NCBI GenBank assembly: GCA_021234155.1
Contig: JAJEKV010000016.1
Coordinates: 19,293,616 to 19,357,615 of the forward strand
From: Isoetes taiwanensis
Taxonomy: Eukaryota > Streptophyta > Lycopodiopsida > Isoetales > Isoetaceae
Direction: 5' to 3'
Length of the DNA: 64,000 bases
The position numbers and the translations under genes were made by a program. The notes beneath the pieces are model-generated. The model saw only the letters and a program-made list of their open reading frames with translations. It ran no database searches and was not told where the DNA came from. Positions 1-64,000 of the stretch are shown here, one piece after another (the stretch's first letter is position 1; every line of letters begins with the position of its first letter).

Positions 1-1130
1 GAGAACAAGAGAATGCATTCGAATGGAATCACACTCACCATAGTTCAGCAGACATCGAATGGGATTGAAGGCGGCTCGACGAATGGGATTGAAGGCGCTA
101 GACGGATCTTGGGCTCGATAGTCGATTGTTCTTGGGCCTCGATAGTAGGAATGATCTTGGCCTGATAGTAGGTGGGTGGACATTAGGTGGTAGTAGATTG
201 CCACATATGCGCTTTCTTGAAATTAATAATTAATTGTTATCTTGAAATTGCACTAAAAAGAAAAACACAATTTAAATTTGTAAATGAGCCGGACGGGCGT
301 TAATTAAGGCGGTATAAATTTAAAAAGGACGCCAATTTGAATTTACTTTGTAAATCGGACTAGATTATGAACGATACATATAAGTTTAAACCAAAATCCC
401 GGGCCTCATATTATCCGTGACTTGCGCTTCTATGGCGCCTAGAGGATTCGGCCGCCACCGAGGCCCGGTAGAGGGCGACGTACCAAAGCACAAATCCTAA
501 GCCCGAGGTGGGCGAACAAGCGCCTCCAACAATTGATCCGCTTTTTGTTCAGAATTGATTTCTGTGGTCCTTTTTTGTTAGGTTTTTAGGATGTTTTTCC
601 GTAATAATATAGTTATTATCCAATAAGAAGCATGTGTCTAATGTTTGAGTTCATATGTCCCAAAATGTATGAAAACAAATGCTTAATGTGTACATGTTGG
701 GTTCTCTTTTAATGTCAGATGTGCCGCTTTGAAGCTTGTGTACTTAGTCAACAAAGATTCAAGAGTTAGTTGTGTTTTTATAGTTAGTTGTGTCCTCTTC
801 CGATGAAGATTCAACTCTTTAAGTTGCATTTTTATAGTTAGGAGCATTATTGTTTCCCGAGAAAGCATTTTGATTCGGGCAAAACGCCGGGCGCAGCTTT
901 AATTAGGGCATTACATTAGTTTCTTTATCTTCGTGTCACTTTCTAAGCCAAGCTAAGCTGTGATTTGTTGCATTTTGGCTGGACAAAACGCCACCGCCCC
1001 CCCTGACCCAATAAACTAAATGAACTTGTCGTGGTATTCATTTTCAAATCGGCCCAAACGCCGCTTTTGTTGCATATGTGTCGACAGCATATATTTGAGC
1101 ATTAAAAGATTAACCCATGTGCTGTAATTT
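1..1130. other. Non-coding stretch without recognised gene
   Basis: No convincing gene is seen. A 17-bp phrase (GAATGGGATTGAAGGCG) occurs twice around 57-102. The segment 290-500 and 860-1070 is dotted with GC-rich patches containing CGCC or GGCG in otherwise AT-rich DNA, including one member of the AAATCG-type inverted motif family at about 1046-1068. The short minus-strand open frame at 683-868 is lysine/threonine-rich low-complexity sequence and is not supported as a gene. Confidence 0.5.
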
Positions 1131-3500
1131 CACAGGATCACAAAAGACAATCAAAAGAGGGAGGACCAAGCAAGGCGAGACCTCTACAGCCCAGAAAAAG
1201 CAAAGGACAGATGAAGATGTTACTGTTACAGACCTGCAGCATGTATTGACGTTAGAAGATACATCCGAATAATAAAGGCTCAGGTAGAACCTCCATGTCC
1301 AGAAGAAGATCTTATGGAGGGGTCAGAATGGTATGTGGAGATATTCAAAACTGGTGGGAAGACAGACCTCATATTCATGTCAAGGTTAAGAGAGACCGAT
1401 CAAATGAAGAAGCAGGAATTTTATTACATGGCATGTGACGATTCTTTCAGCCTGCGGCTAGTTGAAGTGGGCCAAAACATAAGAAGAGCCTAAAGAAGAT
1501 CAATCGATGCAAAGGCAGCTCTTTTTAAAGAGATCGCTTTTAAGATCGCATCTATTACGGCCGATAACCTCTTCAAATTTTAATTTAACAAATACGCAGA
1601 CGCTGACTCCTAGAAGAATATGCGCGGGGCTTTACAACCGCTCGACGAGCCATTAGCACGAGGCCCCTGGCAAAGGTCTACTTACGTGCAAAGGAAGGAT
1701 AAGGAAGAAGCTAGCTCTAAAGGCGTGGAAACTATGTGGCGACAAGCAGTGCCTCAAGGACGATGACAAGGCCGCGCTGGAGGCAATGAGCAAACCGGAA
1801 GAAATATGCCGACAAGTATCCATCAGGCCTCAGCCTTCACCCATCCAGTCAACATGGACAGGCTTTTCAGTCCACTAAAGCAATTTATATTAGCAGAAGG
1901 TATGACAAGCAAAGACTTTTGGAGATATTGAACAAGATGATCGAAAATCCAGTAGGTGCCAATGCCCGCAGATGTAGTGCCATACGATACCGTAACAAAA
2001 AGGTAATCATTTGGAGCAAGTCGGAGGACTTCATCGAACCCGCATATACATTTTATGATAATAGATGACCAAAGATTCAATAGAGGCCTTAAGATTCTCA
2101 TCAAGAAGGCAATGTAATACGAATCGGCTTGTTCTATAAGCTTTTATTCTGGCCGTAAACCGCCGGGTCCCCGAGCCGCTCAACAACACTTAATAACCAG
2201 TCAAATAAGCGCGACTTCTAAATGACATGGGAAAACTTTCTTATACAAAAGGTAATTCTCTTTCCTACATTTTTATTTTTCAGATGGTAAATCGGGCCAA
2301 GCGCTGATTTCAGTAGAAGGCAACGCCAGCCGAGCATGCCGCCTCTAAATAGCAAAGGGTTCCCTGATGGTAGACGCTTCGCCAATAAGCAAATCGCTAC
2401 CGCGCGCCGATTATTAGAATACAAATTGCTTACGCCGCGATTTGCCTAGAAATCGAGGAGACATGGTCGCCCTTGAAGATAGCCGCTTCTCCTCAAAGTA
2501 GGGCAATCGCCGATGGCTAAGTTGTATTTCGACATGAAATCGCCGCGCCGATTTGCTTATTTGACGAAACGCCTACCATCCCCAGAACCCTTTTGTTATT
2601 TAGAGAAGGTAATTCGCCGTCCGGCGCTGATTTGCTTCTACTATGAAATCGCTATTGGCGCCGATTTTAAACTAGAAGGATTGTTTGAATTCACGATTAT
2701 GAAGCTAACGGTTATTCCTTGCAGCCCTTTGTAGAGCAACCGGCATGCTCTGAACCAAAGGATTGAATATGGGAAGCCAATGCCGCACTGCATTAAAAGC
2801 CAAAAAGCTAAAGCGCCAATTCAAGTTGCCGGAAAGGACACTTAGTCGCACTATAATACGTGACAAGACCAAGAGCACCGCAACAAAGAAAAAAAAGGAG
2901 ATGAAAAGGGTGACGCCGGGAAGAACCAACTGCGTATCCAAAGGATGCATGCAAGATAGTTTTTGCTTCGCATTCGGGTTTGGGAGAAATGGAATGAATT
3001 CGGACGCCACGTGGAGAAGAAGTTGCCGATTCACAAGGAAGATTTCCTCCCGCTGACACATCAATTTTGATATCCATATAACGTAGATGAGGAAGGCCTG
3101 TGGATTGGAAGATCAAGAACTCATCTCACCCGATAGGTTAATCGAAAGGAAATCCTTTACAAGAAAAACCCCGGCAAAGAAAGGCTATGGAATCATTCAA
3201 GATGCATGCAACGAAATGAAAAAATATTAGAGTGCTCAAGAAGGCAGCTTGGTGAGGAATTACAAAGGCTTACAGGAGAGTGGTCGCTGTTCGAGTTAGG
3301 GACTCATGCAAAAGTATAATGTCTCCAACGACGCACTCCAAAGAAGTATGTATTTTGGTCCAAGGACTTTGTCAAGCGCCAGGTTGAAGAACGCTGCAAA
3401 GATCAAGGGATTCATTCACAAAGTTGCATCCGACTTGAAATGAAAAGTCGCTAAGCAGGAAGCAGTGACCTCGAGACTTAATCCACGCTTTTTATCAAGT
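1131..3500 (+). pseudogene. Unrecognised decayed plus-strand coding region
   Basis: Plus-strand translation repeatedly gives protein-like text interrupted by frameshifts and stops. Examples are a charged stretch at about 1140-1260, one reading EGSEWYVEIFKTGGKTDL near 1317-1370, and one reading GMTSKDFWRYxNKMIENPVG near 1899-1960. Acidic, basic and aromatic residues are mixed as in ordinary globular protein, unlike the opposite strand. I do not recognise the family. A basic segment rich in Lys/Arg follows at 2763-3056. The run could be an old transposon protein or a multi-exon gene fragment. Several AAATCG...CGATTT inverted motifs fall inside it at 2289-2668. Function is not assigned. Confidence 0.3.
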
Positions 3501-5589
3501 CTCCACTGGTTTCAAGTGTGCCTTGCCGGCGGGTGAAGGTCCCCATGATATCACACTCTTCGCGCGGCTTGATAGCCGAGGCACCGTGATGGTCGCTTGA
3601 AGACTATAATACGCTCTTCAACATATGCAAAGGGTTGCACGACGTAAAATGAATTACAATAATCGCCACTATATGTCCCTCCCACATGTCCTATGCATAT
3701 GCTCTAAGCGCTGCAAATGACTTAGAATGTGTGAAAGTCATACGACAAAGCATCCTCATAGATGAAAACAAGGACAGTTGACTTCAAAGACAAAGAAGTA
3801 AAATTTCTCATGTGCTTATTATTATGATAGCCATGATGGATGATAAGGAATATGAAAGGCTTAAGGAAAAAACACAGATGGAGAAAAACTAGCATGGCAA
3901 GTAAGCATCGCTAGATGAACGATAATGCTAAACATCTTCTATCCGAGCAAGAAAACAAGGGAAGGTCACCAAGGTCGCGGGAAGAGTTAGAGGAAGAAGA
4001 GGAAGAAGAGGATGAAAAACGAGGACGACCCAATTCTTGTGGGCCACATTAAGTATGAGCCTTAACTTCACATAAGGGGAAGCTAAACAAGAACGGTTCT
4101 CTATGGACCTTTCCCAAGACTCTCATTGAAGCATTTTGTCCATTGGGAACAACAACTTGTCGAACTTCACGCTGGAGGTTACATCGGTAGAGAAGCTTTG
4201 AAGTTAGCAAGGAAATGTCGAAAAAGTCCGCTCCGATGATCGAGCCAAAAATTTCTTGACCTCTTCTTTGAGAAAGTACTAGAGGAAGCACCTAGGGGAC
4301 CAATCTAGGTAAAAACAAAGCTTCTAGCTCTAAGGCCAAATACCCGCAGATTTGCTTAAGGAACTGGAGAATTTGAGAAAGCTATTTGTTGGCCAAAACA
4401 TGATGGATGAAATCGAAGAGCGTTTTCGTGATCAACATGTACATATCGACATGCCCGTGGAACATCCATGACATTGAAAATATAGATCGATGAAGCTAAC
4501 AAGGATGATGATAATAACAATATTGATGATGAAGGTACTCTAAATCTGAAAACACTAGCCAAAGTTAGCGTGAAGAGTAATGAACTATCAAGCATAGTTC
4601 ACACCGCATTTATCTCAACCGATGTGGTTGGTGCTTCTATCGAATCGAGACAACTCGCATTAAGGACGAATCCGAAACCGGGGAATGAAGAAGAAGAAAG
4701 GTATCGTAACAATCTTCCTTTTTTTGATATCCATGCATTTTTCAAACTACAAGCATATAGAAATCGCGCCTGACGCGATTTAGAGTTACCTAGAGATCAT
4801 ATTTTTAAATTATGTTGACATGCATCATTCTTGAAGTGTTGTTTCAATCAGTCACAGTCATTGAATCCGCCGCCCTATCATCCTCAAGATTTTGACAAAG
4901 ATGACTTCCTGCTTCGTTTTGTTAGTGTCTTGCATGAAATAGCTTCAGGAAAAACGGTCGAAGAGATACAAACACTATACCCGCAACTTGATCAAACAGG
5001 GGAAATAGACAGGGACCTTGAGAAAATCGTTCTAGAAAGAGAACTTTTTTGATATATATGTATACAGGAAATACACTTTCCAAAAAGTTTTGAATATGAA
5101 ATATAGGTTTTGAATATATATTGTGTTCTTATAGCACCATTATTGGTTCTGTGTACGTATTGTTTTTTTATATTATGTGTATGGTTTGCTATACTTGCAA
5201 TAATTTGTATGTATATACCGTCAATAATTTAGGTGTGTATAAATAGGTATGCATGAAATTGGCAAACCATCGGGCTTCGCCTCCTCGCTTTGTTATTATG
5301 GCATTATTCTATTACCCCGCAAGATGTACCATGCGACTCTCTCAGTGCCGTGAGCTAGAAATAGAACTTCGGATCGCTTGATGTCGCTATGAATCCCGGC
5401 CCGGCTTATCCTAATACCTTTGATGTTGTAATCCATCTTATATGGAATCCGTGAGCATGGTTTGTTCATGATCGACAGATCTCAAAGACGCCGCAGTACC
5501 GAACACGATGAATCGGATTAGTTTTTTAAGTTTATGTTCTATTATAATGCGCTTGTTTATGTTAGCGCAAATCGCGCCACGCCGATTTG
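2289..5589. repeat. Dispersed AAATCG(n)CGATTT quasi-palindromes
   Basis: A family of 18-24-bp inverted motifs with arms (C)AAATCG / CGATTT(G) around a GC-rich core. Members are seen at about 2289-2310, 2390-2413, 2422-2444, 2537-2554, 2611-2633, 2646-2667, 4761-4781 and 5568-5589, with a weaker one at 1046-1068. The best are 4761-4781 (two perfect 8-base arms, AAATCGCG and CGCGATTT, around a 5-base loop) and 5568-5589 (perfect 7-base arms). Spacer length varies, so these are not simple copies of one tandem unit. I did not notice the motif elsewhere in the window. Confidence 0.6.
4570..5052 (+). CDS. Possible exons of an unrecognised protein (C-terminal end)
   Basis: Two neighbouring plus-strand open segments, 4570-4773 and 4831-5052, read like real protein. 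The second encodes about 73 residues that are acidic and helical toward the end (for example SGKTVEEIQTLYPQLDQTGE, then DRDLEKIVLERELF) and stops at 5050-5052. It is followed by AT-rich DNA resembling a 3' flank. It is in the same orientation as the coding traces upstream, so it may be the C-terminus of the same lost gene. The ATG at 4831 need not be the true start, because the segment could be an exon. No family recognised. Confidence 0.3.
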
Positions 5590-6059
5590 AACCACGGTAA
5601 AATCTCTCTTTTGTAGCAACTTGCTTGTCAAGTATTTATTCGTAGCATTACAATTTCAATGTTTAGATTTCGTTGTCGCCCCGGAATGTGCGAATTAATA
5701 AGCACTTTCCTCGCTTTTTCTATTGCCAACATTCTCGCCATAATATGGGTCATTTGCATCGAATATTTGAATGCCTTTGCAATTTAACATAAAATGCATC
5801 TTCCTAGTCCGAAATGAACACACGCTGCAAAACTGCGGGTTAATTCAATATAATGGTCAATAAAATGCTTATACGGGCATGATTTTGGAATAGACATAAT
5901 CCCAATTTAATTGAATGATGGTTTAATGTCTCAGCGTAAGCACAATAGTTACCGAGATGCTCGCACTTGGGGTAAGAAACTATATAATAAGTTTATATTT
6001 TGTGAGACATTAGTTTGACAAGAAAAAAAGTGTCCGTAGTCATGTTCCCCGGCCATCAA
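5053..6059. other. AT-rich intergenic stretch
   Basis: No gene recognised. A TATA/GTATGT-rich portion (5050-5250) is followed by mixed sequence holding one AAATCG-type inverted motif at 5568-5589. Nothing else is supported. Confidence 0.4.
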
Positions 6060-6491
6060 AGACTTTGGTTCTTTCTTGAAAGATTAATTCAATCAAATGT
6101 TTTCACCTTAGTATTAAGAAATATTGAAATGTGTCGGCTTTGAACCACTTAGCTCTATTGTGATATATGTGTTAGAAACAAGAACTTTTAAGCATGAACA
6201 CAAACCCATATATGGAATTATTCGATAGATATCTTGTGTTTAGTACCATTGGGATCTTGTCAGCAGCACTTTGGGTTCTTTTTAGAAGATCAATTAAATC
6301 TTGAATGTTTTTCACCCTAGCACTAAGAAAAATTGGAAATGCCCATACTATTTTACTTTATGAGGAAAGCAATTAAATAATATTTGTTTCAAGAACAATA
6401 TAACTGCCTCTCGATTGCTTCCATTCGAACCACCTAGCTCTATTGGGGTATATCCTGTTAGAAACAAGAACTTTTAAGCATGAACACAAAC
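6060..6491. repeat. Diverged local tandem duplication
   Basis: Two diverged copies of one segment lie side by side. Copy 1 is about 6060-6208 and copy 2 about 6266-6491. Shared landmarks, in order, are CTTTGG(G)TTCTTT, TTTTCACC(T/C)TAG, a CTAGCTCTATTG block and a nearly identical 3' end reading TTAGAAACAAGAACTTTTAA then GCATGAACACAAACC. Copy 2 carries about 80 extra bases in its middle. No coding capacity is evident. Confidence 0.75.
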
Positions 6492-6710
6492 CTTACAAAC
6501 TAAAACAACTATACAATAATCCTAGAAGTGCAAAAAAGATGTACTCTTTAGTGATGTACACTTAAATGTTGCCGCTTCACAATGTATCATATTGTACAAG
6601 TAAGATGAAGTTTATAACTATACTAAACAAGTAATCTTCAACAAGTTTGGCAAAAGATGAATTTTATCGCCATACCAAACAAAATGTATTATTTTATCAC
6701 CATACCGCAT

Positions 6711-6844
6711 AACAAAACATTCCCTAACAAGTTTGGCTTTGTCTGTACCACAAAACATAGCTCCCTAACAAGTTTGGCTTTGTCTGTACCACAAAAACAT
6801 AGCTCCCTAACAAGTTTGGCTTTGCCTATCCCACAACCTTCTGG
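6711..6844. repeat. 41-42-bp tandem repeat, three copies
   Basis: Units start at 6721, 6762 and 6804. Each begins TCCCTAACAAGTTTGGCTTT; the first two continue through GTCTGTACCACAAAA and CATAGC. The third unit is diverged after its first 25 bases. The open frames read across this region in both directions (6657-6893 and 6689-6871) simply reflect the repeat and are not supported as genes. Confidence 0.85.
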
Positions 6845-8100
6845 TGTGTCTTTTGCTAGTTTTTTTCTCACGTATCAAGGCTTTAACTCATAGAATAAAG
6901 CCCATTTAGAAATCTTCTATCGATGGCTTGCCACCTGGGACAATGTAAAAGCAAAATAATCGAGAGAGAAGTTTCAAACTCGGGAGACGATATTGCCATT
7001 TAAGATTTTCCAGATAAATTTATAAAGTAGCACCTTACGATAAACTATCATCCCTAAACCTCCATGAGCCTTTAGGCAAGATACACTTGATGCAATTTTG
7101 ACGCCGGATACACCTCTTTATTGCCTTTCCAAACAAAATTTTTGATTAGCATAGTTCTTCTATCTTGTCAAATGGGCCAGCATGACCGAAGCTCCTTACA
7201 TATGCTACTACCATCCTCCCCGCTATAGATAACTTCGCTACCTTCCACCAGTTAAATTCCTTGTTTAGTCCTAAATGACATGATATCAAACGATCACTTT
7301 TACAAAATGTACTATTTCTTCCTACACAATGTGTTCTGCAATTGTTATATGCAATTGTTATAGTAGATGCCAATCACATGAGAATCACATTACTTGAGGT
7401 GCTATAAATAAACCTATTAAAGTTGTTACATATTGATTATGATAACTATAGATGCCAATCACATGTACCTATATAAATTTCATGTTAGCTGCAAAAAAGG
7501 TTCTTATATTTAGTCCAGATTTTTGGGTTGCCCCTAGGGGGCAAACCCTTGTTTATGGGAAGTTTTTATATCCTAGGGTATATGCTAGAATATACCTAGG
7601 GATATGCCGCGGATCGCTAAAAACCTACTCTTACCTCGTGAAATGTTAGGTCGCCATTGTTGATGTGCTACCGTGGAACCGGTTAACCGCACCGCCATCG
7701 AATATTAGGGTTTCCTTCCGCCATAACCAATTTCAAGCATTTCTCACAATGCGCTAGGGGTTTTCTTTTCGCCATAGCCAATAGCCAATTTCGTGGAGCA
7801 TTTCAAGCATATGCGCGATGTGAGGTGGAAGGATGGAGTTTGCGCTTGGAAGAAAGCGAAAAGCTCATAAAGTAAAAAATGAAGTCCGCCGTAAACCATA
7901 GGCGAAAAGCTCGCTTTTAGTGGAAGCCCGGTGCGCGCTGGCTTGTCACTTAATTTCTCCCCAAAAAACCACCGATGTTGCTCATATTTCTTTGCCCCGA
8001 TGAATCGTAAAATGGTGCAAATGTCCTGTAGATTTCTCAAATAAGACCGATCTAAGAAATATATCATATTCTATTACAACTTTTAAGAGTACCCGATGAG
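6845..8100. other. Non-coding stretch with two CCTAGG-centred inverted repeats
   Basis: No gene recognised. Features visible are a repeated phrase TAGATGCCAATCACATG near 7364 and 7451, and two neighbouring inverted repeats centred on CCTAGG at 7525-7548 and 7572-7600. Minus-strand frames at 7744-8067 and 7982-8215 overlap each other and show no recognisable domain. Confidence 0.4.
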
Positions 8101-8150
8101 ATCTGTTTGTTGTCCATGTCTCAAAAATTTTAAAGTAAAATTGCCGATAT

Positions 8151-8455
8151 TTGCTTTGTTTTGCGGCGCCAAGCAAGGAAGATGAGAGCTTGCAATTTGT
8201 TTTGTCCGATGCCACACTTTTAGGTCTTGCAAAAGTTTTTCCTTTGATTATGAGTCAATTCCTCGTTACGCCGAAAAAGACACGTGAAATAAATGGCGCT
8301 ATATTTGGATCACATTGGCAAATCTTTAAAGGTGTTGAAGCAAGATCCGATGATGTTGCTAACAAAATTTTGATGATGGAGGTGATGTATTATCCGAAAA
8401 GCCCTGTGATCCGGCAAGAAAATTGATCCAAGAAAGAAAGTTCACCAAATACCGA
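8151..8455 (+). CDS. Possible exon, unrecognised
   Basis: A plus-strand open segment of about 91 residues reads as plausible globular protein (for example KEDESLQFVLSDATLLGLAK, and later KGVEARSDDVANKILMMEVM). After the stop at 8424-8426 the same frame continues in a charged Lys/Ser stretch. I do not recognise a family, and no partner exon was identified with confidence. The first residues may be intronic, since the ATG at 8151 lies in a low-complexity part. It may equally be a fragment of a mobile element. Confidence 0.25.
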
Positions 8456-11400
8456 AAAGTCCAGCCCTGATTATTCACTTCTGCTGAGGTTTGTCAAGAA
8501 GTTTTCTTTGTAAGGGTCATGTCTACCGTAACCCGCAGATCTATGTCGGGTGATGGCCACTTTCGGCTATTGTGACCGTAAAAAGATTGAATGGTAAGGT
8601 ACTTTTTAATCAACTTTTTATGTAGGTTTGATGTATGCGATGGATAAATTCAGCTTTATGGAAAGATATGCGTGATAAAGTTCAAGTTTATTACTTTGAC
8701 TAGACCAATTTTGTATACATGAGTTCCCAATCGCTCGCTATAATATGATCTTAAGTGTTAAAATATCATATTTTTCTTTCTCCATGCTTTGGTTAGTAGT
8801 CTTATATACCGACATATTCTTTGTTAGACAAGGCAAAAGAGAATGAACAGCATTTAAGTGAAAATTTCACCATACCCGCAGCCTTCAATGGGTGTGTTTG
8901 ATAGCCTTTACAAAGAATATGTCGCAGATTCCAATTTATGACAAAATCCTCGCGGCTCTCCCCCGAAAAAAATAACAGGCACACTAGAGGCATTAGCATG
9001 CCGCAAAGAATGGGTGGTGATTATAACCGTTTCTAGCCATGGTTGTGACTGCAATAACCGAAAAATAAAAGACTTAATTCTAGCAATCATGATCCAAAGC
9101 ATCCGACATCGTGGTTCGCTTTTGCCTCAATACATTCTCATGGGCATAGCTTCAGCTTTTGTAAGCATTGGACAGATAGAGTTTTCTATGACCAGCACCT
9201 CGATTCTATGCAGAGCCTTGATCTCGTGATTATTCCTAGCAAATATGGGAGTTGGGCATTTCTTGAGTAGCATTCTCATAAGTTTGGCTAATCAATGCTC
9301 AAAAGGGGCACCCTTTGATTTCGATAGGATAGATAATGGCAGTTGGATCCGGCATCGATTATTGGCCCGCTTGATTGGGTTGGATGTGTTTGGCTACATT
9401 CTCGCTGAGCCGGTGGTATACATACAAGAGGATATTCTATAAATATGGCCGCTTTTAGCATATGGTTTTCTTTCATGTACATTAAATTTTTCCCCACACT
9501 TACAAGTGTAACGGATCTTTATGCCAAAAAATGTAAAGTTTCAAAGGTTAAAGGTAAAAAATATGTTTAATGGCAAAGATTGAATTCATTGTATTTTTGT
9601 AGAAGAACTAATGCACCTATCATCTAGACTACTATTTCAAGTATGGTTTTCAAGGATTGGCCTTTTAAAACATTCCACCTCGAGTATAAACTAATTAGGC
9701 TCTACAAGACCACCCCAATTCCTTTGGAGCACACACCCTAACACAATCATGCATAGGAGAGTGGACGAAATCCTTCATAATCTTGAGTTATGGTTGTAGC
9801 TCCGACTAATGCAAGGACAATGGTGCTATGTACTCAAATCAATCAAACATCAAGAGGGGCTTAGGGCTTAAGAATCGACGAGTAAAAGAAAAAACTCAAA
9901 AAGACCTTCGCCAAAGCTATCCATGAAGACTCTTTATCTAATTAAAATGAAGCTTTATTAAGGAATTCAAAAATGCTTTACAAAAGAATGAATTTATGAC
10001 CAAATTTCTTCGTAATCGCATTCCAGAGATTACATGGCATGTACCAAAATATAGGATCTAGGTCATTGAACACGACTGGTCAAACGCTGATGTTGTTCTA
10101 TTTTTTATGGTTAGAAGGCATTGGAGCCTTCAAATATTCCTAGACCTTGAAGGCTCATTTTCTTTTTAGCTCTTTTTTATGTTGGCTTGCTTTTTGAAAG
10201 GTCGAGCAAAAAAGACGCCCCCTGACTTTTAACGCTGTTTTAAGTTACAAGCATAATATTATGACTACAATTGCTAAGAGTCATTACTTGCAGCTTTTAA
10301 TAAATTGCATGTAAATATATATCCACAAGTCTTGGTACTCCTTAATCATTCCATTAAAGTAGGGACAACCATGTAAATAGCCAACCATGTAAATAGCCAT
10401 ATTCTACTTTTCTTGATTGGTTACAACTCTAGATGAGCAATACAACTCATGGCCTCGCATTAATGTGTTAACAAAACCTACATAATAATCACTACATGAT
10501 AAAGCAACATATTACAAACCATCTCAATGAATGGCAACTTTACTAATAAAGACAAACACTATTGCCCTTGCATTCATTCAAATGCAAAAGAATGAAATAG
10601 AACCCACATTAAATCACACTTTTGAAGCAACGGAGGGCAACCCCTCCGTGGCTAAAAGACCTTGTTCAAATTGGCTACTTTATGATAGAAAGATCATGGG
10701 TAAACTTCACAGCATAGTATATATGCCCCTTCATCTTTTATTTGTGTTGAATTTAGAATTCCATCTTTTATTTGTTTCGGGTGGCTCAACCATCTTCAAT
10801 TTGTGTTGGATAACCTCTTTTTCTATCGTGAGAAATTATATGCAAGGCCTTGAGAGCCTCATATCTAGATGTAGTTGTCTTAATTCTCTAGATGTAGTTG
10901 CTGATATGAAGTAATGTACATTACTTTTTCATTTGGAAACCTAAGGTTTGGACTTGAAAGTTGAACACAATAGCCCTTGATAGTATGATGGGATGGAGAC
11001 ATTATACAGGAGAACGAGATCTATGACCTAGCACATAAAAAGGCACATTATTTTCTCTTCACTAAAAAGAGGAGTGAAAATGAAAGCAAAGGAAGCATCA
11101 TAAAAACCATGTAGTAAATACCATGTCTCCCATTTAATATGATAGTCTTGTTTCATAAGGCCCATATCTCCCAATAATAATCTCCTTTCTTCAACAAGAA
11201 ATATGAGGCTATGTGCAAGTGCATAGTGCATTTTGTACAGTTACAGATACTTTAATCAACTGTTTTGTCTTCGATCAAGAGGTGCCTTTGAATAGCTACC
11301 CATTGAATATCATATAAAATATATTTCTCTATTTTTCATGTTTATTTGATTCTCAAGTATCTTTCTTATGCTCCCAAAAGGTCTTATGTTGCATATCAAC

Positions 11401-11740
11401 TCAAATAATAGAATATATCAGATCGTATTCCCTCATCCAAATATCATCCAAATAAGGATAATTCTATGGAGGTTGGCTTTAAAATGTTGAATCAACCACA
11501 AACCCGATTTTAGCAATATTTGGTCACAAAGTGTCATCCTGTTTCGAGGTTCTCAGATCCACAAATTCTGCATTTGTTTGCAGAGAGCTCGATATGGCCC
11601 CCTCAACATGGTTCTGTAAAATATGGATCGAAGATGGCTGATTTCTAAAAAATATGAGAGATCCCGCATGTGTGGTTTTAACAAAAAACTGTGCTCTTTA
11701 AAGTTGTTCTAATCCTAAAAACTCCAGCCTTAGCCTCTTT
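8456..11740. other. Intergenic stretch without supported genes
   Basis: Short overlapping frames on both strands (8802-9102 minus, 9014-9442 plus, 10531-10914 plus, 11028-11231 minus) were examined. None shows a recognisable domain or a consistent neighbouring frame. The 127-residue frame at 10531-10914 is uncharged and hydrophobic in its centre and reads like chance. The sequence is AT-rich, consistent with old decayed repeat DNA. Confidence 0.4.
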
Positions 11741-11744
11741 CTGA

Positions 11745-12390
11745 ATTGGGATTTACAGTCAAGACATGTTTAAACTCCTGATACGCCTCATCCTTCATCT
11801 TCAATCTCTCATAACACAACCCTAAAAGCTCATGAACCCTAATATTTTCATCATTCAATTTGATGCATTCGTGCAAATCCTCTTATAGCAGCTTTGGCAC
11901 CCCTTTACCCTTAGAAGAAGAGAAAAATGTAAAGCAGCCCGCTTTAAAAGAGCATCTGCTTTCTCTGAATCCGACAAATATCTACAAGCAGGGGAGAAAG
12001 GGCTATGGTAAATACCTTTATGGCAGAACTGATTGACTCTAAATGCTCCAAAGCCAGGGCCTTTGACAATGAGGGAAGCGGCATCTCGAGAATCCAAATT
12101 TATTGCTTGATCTGCTTGATAACAGCATCACGGGCGAGGCTGCGGCTTTGTTGACGGAACTGGTAGATCGGGCTCTAGCTAGAGCTGTGCTGCGGGGTGT
12201 GAAATGGCGCTGTGTTTGGGTGTGGAGCTTGCGCCTTGAAGCTGAGAAATAGGACATCCGGCGCCCTAACATCTGCATCGCCCATACCAGACCTAATGAG
12301 AAGAGTACCATAGTTGCCACTGCCGCCATCTCCAGGCCCCCAGCCGCCATCGCCAAAACGCAGAGCTTTGATGCCCCCCTGCCATTCCAT
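11745..12390 (-). pseudogene. TPR (tetratricopeptide-like) protein fragment
   Basis: With small frame corrections the minus strand encodes a protein with a single predicted membrane segment near its start (MAAVATMVLFSLGLVWAMQM) and a following basic stretch. It then has a helical repeat region: DSRDAASLIVK, SDSEKADALLKRA, an IEDLHECIKL-like helix, and RVHELLGLCYERLKMKDEAY ahead of QEFKHVLTVNPNSE. The last part has the spacing and residues of a TPR helix pair (Leu-Gly-x-x-Tyr, then Ala-Tyr, then NP), so the product is probably a protein-interaction scaffold; a membrane-anchored organelle protein is possible. An ATG lies at 12390. At least three frameshifts are needed between 11755 and 12130, so this copy is broken or badly sequenced. 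It stops in a GGC-TAA context near 11744. Downstream exons were not identified. The TPR call is fairly secure; the gene's identity is not. Confidence 0.6.
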
Positions 12391-13330
12391 AGTAATATCC
12401 TTTCTTATTAATTAAAACATAAAATACGCTTTTCCCAAGCTGCAAATTTTATATACAAAACAAGACACACTCGACGACACGTACACACCCACCAACAGTG
12501 GATCAAGTTAACATTTCTCTATTATATTCTATTTTATCCTAAAAAATGAAGATGCTGAATTTTTGTCAAAAACTAAGTATGTGCCTATAAAAGTTGTATG
12601 TTAAGCTTAATATATTGGAAACTTTTTCCAAAAAGAATTAGACCAGTTGCAATGATCAATTTCTGAGGTAAACCTCTACTCCTAAAATGTGCATATGATC
12701 ATTAAAAACTCCATTTGTGGACCATGTGAAAATGCATTATAGATCCAAATAGAGAATTGTGGAGGTTAGATTACACTAAAAACAATAACCACTATTAGGA
12801 TTAAAATTGTGCACCATGCAAATTAATCTGATTTAGAATTAACGCTTATGGGCAAAGCATCAAATATATTGATAAAAGCAAAAGCGATGAACCTAAATAG
12901 GATTTGGACCCCAAAAAATCCCAGCAGATATGAAACCTATCATCTTCCATGAATAACATTCATCCCTACAAAAACTATGAAAGAAACATCAAAGCCCGTA
13001 ACATATGTTCAAAGCCAGAAGCTTAAACAAAGAACCATGCACCAGACATACATGCAAAACAGACATACATGTTTGTTCTTGGTCTTGTTCCATTCTCGCA
13101 CCCTTGTCTTGTTTGACTCACCAATGTGATCCTCTAGGTCTCAATCTCATTCATATGAATTTGGTGAAATAGTTTCCCTAGACAGACCGCAAGAAAAGAT
13201 CTTAAACATCTTTCAATGGTAGACCATTCTAAATTGAAATAGTTTCCTAGACAGATCAAGAAGATCGCAAAGATCGTGGCGCATTTAGAATGGTCTACCA
13301 ATTGGAAAAAGACAACGTGTTTTTTAATTC
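12391..13330. other. AT-rich stretch with a short inverted repeat
   Basis: No gene is seen. The 3' part carries a roughly 70-bp direct duplication (GAAATAGTTTCC(C)TAGACAGA at about 13166 and 13236). An 18-base perfect inverted repeat is annotated separately. Confidence 0.5.
13217..13300. repeat. 18-bp perfect inverted repeat, 48-base loop
   Basis: The arm TGGTAGACCATTCTAAAT at 13217-13234 is the exact reverse complement of ATTTAGAATGGTCTACCA at 13283-13300. A stem of 18 base pairs with a 48-base loop could form in RNA or single-stranded DNA. It may be a small foldback relic or a pair of target fragments around the LINE that starts just downstream. Confidence 0.7.
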
Positions 13331-15162
13331 AAGGAAATGAACTTGCGCTCTAGATATCAAGCTTTTCCTAAGAATCATACAAAGAATTGGCGCTTCAAGA
13401 TGTCATTTACCCCTCCGCTGATTCTCCAATGGCTCTTTTATAACATTCAAATTTTCTTACCTTTCAAAATCGGCTACCCCATTTTACAGACTACCAATTT
13501 TTCATTATTTAATGAATGTCATGGGCAACGAGGTTGTGGCTGGAGTTGCTTTGCTATTTCAAGGATGCCCTTGCTCCATATATCACGCCCATAAAGTAGA
13601 TATAATCGCTACATGTGGATCAAACTTCATTGCCATAATAGTAGTACCATTTTTGTTGTCGCCAAGCATTCCCACCTACATCATCACCTTTTATGATGAA
13701 TATGATGTCGCCGCAGTGATCCCTATGGTGATCTTTATGATGACATTGCTCAATTCAAACAGCTTGGGGCATGTTATTCTTCTTGGTGATTTCAATGCTC
13801 GCGACCATTGAAATGCAAGCCGCCAACTCATACTTGAGGATGTTCGTGGACCCTTTATGGATGTCCGCTAATGATACGCTTTTTCCACGCTCATCGCCTC
13901 GATGCTAACAAACCCATCTCAACATTTGGAAGGAGCTCATCCAGCTTGTGAAGTCTTTGAGATGGTACTTTGTAATGGCTTTTAGAGCAATGGCCACACT
14001 CTAAAGGTATTACATGCATGTGATAGGTAGGGTGGTGGTACTAGTGTTGTTGATTATGTCATTTCCCAAGTGCAAGCCTTGATCTCATTTCAGATTTTCA
14101 AATTGGCACAAGGCATAGAGATGAGGAGATAAAATCTGATCACTATCCACTTTATTTGTCATTAAAGTGGCAGCTTCCACCTCTTCAACCCATTGCCATC
14201 CGTGCTCTCCCGCGATTCGCTGACTTATTCTAGATCTTTGAATATGAACAGACATTAGCTCCTCGCCAGCGTGTATTTTGGATTACCCAACTCTTCAAGA
14301 GCGAATGCAAAGATTTGGCGATGCTTTGCTTACTCGCTCTGCCTCTTGCTTTGGTACACGACTTCGGGTGTTGCTCATGCCGGTAGGAAATCCTTTCCTA
14401 GAAATGCCTCGGTTTGATGAAGACCGCAAGCGTTTTTTAAAAACAATTGCAAACTATAGTTGAGCCAGATACGACATAATGCCATTCCGTGGAACTATAA
14501 GTCCTGCTTTTGAAACGCAAGAAGGCACGCTTTGTTGCCGAGCATCACGGCAAATGTTTGAATTATCGCTACATGAGCCTCCTGGACCTTCCGGCAAAAA
14601 TATTATATCACTCACCTCCTACCCTTTGGACATATTTCTATGCAAAGAATGGGATGAGCGACATGGTCCACTTATATGATCATCCCCGGGTCCTTAATTC
14701 CGCGGCTCCTTTGGTAGGTGATATTCTTCAATTCACGTGAGGAGGAAGTCAAAGAAGGATCAAGCATCTATCTAATGGCAAGTCTCCCCGATCTTCAAGG
14801 TTTGCAAGCTAATTTCTTAAATGGGAGGGTCCGCTATTGCTTCCAATCATCACTACTTTTTAAATCAAGCTTTGCAAGAAGGTTTGCCGTAAACTTGGGT
14901 CAGCCAATAAGGTCGCATCACTTTACAAAGTGTGATAAGCATGACCCTTCTAATTATCGCATGATCATGATAAGTTCCATATTTTCAAAGCTCTAGCCGT
15001 ACCATCGGTAGAAGCAAAATTGACATCATGGGCGTAACATACCGGGTGTAATGGTTGTGAGGACAAAAGTTTTCATCCATGCCATTCTACAATAGACCAT
15101 ATTTTCACATTGGCGATGCTTATTGAACATAGTCGGTTTGAAACAAGACCTCTATATGTAGC

Positions 15163-15591
15163 AAAATAACAGGGTTCCTGTGGGATTTGATATAGATATA
15201 ATTCTTGAAATCATAGACCATATCCCTAAAACAATTCAATGGGTTATTATAAAAAAAACATAGATTTAAGATAAAAAATAGTCACATTAGCTCACCTAAG
15301 TTAGATTGGTTAAAAGTAGTCTTATTAGGACATTGAGTTATTTTTGGTAGAGGTTCAATCCCCAGATTTCATATTCTAAAAGCTTAAGCTTAAACCGTGA
15401 TAGAGGCTCGATATACCATCAAAACCTTTAGGTAAACTCAGATTCGACATCTTAAAATCATAGGGCGCCCTCAATCATAATTGAGCATAATCAAACGTAG
15501 AGGTGTCCGGAGGCTCCAACATACAGCCCGGGTCAGCCTTTGATTGATGATCCGACGATCGGGTAGTCCAGTGGTGCACCTCGCTTAGAAT
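15163..15591 (+). mobile_element. ~430-bp repeat inserted in the LINE RT (copy A)
   Basis: This segment matches 35109-35523 over its whole length and interrupts the LINE reading frame. The flanks are ATATGTAGC (15154-15162) and ATATGTTGC (15592-15600), consistent with duplication of a 9-base target that encodes Tyr-Val-Ala in the RT. It contains GGTTCAATCCC at 15352-15362, which resembles a Pol III box B. An A-box-like TAGCTCACC(N)TTAGATTGGTT lies about 60 bases upstream, so a SINE-like origin is plausible. However, the promoter-like part sits ~120 bases inside the element and there is no poly(A) tail. A small MITE- or SINE-like element remains the safest description. Confidence 0.65.
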
Positions 15592-17199
15592 ATGTTGCTT
15601 TGTGGATTTTACTCGCTTTTGATACAAAGATCACGCTGAAGCTTTTTGGCGCTCTGCAGTGCACTTGGGGTTCCACAAGATCTTCAAAATGCAGCCTTTA
15701 TCTCTATGAAAGGGTTTTGCTAAATTTCCAAAGATCGTATCTCAAATCACAAGCAATATTGGAGTTCGGGTGGTTGCCCTTTATCTCCTACACACTTTGG
15801 CTTGTACATTGATCAATTGGAAGAATGGCTTGATAATCATGGCGCGGAGGTCCACATTTGGCACACTATATCATTAGGGCAACTTATGTATGCCGATAAT
15901 GTTTCACTTCTCGCACATACCGGCCGCTAGTATGCAAAGAACATTTACATGCTCGCGACAGCTTTTGTGAGAACACGTGTTCATAGGTTAATCTCCAAAA
16001 GACCAAGCTTTTGGTAGTTCAATCTTCTCACAATGTTCCCCCCTATGCACTATGATAGCCGCCGGGGTTGAAGCTGTAGATAGCTACAAGTATCTTGGTG
16101 TAGAATTCAGAAGAACACACTTTGGGAACAAAGGTATTACCAAGCCGGGTGGTCAGCCGGATGGAGAGAGCACTCTATGCAATGCAAAACAATTGTTTTC
16201 ACAAGAATTCATGATTGGCCACGCGAAGCCCAATTTGTTTCGGCTTTGGTAGAGCCTCAAGCGCATCGCATGGTTCTCAAGTGGGGGCCTCGCCATTAGT
16301 GCTAGTGCTTGGGAGAGCTTGAGGGGGTGCAAAGCCCTTTTCACTTACATGCCCTGAGTTAAAAACAATCAAAGGTTCTATGCTATTCTTTTTACAAGAG
16401 ATGTGTTTTTGGCCTTCTTTCAACATTCTCCGCCATGAAGCCGCCATCTCCACTATATCCGCAAGGTGCACCACATGGATGATGTTAGGTATCCCCGTTT
16501 CCAGACCCTGCTATGGCTGAATCTCCTCAAAGATTTGAAACGATGTTGGAAAGAGCATTGCACTACATGGTTTGCCCGCTGGTCAGGTAAACTGTGAGCA
16601 CCGGGCCGATGCTTGCCGCCTGGATCCCGAAGCTTTGCAACAATATCTCAATGGTCGCTTTTCAAAAAAGATATGGGACGCCAGCTTACTTTGGCCCAAG
16701 TGAAAACTGATCATTATCATGCACACATAAATCCCACCTTGCACCGTGGCCCCCAAGCTTATTTGCTTGCTTCATTGTCCAGAACAAGCTTGTAGCTATT
16801 GCATCAATTCGCACGGGGTCCCACAAAGCGATTGAGATTGAGAGATGGGAGCGCCGCGAATTGCCGCGAAGTGAGACTATGTGCCTCTGCCGCCATAAAG
16901 TTATTGAAGATGGAAGCCATACTCTTCCTCCGAAGTTGCCCTCCGCTTTGAGATAGTCCCCTAATCATTTTTGACCTTAGCATTCCATTCCACGCTTCCA
17001 CAACTTCTTAGAGCACCATCTATGCATGACTTGGCATTATACATACTTGAGGTTCTAGATAAACGTCTGCAATTACTGAGCCCTCAGTAGTCATTGTCTC
17101 CGCTTGTCTAAGTATCATCATTACTGCAAAGGTTTTTCCCTTGAAAACCTTTCGAGGCGGGGGTTTTTTAATCCTAGTAGTAATGATTGTACTAGCTCA

Positions 17200-17266
17200 T
17201 TGTATGGGTCCCATGACCTATTGGTCTCCGTGGGCGTTAAAAAAACTATTCTATTCTATTCTATTC
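17200..17266 (+). repeat. LINE 3' terminus and (ATTCT)n tail
   Basis: The 3' end of the plus-strand LINE reads TGTATGGGTCCCATGACC then TATTGGTCTCCGTGGGCG, an A run and (ATTCT)n. The same terminus recurs at about 35915-35975. A bare (ATTCT)n array is found at 35843-35872, and its reverse complement at 43381-43402. Microsatellite-like tails of this sort are typical of RTE- and CR1-type elements. They allow truncated copies to be recognised even when almost no body remains. Confidence 0.8.
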
Positions 17267-18700
17267 CTCCAAAACCAAATATTCAAAGGACAAAACCAAT
17301 AACCTTGAGCTGAAGTCCAACTTCAGCTTGATTGTTTTAGGCTCTGGTTCTGATAATCACGCCTCTTACCATGACTTTGATAATGATATGGATTAGAACC
17401 ATGATTTTGATAACGGAATGGATTAGGTTTGCACGAAAGTGCATTTTTTTACACTATAAAGGACCTTGAAACGATCTTTGGTTGAATAGATATTTTGGTT
17501 GAATAGATGCTGGATATGGTAAAGCTTCCTGTGTAAATATAAGAAATAAGATAGCCAAAAAAGAAGAAGGTGAAATCAATAGAAGCATGCTCACAAAAAG
17601 CATTGCAGAAACAAAATTGTGATGCTGGCATTCTGCTGCATAGAGTTGCATCTGTATATGATCTTCCAAAAACATGGTGTGCAACCTAAAACCTCCCTTC
17701 CGTGGAAATGCTTTCCATGATCTTTCAAGAACGTGGTTCAAGAATATGGTTTGCAATCTGTTCTCTAGAAAAATACTCTCGGCGTGATGCTTAAGGCGCA
17801 AGAAGGATGCTGCAGGAGCTCTTAGTTTGTTGAAAGTTACGGATGAGATCATACAATCCCTAAGAAATAAACGCTTCAAATCAACTCTAAAAGTCCATGT
17901 TGCATACTTGAATGGTCCACATTAGAATATAAAGAGAGTAATTATAGAAAAATATGGTCCATTTTTCTGCGAGCCACTATCTGGTCCATTATTGGTAGAC
18001 CCCCAAAGACCATCGAAGCTGCTAAGCCCATTTTTTTCACCATAGAGAAAAATATGGTTGTCGTATATCTTTACGACAGTATTTGCGACTGCCACATTGG
18101 ATTTGTGGTATCTCTTATGCAGAGCACTTCCCCACTGCTACAAATAAGACATGTCGCATTCCAATCGTGGAGCATGATTTGAGGCAGAATGAAGGAAGCA
18201 AAGTGGTTTTGATTGATGAAAGAAGCATGTCTTATTTTATGGTGGCGGATTTCCCCCCGAAGAAAATAAGACAGCTCTGTCGTACGGCAGCCTCATGAGA
18301 CTCTTAAAGTTAGTCTTGGAAAAATGATTTTGGTTTAAGATCTTATGTGGCCATGATCCATTTGCTAAAATATAAGACTTGCAACTTGTGGAAAAGGGCC
18401 CGAGCCCGGGATTCTCGTAAGGGCCACTGAATTTGAATTGAATTAACTTTATCCTGCCTATGGAGATTATAATGGCCCTATGAGACCTAATACAAAAAAA
18501 AGAGAGCACAACAAGGCCATTACTATCAAGGATTAAAACCCTACTGTAGAAGCATGAAAGGGTAAAAAGTGCCCGTGATTTTTACATTTACAAATTCAAA
18601 ATGTAAGGAAATCCCTCCCCCCGTAAATTATTATTCTTGAATGAATCATTAATAAAATAATTTTGAACTCTCCTCCCAAGGCTGCTCAACCTTCCTCCCG
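17267..18700. other. Stretch without assigned gene; possible plus-strand exon trace
   Basis: A 141-residue minus-strand frame (17454-17879) lies opposite plus-strand text that also reads acceptably (for example KDAAGALSLLKVTDEIIQSL near 17810-17870). Neither is recognised. Short local duplications are present, such as TGGTTGAATAGAT twice near 17481-17508. No further feature is supported. Confidence 0.35.
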
Positions 18701-18701
18701 C

Positions 18702-18848
18702 CAACCTCCATAGCCGAAAAGCTTGACATCCATATTCAACCTCCATAGCCGAAAAGCTTGACATCCATATTCAACCTCCATAGCCAAAAGCTTGACATCC
18801 ATATTCAACCTCCATAGCCAAGATCAGACCTCCATAGCCAAAAGCTTG
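18702..18848. repeat. 34-35-bp minisatellite, four full units plus a partial one
   Basis: Units begin at 18702, 18737, 18772 and 18806, each starting CAACCTCCATAGCC and containing AAAAGCTTGACATCC then ATATT. A fifth, partly deleted unit ends near 18848. The first two units are identical as far as can be read. The array lies directly upstream of the first coding segment of the Ulp1-like gene and may sit in its leader or promoter. Confidence 0.9.
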
Positions 18849-20219
18849 CATTTTCGTGAGAGCTCAAGCACTGTGGAAGAGATCATGACGAAAACAGCTT
18901 GGAACAAAGACATTCCAAGGAAATCTCCTCGCAACAAACCTCAGAAGCCCATGCCAAGGTCTCCCACTAGAACCGGCCACCAAAAACTCAAGAGTGGGTC
19001 TTCTTCAGATCGGGAGGTCTTGCCACCGAAGTTTGACAAGGTAAGCATCAGCAGCTTTAGGAGCAACAATTTTGATAGCATGTTTCCGTGGCTAGTGCAA
19101 ATAGTGTAGGATGTTTGGGGTTCAAGCCCCTCGCGTTAGGGGTTATCAAGAGTGCAGATTAAGCCGGGTTGGATGGCGATTTTTTCCTGTGTATGAGCAC
19201 GCTTTTTGTAGGAGGGACATTGCAAATCATCACATTCCATTGTATTTTGCCCGAGCATATGCACTTCATTACAAAGGAGTAAGCATTGATTGGGATGAGG
19301 TGAAAGCAAGTGCAAGTCTTCATTCAAAAGGCTCTCAAAAAGAATCTGGACCTCGACGTAATTAGCTACAAAGAAAGTCTTCCAATGTTAAAGCTATTAA
19401 ATGTATGCCTCGTAGAATTGGGGCAGCAGTTGGAAATGATGAAAAGGTGGAGGGAAACAAGAGCATTAGATTCTCCCTTCCATGCTTGATGAAATACGTG
19501 ACTTTAAAAGAGAAAAGGAAAACAATGGAAATTGAACTGCTGAAGCATGAGAGTGATAAGAGCTTTTGACAAGACTTGTGCAGAGTAAAGATGCAAAAAT
19601 ATGTGAGCAGCTCAAGATTATGGCAGTTTTAAAAAGCAAGCTGAAGCCAACTGATGTGCAAATGGCTTTGGCATCCCATTTAGAGGAGGAGAAATCAAGT
19701 TATATTGTCGACTTAGATGCTCTAATGATTCCCATTGATTGTTTAAAGGCTGATTTGCAAGAATTAGAAGTCGCCATTGAAAAATCAGCAAGGATTTGGA
19801 AGTTAATTCCAACCGTGAGAATAGAATAAAGGAGATGACTAAGCATTTGGAAAGATCAGACCCGATAGGGTTCCCAGCCCGCCCCCATACTCGCAAAGAA
19901 GACTGAGCGCCATTCATTCACATATAAGCAATACTTGCAAAAGAAAATGCAATGATTGCCTTGACTCTCGACCATGGTAATATCTCCACTTTGTGGTCAT
20001 ACATATTGTCTATTTTGTCTTATATTCGTGGTTTCAACGACGAAATACATGTGTACATGATTGTTCATGGTCCGAGGACCTCATGCGACATTGCTTAGGA
20101 ATCCCTTCCAAGGTACATCTATTTCTATTTTGATTACATAATTAGTTTGAGTGTACTTAGATGTAGTTAGTTTCCATCATGTACATAACTCAGATTAACA
20201 TTTGATTTGGCGTGGTTTT

Positions 20220-20500
20220 GTCTTTTTACCGTAAAGAGGAAATGTATTTGCTTCAGATTTTACATTTTACATGTGCCATGAAGTGCTTTTCCGAATTCCT
20301 TTACAGTGGTGTATTAATAGGGTGTATTGCATTGATCGCATTTTGCATTTACATGTGATCGAAATGCATATGAATTTGGTATTTGACTTTCCTTTACATT
20401 CAATGCCGAATGATGTATTTGATAGGGTGTATTGATAAAATATTTTGTTCAAAATACATTTGAATTTAGTATTTGGTTTTCCTTTACATTGTGATAGCTA
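20220..20500. repeat. Degenerate repeats in a presumed intron
   Basis: A phrase of the type GAATTTRGTATTTGRYTTTC then CTTTACATT recurs around 20370-20401 and 20460-20490, with related CCTTTACA-containing text near 20300. GGGTGTATTG occurs three times nearby. The block lies between coding pieces of the Ulp1-like gene and looks like decayed tandem sequence within an intron. Confidence 0.5.
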
Positions 20501-21548
20501 TGTACACTAATGTACTTCTATTTTGTCGCTACATTATCGCCAGAAAGTTTGCCTCAGAGTAAAACCTACTTGCATGTAATTAACATTTGTTCTCGCTTTT
20601 GATTTGCATCCGATTGTTTTTTTCTTCAGATTTTGCTTCTATCTACTCTACATCTCCCCTTGATTCTCAATCAAGTGTTTACATTTTTATTGACACCCAA
20701 TTGTGTCAATGCATATGGGTAGTATCAAGAAAGGAAGAAGTAAAACCGCAGTAAACTAAACAATTCATGTTTCGTGCACTATGCTTAAGTTCAATATAGC
20801 AAAATTTCATGTTGTAGGTGAAAAGAAGAATGTTATTGAGAAGGGGTTGCATTTACCATTCTCGTGACATCCCAATTGCTTTAACCCCGCACAAAAGATG
20901 CCGCCGCTATCGATGTTGGAAGTCCATCCACATCTACATCACCTTTGAGAATTGCAACAACTCATAAGCAATCGCAAGGATTTGGAGACAGAGGGGTATG
21001 TGGAAGGTAGGGTGATTACATTCTGATTACATTAAGATTGCATCCGTTGTAGTTAGAGTTCACTAATGTTCAATATTTTGCACCAGAGGTTGTTTTCCAA
21101 AAAGAGATCCCACCTCAGAAGCCGAAGCCGCTATTATTGAGCAACTAGTCCGAAAGCCCGTAAAGTAATTCTCTCCTTTCGTGGTTTCTTTTTTTTTTGT
21201 ATTTTGAAACTTACGCTGACGCATTTACGATAAAATTATCAAGATGTTGGTGACGACATTGAAAAACAAATCCTGAACCGCCGCTTTTTCAAGTTGAGGA
21301 AAAGGCTTGTTCTTTGGCGTGCACGTGTTTTTTTTTTGTCTTGCTTTCAAAACATTAGAATGAAGCACTTTCTTGTCTTCGTGAGACTTGGCGACGATTC
21401 AAAGGAGCTAGATGATGTTGAAGAAGCCTTGAGATTGCAGCCAAGGCAACGACTAAATTTATGGTCAAAGCCGATGCCAAAACAAATTGAAAAAAGAGAG
21501 TGCAAACCTGTAAAAGACATCCACCGCAAAACGGTAATTGCTAGCTTA

Positions 21549-21812
21549 CATTGACTTACTTATACTTCAAGAGTTTATTATATTTTACTCGCTTTGCAGG
21601 TCTAAACCAATCGGAAACAGAGATTGGAAGGTATCAATTTATGCTTTATTGTCATGGATCAATTGTTAATATGACACTAACATTGACTTACTTATACTTC
21701 AAAAGAGTTTATTATATTCTACTCGCTTTGCGTGTCTAAACCATCGGAAACAGAGATTGAAGGTATCAATTTATGCTTTATTGTCATGGATCAATTGTTA
21801 ATATGACACTAA
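21549..21812 (+). repeat. 132-bp tandem duplication containing a small exon
   Basis: Two copies, 21549-21680 and 21681-21812, are nearly identical. Each spans a pyrimidine-rich 3' splice region (CTCGCTTTGC) followed by a short exon-like piece (GTCTAAACC then ATCGGAAACAGAGATTG) and the next AT-rich part. The first copy keeps the acceptor AG (CTTTGCAG at 21592-21599). The second reads CTTTGCGT and has lost it. The duplication sits within the Ulp1-like gene. Confidence 0.85.
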
Positions 21813-23141
21813 CATCTTGATCCGGACAAATGTAAATGATGACAAGGATAAACTTATGGAATTCACGCCATTCACGCCATTCAAGAACCGTCCGGGCTGA
21901 AATGAAAGTGGTTGCATCCGACATAGCAATTTTATGTGCAACTAACTCTAAAATGAGTAGCCGCTTAGTGGATCTTTATGGCGTAAATAACCCGGGTTGT
22001 AACCGAAATGTATTTGTTGCTATTCCTTGTCTCTAATGTTAATCTTAATCTAATCCAGTGTGCTTGTATGAGACATTGCCTTTCGAAAGTGGAAGAGCAA
22101 AATCTTTTTTTATCCCCGCTTACAACTATATAAGGTTTAGAGAAGCTACCAAAGAAGAAAAGAAAGGGTGAATCACCAAGGATCACCAAATGTCATTGAA
22201 ATAGTGAAATCGTGGATGAAGGGGATTGTGGTAGCTAAATGCCATCATATCCTTGCACCTATCCTTGAGAATGACCATTTTGTGCCGGGCCGCTTTACGC
22301 CGCACTATCTCGATTCCAAGATCCTACCGCACTGTGAATTCACGCCTTGAATCCTCTTACAAAAGTTATGCGACGAACGAGAAAGCAATCAAAGGGTATG
22401 TAATACTTTTAAGTTGTTGCTTTGCTTTTCTTCGCTAATTCGGTCCGCTAAATTTCGTGATATGTAGGTCGCACACACAAATGTTAACCACATCGACGGC
22501 CAAGTATCTAGAGGCCCGATTTCATGAAGAGAAATAATGTTAATCGGATTCAAGAAGTAGAGGTGCCACAAAGAGTCCGATTTAACATCATGTGGGTTGT
22601 ATGTGATGGGATTTATGCACAAATATGTTGAAGCTCTTGTCTCCGTAGAGATATGGAAGTAAGTTGTATGCCTTCCCTTGTATGTACCGTGATCTCATGT
22701 TCCTTTAAATATTTCTAACCTTATTTATGGATGTCACAGACATTACATCTAAATGGTTCTCTCATGAATACCGCCACGTAATGACATTTTACAAATTTCT
22801 AATAGATGCTTTGGTCATGCATTGTGATGCCAATCCGAAAGAACGACGCCAAAGAAATTCTCCTGATTTCCGAAATGATCATGAGTCCGAGTATCCGATT
22901 TTGCAAGATGAACTATGTAACAGCTTATATATATCTTTTGTTCACATTTGTGTTCACATTTCCTATCATAAGGAATGTGTAAATGACACTATGCTCAATA
23001 GTATACTACCGATAGTATACTTTTATGACTATGTAAGTTTTTTTTTGAAGAAAAAAAGATTTCTTTTAAAGAAGCCTTGTAATTCTTTTTGGTCAATCAA
23101 AACAAGCATTTGATTGTTTCGACCGATATATTTTTTGTGAC

Positions 23142-23697
23142 CTTTTACCACACACCACACCCCACAACACCACACCACAACACCACACACCCACCACACC
23201 CCACCACACCACCACACCACCACACCACCACACACATTGACACACACCACCACCACCCCCACACACCACCACCACACCACACCACCACCACACATCACAC
23301 CACCACCACCACCACACTCCACACCACCGCCTCCACACCCACCATTTGGTGTATGGTGTATGGTGTGTGGTGAATGGTGTGGTGTGTGGTGGGGGAGGTG
23401 GTGAATGGTGTGGTGTGTGGTGGGATGTGCCTGCTCGTGAATATGATAGTTGGTGTATGGTCTATGGTGTGGTGAATGGTGTGGTGTGTGGTGGGGTGTG
23501 GTGGGAATGGTGTGGTGTGTGGTGGGATGTGCCTGCTCCGTGAATATGATAGTTGGTGTATGGTCTATGGTGTATGGTGTGTGGTGAATGGTGTGGTGTG
23601 TGGGTGGGGTGTGTGGTGAATGGTGTGGTGTGTGGTGGGATGTGCCTGCTCGTGAATATGATAGTGTGGGGCATGGTATGGTGCATGGTTTGGTGGG
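23142..23697. repeat. AC-rich/GT-rich opposed low-complexity block (potential foldback)
   Basis: About 200 bases made almost only of CACCACACC-type sequence (23142-23345) are followed at once by about 350 bases of GTGGTGTGTGG/GGTGTATGG-type sequence (23346-23697). The two halves are roughly reverse-complementary and could fold into a very long hairpin. In the GT half a phrase GATGTGCCTGCTC(C)GTGAAT then ATGATAG occurs three times (about 23424, 23526, 23640), giving a higher-order spacing of about 102-114 bases. Long open frames here, including a 256-codon minus-strand one with His/Thr/Pro runs, are by-products of the low complexity. Confidence 0.9.
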
Positions 23698-24234
23698 TAT
23701 ACACACCCTAACAAATTTAGTGTTCATTTCATGCATGGTATTGTTCAAGAGGTTTCGACCAACATCCGTAAATTTTGGCGATGCTTCGAGATGCTTCAAG
23801 ATGCATTTAAAGAAAAATACTCAACATATTTTCCTATTGGTCCGGGTTACCATATTTTGTTAGTGTGCGATCATAAATTCCTGCGACCTTGAAATTCCTT
23901 TGTTGGCTTTAATGTTTGTTTTGGTATACTATTTCAAGAATTGTACTTTTGCATTTTATAATTAATGACAAAAACTCATTATTAACTTGAGTTGCACCAA
24001 AAACTTGAGTTGCAAACTAAGTACCAAACATGTTTCTTATATCTATACGTAAAAGGATAGAAATAGTTCAATTAACTAAAAGAACAAAGGGGAAAACTCG
24101 AGAACAAAATTAAAGCAAAAAAAAAAAAAAGTCACAACAAATTGAGAGAAGAGGAGTTCTCACATTAATGAAAAAGCTTTACAAAAATGGAGTCACAAGG
24201 ACTATTGCAAAACAAGTATTGAATTAAAAAAGTT
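23698..24234. other. AT-rich stretch without gene
   Basis: After the foldback block there is short plus-strand text (23700-23860) that could extend the Ulp1-gene region but has no recognisable motif. AT-rich DNA follows, including a 13-A run near 24120. Nothing else is supported. Confidence 0.4.
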
Positions 24235-24831
24235 TTACAAAGAATAGTCACAAGGACTATTACCAAAAAAATTGAAACCGTGGATTACAAAAACAAGGCT
24301 TGATCTTCGTGCCATCTTCAAATTTATATGAAGGTCGCCCTCCATGGCATACATCTTCATTTCGAGGAGTCGCCTCCTCGCGAGGTAAGCCTCATGCACC
24401 CACTGATCACCCGCAACGGCTTTACAGCCCCGATGATCCATGATGAGCTTCTCCACCTCCGGGTGGAGTGAACTTCGACCGATCAGAATCGAACCTGAGG
24501 AAGACACGATTCTCTCCTGAGGAAGACACCTGATCCTCCTGAGGAAGAGGAGGACCGTGGCCGGGGGGGAGGAGCAGCACAATGGCCGGATAGTGTTCCC
24601 CGCGAGTGTGGTCTTGAACTTGGCCATGGCGAAGTGAAGGAGATGGACTAATGGGGAAGGAGGAAGGAGATGGCTGAATAGACGATGGGGATCTGAATGA
24701 AGAAAGCAGGGCGTAATTTTGGGAATAAAAGGGATGTTTGCATGCATAATGATTTTGTTTTGGGAATTAGGCGTAAGAGGAAAGGGATGTATCCATGCAT
24801 ACGATTTCACACCCTGAGCCGATCCACCCAC
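24235..24831 (-). CDS. Unrecognised open reading frame
   Basis: One uninterrupted 198-codon frame is unusual in this decayed window. From an internal Met (MAKFKTTLAGNTIRPLCCSS, near 24627) it reads as a compact basic protein with an Arg/Leu-rich middle and a segment HPEVEKLIMDHRGCKAVAGD, giving about 130 residues. The first ~65 codons are Pro/His/Phe-rich and look like translated leader. GC content is higher than in the flanks. No family is recognised. It may be a recently captured gene fragment or a non-coding GC-rich island that happens to be open. Confidence 0.3.
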   Translation of the reverse strand: MGGSAQGVKSYAWIHPFPLTPNSQNKIIMHANIPFIPKITPCFLHSDPHRLFSHLLPPSPLVHLLHFAMAKFKTTLAGNTIRPLCCSSPPATVLLFLRRIRCLPQERIVSSSGSILIGRSSLHPEVEKLIMDHRGCKAVAGDQWVHEAYLARRRLLEMKMYAMEGDLHINLKMARRSSLVFVIHGFNFFGNSPCDYSL

Positions 24832-25265
24832 CTCAATATTTTTGCAAATGTAAAATGTATAGGTTGAACCATATTATGAGACCAATTGCTTGGTATGCGC
24901 TAGCACAACCCTAACACAAAGTTAGCAATATCCCACATGCATATATCACAAAAAATCGCGCGATATATAAATAGGGTTTTGTCGCTTATTGATAAGTGTG
25001 GATAGAGATTAGATGTTGAAAAGTTATGGCTCACCGGGCTTGTAATCTTCGCCATGTGCCATCGGTCATAACCGGCCCAAGATGTAATCCTAGTCCACCC
25101 TTTTTTTAGTAATGGGCTCAAATATCCCACATGCATTCAATGTTCCACATGTTACCAAATCAACAATTGCCAAATCAACAAATGCCAAATGAATGGATTA
25201 TGTTAAGGCATATTGTGTACCTATGCATATTGTGTTTGGTAAAGCTTCAACAATATAGAGATAAC

Positions 25266-25578
25266 AAGGAATATTCCTTATTACCTTGAAAGGAATATTC
25301 CTTATTGCATTGAAAGGAATATTCCTTTAGCTTAGTTATCGAATATTCCTTATTACCTTCAAAGGAATATTCTTTAGTTTGTTTAAGTGCACCCATAGTT
25401 ACAAGGAATATTCCTTTATTATTTTGAAAGGAATATTCCTTTTGCATTGAAAGGAATATTCCTTAGTGCCTAGTTATCAAGAATATTCCTTATTACCTTC
25501 AAAGGAATATTCTTTAGTTTGTTTAAGTGCACCCATAGTTACAAGGAATATTCCTTATTACATTGAAAGGAATATTCC
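25266..25578. repeat. Array of the palindrome AAGGAATATTCCTT, 12 copies
   Basis: Perfect 14-base palindromes lie at 25266-25279, 25290-25303, 25314-25327, 25403-25416, 25428-25441, 25451-25464 and 25543-25556. Slightly altered or truncated copies lie at 25341-25351, 25362-25375, 25479-25491, 25502-25515 and 25567-25578. Close-set copies are spaced 21-25 bases apart. The block from about 25336 to 25412, including a copy-free spacer GTTTAAGTGCACCCATAGTT, recurs exactly 140 bases later (25474-25552), so there is a higher-order repeat. Each palindrome can form a cruciform arm or a two-fold symmetric protein site. The 66-codon minus-strand frame across it is a by-product. Confidence 0.95.
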
Positions 25579-27080
25579 ACATTGAGTATAGCCCTTTCAT
25601 TTGAGCTAGGCTTGTGGGATATATGCCAAAGATCAACCATTGGCCAATTGGGTCGAAAAAGAGGACAAAGGGGATAGATTTTGAGAAAAGGATGTTGAAC
25701 AAATCATTGGCACAAATCATTGGTTAAGGAACAAATCATTGGCATGGTACGAGCCATATCGTAAAATCAGGGGAGAAGGGAATAGACAGGATAAAAATTC
25801 CTTTTTACCCGTGGGTGACCGGGTTGATTCCGGCGGGTGGAGGAGATCGAACGACTAGATCACAATCCATATCCCCAATTCAAATGCAAACTCACCGGGC
25901 GCACCCGATTCTTGAGGAGATCAATGCCGAACAGGGAAACCAATTGAACAAAATCAAACGGAGAGGCAAATAACGAAGTTCGAGGTACTCCTATTCTTAA
26001 ACATGCTTTTGTTCCTAATCTAACAATTGCTTATGATGTTCTACACATGATGCACAGAGGAGACTTAACAATGTTGGAAGCATGGATCGAAAGCTATGGG
26101 AGTAGCAAATGACAAGGGGGGATGAGGAATCCCAATTATCTAAAAGCGTAACTAGAGAGTATTCTCATTCAACTTAAACAGAAGTTGTGCATGCAAAAGC
26201 AATCAACAAAGTGCTGAAAAGGGCCGAGGTTTGGAGATTCAATAGCCTCAAACCATACTTTTACCAATCTCTATCATAAATGGCAAATGTAAGTTTAGAA
26301 GCACATGTCTTGCTTCCGTTAGACTTCACCAACTTCCAAACAAATGCCCCGACACTCTTCTCACAATTTTCGAACAGACCATTGCTGATCTCACACCGCA
26401 CCAGACCTTCCGATGAATCTTGAGTCTTGAATCTTGAATCTTGAGACCTTCTCACAAGTTGTTTTTACAACTTACACTAAGTATAACAGCCTTTGGAACT
26501 ATATAAACAATATATTAATGTTTGTGTTTTAACTGTTCACATTCTCGACATATTCAGCTTTGTAAGTCCATGCCTTAGTGCATAGAAAAGTTACTTCAAC
26601 AACAAAGTTAACGACACATAGATTCTACAATCTCCGCAAATTTCCCAAAGAACATTTCATGCCAATAGTTAGTCGGGCTCATATGCATAAGATGTACCTT
26701 TTAATCTTATGTTTGATCGGGTCCAATGGAAATCTCACCCCACCATCGACTCGATGGACAAGAACTTTCTTTCCTTGAATAAGCCCTCAGACTTTTGATG
26801 GCAAACTGTGAATCAATTCAAAGTAGTTACCAGCTATAACTTCATTACCACAATAAAATTCATTTCCATAGTCATCCTTGGTGTCTTCTTCGAGGGCATG
26901 TTTCACTTCTCAGCAATCGATGAGATAATAAGGGACCCTTTCATAATTGTCCGGGATGTGAATGATGCAAAATAATCTCCAACCTCGCACCGCCTCATCC
27001 ACATTGTCCACGCCATTTGCCCACAAGTCCTCCTCTCACTGCACTCCATCTTCTTCAACATTGTCCCCGCTTGTAGGCTC
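25579..27080. other. Stretch without supported gene
   Basis: No domain is recognised. A short (ATCTTGA)n-like run lies near 26410-26445. The minus-strand frame 26261-26455 crosses it and may be the extreme C-terminus of the transposase relic to the right, but this is weak. Confidence 0.35.
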
Positions 27081-27084
27081 TAGT

Positions 27085-28213
27085 TTTCAACTCCCACCTA
27101 CCACAATGATCAGCATTCTCACAAGCAGCCAATCAAAATTGATGCATGCCTTACAAAAACATGAAAGAGATCTACACATTAACTTTGTTGGATCATTTGA
27201 TCTATGGATGATACGCAATGAAGAGATTGCACCCCTTTCACCGAGCACATCAAATCTTTGGGAACGGCCAATGTCGACACCTTCCAAAAATACCCTTTCC
27301 ACATCAGAAATTTTCTTCAAGAACCTCACATGCGCCGTGATTTTTTATCACTTTCCCATCCTTTTTTCTTTTGTTCTCACCGAGCCATAGTTTGGCTATG
27401 GCTCCTTCTCCGCCATGTGTGCCCTTTCCCATGTCCCGAGCCAAAGAAATTCCAAAGCATTCTCGATCTTATGCTCTTGATGATACCTAGTTACATGATA
27501 GAAAGCTCTTTTCTCGACTTGAATTGGGTCAACACAACCTGGCCGACCAAACTAAGTGGTATTTCATATGACCAAAGACCATTTTCTTTCAGCCAATTGA
27601 GGTGCATCTTGAATGCTTTTTGTACAAAGTGAGTATCATGTGTTTTGTCATCCTAAATAAAGAAGTGCACACATTTCCTCATTTTACCCTCGTACTTTGA
27701 ACATCGTGGATGTGGACCAATATGTCTGATTTGTTCATTGTACCAATGTTGTGCTTGAATCTCGCTGAATGGCTTCAAAGTATAATTCTCCGAGAAATCA
27801 ACAACCGATAATACGGTATCATCAATGAAGACTCTTCATGGATTCCTTGAATTGTTTGTTCGCCAATGTGCCACAAAGTTATGATATACAAACTTCGACA
27901 TATGATCAAACATGTTATCCAACATATTACCGAGTCGCCTTTTCTTGTCAATTAGCTTTAGTCTTCGTGGAAGTTCCTTTCTTCGAGGGCTCATTAACGT
28001 AACCATAGACTTGCCAATCAAGCGCTTGATCAATCTCGCCCTTGTATTCTCTTGACACAACTCAATTAATTGTTTCCCACAATTTCCACAATCTGATTTG
28101 ATACATTGTAGCTTATGCCACTCGCTGCCCGGCCGCTCCTCACACACATACCATAGCCCTCCAAAATGTGCTAACATTATCAAATGTCTTGTCCTTGGCT
28201 TGACATATTCCAA
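27085..28213 (-). pseudogene. DDE-like transposase relic
   Basis: The minus strand reads almost continuously, with only a TGA near 27839 and a TAG near 27655 in the central part. Motifs in order are a Cys pair region (CIKSDCGNC, about 28085-28110) and a helical basic part ending in KFVYHNFVAHWRTN. Next comes VVDFSENYTLKPFSEIQAQH (about 27748-27810), whose Asp-Phe-x-Glu-Asn-Tyr is a likely catalytic Asp block. VVLTQFKSRKE (about 27505-27535) and a HGKG...GEGAIAK block (about 27385-27435) follow. The C-terminal zinc-binding-like tail is CRSLSCFCKACINFDW (about 27130-27180). This order (DF.ENY, QFKS, HGKG.xDG, CxC..C) is one I recall from transposase-like proteins usually annotated only as hypothetical in animals and some plants; I cannot name the superfamily with certainty. 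Frameshifts after 27535 make it non-functional. Confidence 0.65.
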
Positions 28214-28980
28214 AGATGAGCTTCAGACATGCGCACACACCACAATTACATGAACAATTTTCATGGAGTCTTGACCTCATCAAATTAAATGCCTCGCTTG
28301 TACAGATCTGATTGCTCATGTTTCACGCAACAACATGTGTTTCTTTCCTTTAGCTTTCTAATGCAAGAAGGTTTTAAGTATTCAAATTGCCTAAGCCCAA
28401 TCCAACCTCTCGATACCGATCCACAAAATTGAATAATTCAAATTGCAGAAATTAGTGAAATAAAATTAGTCACCTCATTACATTACATTACATACAAATC
28501 TTTTACATATTCAAGACCCTAAACTCCCACACATACATGTACATTCTCGACATGAATTTTATTTCATTTACTATGAAGTCACATAATTTTTGACACAATT
28601 AATACATCTCCACACTAATTTCTTCTTAGTTACCCACATCTACAATACATCCGTAATATACATGTAAACAAATATACATCCGTAATATACATGTAAACAA
28701 ATATACATGTAATGTGTTGCCATGAAATAATTTGACATTTCCATGTAGAACAACTAGGGCGTGATCGCATCTACATTACATTCAAAAAGTAAAGAAATCT
28801 GTTACAAACTTTACATCAAGCAGTTACAAAATAAAAGACATCTTTATTCTCGCCAAAAGTAAAGAAATCTACAAACTTTACATCAAGTGTTACAAAATAA
28901 AAAACATCTTTATTCTGAAAACAAGATGCAATTACATAAAATAAATTACAAATGCATTCGTAATGTCAATATATTGAATT
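28214..28980. repeat. AT-rich stretch with two small tandem duplications
   Basis: A 31-bp unit (CATCCGTAATATACATGTAA then ACAAATATA) is repeated at about 28648-28710. A ~60-bp unit (AAAGAAATCT..ACAAACTTTAC then ATCAAG..GTTACAAAATAAAA) is repeated at about 28791-28850 and 28858-28917. (ATTAC)n occurs near 28478-28493. The block separates the transposase core from possible N-terminal coding pieces. Confidence 0.7.
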
Positions 28981-28989
28981 GGTTGTGTC

Positions 28990-29700
28990 CTCTTCTTCAT
29001 GACATCTCTAATTTTTGTGAAACCTTTGAGTTATCTAACCAAAACCGAAAGCAACCATATCCTTCATAGCCCCGATCTATCGTATTTGTTCTTGTTTCTT
29101 GCCCACGATTTGTTCCACCTAGTGACATTCTTTTCCTTCTCTCCACCGCTAGTTTCATATTTCTAGGATGTATTTTCAAAGAACTTAGTCGCTAGTGAAG
29201 TCTTCTCAGAATTCTCCTTCCTCTCCAACCACCATAGATAGTACGTAATGCTTTGCACAAAGCAAGTCCGCTATTGCTATTTGCATTTTTGACGCCTTGA
29301 GGCCATCCTTTAAATTCTTTTACCGACCTGTTTTCACGATAGCCTCTTGAGGCCTTCCAATGACCGGCTCAAATAGGAATTGCAATCTTTTGTCCCCGCA
29401 ATAATCTTCTTGCAAATATACTTTGTCGCTTTTGGAGTCAAATTAGATACCTCATTCATTATGAGATTTTACGTAAGCATTCACCTTTCTTCTAATTGGC
29501 TTTGTCAATGTGATCCACCCCTACAAACCCTCTCGCTTCGATTTTCTTTGCCTCGCTTGTAACAAAAGCTTTCCTAAACTTCATCAACAGAGGATTGAAA
29601 TCGAACCCGATGTCGACCTCGGCGTTTGCATGAGAGTCCAATCCTTCTTCCATAGTTTCTTCTTCAACCGGTGCTTTAAGACATCGATCCATTCTCAAGT
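28990..29700 (-). pseudogene. Possible N-terminal pieces of the transposase relic
   Basis: Minus-strand text reads like protein in two places. One is an acidic N-terminal-like segment (DSHANAEVDIGFDFNPLLMK near 29570-29640). The other is a run containing KEFKGWPQGVKNANSNSG and GLALCKALRTIYGGWRGRR (about 29220-29320), continuing into a basic Arg/Thr-rich segment to 28997. Orientation and position fit the upstream part of the transposase at 27.1-28.2 kb. The link is inferred from placement only, and no family motif was identified here. Confidence 0.3.
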
Positions 29701-31000
29701 AAAAAGGGATACAACATCCCGCACAAAAAATCGATTATTAACCGTGATTTGTATTATCGCTTGAAGGGATTTGTATTACGCTTGAAGGAAAGGGATTTCA
29801 ATTTCTTCAAGATACATTTGTTTTTGAAATGCATTCGATTTAGGAGCAGCTATAATCGATTCGCCAAGTTTTCGAGGTAGAATCCGAGCCATGTTTGATC
29901 GATTGAGGAAAGTTCAAAATGTGCGCCAAAGTTTTTTTTTTTTCGCAGTGCAAGATATTTAGATTTTATTGATAGAGAAGCTAGTACAAGATTTCGAGGA
30001 TTTGTATAATTATGGAGAATATTGTACGCCAACCGCCTTTATTAATGATAGGCAACTCCATGTAAAATTCAAAATGTACATTACAAACACTTTAACCCGG
30101 GGCCTAAATTTTTACATCAATATACAAAAAAATTACATCCGAACATATCAATATGTGAGAAGATCTATGATAACTATATACTTTATTGTTTATTACCCGG
30201 TAGAAACCGACATAAGAATTTCATGTTATTTATGAGTTTCTATGATGTTGAAGAATAGACATGAGTCAACAGAAGACACAAGTAGAACCACTTGGATGAT
30301 AAAGCATATATATAGCAAAGGGAAAGTTATTCAAATACCCTTACTTTTTCAAGTATTTTCCATACTGCCCTTCATATTTTCTAAATTCCAAAAACGCCTC
30401 TTTTTTTTTTGTGACCATCACGATTCTCTGGATTCTCATCAAACCTTTCCGATTCTTATCAAACCTCTGATTCCTATTTCGACCATGTGAAGATAATGTC
30501 TGCCAGATCATCTTCTTGTTTGGCATCCACGTCAGTCCCAAAGGGTATGTCTGTTAGTTATGGTCATAAGCCATATAAGGACCAAACATAAACTAATTCT
30601 CTGATTTGCAGTAAGAGCTATGGAAAGAGTTATTCCTATCTACAGATAAATACATCTAGATATTTCTTTATGGCATCAGAGTAGGGAAGTGATGGAAAAG
30701 CAAATGCAGCAGTAAAAGAAATTGCTTAAATCACTCATGGTTCAACAAGTAATAGCCAGATTAAATTAGAGAATTTGAAGCAGAAACAGAGTACAGACAT
30801 ACTCACAAATCAGTATTTTGGAGGTTACCATTCTGGTGAGAGAAGAAGCAGGTATTTGTTCCAAGTATTTTGCAGATTCATTAATTCAGAGTTTACTCAA
30901 GGAATTAAGATAGAGGCAGTTCCTAGAGACATGTGATAGGAAAATTCATGGAAGAAACTTGCATACCTGGCAAGTGCAGATTAAATTTCACTTGATTAAG
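29701..31000. other. AT-rich stretch without gene
   Basis: Contains a 12-T run at about 29933-29944 and short ATTCT/TCAAACC repeats near 30420-30480 that resemble the neighbouring AGATTCT block. No coding region or recognisable element is seen. Confidence 0.4.
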
Positions 31001-31004
31001 AAGG

Positions 31005-31480
31005 GTTGATAAAGATTCCCTTCAATTTTATGAAGATTCCATTAGGTTCTCTAAGATTCTAAAAAGATTCTCATAGATTCTCATATGATTCTGCTAGGTT
31101 CTCTAAGATTATATGAAGATTCTCCTGGGTTCTCTCACGATTCCCTCAGAGATTCTTTAAGATTTCATGAAGGTTTCTTAAGATTCCTTTAGATTCTCTA
31201 AGGCTCTACAAAGACCCCCGATGCTCTTTGAGATTCCTCTTGACTCTCCAAGATTCTATAAAGGTCCCCCTAGATTCTTAAAGATTTTATGAAGATCCCT
31301 CTTAAGGTTCTTTTTTAAGAATTCCCAAGATTCTTTTTAAGAGTCCTCTATATTTTCATAAGATTCCTTAAAATTTTTAAGTTTCTACAAAAATTCTTTA
31401 GATTCTCTCAACGCTTCTAAGATTCTATGAAAAATTCCACGCTCCTAAGTTTCCACAAAGATTCTACATTTCGATCACAT
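31005..31480. repeat. AGATTCT-rich degenerate repeat
   Basis: The heptamer AGATTCT or close variants (AGATTCC, AGGTTCT, AAATTCT) recurs roughly every 12-25 bases through this block, usually with GAAGATTC, TCTAAGATT or TCATAGATT contexts. No exact unit length is maintained, so it looks like an old minisatellite that has drifted. There is no coding capacity. Confidence 0.75.
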
Positions 31481-34400
31481 TGGTTTCAATGGTGGCAAAA
31501 CTATAGCAAACCACTAGTTCTTTTTTTAAAAAGCTCTCGATGAGAGGAATCCATTGATGTAGGTCCCTTTGATATGATGCCGCTTTTAGAAGATATGGCC
31601 ATTTGAATTGAGGCACAAAAAGAAGCTTCAGAAAAGCTATGTAATAAATGCAATGCGATCTCACTCATTTTCTCATTAAATGTAGTGCACATATTTAAAA
31701 TTTCATACACGTATCTACTTTTTAGAATAAAATTGTTGATAAAAATAATGAGCTGTAACGGATCTAGGCACTTGATTGGCCAAGATAATGCATTTTATGT
31801 ATATATGTACACATGCATGGCATGCATGGAGAATGGAGAATACATAAGAAAGGTTTTTATGTTTATGGTAAAGAATTTTTACAAGAGCTTTTGCAGAACA
31901 TGAAAAAAGAAGGAGCAATTCTGGGCAGTTTTGGTGCTCGAACTTTGGAGCATCATATCTCGGCGACTCGAGATCCTTTTTAGGTGATTTTTCTTTTACT
32001 GGAAAGGCTTTTGAGTAAACTTTTCGGATTGGATTTGACCAGCCGAATTCATTCATATGAGAGAGTTATGACAAAACGAGTGATGCTGGGTCAGAATTGA
32101 CTGCACTATGTATCTTCTTCTGCAGTTTGATTCTTGGAGCGAGAAACTGATCTTTTGAGGTGCATGCAATTGCAAGGGGATCCAGAGGTCTATGCATGAA
32201 GAAATTCTTGTGGGGATTTTCGCCATGGATTCAATTGAGATTATGTTGCCATGGTAGATTGATACATGATTCTGCGAAAAATTTCCATCTTGTATTAGTG
32301 GTGAGAAGCTTGATATGTATATCCATAGTTCTGGATGTAGCTTGCTAGTGTGTTGCAGCCAAGATATAATTAAGGAATTTAGAGCAATGAATTTATACTT
32401 GAAAAATAAAAATTTTGAAGCTTTCTCATGGAAATCTAGTAGTTCCAAAGTGAGATCAATTAATCTTCTCGCTATATGCCGAATTCCGTGGCAACATATA
32501 GCATAGAAATATCTCGAGGAAAAGCCACGACACATACAAGTTAAATCATTCCCCGAAATGCATGGAAAAGGGCCAAAATTAGTGTTGAAGTGTCGTTTTG
32601 AAGGATCTAAGACTTATTTTGGCCATTAGACCATGTCTTAAGAACTTCGATGCATTCCCAATGGATCAAATTTCAAAGAACAAAGCTTGTTATCCGCTAG
32701 AACGGCAAAACTCACGCCAGTGGCATAGGACACACCAATCGGGACCTTTAGAGTCATGTGATTTTGAAGCAAGATTCTTCAAAGATATTGTCCATTTTGT
32801 TGAATCTATTTTTAGATATGGTTTTCCCGGTAGGTAGTAAACTTCTTAGATTATTTTTCGCAATTTTACTAAGGTTATGGGGGCCTTTGTCGACGAAAAA
32901 TATCCCTGCTCCAAAAAAAAATTGGGTGAGATCAAATGTAGTTTTTATGGCCGCATGAAGCATCGCATGAAGGCCACGCTTTTGTCCAACATCTTGTTCG
33001 CCTCATGGGTAGAAAAATAGTAGGTTTTCTTCTCCTTTGCACACATCTCGATTGCATGCAGTACAACCTTAAATTTGTCTAGGTAAAATCATAGAACCTT
33101 CGCTATGGGCATTGGCATCATTAGCCCGCATCATTGGAGTGTTTGAGGCTCATATAAAGATGGCTTACCTAGAATTGGAATGCCTTGCAAGTTTAGCCTT
33201 CTTCAAAATTGGTGGATATCTTTGGGCAATCTTAACATTATGAGAACGGGCTGGTGTAAAAAAAAATCAACTTTAGCGCAAGGTGTAAACAAACCATCTG
33301 CTTATTTCATTTTATTCTCGCAAAAATTAAGTACAATGAATCTTTTAAATTTTTCATTTTCTACATGTGCCAACACTATTCTCCTTCTTAGTACAGTCCT
33401 TGCAGACAAGCAGTTAATAATGGTATATTTGACATCTCTTGCAATGGATTATTTCATGGTAATTTTGTTCCTGATTCACATGTTCGCCACTGGCCTAGCA
33501 TCCATTTGGTGTAGGGCTCCTTGTATAGATGGTTTCTTTTTATTATTTACTTGAAGGACCTTCCACATTACATTGCAATGCATAGATAGGATGCCAAATC
33601 CACATCTTCTAACAAATAACTTTTCTTAACTCGAAATGTTCATAGAGGAACGAGGTGAGTTAAGGGTTTGATGTAGATTTTAGCTTAGCGAGTCTCTCTC
33701 AGACATGCTTTATAGCATAGAATAATCATCTTAAAGTAACATCATAGACACTAACATATGCAGGAAAATACATTTTCAATATGGCTACTACAGAAGTAAT
33801 ATTTGTGTGTGGTGGTTTCATACATGCGAATAGAAGGTTTCATGTGTTTAGGCTATTGCCCAAAAAAATTCCATATGCCTCCCAAATCCATAACTATATC
33901 TAGTTGTGAGATGGGTTAGATGTTATATTTCGCAGAGCAAGACAAGTTATAGCAGATGCATTCCATCCAACAGATTTTCCTTATCTCCGTGGTATTGGAG
34001 GAAATCGGACTGACAATATTAAAGATGCTTGGAAGTTGTGCATCTTCTATTTCCAATGATTTGAATTAAGTTTAGATTAAACTGCCGTGGATAGTCAATA
34101 ACATCTAGAGAACTTAGAAAGCTTTTATCCGATGTCTAGACAATGGCATTTTTGCAAGAATATGCATCTTCCGCCATGCCAAGAGAAGAGGTAGAAGAAC
34201 AACTTATGCTGTCTAATATTGCTATGAACTGATCTATTTTTCTTAGTAGATGTAATGTTAGAGGCTGGACTAGTGATATCAATCATCTTACGCACTATGT
34301 AAATAGACTCCGTCATCTTGCATCAAAAAATACCCCATAGGTTTGTAGTGCTGTATGTCATGAATGTCCTCCATAGATTGTCAATTTTAAATTGTGTGAA

Positions 34401-35094
34401 ATCCAATGAATTCATTACTTTATCATGAGCATAGACTTTCAAGATTTGAGACATTGTCAGATCTATGTTCAGAGGGTTTTTATGTTTAATGGAAATGTGC
34501 ATATGTTGAGTGACGATTGTCCATGTGAATTGTAGTAAGAATACATTGGAGCACGTACCACTATGAGGTACCTTAGTGGCTTTCATGGAGATGAAATTGT
34601 AGTAGCTCAGACAGAGGAGATTGATGCCATGAGTTAATTGCAAGAATATTGGCAATTAGATACCTTAAATTATTGACAAGCGCATGCATTTGAAGATCTA
34701 TCCCCGGCATGAGCTGCTATGCTATATGTTATATTTAAAGCTGGACAATTGCCCATTGTTAGATTTGAACTTATTTCCTTTTTGTTTGGTTTAGAGGGTA
34801 AGCAACTTAAGGCATTTATTGTGATTTTAAGTCCATGGACACTTCAATGAATATTGTTCAAAAACATTAACTAATTTTCTTGCAGGTTAGAAGCTGAACA
34901 AAGACAAAGTTCAGGAGAAAGTTCTATGGTACAACTCGAATAATTGGTAGTATTGTTGCAGCATTTACATAAGCAACCTCTTCTCTTTTCTCAGGAGTTT
35001 ATATTCCAGCCTTTGTTGTAAATACCTAAAAACTTTATTAGATAACGAATGGTATTGAAGCTCCAAAAGCAAAGGTGCAGAAAGATAAGGGTAG
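31481..35094. other. Stretch without supported genes
   Basis: Overlapping frames on both strands (for example 32053-32535 minus, 160 codons; 33180-33554 plus, 124 codons) lack recognisable domains and have unconvincing composition. Text around 31930-32130 (a CTCGAACTTTGGAGCATC-like passage) resembles untranslated leader of plant LTR retrotransposons, but no terminal repeats or protein motifs were found to support that. The region probably holds decayed repeat DNA. Confidence 0.35.
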
Positions 35095-35537
35095 AATATG
35101 TAGCACAATAACAAGGGGTTCCAGGGGGATTTGATATGGATTTGAGACCATACCCCCAAAACAATTGATTAGCTTATTATAAAAGAAAAGGGAGATAGAT
35201 TCAAATGGCATAAAAATAAGCATGTTACTTTGCTGGTTGCATTGGTTAAAGTATTTTTATTAAGAAATCGAATTATTTTGGTAGAGGTTCGAGTCTCTAT
35301 ATCTCAAATTCTAAGATGTTAGGTGAACTAGTATAGAGATGAGTCCCTAGATTTCATATTCTAAAACCTTAGGAGAAACCTATATTCCACATTTCAAAAT
35401 CATAGGCTCTCTACCATAAATAAAACATAATCGAAACAAGAGGCACCTTAAAACTCAACATATGATCCGGGCCATAGGATGGATAGATCCGACGATTGAG
35501 GTAGTCAAGAGTGCACTTCTTAAAATATGTAGCACAA
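35095..35537 (+). mobile_element. ~415-bp repeat, copy B, with 14-bp flanking repeats
   Basis: The same element as at 15163-15591. It lies between two perfect copies of AATATGTAGCACAA (35095-35108 and 35524-35537), which look like a target-site duplication. It contains GGTTCGAGTCT at 35286-35296, a better match to a tRNA-type Pol III box B (GGTTCGANTCC) than in copy A. A GGATTTGATATGGATTTGAG start region and GATCCGACGATTGAGGTAGT toward the end are shared with copy A. No poly(A) tail is present. A SINE-like or small non-autonomous origin is likely. Confidence 0.7.
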
Positions 35538-35842
35538 CAATGCACTCAAAAACTATAAACATGCTTCATTGTATTTTATAAGAACTAATATGCATGATCC
35601 AAACACTTATTCCACTTATGGTGCCATTTTCAGATTCTATGAATTTTATTAATCCATTTGTTTAGATCTATATCTTTTGTATATTGAAAATTGTTCCTTT
35701 CCATATGCGCTTCACAAATGATCTTGATCTTGATAGAGTTAAGCTAATATCTTTTAAGAAGGGTGCTTTTGAACAAATATAGTGGATTCAAATTTGGTCG
35801 ATCATGATGGCATTTCACATCACATATATATTACATCCCTCT

Positions 35843-35975
35843 ATTCTATACTATTCTATTCTATTCTTTAGCATTGATAGAAAGTGGTGGATGCAAAATT
35901 CGCATTGAACATGAGTGTATGGGTCCCATGACCTATTGGTCTCCGTGGACGCTAAAAACTATTCTATTCTATTCT
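35843..35975 (+). mobile_element. 5'-truncated LINE tails with (ATTCT)n
   Basis: At 35915-35975 a fragment nearly identical to the last ~60 bases of the RTE-like LINE (GTATGGGTCCCATGACCTAT then TGGTCTCCGTGG and an ATTCT array) is present without any coding body. Another ATTCT array sits at 35843-35872. These fit extreme 5' truncation during retrotransposition, one tail beside another. Confidence 0.75.
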
Positions 35976-37205
35976 TTGTATTTGGGACTATTATTTTGCC
36001 CATAGTAGCTAATAAAGTGGTGCTACCGAATACCGAAAGCTCCCATTGTATTTGTAGTAAAAGTTTTGCCCATAATAGCAAACGAAGTCATCGCCGATGT
36101 ACATTTTGCCCATAATACCCAACTTTCAACAATTATGAGTCTGCACTACGCCGCAAGATTTGTTCAACTTTTTTTGCACATTAGTATTTGATGCAAGGTG
36201 GTTGCATTATATGAATGAAGGCAATGTAGATGCTTACAAAGGCATTCCGCATCAGAGGTTTTGAATCCTAGAAAAGAAGATAATTGTCTCAATTATACGC
36301 TTACACACATCTTACTCACATAATGCTAAAATACTATCTATCTATAACCTCACAACAAATTTTAGAGCACATATTTAAACTTGCACGTTAAACACTTACT
36401 TTAAAACCCGAATACATGAATAATAGTAGCCCCTTACATGCCCATAAAGACTTGTCTATAGGCTTTGTCCCTACACGGTTGCAAGGATTTACCTGTTGGC
36501 GCTTGTTATTGTTTAGTAGTAAGCGTAAGCCTAAAACCCTGGATGAACACAAGCCTTCTATCGCTTGTTGTTGCTTTTAGTATAGCAAGCCTCCAAACCC
36601 AAATGAAGGCAAGCCTTCTATCGATTGACTCACAACAAGCTTAGCTCACACGCATAGGAGTAGACCATGGTAGAAAATGACATAGACATAACCAACTATT
36701 CAAAAACTCATTAAATTGGGAATACCTTTCAAGAGTGTATCAATATGCATCCAAGCCATATAGATGTTTTTCAAGTATTTTCAAGATGAAACTCAACCCA
36801 CATACATAATGACCATGGATGCCTAAATTAAAGTCGTGCTTATGCTTGAGATGCCAAACACTTGCTTAATAACCCATATAAGAACTACTTTACATGACAA
36901 ACAAATTGTGATTGGGTTCATTACAACTTAATAACCTATACAACAACCATTGAGTAAAAAATTTACCCATTAATAAAAAATATTGAGTGCATATCTTAAA
37001 ATGAATGTCTACAAAAAACATGTGATACAAAGTCCCATTTGACCATTTAATAGTCAAAAAATTGTTTAAAATACCAATAAGTGGCTTTAAAATTGTAGTA
37101 ATTTTTGTAATGGGATTATCAATCTATATCGAAAGTGTTCTTTGCCACCTTGAGGGGAATCACCATAATTCAGATACAAATGGATATCCTATCCAAGCTA
37201 GACCA
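35976..37205. other. Stretch without gene; short local duplication
   Basis: A degenerate ~80-bp duplication is visible near 36490-36640 (both parts contain GCAAGCCT/GTAAGCCT, CCAAA/CTAAAACCC, GATGAAC/AATGAAGGC and AAGCCTTCTATCG). No coding region recognised. Confidence 0.45.
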
Positions 37206-38746
37206 TGGTGACGGCCCTAACCTCCCATAATGATGCCCCGGCCAGATACAACCGGAGATCATCCCTCAAACCAGCAGATCTACTCACGACATGAGGTCGT
37301 CCACCTAACATCGCCCTTGCCGGTGGCTGAAGAACCCGACCCGGGGAAGAATGGACGTGTCATTCATCCCGCCTCCCCTGATCGATCTAGTCATGAAGCG
37401 TAAACACACATGAGCACATGATATCAATCAACAATAACATACCCACCTCAAGGGTGGTCCACCATATCATAGTAGCCGCATCAACACATCAAGACATCAA
37501 CATAACATGGGGGAAATCCTACCCGTGCTCGACTCTTTGGGATAGACCCATTCGCCATTGGGTCTCGGATAACAATGTAGACGTAATTCATGGCAAATGG
37601 ATTTTACCGCATAGAAACATGGTTGTTGGGTAGTCCACTCCATCCGCCTCTCCCGTGCATATTACTTTAGGGTCGGTCAAAGTATTGAGCCCCACCAGAA
37701 TCCCCACGTTCACAGAGCCAAAGGGGCTACTACTGGGTTGCATCTCCCAGATCCCGATGAGGCAGGAGGGAGATCACTACCTCCAGAAGGTTCATGCCAA
37801 TCACAGGCGAGCTAGAGAGCCACCGCCGTATACGACTTTTGAACCCCTAGAAGATGACGATCACCCAAGAGGTGTCGAGCCCATACCCGCCTCACGCAGC
37901 CGCCGTATTAGGCCCAGCCCACAATGTTCCCTACTGTCGCACGCACTGAGGGATCAACCGCGATCGACAAGCCCCTTCCTTATCACCGGTCTAGCTCCTC
38001 ACACCCACCTGCATCTGCTCTTATATATCGTGCCGCATTAATTGGGAATTAATGGCTAAAACTAAGATCATACAACTACTTAGGCCCGGTCTCTACCCCT
38101 TCCAATAAATACACAAGAGTAGCTTATAGAATGTCAAAACATCATTACAACAGAATGAAAAATAATAGAATACATCTATTCTAATCTACCTAATCATACA
38201 TGGTTAGGTTCCTTTGTTAGTGTCTATTATTCTTAGGTCAGAGGGGTCGCCTATAGCTAAGAATGAATGCGAATCCTATAGAATGAGAGTTGAAAACTGA
38301 TCTAATCATCTATCAAACCACTAACCCGCTTCTTAGGCCATGCCTCCACTCCTCCCAAAGCCGCCCATGTCGGATCTCGAGACCGGCGGTCTTGGATCGA
38401 GCTGCAACCTAGCACCCGTTCCTCCTCGCTCGTCAATGCCTGTAAGCCGCCCAATGCCGCCTCCAACTGACTTATAGGGGCTGGGAAACCGAAGGGTTTT
38501 TTTTAGGTTTATGTCCCTTTATCCCCACGAATTTAGGGTTATCCCTTTGGTACGGGCCATTGCCACATGGCAAAAGGATAATATATTCACATGCGTGGCC
38601 TTAACATGTGCAATATAATGGTTCACGTGGTCGCATCTCCTAGGTACTACCCTTTATGGTCAAGGTACATGTCGCCCGAGTCGAGTGTACTAGTGACGGT
38701 CGTAATAATATACGATTCATACCATATATTATTCTCGAACGCCACA
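37206..38746 (-). repeat. 3' LTR (left copy)
   Basis: Ends TG...CA on the minus strand within uncertainty of a few bases. It shares long blocks with 40280-41802, for example GTGGTCCACCATATCATAGT at about 37457 and 40519, and the region near AATACATCTATTCTAATCTA at about 38169 and 41218. The open frame at 37655-38041 lies wholly inside the LTR and has no independent support. Confidence 0.85.
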
Positions 38747-38759
38747 TTCTCCCCACCTT
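38747..38759 (-). promoter_or_regulatory. Polypurine tract before the 3' LTR
   Basis: Minus-strand AAGGTGGGGAGAA, all purines except one T, directly precedes the LTR start TGTGG. A second copy of the phrase TTCTCCCCACCTT occurs near 39561-39573 inside the element, suggesting an internal duplication or a spare tract. Confidence 0.7.
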
Positions 38760-40267
38760 GATTGAGGCCGTCCAAAGACGCGAGTCTCCCCACCTTTGGA
38801 ACTCCGCATTGTAAAGCTTACTCTAACTTTTCGATACATGCAATAACACAATTATTATAAGATAATACTTAAGAGTTATAAGTGAAATGTTTACAATCAA
38901 ACGCGGGTAAGGTATTTAATTTAATCCTTACTTCACATTAATTGCACATCAAGATTAAAACATGATAAAATTTTTTCTTAAGGTTCTCGCCCCTTCTTGT
39001 AGCATTCCTTCACTACATATGCTACAAGTTCTTGTAGTGCAACCTCCCACGGGGCTTGTCGCTCTATTGGCCCATCGGCCGAGTCCCACTACTTTGGGAC
39101 GAGCCGACCCTTTGCATTGCTCCATGAATTGTGGGTACTGCTTCCTCAAGATCTCGATTGTAGTACCCACGTGAGGCCCCTCCACCGTAAGTGCATCCAT
39201 TTACAAGGTATTGAGAAATTGAGATCTTCCTCGCCTTTTTCTTCCGCTCTCTTCTAGATTTCAGAAATATCTAGGTCGCCTTTACATGCCTGGGCAATTT
39301 CTCCCCAAGATTTGAGTTTCGCCTACGGGAGGACTTGGGCGCCTCGGGCTTATCATCTTTGCTTACCTTATGAGCAACCCTCTGTCAGCCATTGTTCGAC
39401 AAACATCAATTTGGATCGGGCCGTAAGATCGCTTATTGGGAATGAGCCAAGAAGACGGTAGTGGGGAAAACCCTAAAAATGAGGCCTAAGCCTACTAATT
39501 TATAGGGCTTAATTTTTAGGGTTTGGGCCCAATAGGTTATTTTTTGTTGGTTTGTCGACGAAATTCTCCCCACCTTGGATCAAAGTGGGTCTTCTTCGAC
39601 ACTTTTCCCTTGCTCTAAACTTATCCAATTTACACAATTTAACAAAATTTTCCACTAATTTAAGCATTCTAAGCAAGATTCTATCATTACTTTACAATTT
39701 GAGTAAGTTTTGATCAAATTTCTAGGTCACTTTTAGGGGACCCCTAAGCATGCTTTGGCAGAAGGGTGTTAGGTCATGACTCATCTATGTTCCCAGCGCA
39801 CCCTTAGAGGTGTTGCCCAAAAATGACTTTACTTAATGTTTTTCTCAAGGTTTTAGCATAGAAAACCAAATTTAATTCGAGCTTTTAAATGGGATTTCAT
39901 CTTTTTCTTTTACAACTGGGGCCCTAGGCCTAGTTCTAGGGTTCATATGGTATGACCCCTCTACAAGCGTTTTGGAGCCCACTAGGTATGGACCTACATG
40001 CTCCCCGGCGATCCTTGGAGTGTCCGGCCAAAAAGTGACTAAAATTTATTAGGCTTTAGGAGGCTTCTTCCCATCTACTCATCTTAAATATGTTCTCTAA
40101 TTATCCTAATTCTAGATAATTACCCGACTCCATTCCTGGAAAAAAAAAAATCTCACTATTCGAGGTTTGTGCTTGGGTTTTATCTCCAAGACCACGTCTA
40201 GATTAGTTAGTTTCTGGCAGGAATACGGTCGCTAAAGGCTCGATCTTGGTCCGGCCAAGATCAAGTA

Positions 40268-40279
40268 GCTCCCATACCA
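40268..40279 (-). promoter_or_regulatory. Primer binding site (tRNA-Met-like)
   Basis: On the minus strand the sequence is TGGTATGGGAGC, matching 10 of 12 bases of the common plant primer site TGGTATCAGAGC. It lies directly after the 5' LTR, as required for reverse-transcription priming. Confidence 0.7.
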
Positions 40280-41802
40280 TCAGGACGGCCGTCTCCCATA
40301 ATGCATGCCCCGCCAGATACAAACTAGAGATCATCCTCAAAACCAAAGATCTACCGCCAGCACATGAGGCTGCCCACCTAACATCGGCCCTTTGGCTGGT
40401 GGCCAAGAACCCGACGGGGAAGAATGGACGTGTTATTCATCCCGCTTCCTGATCGATCTAGTCAAGCAAACACACATGAGCATGACATCAATCAATAATA
40501 ACATACCCACTCGAAGGGTGGTCCACCATATCATAGTAGCTGCATCAAATACATCAGTACATCAACAACATGGGGAACTTACCTGTGCTCGCACTCTGGG
40601 GAAAGACCGACTACTGTCTTCCTGACAACAATGCAGCATGTATTTAATTTATGGCAAAATGGATTTGGTCATAGAAACATGGTTGTTGGGTAGTCCACTC
40701 CATCCGCCTTCGTATATGTATACTTTTGCGATAGCTGAAAAGTATTGAGCTCCCACCGTGAGCCCTGGCTGGCTCAGAGCCAAAGGGGCTACTTACCGGG
40801 TTGCATCTCCTTAGATCCCGATGAGGAGGAGATCACTCCCTCCGTAAGGTTCATGCCAATCACGCATTTGAGCTAGAGAGCCACCGTCAGATAATGACTC
40901 TGAACCCCTAGAAGATGACGATCACCCAAGAGGTGTCGGAGCCCATACCCGGCCTCACGCAGCGCTGTGGCATTAGGCCTAGCCCACAATGTTCTCCGCC
41001 GTCACACGCACTGTGGGGGATCAATCGTGATCGGATTAAGCCCTTCCTTACCAAAATTTGCCTAGCTCCTACCACTTATGCATGTGCCGCATTAATTGGG
41101 AATTAATGCCAAAAACTATGATCATACAACTACTTGGGCTCGGGGTCTCTACCCCTTCCCAATACACAAGAGTAGCGATAGAATGTCAAACATCATCACA
41201 AATAACTGAAAATAATAGAATACATCTATTCTAATCTATCTAATCATACATGGTTAGGTTCCTTTGTTAGTGTCTATATTCTAGGGGTAGGGGCTGCTTT
41301 AGCTAAGAAATGAATGCTTAATCCCATAGAATGAGAGTTGAAAACTCCTGATCTAACCATCTGATCAACCACTAACCCGCTTCTTGGTCCCACCTCCTCT
41401 CCGAAAGGCCCATGCCACTGGATCTCGATCGGGCTGGGTCTTGATCGAAATGCAACCTAGCAATTCCTGTTCCTCTCGCCATCGCTCAGGCTAAAAGGCG
41501 CCCAATGCTGCTTCCATCCGACCTATAGGGGGTCGGAAACCCAAAGGGTTTCTTTTAGGGTTTATGTCCCTTTATCCCCACGAATTTGTGGTCGGGTCCC
41601 TTTGGCAATGGGCCATTGCCACATGGTAAAAGGATATTATATTCACATGTGGCCTTAACATGTGCAATATAATGGTTCATGGTGGTCGCACTTAGGTACT
41701 ACCCCTTTATGGTCGCGCAGTACATGTCGCCCGAAGTCGACAGTACTAGTGACGGTCGTATAATACAATGATTCATACCGTGATATTATTCGAACGGCCA
41801 CA
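40280..41802 (-). repeat. 5' LTR (right copy)
   Basis: Partner of the left LTR, immediately followed on the minus strand by the tRNA-Met-like primer binding site at 40268-40279. It is slightly shorter than the left copy through scattered small indels. Confidence 0.85.
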
Positions 41803-43380
41803 CATGGCCTGGAAGGGTATGCGATACGCAGGTTCGGGCGCACCACTCTCGCTAAATGGCTTGGAATATAGGCCGGGTTGAGCTTCTCCCATTGTTCCGA
41901 AAACTATGCGGTTATGATGTTTTGTATTTTGCCATGTTTCGCTTCCTCGATAATCGACATTGTTGTATTTCCATTCTGATCATTGTTCCTTTGTTCAGCA
42001 TTGTATTCACATAAGATCTTCCGGTGGTTTATGCTTATTTTGTTATCCAAGATTTCCAAGAAGTTCCATGTATGCAGGGCACAAAGATTCCCACTTAGGT
42101 CACGGCGACTAACTCCCTTGATCGCATGTGCAAAGGAATGAGCAAGGTGATGTTGGGGCTAGTGGCGCTGTGCAATTGGAAGTCGAGATTGAATTATACA
42201 AGAAGCTTTTGTTAGAATTGTATAGGTAGATATCATAAACCATTGTATAGAATTTCATTTGATTCAAGTATATATAATGGTATTGATTAATAAAAATGGT
42301 TCCTTTGAATTTTGCAAAAGAAGATTCAATTCTTTCACCAATATTACTAATCTAGAATTGCACAAGTTAGACAAGATTCCGAAGCCGCCGTGAGGGTCAA
42401 CTTGGTAACCTCACACACATGAGGTGCCAAATAGCAAGCAACTTCTAAATCATTTAATCGCGGTGACACTTGTCTAAATTGTTAAAATTTATAGCAATTT
42501 TTCCCATATATTTTTTCATATAGTTGACGATCCTACAACCATTAGAATGATCTTTTTTACCTTTGAAAAATGGCCTATTTTTTCCACAAAACCTAACCCA
42601 CGCAATTTTTTAGGAGGAAGCATGAACTAAGAATATTCTCTAAAAAGCATATTTCTATCACAATTATAGATGTTTAGAAAACACTTAATATTTCCACACC
42701 CATTAATATAGCATCAAGGTAAATTGACGCAAAAGGGCCTCTAAAATGTCCAAGGCATCCAAATAGTCAAAAGAATCCTAGATCTTGATGATGTAAATAG
42801 AAGATCGAACCGGCGAGATCCTAACTTGATTGATGGTATTCCTAGGTTGCGCTTCAGCTTCAGGATCAATCGCTCATATTGAAAAAAGGGATATTTTGTC
42901 AATTAGGAAACAATGGGGATGGAGACTCATAGGCGAAGCTATCCTAATTTATTTAGATTCATTGGCAACTCCAAAAACTACATCTCAAATAGTATTAAGG
43001 GATCCCTTAGAAGGAGGCAAATGCCTTCAAAGATCACAAAAGCATCTTGAGGGGTGACTCCCCGCAAACCTAAATAAATCATCAAGGTAGGGAAGCAAAG
43101 ATATGAAGTGATTTTTGGCTATTTAATGATAAGAAACAAGATCCAGTGAAGCCTGTGCAAAGGAACTTAGCGCACGCAGGAAGGATCATATGAAGATAAA
43201 GAGAAACATTGACATCCAAGGATTGAGAGTCAATATTATAAAGCAGTCAAGTATATGCTCAAATAAATAAGGAAGACTTATGGAGGCTACGCGGATTTCA
43301 TATTAACTTTTGATGTAGGTGAAAAGACGATGATTTTTATCTTAAAGGATGTGATTGGAACATTAAAAAATTAAGGACAA
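41803..43380. other. Stretch with one possible terminal exon
   Basis: Mostly featureless. At 42127-42229 the plus strand reads VQRNEQGDVGASGAVQLEVE then IELYKKLLLELYR followed by TAG. About 60 bases later there is AATAAAA, so it may be the last exon of an unrecognised plant or transposon gene. Confidence in that is low. The remainder shows no gene. Confidence 0.25.
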
Positions 43381-43402
43381 AAGAATAGAATAGAATAGAA
43401 TA
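43381..43402 (-). repeat. (ATTCT)n tail in reverse orientation
   Basis: The sequence AGAATAGAATAGAATAGAAT followed by AAATTTTTTAGC is the reverse complement of GCTAAAAAATTT(ATTCT)n. It resembles the terminus of the RTE-like LINE, whose A-rich stretch runs directly into (ATTCT)n. It probably marks a minus-oriented, fully 5'-truncated copy. Confidence 0.5.
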
Positions 43403-43507
43403 AATTTTTTAGCATAGCCTATCGTGTGCGATCGTCTTGGCTTAAAGGAACCAAGTGTGATTCTCATGTGTAGAGTAATGGTTCAGGATAGATAGACTTT
43501 GGCTGCT

Positions 43508-43940
43508 GGTTTGGATCCCGCCTCCCGGGATCCTGCAAATGGATCCCCTCCTCCCGGATCCTGGCTAGCTTAATCACAGTATAGCTAACGCCTTTATCAA
43601 GGCAGCTTTTGTCGCTTTTTTGCTCTGGATTGGAGCAAGGCCAAGGTACGGCTGGCCTCCCCGCGCCTCCTCCCAGATCTACCTCGGGATCCCCCTTTGC
43701 CCCTCCCCGGGATCACTCCGCTACTTAACTCACCGAACTCCCATGCGATTCTCGCGCTCTGGATCGAGGGACAAAATCCCACAAACAAATTTGGCCCCAA
43801 AAATCCCTATAAGGGCAAGATTTTTAAGTGCCAGAATCCCTGCTAGTGATCCGTGATCCCGCCCCTCCGGATCACACCTCTGGGGATCCCGCCCTCCCAG
43901 ATCACCCTTCTAGATCCCCCCAAACCAGGTAAGGATATCC
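43508..43940. repeat. GGATCC / GGGATC-rich cluster
   Basis: GGATCC, GGGATCC, GGATCAC and related TCC/CCC-rich phrases occur about a dozen times, typically as GGATCCC-GCC-TCCC-GGGATC. Examples are near 43515-43565, 43688-43712 and 43846-43920. GC content is well above the flanks. Overlapping frames on both strands here are compositional artefacts. Confidence 0.65.
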
Positions 43941-44391
43941 CGCGATAATGTAACATGTTGCACTTGGGGATGCACCTTAGAGAGAGAGTAGTTTTAATCG
44001 TCATATAGAAAAAAGGCAGTACGCCATCTAGAGGGTGAAACAACAATAACACCCGTATACAATTTTTAAGAAGGCAAATTTGACCCTCTTTCATATAAAA
44101 TTTATCCCTATACTGAGCCTGAGACACCAAGAGTGCACGGTATAAAAGTACCCGTATATTAAAAACAGGTTTTAAAAAATGCATCAGCTTAGTCAGTCTC
44201 CTCATATACTATTGTTTTCCAGGAGTGTGTCCCCACACCAGCCAAATTCGAGGGCAAATAAACTATATAAGCTGGGCATTATTTTGAAGACCTTGTTTCC
44301 CTTTGGGCAAGGCTGACACACGTTGTGATAAAAATACAAAAAATATATTTTAACAGAGAAGACTTTAGGATTTTCTGAAGAGAGAGCTCCA

Positions 44392-45749
44392 TTAACAGTC
44401 CTTAATATAGCCAATAGTAGCATGTGCTATGTTTGTATGTGAGGAAGACCTCACGTTCATGAAATGGCCTTTGTGTCCAATCTGGTAGCCTTTTGAAAAG
44501 AAAGGCCAACTGATATAAGTGGATACAATACTGTTGAAGGTGCATGCCCTAGGAGCATATTCATCACAAATCATTTGCAGCCGAATTGTTTCTAGCGGCG
44601 AAGCGCCCCCCATTATTAGACCTGTCATAGCCCCTGGTAATGCAATCAGTCCTACAGTTTTAGTGCTATCCAAAAATAGAGCCAAAGCACAACCAAAGAT
44701 CTCTCACTTGGTTTTTAGATGCTTGTCTTGGTGTTGCCCTCTAAAGCTAAAGCAGCTTCAATCTGAAAATTAGAAATTTAGTTACTTAAGTGATTCATTG
44801 AATAGATCAAACATAATGAATAGATCAAAACATAAATTTAACTAGTTTCTTAGGAACAAGTTTCTTTTTTATGTATGATTTAGAAGGAATACCAGATGCT
44901 GCTGAGCCTTTATATCCCTCTCTAATCTCTTTTAGAGTCACTCCAGTTACTGTCATGGTGCTACAAACCATCATTCCAGTTATAGGAATGACATACCGCG
45001 GGCGTAAGAGAAAACTTTCAGATAAGAAGTAGGAACAAAGTAATGGCCGTTCCACAAAATATTGAAATTCTGCTATATATATGCCCCTTTGGCATTCCCT
45101 TTGTTTCTCTGTCCTGCTGTATATCCTGCTACCAGAACCTAAAAACAAACCTTTATTCTATTAGCTTTGTATTATAAACCGATTCCATACTTCAAGCAAG
45201 AATTATCCACTTCATATAACTTGTTTTCACCCTATAAGAGGACTATGTCCTATAAACATACCCTAAAACAAGAATCGGCCAAAACTACCAAATGAAAACA
45301 ATATTTCAGATGATCTTCAGTGACAATCAGATTAGCCACTGGTTTTGCACACGATCTTTATTTTCGATCTAGAGCTCTTTCATTGAAACAAGGCCTAACA
45401 TCACATGTTGCTTGCTTACTTACCATAAATATATAATCTGCAAATATCCAGGTCACGTTCTTCTGCTTAAATATAAACTCCAGGACAAATCCGATGATTG
45501 GGGAGCTGAATAAAGGCTCTAGCTATGGAATAAAGCATGTCCTTCCCAGATCCAGTTTGAACAAAATGACATAATCACAGCAAATCCACCACAATAGGCA
45601 AGTGCGGGCAATAGGTTGATCATTCCTTTTAGAAAATCCTCCCATTCAGCCGCTGTAAAAAAGACCCTGTTCCATGGCTTCAAGATATCGAAGAAATATG
45701 GCACCTGCTTGTTTAATTTCTCATTCCTGAGAAAGAATACAGAAAGCAC
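44392..45749 (-). pseudogene. ALS3-like UPF0014/FetB permease, left copy
   Basis: Minus-strand exons match the plant ALUMINUM SENSITIVE 3 family, the membrane half of a half-size ABC transporter linked to aluminium tolerance. The first exon, ~45675 to 45424, reads AAEWEDFLKGMIN then, after a frameshift, AFIQL and IIGFVLEFIFKQKNVTWIF, ending at a GTAAGT donor. The likely start ATG is at 45675-45673, out of frame by one base in a T run. Exon 2 starts at 45138 after TTTTTAG. It reads VLVAGYTAGQ, later RPRYVIPITGMMV and MTVTGVTLKEIRE. Its donor is unclear. Exon 3 starts at 44762 after TTTTCAG, reads IEAALALEG, then, past a stop and frameshift, LFLDSTKTVGLIALPGAMTG and LIMGGASPLETIRLQ, and ends about 44392. 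Membrane segments are hydrophobic as expected. Several frame breaks suggest a pseudogene, or a gene with sequencing indels. Confidence 0.85.
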
Positions 45750-47661
45750 TTACAAGAGAAAAGCAAAACAGATTCTTTTGAAACTGAATAAAGAGTAAAA
45801 CCGCTTCAAGATCAGATCAAGACACGCTTCTGAGACTAATTATGAGAACTGAACCCACTTGAAGAACAGGCTTTTTCAGAAAATTCCTCCCTCTGGAAGA
45901 CGGCCTGCCCCACTTTAATCCTAAATCTAAAGTTGCACTCCTTTTAGGGCTGTAAATCTGATCATACGACTGAACAATATTATATGGTATATCAGGGCAT
46001 CGATCGAATCGAACTTGCTTCTTCTTGATTAAAAATAATCGCCGCTAACTTGTAATATGGCATGTTTTTTTTTTTTTTAATACGAAATATTCTTTTCTTG
46101 GTGGTTTGTGTGTTTTTCCACTCGTCTATTATTTTTCGCCATTTTTAAAACTCGGTGGGTAGTAACTACTTTTTTAAGCTTTCCAGTATTACTGCAGGTT
46201 TAAGCAAAAGACTTCAGGTTTAAGGCAAAAGATTGCAAGATTTACTTTGCTGATTGGCTCCATCCATCCATCCGTCCATCCATCTCTATCTATCTATTGT
46301 GTGCAATGAAATAAAATGAAATATATTAATCATTATACAAAGGATGCATGGGTCCAATCCAGCTGTCGCATCACGTCCAAAAGTTTTACCACACGTTCTG
46401 CAAATTTTACCTGCCATTCTGTAAGTTTTAATTGCCATTTTGCAAATTTTAATCATTCCAGGTTTCTTTTTAATTTTGATTTGTTTTGTGGCAATACACG
46501 TACACGATCTGGATTGGCCTAACCGTCCTTCTACGTTGAGAAAGGCCCTGTGGGTCTTTTCCTAGAAGCGTCAAGCAGGCGCTGCGCCGGCCAGCTTTCC
46601 TTCCGAAAAGGCAGCCCCGTTTTCACAAGGTCCTTCCCTTTATACATCCAAGCATCTTTATTTATCAAACACCGTCATGTTTGAACTAGCTCTAAAATCA
46701 AAAATCCCAGTGTACTTTAGTGTAATCCGGGAAGGTGTTTTCCCTTCGCAATAAAACTGGCTTAAACACAAAACCATGTGTATTTTCCTTGGTTCAAACA
46801 TTACCGTGGTTGATAAATTCAGACGTCTGAATCACAAATGTTTTTTTTTATCAATGGTGGAGTTCAACTTTTCAATTCCATACGATACGATGTTGCGTGC
46901 CCAGATTCTTTTTTTTGCCTTTTGGCTACTTTTGCAAAACCTTTGTTTGTACATTTCTAGGCTTTTAAACCTTTTGTCCTTTTCTTAAAAATATTATTCG
47001 GTAATGGATTTTTATTTTATTTTTGTTGGAATTGAGTAATTAAGGGCCCAAATTTTAAAGTCGAGAAAGATAACCTTTCCACATTCCCATTCCCACAATC
47101 ATCATAACACTAGGCTTAATATAGCACATATTAGTCAATTGAGTTGACAACCTACTTGCAGGCATAGTTGCCTATATGGAAAATTCCATATGTACTATGA
47201 GCTGAATTTAAGCAAGACAACAAGCGCAAAATAGCTTTACCCTTATTAAGATGTTTTTTTTCGATACATTCGTGAAGGCATTTCCGCCCAGCAGAATCAC
47301 AACAAAAAATTCGCTTCATGGACGCACTTCCCAGTACCCAATAAGTCTTGAGTAAGTTAGTCACCACGCATTTTGGGGTAAAATTTTGCCCTATTGCAAC
47401 TCATCTATCTAATTCAACATGCTTTGATCCTAGCTTTGTCACATTTGCACATTCGATCCGGGCCATTCCAATCACTATGAAAGTGATCCAAAACGATTTA
47501 GATCTATATCGAGGAAAAATCTCCACTCAAAAAGTTTAGGCAAAACCCTTAAAGGGGGCATGCCAATCATTTTGATTGAAAAATATGGCGCTTATCTTTT
47601 GTGATTTCTCGTGAGAATGTACATCTTCTGCAAAAGGTAATTACCACATTAAGAGAGAAGT
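45750..47661. other. Upstream flank of the left ALS3-like copy
   Basis: Non-coding DNA between the ALS3-like exons and the LINE, duplicated at about 51190-52997. It includes (CCATC)n/(CTAT)n simple sequence at 46259-46302 (duplicated at about 51726-51760), and a block of TTTGCAAATTTTAAT-type repeats near 46395-46460. A promoter for the minus-strand gene would lie here, but no convincing TATA or initiator can be fixed. A GTAAGT-like donor near 45755 and a TTTCTCAG acceptor at about 45735 suggest an additional 5' exon or leader intron. Confidence 0.5.
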
Positions 47662-49655
47662 TTTTTTTTTTTTGACGCACGAATTATGGCATGATTTCAA
47701 GGGAGGCCCACCAAACCTCATTCCCCAGGATTTATGCCCAAGAGAAAAACTTTATCTCGGTAGAGGCCCGCAAAAGGGTGTTCAAACCTCTACATCCGTG
47801 AGCCAGCAAATCAAATAAAACCAATGCCTGCAATATTGAATGCCCACTTCTGAAGGAAGGTCATCCGCCCCCAAGAGAATTTGGTCAGATGAAGAGCCGT
47901 GAAGGGAGATGCAAGAGAGATCACCGCAGTGAAAACAATGCTCAACCGATTCTGTGCTTTGCGCATTGGACACGAGGACCGACATTTGCCTTGAAGGAGT
48001 GAACTCCTCAATATTTAGTCTCCAGAAATGCTTTATGCAATAACTGGGTTAACTAGCCATTGCTTTGGTATAACATTCTTGTTCCACACTCTAGACCAAA
48101 CCAAGGTGTGTTTTGGTTTCAAACTCCTTGTTGCCATTGTGGTGAAGGAGAAAGAGGAGGGTGCAAATGTGAGATGTCTATGCCATAGGCCCCGAACAAT
48201 TTGCTTTCCTAAGGCATATCCACTGGGATTGTCCACACACGCCATTCATCCGTAAAGGATGCAAGGGAATATTTATGGCGTGATCTTTCCTTATGTAGTA
48301 ACTGATCGTGAATCAATCCATGTTCTAAAACTCCCCCGCACGAGCGGTATAAGGCCCATTGAATACCAAAACCTCAAAGTGACTATGCTCCAGAGAATGC
48401 CACCGCGACCGAAGTCTTAGGGTGGATCGTGGAGGATAAACGAAATAAGCCAGTGGAATTAAGGCAGGCAAATACACGTAAAGGGAGAAGAGATTTGAGA
48501 TCAATTTCGAGGGTGCAATGTAAGCAATGAGCTGACATCTTTCCAAGCTTTGAGAACTCTATGAAGGAAAGTATAACGAGAGATGGTTTGTTCGATAGGA
48601 GAGAGGACAAGGGAAGACTTACCGGTAATACAAGACTCAAAATATGTAAGATCAAAGCCCTCCTGATAACCGTGATAAAGCTACAAGACTACACAGCCCG
48701 ATCGTAGAGAAATTCTCCATATGAACTTTGAGATTACTAAGTTGCTATGGAGCAAAGAAGTCCATCATACAAAGACCATAATTGACCTCTTAGGAGCAAA
48801 CAAACACTTCTTCCAAGGTAACCCTGGATCTGTTGTTCAAATTTTATTAGCACCCCAAACAGCTTTTATTACCGCCATTATGTATAGTGGGTACGTGGAG
48901 TCTTTGTACTTTGAGACTGAACCAACAAAGTAGAAGTGATGTAGACATGAGTGTTATTTAAAACAAAACTTGCAGGACCTCGCATGCCCCAAACAAAGAG
49001 AGCTTATGCCTCACCACCAAAGCGTATGCCCTCAAGGCCTAAGATAACATGATCCCAAGCCTAATGATCGGCCCATCTCTATACCAATTGGTACACCTGT
49101 GAGTCTAGTGACAAGATAATGACAAGCCACATGGATAGGCTTTGAATTCTACGCCTGGAGGAGGTCCAATGCCCATATGGCACCGCACACTTGCTAGTTC
49201 AACAAACATCCCCGATGCCAAGGAAAAGATGATCTAAGAGTCGCTTATCAAAATTCTCTTTTAGATGCTTCCCAAAGAGAAGAAAAATATAATCTATGAA
49301 CCTATCAAGAAGACAATCTAAGAGCCATCCGCCACGCCCAAGCCTTGTACAAAGGAGTCATTCATCGCATTAATCGGAGAAGCTAAGAGAGGCCTTCTAC
49401 AATAGTAGTGAAAAGAACGCCTGAGGAAGATTTCCGCCAACACCTCTCCCAACAAAGAATATGTCCGTGGTCTGACCTCGATATAACAATGTTGTTCTTA
49501 GCTAACCCTCAACAAATTTCCATATCGCTTCGCTTCCAATCAGCACGAAGGTCCAAAAGACATTTTCGTAGGGCTTTGGAAAATCCAACCTTTGGGCACA
49601 CCACATAATGATCAATATGTCACCTAATGCATACCTTCTACATGTTGTTGCTTAC
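47662..49655 (-). mobile_element. L1-type LINE, 3' half (left copy)
   Basis: The minus strand ends in a 13-A tail (the T run at 47661-47673). Going upstream it has the C-terminal domain (HCLHCTLEIDLKSLLPLRVF region, 48383-48655) and a weak active-site area near 49270-49300. Further upstream are a FxxGRG-type block near 49450 and a DFSKAYENVFWTFVLIGSEA-like reading near 49535-49590, the conserved DF-KAYD block of LINE reverse transcriptase. It breaks off at about 49655, where similarity to the right copy ends. It therefore lacks the endonuclease and ORF1. Many frameshifts are present. Confidence 0.7.
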
Positions 49656-50157
49656 ATATCTCTAGAATGGGACTCGTGATGAAACCAACAAACCGCTATA
49701 GATAGGCTTCTCTCATTCATCTCACAGATTTTCATACGATCGATAGTGGTAGCCGCACATGCAAACTACCCACTTAAAATAAAGGAAAATCCAATTATAA
49801 TTAATTTTGGACCCTCAAAAATACAATGCTAATGATGTTCGATCAGTAACGCCAAAAGCTTATCACCTGATTAAAAATCCTCACACTCTTCTGGTTTTCG
49901 AGGAAAAACCCTAGTGATAAACCTGAAGGCTTGTGGACAAACGCATAGCGCGTAGAAATCAGCCCCAAAACCCACGAATGGAGAAGTCGAAAACAAACAA
50001 ATGCTTCTTCAACCCAGACCACTCGCACACTCAACAACACCACAAAAACAAAAACAGTTCAAACCCTCCCGTGAGTGAGGGGTTGATTACGCGCTAATGA
50101 CAAATATAATAAACAAAGAAGAGGAGGGGGGTGGGTTCAAAGAGAAATAGTAAAGCA
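49656..50157. other. Spacer between the two duplicated copies
   Basis: About 500 bases absent from the flanking duplication units. A GTTTTCGAGGAAAAACCCTA-like passage and a CAACAACACCACAAAAACAA run are visible, but no gene. Just before copy 2 lies an AAGAAGAGGAGGGGGGTGGG purine run (about 50116-50136). Confidence 0.5.
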
Positions 50158-53100
50158 TGCAGCCCCATTATTAGACCTGTCATAGCTCCTGGTAATGCAA
50201 CTGGGGTCCCACAGTTTTAGTGCTATCCAAAATAGGAGCCAAAGCACAACCAAAGATCTCTTCACTTGGTTTCTAGATGCTTGTCTCAGGTTGTTCTAAA
50301 GCTAAAGCAGCCTCAATCTGAAAAAAATAGAAATTTAGTTACCAAGTGATCATTGAATAGATCAAACATAACTCTAACTAGTTTTCCTAGAACAGTTTTT
50401 GTATGTCTTTTCGATTTAGAAGGAATACTAGATGTTGAGCTTTTTATATCCTTTTCATCTCTATCTGTTACCGTCAAGTGGTGCTACCCAACCATCATTC
50501 CAGCCATAGGAATGACATACCGCGGCGTAAGAGGAAAAACTTTCACATAAGAAGTAGGAACAAAGTAATTACATGTTCCACAAAATATTGAAATTCTGCT
50601 ATATATGCCCTTTTGGCATTCCCTTTGCTCTCTGTCCTGCTGTATATCCCATACCAGAACCTAAAACAACCTTATTCATTAGCTTTGTATTATAAACTGA
50701 TTCCATATCAAGCAAGAATTATCCACTTCTATATAACTTGTTTCACAATCTATATGAGGACTATGTCCTATAAACATACCCTAAAAACAAGAATCGGCCA
50801 AAACTACCAAACGAAAACAATATTTTCTAGGATGACCTATGGACAATCAGACTAGCCACTGGTTTTGTATGATCTTTATTGATCTAGGGATTCTTTCAAT
50901 TGAAACAAGGCCTAACATCACATGTTGCTTGCTTACTATAAATATATATAATCTGCAAATAAATATCCAGGTCACATTCTTCTGCTTAAATATAAACTCC
51001 AGGACAAATCCGATGATTGTGAGCTGAATAAAGGCTCTAGCTATGAATAAAAGCATGTCCCTCCGCATCCAGCCTAAACAAACGACACAATCACAGCAAC
51101 CACCACACAGCAAGTGCGGCACAGCTGATCATTCCTAGAAAATCCCATTCAGCCGCCGCAAAACACATCCCGTTCCAAGGCTTCCAAGATAAAGGCAGCT
51201 AAAACACAAGCAACCCGCCGCCTAACTAGCCTTTGAGAGAATATAGAAAGTAATTCCATGATAAAGTAAAATAGATTTTGAAACTGAATAAAGAGTGTTC
51301 GTTGCAGATTGGGATTGGCATGCTTTAGACTACTTGGTGAGGAATCACTTGAAGAATAGGCTTTTCAGAAAGTGGCCCTCCTCTGGAAGACGCCTGGGGT
51401 TCTAATTTAATCCTGCAAATCTAAAGCTAAAAATTCCCTTAGCTGTACCTGATCATACGACTGGAACAATATTATATGGTATCAGGGCATCGATCGACTG
51501 AACTTGCTTCTTCTTTACTAAAATAATTGCTAAGTAACTTAGGGTTATAGGAGAAGTGACATGAAGAGTTTTGTGGGAGTTTAGTTTAATTCTGTCTATT
51601 ATTTCGCTATTTTTAAACCACAAGTGGTAGTAACTACTTTATTTCCAGTATTACTCGCAGGTTTAAAGACTTCTTAGGTTTTAAGGCAAGATTGTAGCAT
51701 TTTACTTCTATTGGATTATTCCAATTCATCCATCCGTCCATCCATCTATCTATCTATTGTGTAATGAAATAAAATGAAATATATTAATCAATATAAAGGG
51801 GATGCAAATCCAATCCAGCCGTCGCATCACGCCCAAAAAGTTTACCACACGTCTCTGAATTTACTCTGCCATTCTGCCTTAATTATTACTTTGCAAATTT
51901 TAATTGTCATTCCGTTTCTTTCACCCGCATTTGTTTTCAGGCACACACGCACGACTGATTGGGCCCAACCGTCCCTACGTTGAGAGAAAGGCCCTGTGGC
52001 TCTCTTCCTAGAAGGTCAGCAGGCGCGTGCCGGCCAGCTTCCTCCGAAAGGCAGACCAAGCCACAGGTCCCTCCCTACATCCAAGCATCTTATTTATCAA
52101 CCACCGCCATGTTTGAACTAGCCTAAAATCAGAAAAAACTCCAGTGTACTTTAAAATGCAGTGTGTTTTCCCTTCGCAATAAAACTGGCTGAACACAAAA
52201 CCATGTGTATTTTCCTTTGGTTCAAACATTACCGTAGTTGATAAATTAGACGTTCGAATCACAACATGTTTTTTTTTATGGTGGGGTTCCCAACTTTTTC
52301 AATTATATCTCCATACGAGACGATGTTGCGTGCCCAGATTCTTTTGTTTTTGGGCTGCTTTGCAAACCCTTGTTTGTAACACTTTCTAGGCTTTCAAACC
52401 TTTTTGTCTCTTTTCTTAATTCGGTAATGGATTTTTATTTTATTTTTTGTGTTGGAATTGAGTACCAAAGGGGGCCCAAATTTTAAAAGCCGAGAAAGAT
52501 AACCTTTTCCACATTCCCATTCCCACAATCATCATAACATCTAGGCTTATCATAGCACATATTAGTCAATTGAGTTGACAACCTACTTGTAGCATAGTTG
52601 CCTATATATGGGAAAATTTCCATATGTACTATATGAGCTAATTTAAGCAAGACAACAAGCGCAAAAATAACTTTACCCTATTAAGATGTTGATACATTCG
52701 TGAAGGTATTTCGTCCAGCAGAATCACAGTAAAAAAATCCCGTCCCATGGACGCACTTGCAATACCAATAAGTCTTGAGTAAGCTAGTCACTACGTATTT
52801 TTGGGTAAAATTTTGCCCTATTGCAACTCATCTGACCTCGAACACGCTGATCCTGGCCACGCCATTTGCACATTAGATCCGCCTCATTCCAATCACTATG
52901 AAAGGATCCCAAACGATTTAGATCTATATCGGGGAAAATCCACTCAAAAGTTTAGGCAAAACCCTTTAAAAGGGCATGCCAACTGGCCTTTGACTGGAGC
53001 AATTATGGCAATGACTTTGCGGTTTCCATTTGGGTGATTTATGCCCGAAGAGAATTCCATTTCCACCGGTTTCCAGGTAATAAAAGAAGAGCTGCAGGAA

Positions 53101-54850
53101 GCCATTAGATGTGTATCACTCTAGTAGAAAACAATGTTTCAACTTATCTAAAGTGCCTTTGCGATTGATACGAGGACTGAGTATTTGTTTTGAAGGAGGG
53201 AATCCGAATATTAGTTCACGCTTTTATGTACACCGCTTATAATCTATTAAGTTTGTATAACATTCTTGTTCCACACTCTAGACCAAACCAAGGTATGTTT
53301 TGGTTTCGAGGGGACTCCTTTTGTTGCCATTGGTTGAAGGGAGAAAAGAGGGAGGTTGCAATGTGAGATGTCTATAATAGGCTGAACAATTTGCTTTCCC
53401 TAAGGGTATATCCGGCCGTGATTGTCCACACGCCTCATTCGCGAGTAAGGATGCAAGGGAATATTATATGCGCATCTTTCCTTATGTAACAATCGATCGT
53501 ATCAATCCATGTCTCTAACCCCTAAATGGTTTTGAAAAATCCACTTGGAATACCAAACCTCAAAGTGGACTATACCCGCAGTAAACGCCACACCGCGACC
53601 GTCTTTACTAGGTGGATCGTGGAGGATAAACCCAGCCAACCCGGTGCGGCCGCTAAAAAGCAAACCACGCAAAGGAGACTCCAGATTTGAGATCAATTGT
53701 GAGGGATGCAATGCAAGCAATGAGCTGACATCTTTCCAAGCTTTTAGAACTCTATGAAGGGCAGCTAACGGTGAGCATTTGGTTTCCAAGGGATAGGATA
53801 GAGTCCAAGGTAGACAAGGGACAAGGGAAGACTTGCCGAAAATACAAAGGCCGCTGTAAAAATGGACAAGCAAGCGCATGCCCACAAGACTACGTCGATC
53901 AGAGAGAATTCTCCATATGAACTTTGAGATTAATAGCTTGCTATGGAGCAAAGAAGTCCATCATACAAAGAGACACCATCCCCTCTTAGGGAGCAAACAC
54001 TTCTTCCGTGCAACCTGTGGACATTTGCTCGACTTTATTACCACCCCAAGCAGTTTTATTACCGCCATTATGTATAGTGGCATGTATCTCTTTGTACTTT
54101 GAGACTGGAACTAACAAAGTAGAAGTGATGTAGACATGAGTGTTATTTAAAACAAACTTGGTGACTTTGTGTGCCTTTGAAAAGAGGAAGATGCCCCTCA
54201 CCACTGTGCGGATGCCCCGAAGGCCTAAGATAACATGATCCCAAGCCTACGTCTTGTCCATCTCTATACCAATTGGTACACCCGGGGAGTCTAGTGACAG
54301 TGATATTGGATATGGACAAACTGACCATGGATAGGCTTGAATGCATGCGGTGGAGGTATCCAATGCCCATATGGCACTTGCATCTTATGCTAGTTCAACA
54401 AACATCCCGATGCCAAGGAAAAGAGGATCGAAGAGCTGCTATCAAAATTTCCTTTAGATGCTTCCCGTGAGAAGAAAAATATAATCTATGAACCGATTGC
54501 GCACAATCTAAGAGCCATCCGTCATGCCCAAGCCTTGTACAAAGGAGTCATTCACTTGCACCTTTGGAGAAGCTAAGAGGGCCTTCTACAATAGTAGTGA
54601 AAAGCGGGCGGAGGGCATATTTCCCTAATACCTCTCCCAACAAAGAATATGTGGGAGGTTCACCTGATATAACAATGTTGCCTTAACTAACCTCAACGAC
54701 TTCCATCTTTGTTTGAAGCCCAATTCTCGCAATGAAGGTCAAAGACATTTTCATAGGCTTTGGAAAAATCCAACTTTTAAGTACACCACATAATGATCAA
54801 CATGTAAAAGCCAATGCATACCTTCATATGTCGTTGCGACATTGTCGAAA
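50158..54850. repeat. Right copy of the ~5-kb segmental duplication
   Basis: Direct copy of 44611-49655. Its left break falls inside the last ALS3-like exon, so the C-terminal part beginning at GGASPLE is missing. Its right side runs on into the complete LINE body, showing which sequence was originally contiguous. Confidence 0.9.
50160..51180 (-). pseudogene. ALS3-like permease, right copy (3'-truncated)
   Basis: The minus strand carries the same exons as the left copy. The first exon spans about 51160-50945 and reads AAEWDFLGMI.. in pieces, then FIARAFIQLTIIGFVLEFIF and KQKNVTWIF in one unbroken frame. This portion is better preserved than in the left copy. The second exon (~50650-50440) keeps RYVIP.AGMMV-like text but is badly frameshifted. 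The third exon starts after TTTTTTCAG at ~50321, reads IEAALALE, and is cut off at ~50160 soon after the GAMTG region. The C-terminal transmembrane segment is lost at the duplication boundary, so this copy cannot make a full permease. Confidence 0.8.
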
Positions 54851-57800
54851 TATCTTGACTGGAAAAAAACCAGATTGTTCCTAACTAATCGTTTTTCCCC
54901 AAATCATCATTAATTGTTCTACATATGCCTTTGCTATAATCTTATAAGCGACCAAACAAGGGTAATAGGTCGCCAATCTGAAATCATCCTAGACTCTTTG
55001 ACCTTTGGTATTAAGATGATGATGGGTGTTGAGAATCCTATCTAACCCCATTGCGGCTATAGCATATCGATATATCGTGCGGGAACTCAAATAACCAATC
55101 TCGGCAACTACGAAAAACTCCACATGGATACCATCCATGCCACGACATTTATCGTTGCCTTTGCTTTTTCCAGATATGGTTAGTGGAGCTTCTAATTATC
55201 GTTGCTAAAGCTAAAAATTATCGGACACACTTTCGATAGCACAATGTCTTGCACTTCATTCTCAAAAGGGAAGTGATTTCTTTTAAGAAGGAACTGGCGG
55301 AAATTTGAAAAGAATGCTTAATCTTTCTGGAGAGGGATATGATATCACCATTCTCATCTGAAGAAAAGATAGAGGTACTCGACACCTCAAGCGAGCCATC
55401 TTGAAAAAGGCCTTTGAACACCCTATAAGCCATCCTTGAAGCGAGGCAAGTCCTCGCTTTCAACTTGGCCACCCCTGCATCCTATTCTCCAATTCCGGAT
55501 GTGTCTCACAGCTTTACTTCAATGTGCAAGATTCAAACCCCGAGTCATATGCTGCTCCTAACTCATCATATTTTTGCCCAGTGAGAGCCCTTTCCCATTA
55601 AATATGCTCATGACCCATTAAGCCCATAAAAGACTTGATATTGGCAAGAGCAAAAACAAGCATTCTCATGGGAGTGGTGGAAGATGGAGTGTGCCGAAAC
55701 CTATTTTGCGGTGTCAAGAAAGTCTTCTTCTTGAGATCTTGAAAAGTTGAGCTTGAAGCTTGTCTTCCTGCACATGAGTGGGGAATCGTTATGCTGATTA
55801 TTTAAGGGTGTGTGATCGAACCGGTTTGAAGCACATATTTTTCGGAACCGGAAAACTATTTCACCACTACTAAGCCTATCAGCTACCTTTTCAACCATAT
55901 GAAAACCTCAACAAGTAGCAACACAACATTGTCCCCACACTTTTTCATCTTATTTCTCAAAGGAGGTCCCATCACACTCTGCCCTGGGCACGTTAGAGCA
56001 CGGATATTAACAATGCCCCACTCATGTGCATCCCGCTTCCACCATCCCCACCATCTGCTCCACTTGTCTTTTTTCTATGAAGCTTATCCCAGTATTCAAA
56101 AGACCACAAGATGAAAACGCCTCCCTCGGGATCTACGAGACACACTCATCAAACCAACATCCTGATGAATCATCAGGTTTAATGAAGCACCCACAGAACC
56201 TCTATGGCATTTATGCTGTTGCAAACAAAGGATCTGTGGAGTTAAAGTTTTTACTACATGTGTAGCCCAGGTCCCTTTTTGTGGGGAGGACTTAGATCCT
56301 TATATTCCAACTAACAATATTCATTTGGAAAGAAATGGATCAAGTACACCTTTATCCTTTCTCCTCTTTGAAGCCCATAAAGCATAAATTGGGGCCATAC
56401 CGTCATGGACAACCACATGAGTTGATCAGCTGGTTGCATCGCTATATCGCCTTCAAAGGGAGGTGTCTAAGCCAAATGGAGCCATCCCCATCAACAACAA
56501 ACAAAGTGGCACCGTTGACCTCATCTGCCCAACAAGATCTTGCGAGTCTTGTGCCATCTAGATCGAACTTAGGTCCATTTCTATTAGGATCGATCGGGAA
56601 GATGGAGTAATAAGAGCATGCTCCTAAGGGCTGAGGAGGCAGTTGGGCGATTGGCATCGAGCCACTTGTTTTAGGGGTGTTTGTGAAGTTAACATATAGG
56701 CGGAGGAAGGGCAAGGTTGAATGGCCTGAAATGGAAGGAACCGGGAAGGAAGGGTCACGGTCGAGGGCCTTTGAGGGGGGAGGGGAGGCAAGAGCGGTTT
56801 TAGGTTGAGTAGAAATTTGGAAGCTTGGACGATAAAAAGCGGGGGAAAATGTCGGTCGCGTTTTGATCCAGCTTGAAGCGGGAATAGAAAGTAAATCTTA
56901 TTCATGAATCTCCTTATCCATTGGAGAGGGCCACGCATATCTTGGCACCACTAAACATAAAATCTTGCAATGTGGATCCATGGAAACATTGGCAATTGAT
57001 TTCAGAAAGGTAGGTAGGTAAAGAAGGGATTTTCGCCTCGAGGGGTACGTCAGTAGAAAACCTAGGAAAATAGTTTTGAAACAGAACCACATTACCCTCC
57101 AATCTTGTCAATTGTTGTAGCCACTAGCTTATCAACGTCTTCAATAGCTTTGAGCATTATGATAAAAGACCGCTTCTCCAGCAACTTAATTGAGTCAAAC
57201 AGGTTAAAATGCTTCCTTCGCATGAGTGCAATCAACCACCTAGAGATCTTTCTTATATCAAAATTCACCCGTCCAGTAGCAAACAACATAGTACACCACA
57301 AGGTTCCGATGTATTTCATTTGTTCGTCCTGGGTCAATTCTAACAAAAACCGTATCTCCATAGCATCCTCCAGATGGGGCCTCTTTTATATCACCAAGAG
57401 CAGACAAAGATGATATAGGAATTTCTTGCTTTATAGAATTCATGATATACTACTTATTGCCCTTGCGCACAAAGGAAAGTGCTTCTGAAACCTTGTCACT
57501 GTGATGAGCAAGCAAGTCTCTCTTTAACCAATCGCTGAAACTAGATTGGGTTACACGTTGCACAGAGTCATTGGTTCTTAATGTAGACTGAGGGCAAGAA
57601 GAAGATTGACTGAGATTATCATGGGCTGCCCCAGGTGCTGTTTGGAGAGGATTTCCTCTCCTCTATGCACGCGACCCATCATCCTACGGCGGAGTGCCAA
57701 TACTTCTATCTTTAAGGTTTTAGGGACCTCTTGTGAACCTTGCACAACATTCGGGTCGTCGGTGAGACCATTAAAGAACTTTCTAATCTCTTCAAGATTT

Positions 57801-57905
57801 ATCTATGTGCTAGGTGCTTCTGGAGTAAGAATGTTTCCACCAAAATGTTGCCCCTAAAGATCCTCGAAAATCCCGATCCGAGCCATGGGATCGCCCATTA
57901 TGAGG
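52997..57905 (-). mobile_element. L1-type LINE, near-complete but decayed
   Basis: Minus-strand order from 57901: ORF1 starts MGDPMARIGIFEDL and continues through an SFSDWLKRDLLAHHSDK-like region. A DUF4283-like domain follows at 57361-56914 (WLIALMRRKHFNLFDSIKLL, later NVVLFQNYFPRF). ORF2 starts near 56030 with an endonuclease-like NIRALT...RNKMKKCGDNVVLL. The linker MAYRVFKGLFQDGSL lies near 55430. RT blocks follow: GMDGIHVEFF (~55111-55141), a DWRPIT-like block (~54965), EQSGFF (~54875), a SKAYENV-like block (~54755), RGIR (~54640) and a degenerate active-site box reading FIDYIFLL (~54475-54495). The C-terminal domain is ILSDRRSLVGMRLLVHFY and AWKDVSSLLALHPSQLISNL (53951-53502). It lies beside the ALS3-like relic in the same orientation. 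Frameshifts are numerous. This copy has lost the 3' poly(A) seen in the left copy. Confidence 0.8.
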
Positions 57906-57954
57906 AAGGGGCGGCGCCTATATTAGGCCTTTTAGTTTTGGCTCGGTTATCCGG

Positions 57955-60290
57955 CGTCTTCTCAGCGGCTCTTCTTCTCCTCTCGTGGCTTTTCTTCTCC
58001 TCTCATGGCTTCCCATTTCTTTTTCCTGCTCCTTCTTTAGTTTTTCTTCTCACTTTTCCACTTCCTTACACGATTCTACTCTTGGATTCCCGCCGTAGCA
58101 GTACATACTTGGTTGTTAGCATGCGCATTGGAGCAGGTGCCCGAGCACTTAGTGGCATACATACTTGGTTGTTAGCAAAAGCATTGGGCCCAGTGCGGAG
58201 CACTTGGTAGCTTGGCGTCGTGTGGCAGCAGTACAATGGAAGCTTTATTCTTCTCTTTCTATGCATGCATGTTGGTTTCGCGGTTGTTTTCTTATTGATC
58301 CTTGAATTTGGAGAGGGGTGTCCTACATGCTAAGCATGCATATTGGTTTTGAGTTTTATCGATTGAATGAATGTCAGATGCATTTGTGAGTTGATGCTCT
58401 TGGTTTTCATCCCTTTTTGCTTTGTAGTTTCATTTAATCCGGGGCTTGTTCGAGGGGGCTTGGAGTCCCGCCGGATAGACGATCCGGGGTGCAGTGCAGC
58501 CATGTTTTGGCGAGATCTTGGACTTGTGCGGTGACATTCGCGGTTTGGTTTCAACATAACGGTGCTTTATGCAATCGGCATGCCATGCAGAAGCCCTTCC
58601 CACTTTTTCCTCTTCATCGCCATGCCGGGCGTCTCCTTTGATCAATTTTTTCTTCTCCCCCTCAGCTCTAATCTCGGCATGGCGAATCTTTGGCTCCTTT
58701 ATCGAGCTGCGCATTTCTATCTAGTTTATCTTCTTTGGCCAGGATTGTTATGCTGACCTAGGATGCGAGCACGCGAGAGGGCTAGTGAATTTATGCACGA
58801 GCTATTGTGGATCACCTTACGCTTTGATCAAGATCCGCTCTGGCCGACGGAGGTTTTGTCTAAGAACGCCGGGCATTTTGGAAAGCTCCTTTTTCGCATC
58901 CGGATGGAGAGGATTGGGCGTTTCTTCGACCTTGGAAAGTCTGGCACTGGGCCTCTGTTGTCAGTCCCCCATTCAGGCTTGGTTTTGTAAGCTTATTCCC
59001 GCTTGCATCGGCCTCCTTATTTGCCCGGCGATGCCCCAGGTAACCTCTTCACTTTGCTTTGATTTTACTACCTTATTTTGGTAGTTTCGGTTTCCTCCAT
59101 TTGGCTTTATCTCGATTCCTTTATCTCGATCTTCTGCTGAGATTTTACCAGCATCCACCAACCAGGTCGGTTTTTCGGTTTCAGAACCCATCCTTGACTC
59201 CTTTTTGTCGCCCCTATTCTGCTGCCTTCTACTTTGTCGCCAGGCCTTTTTCTAGCTTACAGATTGGCTTCTCTTGTCCGCCACTTCCTGCTTTCATTGC
59301 TTCTTGCATCGGGGCATCGATGCCCAATTCTTCTTCAATTTCCTTCCATGCGCCAGCTTACACCGCCTTTGATGCCGAAGTTTGCTTTCGTTTCGCTTAT
59401 ACCACAACTCACACCGCGGGGATCGGCCTCTTTTATTCTGCTTTTTTTTTTTTGTAAGGGGGATACATTCGTCTGGTATCCCTCCTCGATATATATTGTT
59501 ATTATTCTTAACCTTCCTTCTGGGCTATGCCATATTGATGTTGTTTCTGGGTATTGTCTCTCCTTTCGGCCTTTCCTACGTTGTGATAGTCTTATGCAGG
59601 ACCATCTAGTGTGCTATCTTGTTGTTTAAGATATGATATTGCTTCTAGACTGGTGGATATCATTTCATTGTTTTCATTTTTGTTGATTGAATTGGGTAGA
59701 TGTCTATCAATTGGGTGTATTTGTTGGCTTGCCCTTGGGCTAGGGGTTAGTCTCCGGTTTCAGGAGTTTGTCAAAGTATTCTATATGTCGGGGTTTTTGC
59801 TTAAGGGTATGTCGACAGTTTTTTGTTCAATCATTTTCTACGTCAAAGTCCTGTTGTAGCATTTCTTCCAACTATCGTTTTTCCTAGGATTGTTCTTGTG
59901 CATGACACCAGGCAATCTCTTCTCGTTTCTGGGCATCCATAGAGTGATTGCCTCGTTTTTTATGCTTCTAGCATTATTTGGGATTTTCGGAGTACATTTA
60001 CTCTTATGTATGGTGCTTTGGCATGGTTTTTAATTAGTAATTTGCAGTGTGTTTTCTATAATGATGTCTTTTTGCAAGTATAAATTGTTTTTGACTTATA
60101 CAAATCGTTTGGTCGCTTTGTGGCATGCTAATCGGGAAATGGTATACTTGATTTCTTATCCGTGTTTGCCCCTATTAGCTTACTTTGGTCCTCATATTAA
60201 TCTTTGAATAATTATTTTCATTGTGATATTAGTTGTTGCTCTTATACTTTACGTCTCATTGGATACTTACGCACATTCGTTTTTCTACAC
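57955..60290. other. T-rich tract, left part
   Basis: Strong excess of T over A on the plus strand, with clusters of CTTCTTCTCCTCTC near 57960-58060. Overlapping hydrophobic plus-strand frames (59059-59457, 59234-59629, 59611-59859) use Phe/Leu/Ser/Cys almost exclusively and share the same DNA in different frames, which marks them as compositional. A phrase CATACTTGGTTGTTAGCA occurs twice (58106 and 58160). No gene is supported. Confidence 0.55.
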
Positions 60291-60299
60291 GTTGTTTTG

Positions 60300-62149
60300 C
60301 ATGCATGAGAAATTTTATTCTGGCCCGGAATAAGGTTCACAAAATCTTTGACCCATCGATATTGGGAAGAGCCATTTCCAACACAAGTTTATTTTGGAAT
60401 CCCAACTTTTCCAGAGATAACATTACCCCTCGGCCATTAATCATCCAAAGATCTATAAAAAATGGATGTCAAATGATATTTTAAATCTTGGTGATCTCTG
60501 GGATCACAATAGATGGATCTCCTGGACCAATTTGAAAAATAAAATTAGGGGCAGCTCTTCGACAAAAATTATTTTTAGATTTATCATGCAAAGAGTTAGA
60601 AATGTCAACATCTGAACAATCCTATCAACTGCCCAATGGACCCTTTACGGTAAGCCCGGTTATAATGTTTCCAAGATTTACAATGGCTTAAATAAGCCTC
60701 AAGTCCCATCAAATCTAAGCTCTATTGGGGTCTTTCAGGATGACACTGAAATCAAATTGTTCCAAAATATCTCGGCTCTCCTACCTCCCACCCAAGATTT
60801 CATACTTAGCATGGCTAATTGCAAATAAGAGTGTGTCATGCTTGGAAGCTATGTCAAGGCACTACAATTCAGCAACAAATTCTTTAACAAATTCAGTGAA
60901 TCCCTCTTGCCCTCTTGGTTTGGGTTATATAGAATCTATATGGAGCATATATTTGGTACATGTAAAACTTAATACCTTTTTGGACATGGTTTGAAGAGAC
61001 CTTTCATATAAATTGCCCTGCTACTTTGCTTGAATTTTTGATGAATGATGATGCATTTAAGAATTCTTTATCTTTGTATTGCTTTATGGAATGTCCGGAA
61101 GCATAGAAATAGGTGCCAATATGGAGGGAAACAAATATCTATATTACGGATTAAATCTCGGGTTATATATGACATTGAGATGGTTGCAACTATCAAAAAC
61201 ACACGCACAAAGATGACGTGGATACAAATTGGTTAAACATAGGCCAATTCATGGGAGCTCATAAAACCCGCTTTAAACTAAATTGTCATGATTCACTTAC
61301 TAACATTCATTGTATTTACGCTAGATTACATGAGGAGTCTTAAAGCAGAGACTTTGGCACTTCAGTTGAGCCGTGAGTCTGAGGTTGTTCCTGGACGGGT
61401 GGTACATGACATCTGATACACACATGACATGTGGGCAGAAATCGAGGCACCACAAATATAGACATAGTTGACATACCCCACGAGGAATTAGACGGGCAAT
61501 GGAATTTTGCGTATACATACTTAATGCATCAGCTATGGTGGTTTATGGAAATTAATAGCGGGGAATAACGGACCAACGGTTTGAGTTCTATAGGAATGTT
61601 ATTACCATCATAGGGACCCAAGCGTATGCATATGGAACCTTAATTATTCTGATGTCAACCACCAATGCGATGGGTTGATCATTGATTTGAACGGGGAGAT
61701 GGCGAAACTCTTGTACTTCAACCAAACTTCCAAGCTCAATTTGATTTTCTACACTCCTATCACTTTCACACAACTCATCTCAACATCCAAAATCGTTGAC
61801 TGTACCTATCCCTTTTTGGCCCGGATCGGGACTTACATATAACTTTTACAGCCCATTAACATCTACATTTTTCTCGAGAATTGAGCTGATATAAGTGTGT
61901 CTTGGGGCTGCCTACATATTAAGGCGCAAAGACACACCACATACTTCATTTTCTTTCTGATTAGTTATTTACTGTTCTTGCTAGCATATAACACTATTAT
62001 GTGTTTACAGCAGCACCTATCTCATTTGGATTTATCTGCACGTTTTATTATGAGTAGCTTATTTATAAAGGCTCACTCAATATGTTGTACCTTTTTCTAT
62101 AATTAATGGAAAAAACCCCATTCACTCAAAAAAAAAAAAAAAAAAAAAA
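60300..62149 (+). mobile_element. 5'-truncated L1-type LINE with poly(A) tail
   Basis: Plus-strand pieces match the C-terminal region of plant L1 ORF2: FWNPNFSRDNITPRPL near 60391-60440, WMSNDILNLGDLWDHNRW near 60461-60515, and a zinc-finger-like region with FEETFHINCPATLLEFLMND near 60990-61050. IALWNVRKHRNRCQYGGKQI and SRVIYDIEM follow near 61080-61180. The 3' flank ends with ATTAATGGAAAAAACCCC and a run of 22 A at 62128-62149. Endonuclease and the catalytic RT are absent, so this is a typical 5'-truncated insertion into the T-rich tract. The 5' boundary is approximate, and no target duplication was identified. Confidence 0.75.
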
Positions 62150-64000
62150 TATATTTCTATGGGTTTCTTCGCCTTGATCAATACGTCAAGTTGATTTTAG
62201 ACCGAATTTCTTCTATGCATGTCCTCGATATCAATTTTTGCATCTGGACTTATGCCTGGTTTTCCATTCGGTGGGCATTTAATTGCATTTTATCTTGTCA
62301 TTATACGTCATTTGGGTTTGATCCTTGGTTTGGTACCCTTGACATTGATGTGGTTGACGTTGTTTTTGTGCTAATGTGGTGTTATTTTTGAGGCATTTTT
62401 CCTTGCCATAGATGGGTCCTCAGTCTTTGTCCTTGGCTCGTCCATTAGAAGAGGACCCCTTTTTGCACCTCCGGAGATGGCGTTGACTGCTCACCACCTT
62501 TATACATCATATCTGAATGCATTGCATCCGGTAATTTGGCAATGCCTTACAAGGGCCGCAGGCGGACATTGGTGGCTTGTGGAATACTTCCGAGTGCTTT
62601 GCCTTTATGCCTCCTTTATCAAGGTTGTATGTTCCTTTTTACCTTTTTTCGTTTTGGTTGCCTGTGTGCTTCATTTATATGTAGCCTGATCTTATCAATT
62701 TTGTGTTTTCCCTATGGTTGTTTCCGTTTTTTTCCTTTGCACTTGTGTTTTCTATCGGATGTTGATGCCGCTAGGAGATTTTGTAATGGGGTTTCTCGAT
62801 TGGGTTGTGTATATCTTTTCATTTGTTCCTTTTTCCATTTTGGTTTTAGTTGCCATGAGGTTTCTTTATATGTCGCATGATCTTATAAATTTTATGTTTT
62901 CCCATGGTGGTTTCGGATTTTTTCTCTTTTGCAATTGTGTTTTTCTTTTGGATGTCGATGCAACAATTTATATATCGCTTGCTCTTATAAATTTTACATT
63001 TTTCCATGGTGGTTTCGGATTTTTCTCTCTTGCAATTGTGTTTTTCTCTTGGATGTCGATGCAACTAGGGGATTTTGTAATCGGGTTCTTAATTTGGTTG
63101 TGTATATTTTCCTATGGTCTTCTCATGGGGGTTTCAGATTCACCGTGGTTTCATTTCTTTTTTATTCCCCCGTATTGTGTGTTTGATGCTGCCACCTATG
63201 TCGTTTCACGATTTCTTGGCCTTGACTTTGTGCTTTCGGTTGCACTTTAATACTGTTTTACATTTATGCATTTTACACATTATGATCGCGTGGTTTCTTC
63301 TTCTTCATCTTATTGCTTTGGTTCTTGATCATTATTTCAGTGTTGCTTGATCTCTAGCGGGATTGCATATATGTGGGCCTCATTTTATTCACTCTATGCA
63401 TCTCTTAAACTTGTTTTTCTTCTCGTGTTGTTTTCCCATTTTTGTTTTCCCATTTATGCATACATGACATTTATTGGGTTTTCATTTTTCTGTTATTGTC
63501 TGCGGCGTATTTTGTACGCCCTATGCCCGATGTATGCCGCTTCCACACTTTCTTCACGATAAGTTTTCCTCTTTATCTTATTCCTCCTTGGGCCTTGTCT
63601 TGCTACCGGCTGCATTTTTACCTTATCTTGCATTAACATGGTTTCTTTTCTTCTCGTTGTTGTCCTTCTCGTTAAACTCTTTGGGGTGTCTTCTTCGCGA
63701 CTTCGTCATCGTGGAGGGCTTGTTTTATGGGGGGCGACCTTTTTCTTAGTCTCAGTAGGCTTTGGCGGCTTTTCTTTCCATTGTTTTGTTCTCTAATGTC
63801 CTTCCTTTTTTCGGTCAGTGATCTGCACGATCTATTGCGAGCACTTCCAAGGCTCTTCTCCCTCGCTTAAACTTTCTCCCCCCCCGGCTCGCTCGTGCTA
63901 TTTTCCCTTTATCCTCTTTGGCTCGTCGGTCTACCTCTCGTCGGGCTCGTCCCCCTCGTACCTTTTTCCTCCTGTGCCTCGACGTGTCACGGCTCTTTTT
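62150..64000. other. T-rich tract, right part
   Basis: Continuation of the T-rich composition seen before the LINE. Plus-strand frames are hydrophobic by composition. The end (63810-64000) becomes TC/CCTC-rich. No gene is supported. Confidence 0.55.
62684..63110. repeat. Threefold degenerate tandem repeat in the T-rich tract
   Basis: Three diverged copies begin near 62690, 62880 and 62982. Each runs CTTAT(A/C)AATTTT..TTTTCC, then ATGGTGGTTTC-GATTTTT, CTCTTGCAATTGTGTTTTTC and GGATGTCGATGC. Copies 1 and 3 continue into GG(A)GATTTTGTAAT.GGGTTTCT, which the middle copy lacks. The 178-codon frame at 62714-63250 spans the repeats and shows matching repeated hydrophobic text, so it is not evidence of a membrane protein. 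Confidence 0.8.

Follow-up and report, generated by a model that had tools for sequence, protein, structure and literature searches.

The window analysed here, a 64,000-nucleotide stretch of the Isoetes taiwanensis genome, contains a copy of a DNA transposon of approximately 11.6 kb (18544–30134), and its homology to other copies extends over 18546–30134. The left terminal inverted repeat of this copy lies at 18544–18564 on the plus strand and has three mismatches to the family form, GGGTAGAAGCATGAAAGGGTG; no right terminal repeat was found in the window copy. Other copies of the element end in GGGTAGAAGCATGAAAGGGTG and CACCCTTTCATGCTTCTACCC, forming 21-bp terminal inverted repeats in which only two mismatches were seen among 546 bases (26 reads of 25 distinct ends). 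All eight copies for which both ends were read are flanked, as judged by eye, by a 4-bp target duplication (TGTC, ATCA, CCAA, TGCA, AAGA, TTAG, CACA and AACT), the CCAA and AACT copies having a one-base irregularity in a terminal repeat.

The element carries two converging genes, gene 1 on the plus strand in the left half and a transposase gene on the minus strand in the right half, both of which are decayed in the window. Gene 1 was placed at 18773–22980 (limits approximate) from reading frames seen in other copies. Its N-terminus is basic, a stretch of it has, by eye, the look of a coiled coil, and its C-terminal part is similar to Ulp1/C48 peptidases (Pfam PF02902), with a match above the cut-off in the frame of copy L011 (E 4.4e-5) and one below it in that of L009 (E 0.017). 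The gene-1 frames tried for DUF1985 had no match, a weak negative given that they are fragments. The transposase gene spans 26594–29750, its upstream limit being approximate and set by inspection of the frames, and is 91% identical over 26594–27635 to a 348-aa open frame of the C1067 copy. Transposase frames of 579 and 600 aa in other copies have three candidate Asp motifs (DFSENY, SDGCAAQFKS and HGKGTHDGEG, by inspection), which we take to resemble those of Sola; Pfam gave no meaningful match for the transposase frames. Substitutions in the transposase frame of six same-family copies sum to 156/135/191 by codon position, with 6–32 frameshifts per copy, suggesting that copies of the family decay nearly neutrally. 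When the transposase is compared with that of another family (L107), third positions dominate (57/37/135).

From these sequences the carrier appears to be a Sola-like plant DNA transposon, and its membership of Sola is likely. In the portion of the literature available to us, Sola elements are described as having 4-bp target duplications and DDD transposases and as seemingly not common in flowering plants (PMC10741241), with records in Physcomitrella and Capsicum (PMC9033089). The element described here is like them in its size range, in having terminal inverted repeats and 4-bp target duplications, and in a transposase that by inspection is three-Asp-like; it differs in having a second gene with an Ulp1/C48-like end, and its transposase is likened to theirs by motifs judged by eye rather than at the level of profiles. 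Searches of the literature on P1BS and transposons, Sola1/Sola2, Sola target duplications, palindromic subterminal arrays, and Sola with Ulp1 returned no description of the element, although one may exist.

A middle region of approximately 3.4 kb separates the 3′ ends of the two genes and contains the palindrome array (25266–25580). This is located roughly 1 kb past the transposase stop, 4.6–6.7 kb from the element ends and some 4–6 kb from the gene starts, which were placed by inspection. It has twelve units of the palindrome AAGGAATATTCCTT, starting at 25266, 25290, 25314, 25338, 25362, 25403, 25428, 25451, 25478, 25502, 25543 and 25567, with start-to-start distances of 24, 24, 24, 24, 41, 25, 23, 27, 24, 41 and 24 bp. 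The initial annotation described twelve exact palindromes in 313 bases, ending at 25578. The number of copies stands, but five of them have one or two mismatches, in agreement with its own count of seven perfect copies, and the last unit ends at 25580. What all twelve units have exactly in common is the inner 8 bp, GAATATTC. The array also has a higher-order repeat of five units per 140 bp (TRF: 2.3 copies, 92% match), the period that had been proposed; the block said to recur 140 bases on does so exactly (25341–25416 and 25481–25556), with a length of 76 bp rather than the approximate 77 suggested.

Allowing up to three mismatches, AAGGAATATTCCTT has 16 matches in the window against 7.1 expected and a maximum of 14 over 100 shuffles, and 12 of the 16 fall within 315 bp. 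The core GAATATTC is absent from the rest of the window's element and occurs once elsewhere in the window, at 42631. Two other features were seen in the middle region. An AC-rich and then GT-rich stretch at 23147–23677 forms an imperfect inverted repeat (~74–76% over 170–380 bp) that is present in other copies too. A minus-strand open reading frame beginning MAKFK (24235–24627) lies downstream of the array and was considered as a gene served by it; this candidate was rejected, since 14 copies show 176 frameshift indels against 16 in-frame ones, with no codon-position bias, and the frame is non-coding by conservation.

Arrays of this kind are not unique to the window. A genome-wide search of the 1.66-Gb assembly for paired exact palindromes 5–30 bp apart gave 747 occurrences, with none in the backward control. 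The 50 forward matches listed out of the 747 fall in 20 loci, from which we estimate approximately 300 arrays (747/2.5). Each of these 20 loci belongs to the array-bearing transposon family, 18 by their flanks and two (on C129 and C54) separately. In a search with a 501-bp query around the array, the 40 places scored of 471 candidates all match the whole query or nearly so, the 39 besides the window at 95–97% identity. In two samples of copies the arrays have between 4 and 18 units, and both copy number and higher-order structure differ from one element copy to another. The proposal that the array is a young satellite seed is not upheld by these results, which place arrays of limited size inside a transposon, in one family at all 20 loci examined from the genome-wide search.

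We next consider which parts of the unit are conserved. So that copies would not be selected by their arrays, a sample was drawn from a search with the transposase region, in which 40 of 1,016 candidates were scored; with the window and the C1067 copy set aside, 38 places remained. Arrays of at least three units are present in 30 of these 38 stretches; of the remaining eight, two were cut by the chosen coordinates beside the array and six missed the homologous region (in one, on C845, an array is nearby). The 30 arrays contain 334 units, among which the core is intact in 324; the 2,672 core bases have 10 changes and the 2,004 arm bases have 233. By position, the changes number 60, 9 and 41 in the left arm (A, A, G), 3, 1, 1, 0, 1, 0, 1 and 3 in the core (G, A, A, T, A, T, T, C) and 59, 15 and 49 in the right arm (C, T, T). 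It can be seen that the inner 8 bp is the only part of the unit that is strongly kept. Units were recognised at up to four substitutions, so that wholly lost units and indels are uncounted, and many arm changes are inherited, meaning that the 334 units are not independent. Every unit variant seen at least three times in this sample has an intact core. A second sample, of 18 loci from the pattern search and therefore biased towards intact palindrome pairs, has 167 of 181 cores intact, with one core change common to five units.

Comparison of the units with each other and of the copies with each other gave signals of different strength. Between units of the majority array of 12 copies, differences are found at 0 of 96 core, 7 of 72 arm and 39 of 120 nearest spacer positions, so that the parts of the unit do not diverge alike as they should in an ordinary minisatellite. 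In an alignment of 12 copies, chosen by layout from the first 20, the counts are 4/1086 for the core, 19/790 for the arms, 39/1662 for the spacers and 118/4536 and 179/4481 for the flanks. The arms vary in this alignment as much as the spacers; for this reason a mask of the whole palindrome slid along the array gave no significant contrast (44 of 314 shifts as good). After insertion, core retention is 0.970, counted on units still recognisable at up to four substitutions, against a mean of 0.885 and a median of 0.958 for composition-matched flank 8-mers, and 151 of 20,000 random sets of 12 flank 8-mers are kept as well as the core. Given the absence of core differences between units on the one hand and this retention relative to matched flanks on the other, the core signal is strong between units along the spreading lineage and modest per copy. 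An alignment made with mafft --keeplength, in which copies of other layouts are misaligned, gave 25/2536 for the core, 58/1867 for the arms, 116/3864 for the spacers and 382/11074 and 639/10062 for the flanks. A count from 14 copies chosen by array similarity is biased and was left out of the evidence in favour of the transposase-chosen copies.

These data bear directly on the possibility that the array is a functionless minisatellite, which arose by tandem duplication in the transposon founder, from a seed that was palindromic by chance, and was spread by transposition. Unit number and higher-order structure shift between copies as they do in any minisatellite, the transposase genes alongside decay almost neutrally, the advantage of the core after insertion over matched flank 8-mers is modest, and the whole-mask contrast is readily equalled. 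Against this, in the transposase-chosen sample the changes that have been inherited by many units sit in arms and spacers, and, as described below, other palindromes are clustered in some relatives of the element, in one group of which TGTACA is better kept than controls. The initial annotation held that an array found only here, with spacers no more diverged than palindromes, would be an ordinary minisatellite; with an estimated 300 arrays, and spacers that differ more than cores between units, neither part of that description applies. We nevertheless regard neutral origin and spread as a live alternative, if a rather doubtful one.

To place the array in a wider context, 15 stretches 3′ of transposases with 50–93% amino acid identity were examined. 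The two close relatives, L044 and L045 (transposase 92–93%), have GAATATTC arrays; the units of the L044 array are split by ~2 kb of other sequence. In the other 13 (transposase 50–77%), GAATATTC is absent from the 4.4–4.9 kb read. When the 64 6-bp palindromes were ranked by over-representation under an order-2 model, TGTACA came first in five of these 13 (L035, L037, L038, L039 and L040) and GTGCAC in two (L042 and L049), while L036, L041, L043, L046, L047 and L048 had no clear palindrome cluster. Under an order-1 model TGTACA was above expectation in all 13, and the stricter order-2 result was adopted. Over the remainder of the window TGTACA has an ordinary frequency (15 against 12.2). In L035 six copies of TGTACA at a spacing of ~11 bp lie just 3′ of the transposase, with ten more 3.9–4.3 kb away, and in L108 and L109, transposase stretches adjoining L036 and L035 respectively, TGTACA clusters flank the transposase frame on both sides. 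L042 and L049 have clusters of GTGCAC and GTTAAC between the transposase and the gene-1 end; both also have 68-bp tandem repeats, and L042 has a further one of 49 bp.

Among L035, L038 and L040, TGTACA is kept at 0.95–0.97 against 0.77–0.79 for control 6-mers. In L042 the retention of TGTACA and GTGCAC is no higher than control, and in L043, with five sites, that of TGTACA is not clearly above it (1155 of 10,000 random sets as good). Most of the TGTACA loci are close relatives (L035, L037, L038 and L040 are alike at 88–95% where aligned), which leaves few independent cases. Of the 13 array-less relatives, eight have a recognisable gene 1. A 92-aa piece of it is 52–56% identical in L041, L042, L043, L046, L047 and L049, whose transposases are 63–77% identical, and 95% identical in the close relative L045. 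For the idea that gene 1 evolves fast, this middle piece alone has a clean control within the family; the other pieces match at only 44–52% even in same-family copies (the window and L045) and, because these copies are decayed, are uninformative on rate.

A dyad of 8 bp that is kept base for base and recurs mostly 23–27 bp apart with variable spacers, in the non-coding DNA of a single family some of whose relatives have clusters of other palindromes, suggests an array of sites for a dimeric protein. Of the explanations offered in the initial annotation, multimeric dimer-binding sites appear the best supported, with the core better kept than arms and spacers and its sequence matching a published plant dimer site, although part of the probability still lies with a minisatellite. 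Our preferred reading, put forward tentatively, is that the array acts in cis as a control region within the Sola-like transposon, somewhat more likely to be read by a protein that the element itself encodes than by a host factor. Each unit would present GAATATTC as a two-fold symmetric docking site for a dimeric, sequence-specific DNA-binding protein, and the dozen sites together would make up one strong, family-specific address. Either the gene-1 product, with its Ulp1-like end, or a transposase-gene product would most likely be this reader, which by binding might keep the non-coding DNA of the element open or active, as VANC proteins do on VANDAL elements. The element and its ends, the restriction of the array to this family in the sampled loci, the conserved core and the palindrome clusters of some related families are observed; the binding, the source of the binder and its action are inferred.

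The comparison with VANDAL elements draws on those parts of two publications that were available. VANC21, encoded by VANDAL21 of Arabidopsis, binds YAGTATTAY repeats in non-coding regions; the family-specific motif forms tandem repeats that are gained and lost, the targets of VANC6 have different motifs, and conservation is higher in the transposase than in VANC (PMC5735166). The likeness to the present array (PMC5735166, PMC10398659) consists in a short motif in tandem, in non-coding DNA, confined to one family and rare at high density elsewhere, which differs between related families and whose repeats are gained and lost. Here, by contrast, the motif is an 8-bp palindrome in one cluster per element, the target duplications are 4 bp, the transposase is Sola-like, no DUF1985 protein was found in the gene-1 frames tried, and both binding and anti-silencing are putative. 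We do not claim that the element is a member of VANDAL/VANC. Together with the kept core, the confinement to one family and the other palindromes in relatives, the divergence of the 92-aa gene-1 piece, the invariant terminal repeats and the likeness to VANDAL21 argue for an element-encoded reader; the modest retention of the core after insertion, the core change common to five units in the second sample, the six of 13 relatives with no clear cluster, the small number of TGTACA lineages, the restriction of the motif to one place in this family, unlike VANDAL21, and the lack of a DUF1985 match in gene 1 argue against it. A broader proposal is that a Sola-like lineage has an anti-silencing or self-recognition code of its own, independent of VANDAL/VANC, in which family-specific arrays would be read by a protein of the element itself, perhaps the Ulp1-type product of gene 1, and the code would be rewritten between families, as TGTACA or GTGCAC in some and here as GAATATTC, which is also a host nutrient-signalling site; in this full form we consider it unlikely. 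In the literature examined, VANDAL elements of Arabidopsis are described as marking themselves by sequence-specific motif arrays. A like arrangement in another type of transposon, with different palindromes in related families of a single genome, would, if true, allow the joint evolution of motif and binding protein to be tested outside VANDAL.

The sequence of the core may also point to a reader encoded by the host. The plant phosphate-response site P1BS is GNATATNC, with positions 2 and 7 free, and GAATATTC fits it. Moreover, in the available part of one study NIGT1 dimers bind in EMSA a palindrome that is exactly GAATATTC and that overlaps the PHR1-binding sequence (PMC7660924). The array could accordingly be read as clustered sites for a host GARP dimer, either a PHR1-type activator or a NIGT1-type repressor, with the activity of the element following phosphate or nitrate status. 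Myb-CC coding exons are present in the genome, with 25 PF14379 matches over the cut-off, and all eight core positions are constrained. This constraint fits P1BS imperfectly, however, as the two free positions hardly vary in the array cores. The array lies behind both converging genes, rather than in a promoter as would be expected of a PHR1/NIGT1 element, and the minus-strand frame downstream of it is non-coding, although the array might serve a non-coding transcript. Other palindromes are abundant in some relatives. Likeness to one plant factor site or another is common among 8-bp palindromes, and the match may therefore be a coincidence. Compared with the GARP promoter sites described (PMC7660924, in part), the array has the exact sequence and the dimer site in common and differs in its twelve tandem copies inside a transposon, outside a known promoter, as a predicted site only. 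The available text of a rice phosphate-starvation paper (PMC4534844) holds nothing decisive for the array.

A transposon with clustered sites for a host regulator would, in this one respect, resemble ONSEN, an LTR retrotransposon whose activity follows heat and which has heat-shock elements in its promoter. The ONSEN sites are in the promoter, whereas those described here lie inside the element, beyond the 3′ ends of both genes. Control by a host GARP protein is in our judgement possible but doubtful, and an element-encoded reader is somewhat more likely. If PHR1 or NIGT1 were the reader, an estimated 300 clusters of nutrient-signal sites would be in the course of dispersal through the genome by a mobile element family. 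Both readings are open to a direct binding test.

A further possibility is that the array binds the transposase itself and acts as an internal enhancer of transposition. Arrays persist in elements with decayed genes, as might be expected of such accessory sites, and the terminal repeats are similarly invariant. In a deletion derivative, L056 (G000:C168:551500-553300), the leftmost 227 bp of the element run straight into window-equivalent position 25187, immediately ahead of the array. This junction was found in none of the other 39 of 40 places scored from 865 candidates, and the proposal that L056 represents a mobile short array-bearing element was dropped, the search being uninformative on that point. 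The distance of 4.6 kb or more from the array to either end also speaks against accessory sites, as does the conservation of the transposase between families while the motif differs; the idea that the array belongs with terminal or subterminal transposase sites was rejected, with GAATATTC occurring nowhere else in the window's element. We consider transposase binding very unlikely.

Finally, each of the twelve units contains GAAnnTTC, and GAA-TA-TTC units could in principle be bound by heat-shock factors. A heat-shock element consists of three alternating nGAAn units, in which the two central bases are free. The array has no third alternating GAA/TTC unit, with zero occurrences of both GAAnnTTCnnGAA and TTCnnGAAnnTTC, and the two central bases of the core are changed once in 668, making this explanation extremely improbable. 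Outside the transposon, the window also contains two large direct duplications (44608–49651 with 50163–54837, and 37222–38746 with 40293–41802), pieces of which are 78–82% identical.
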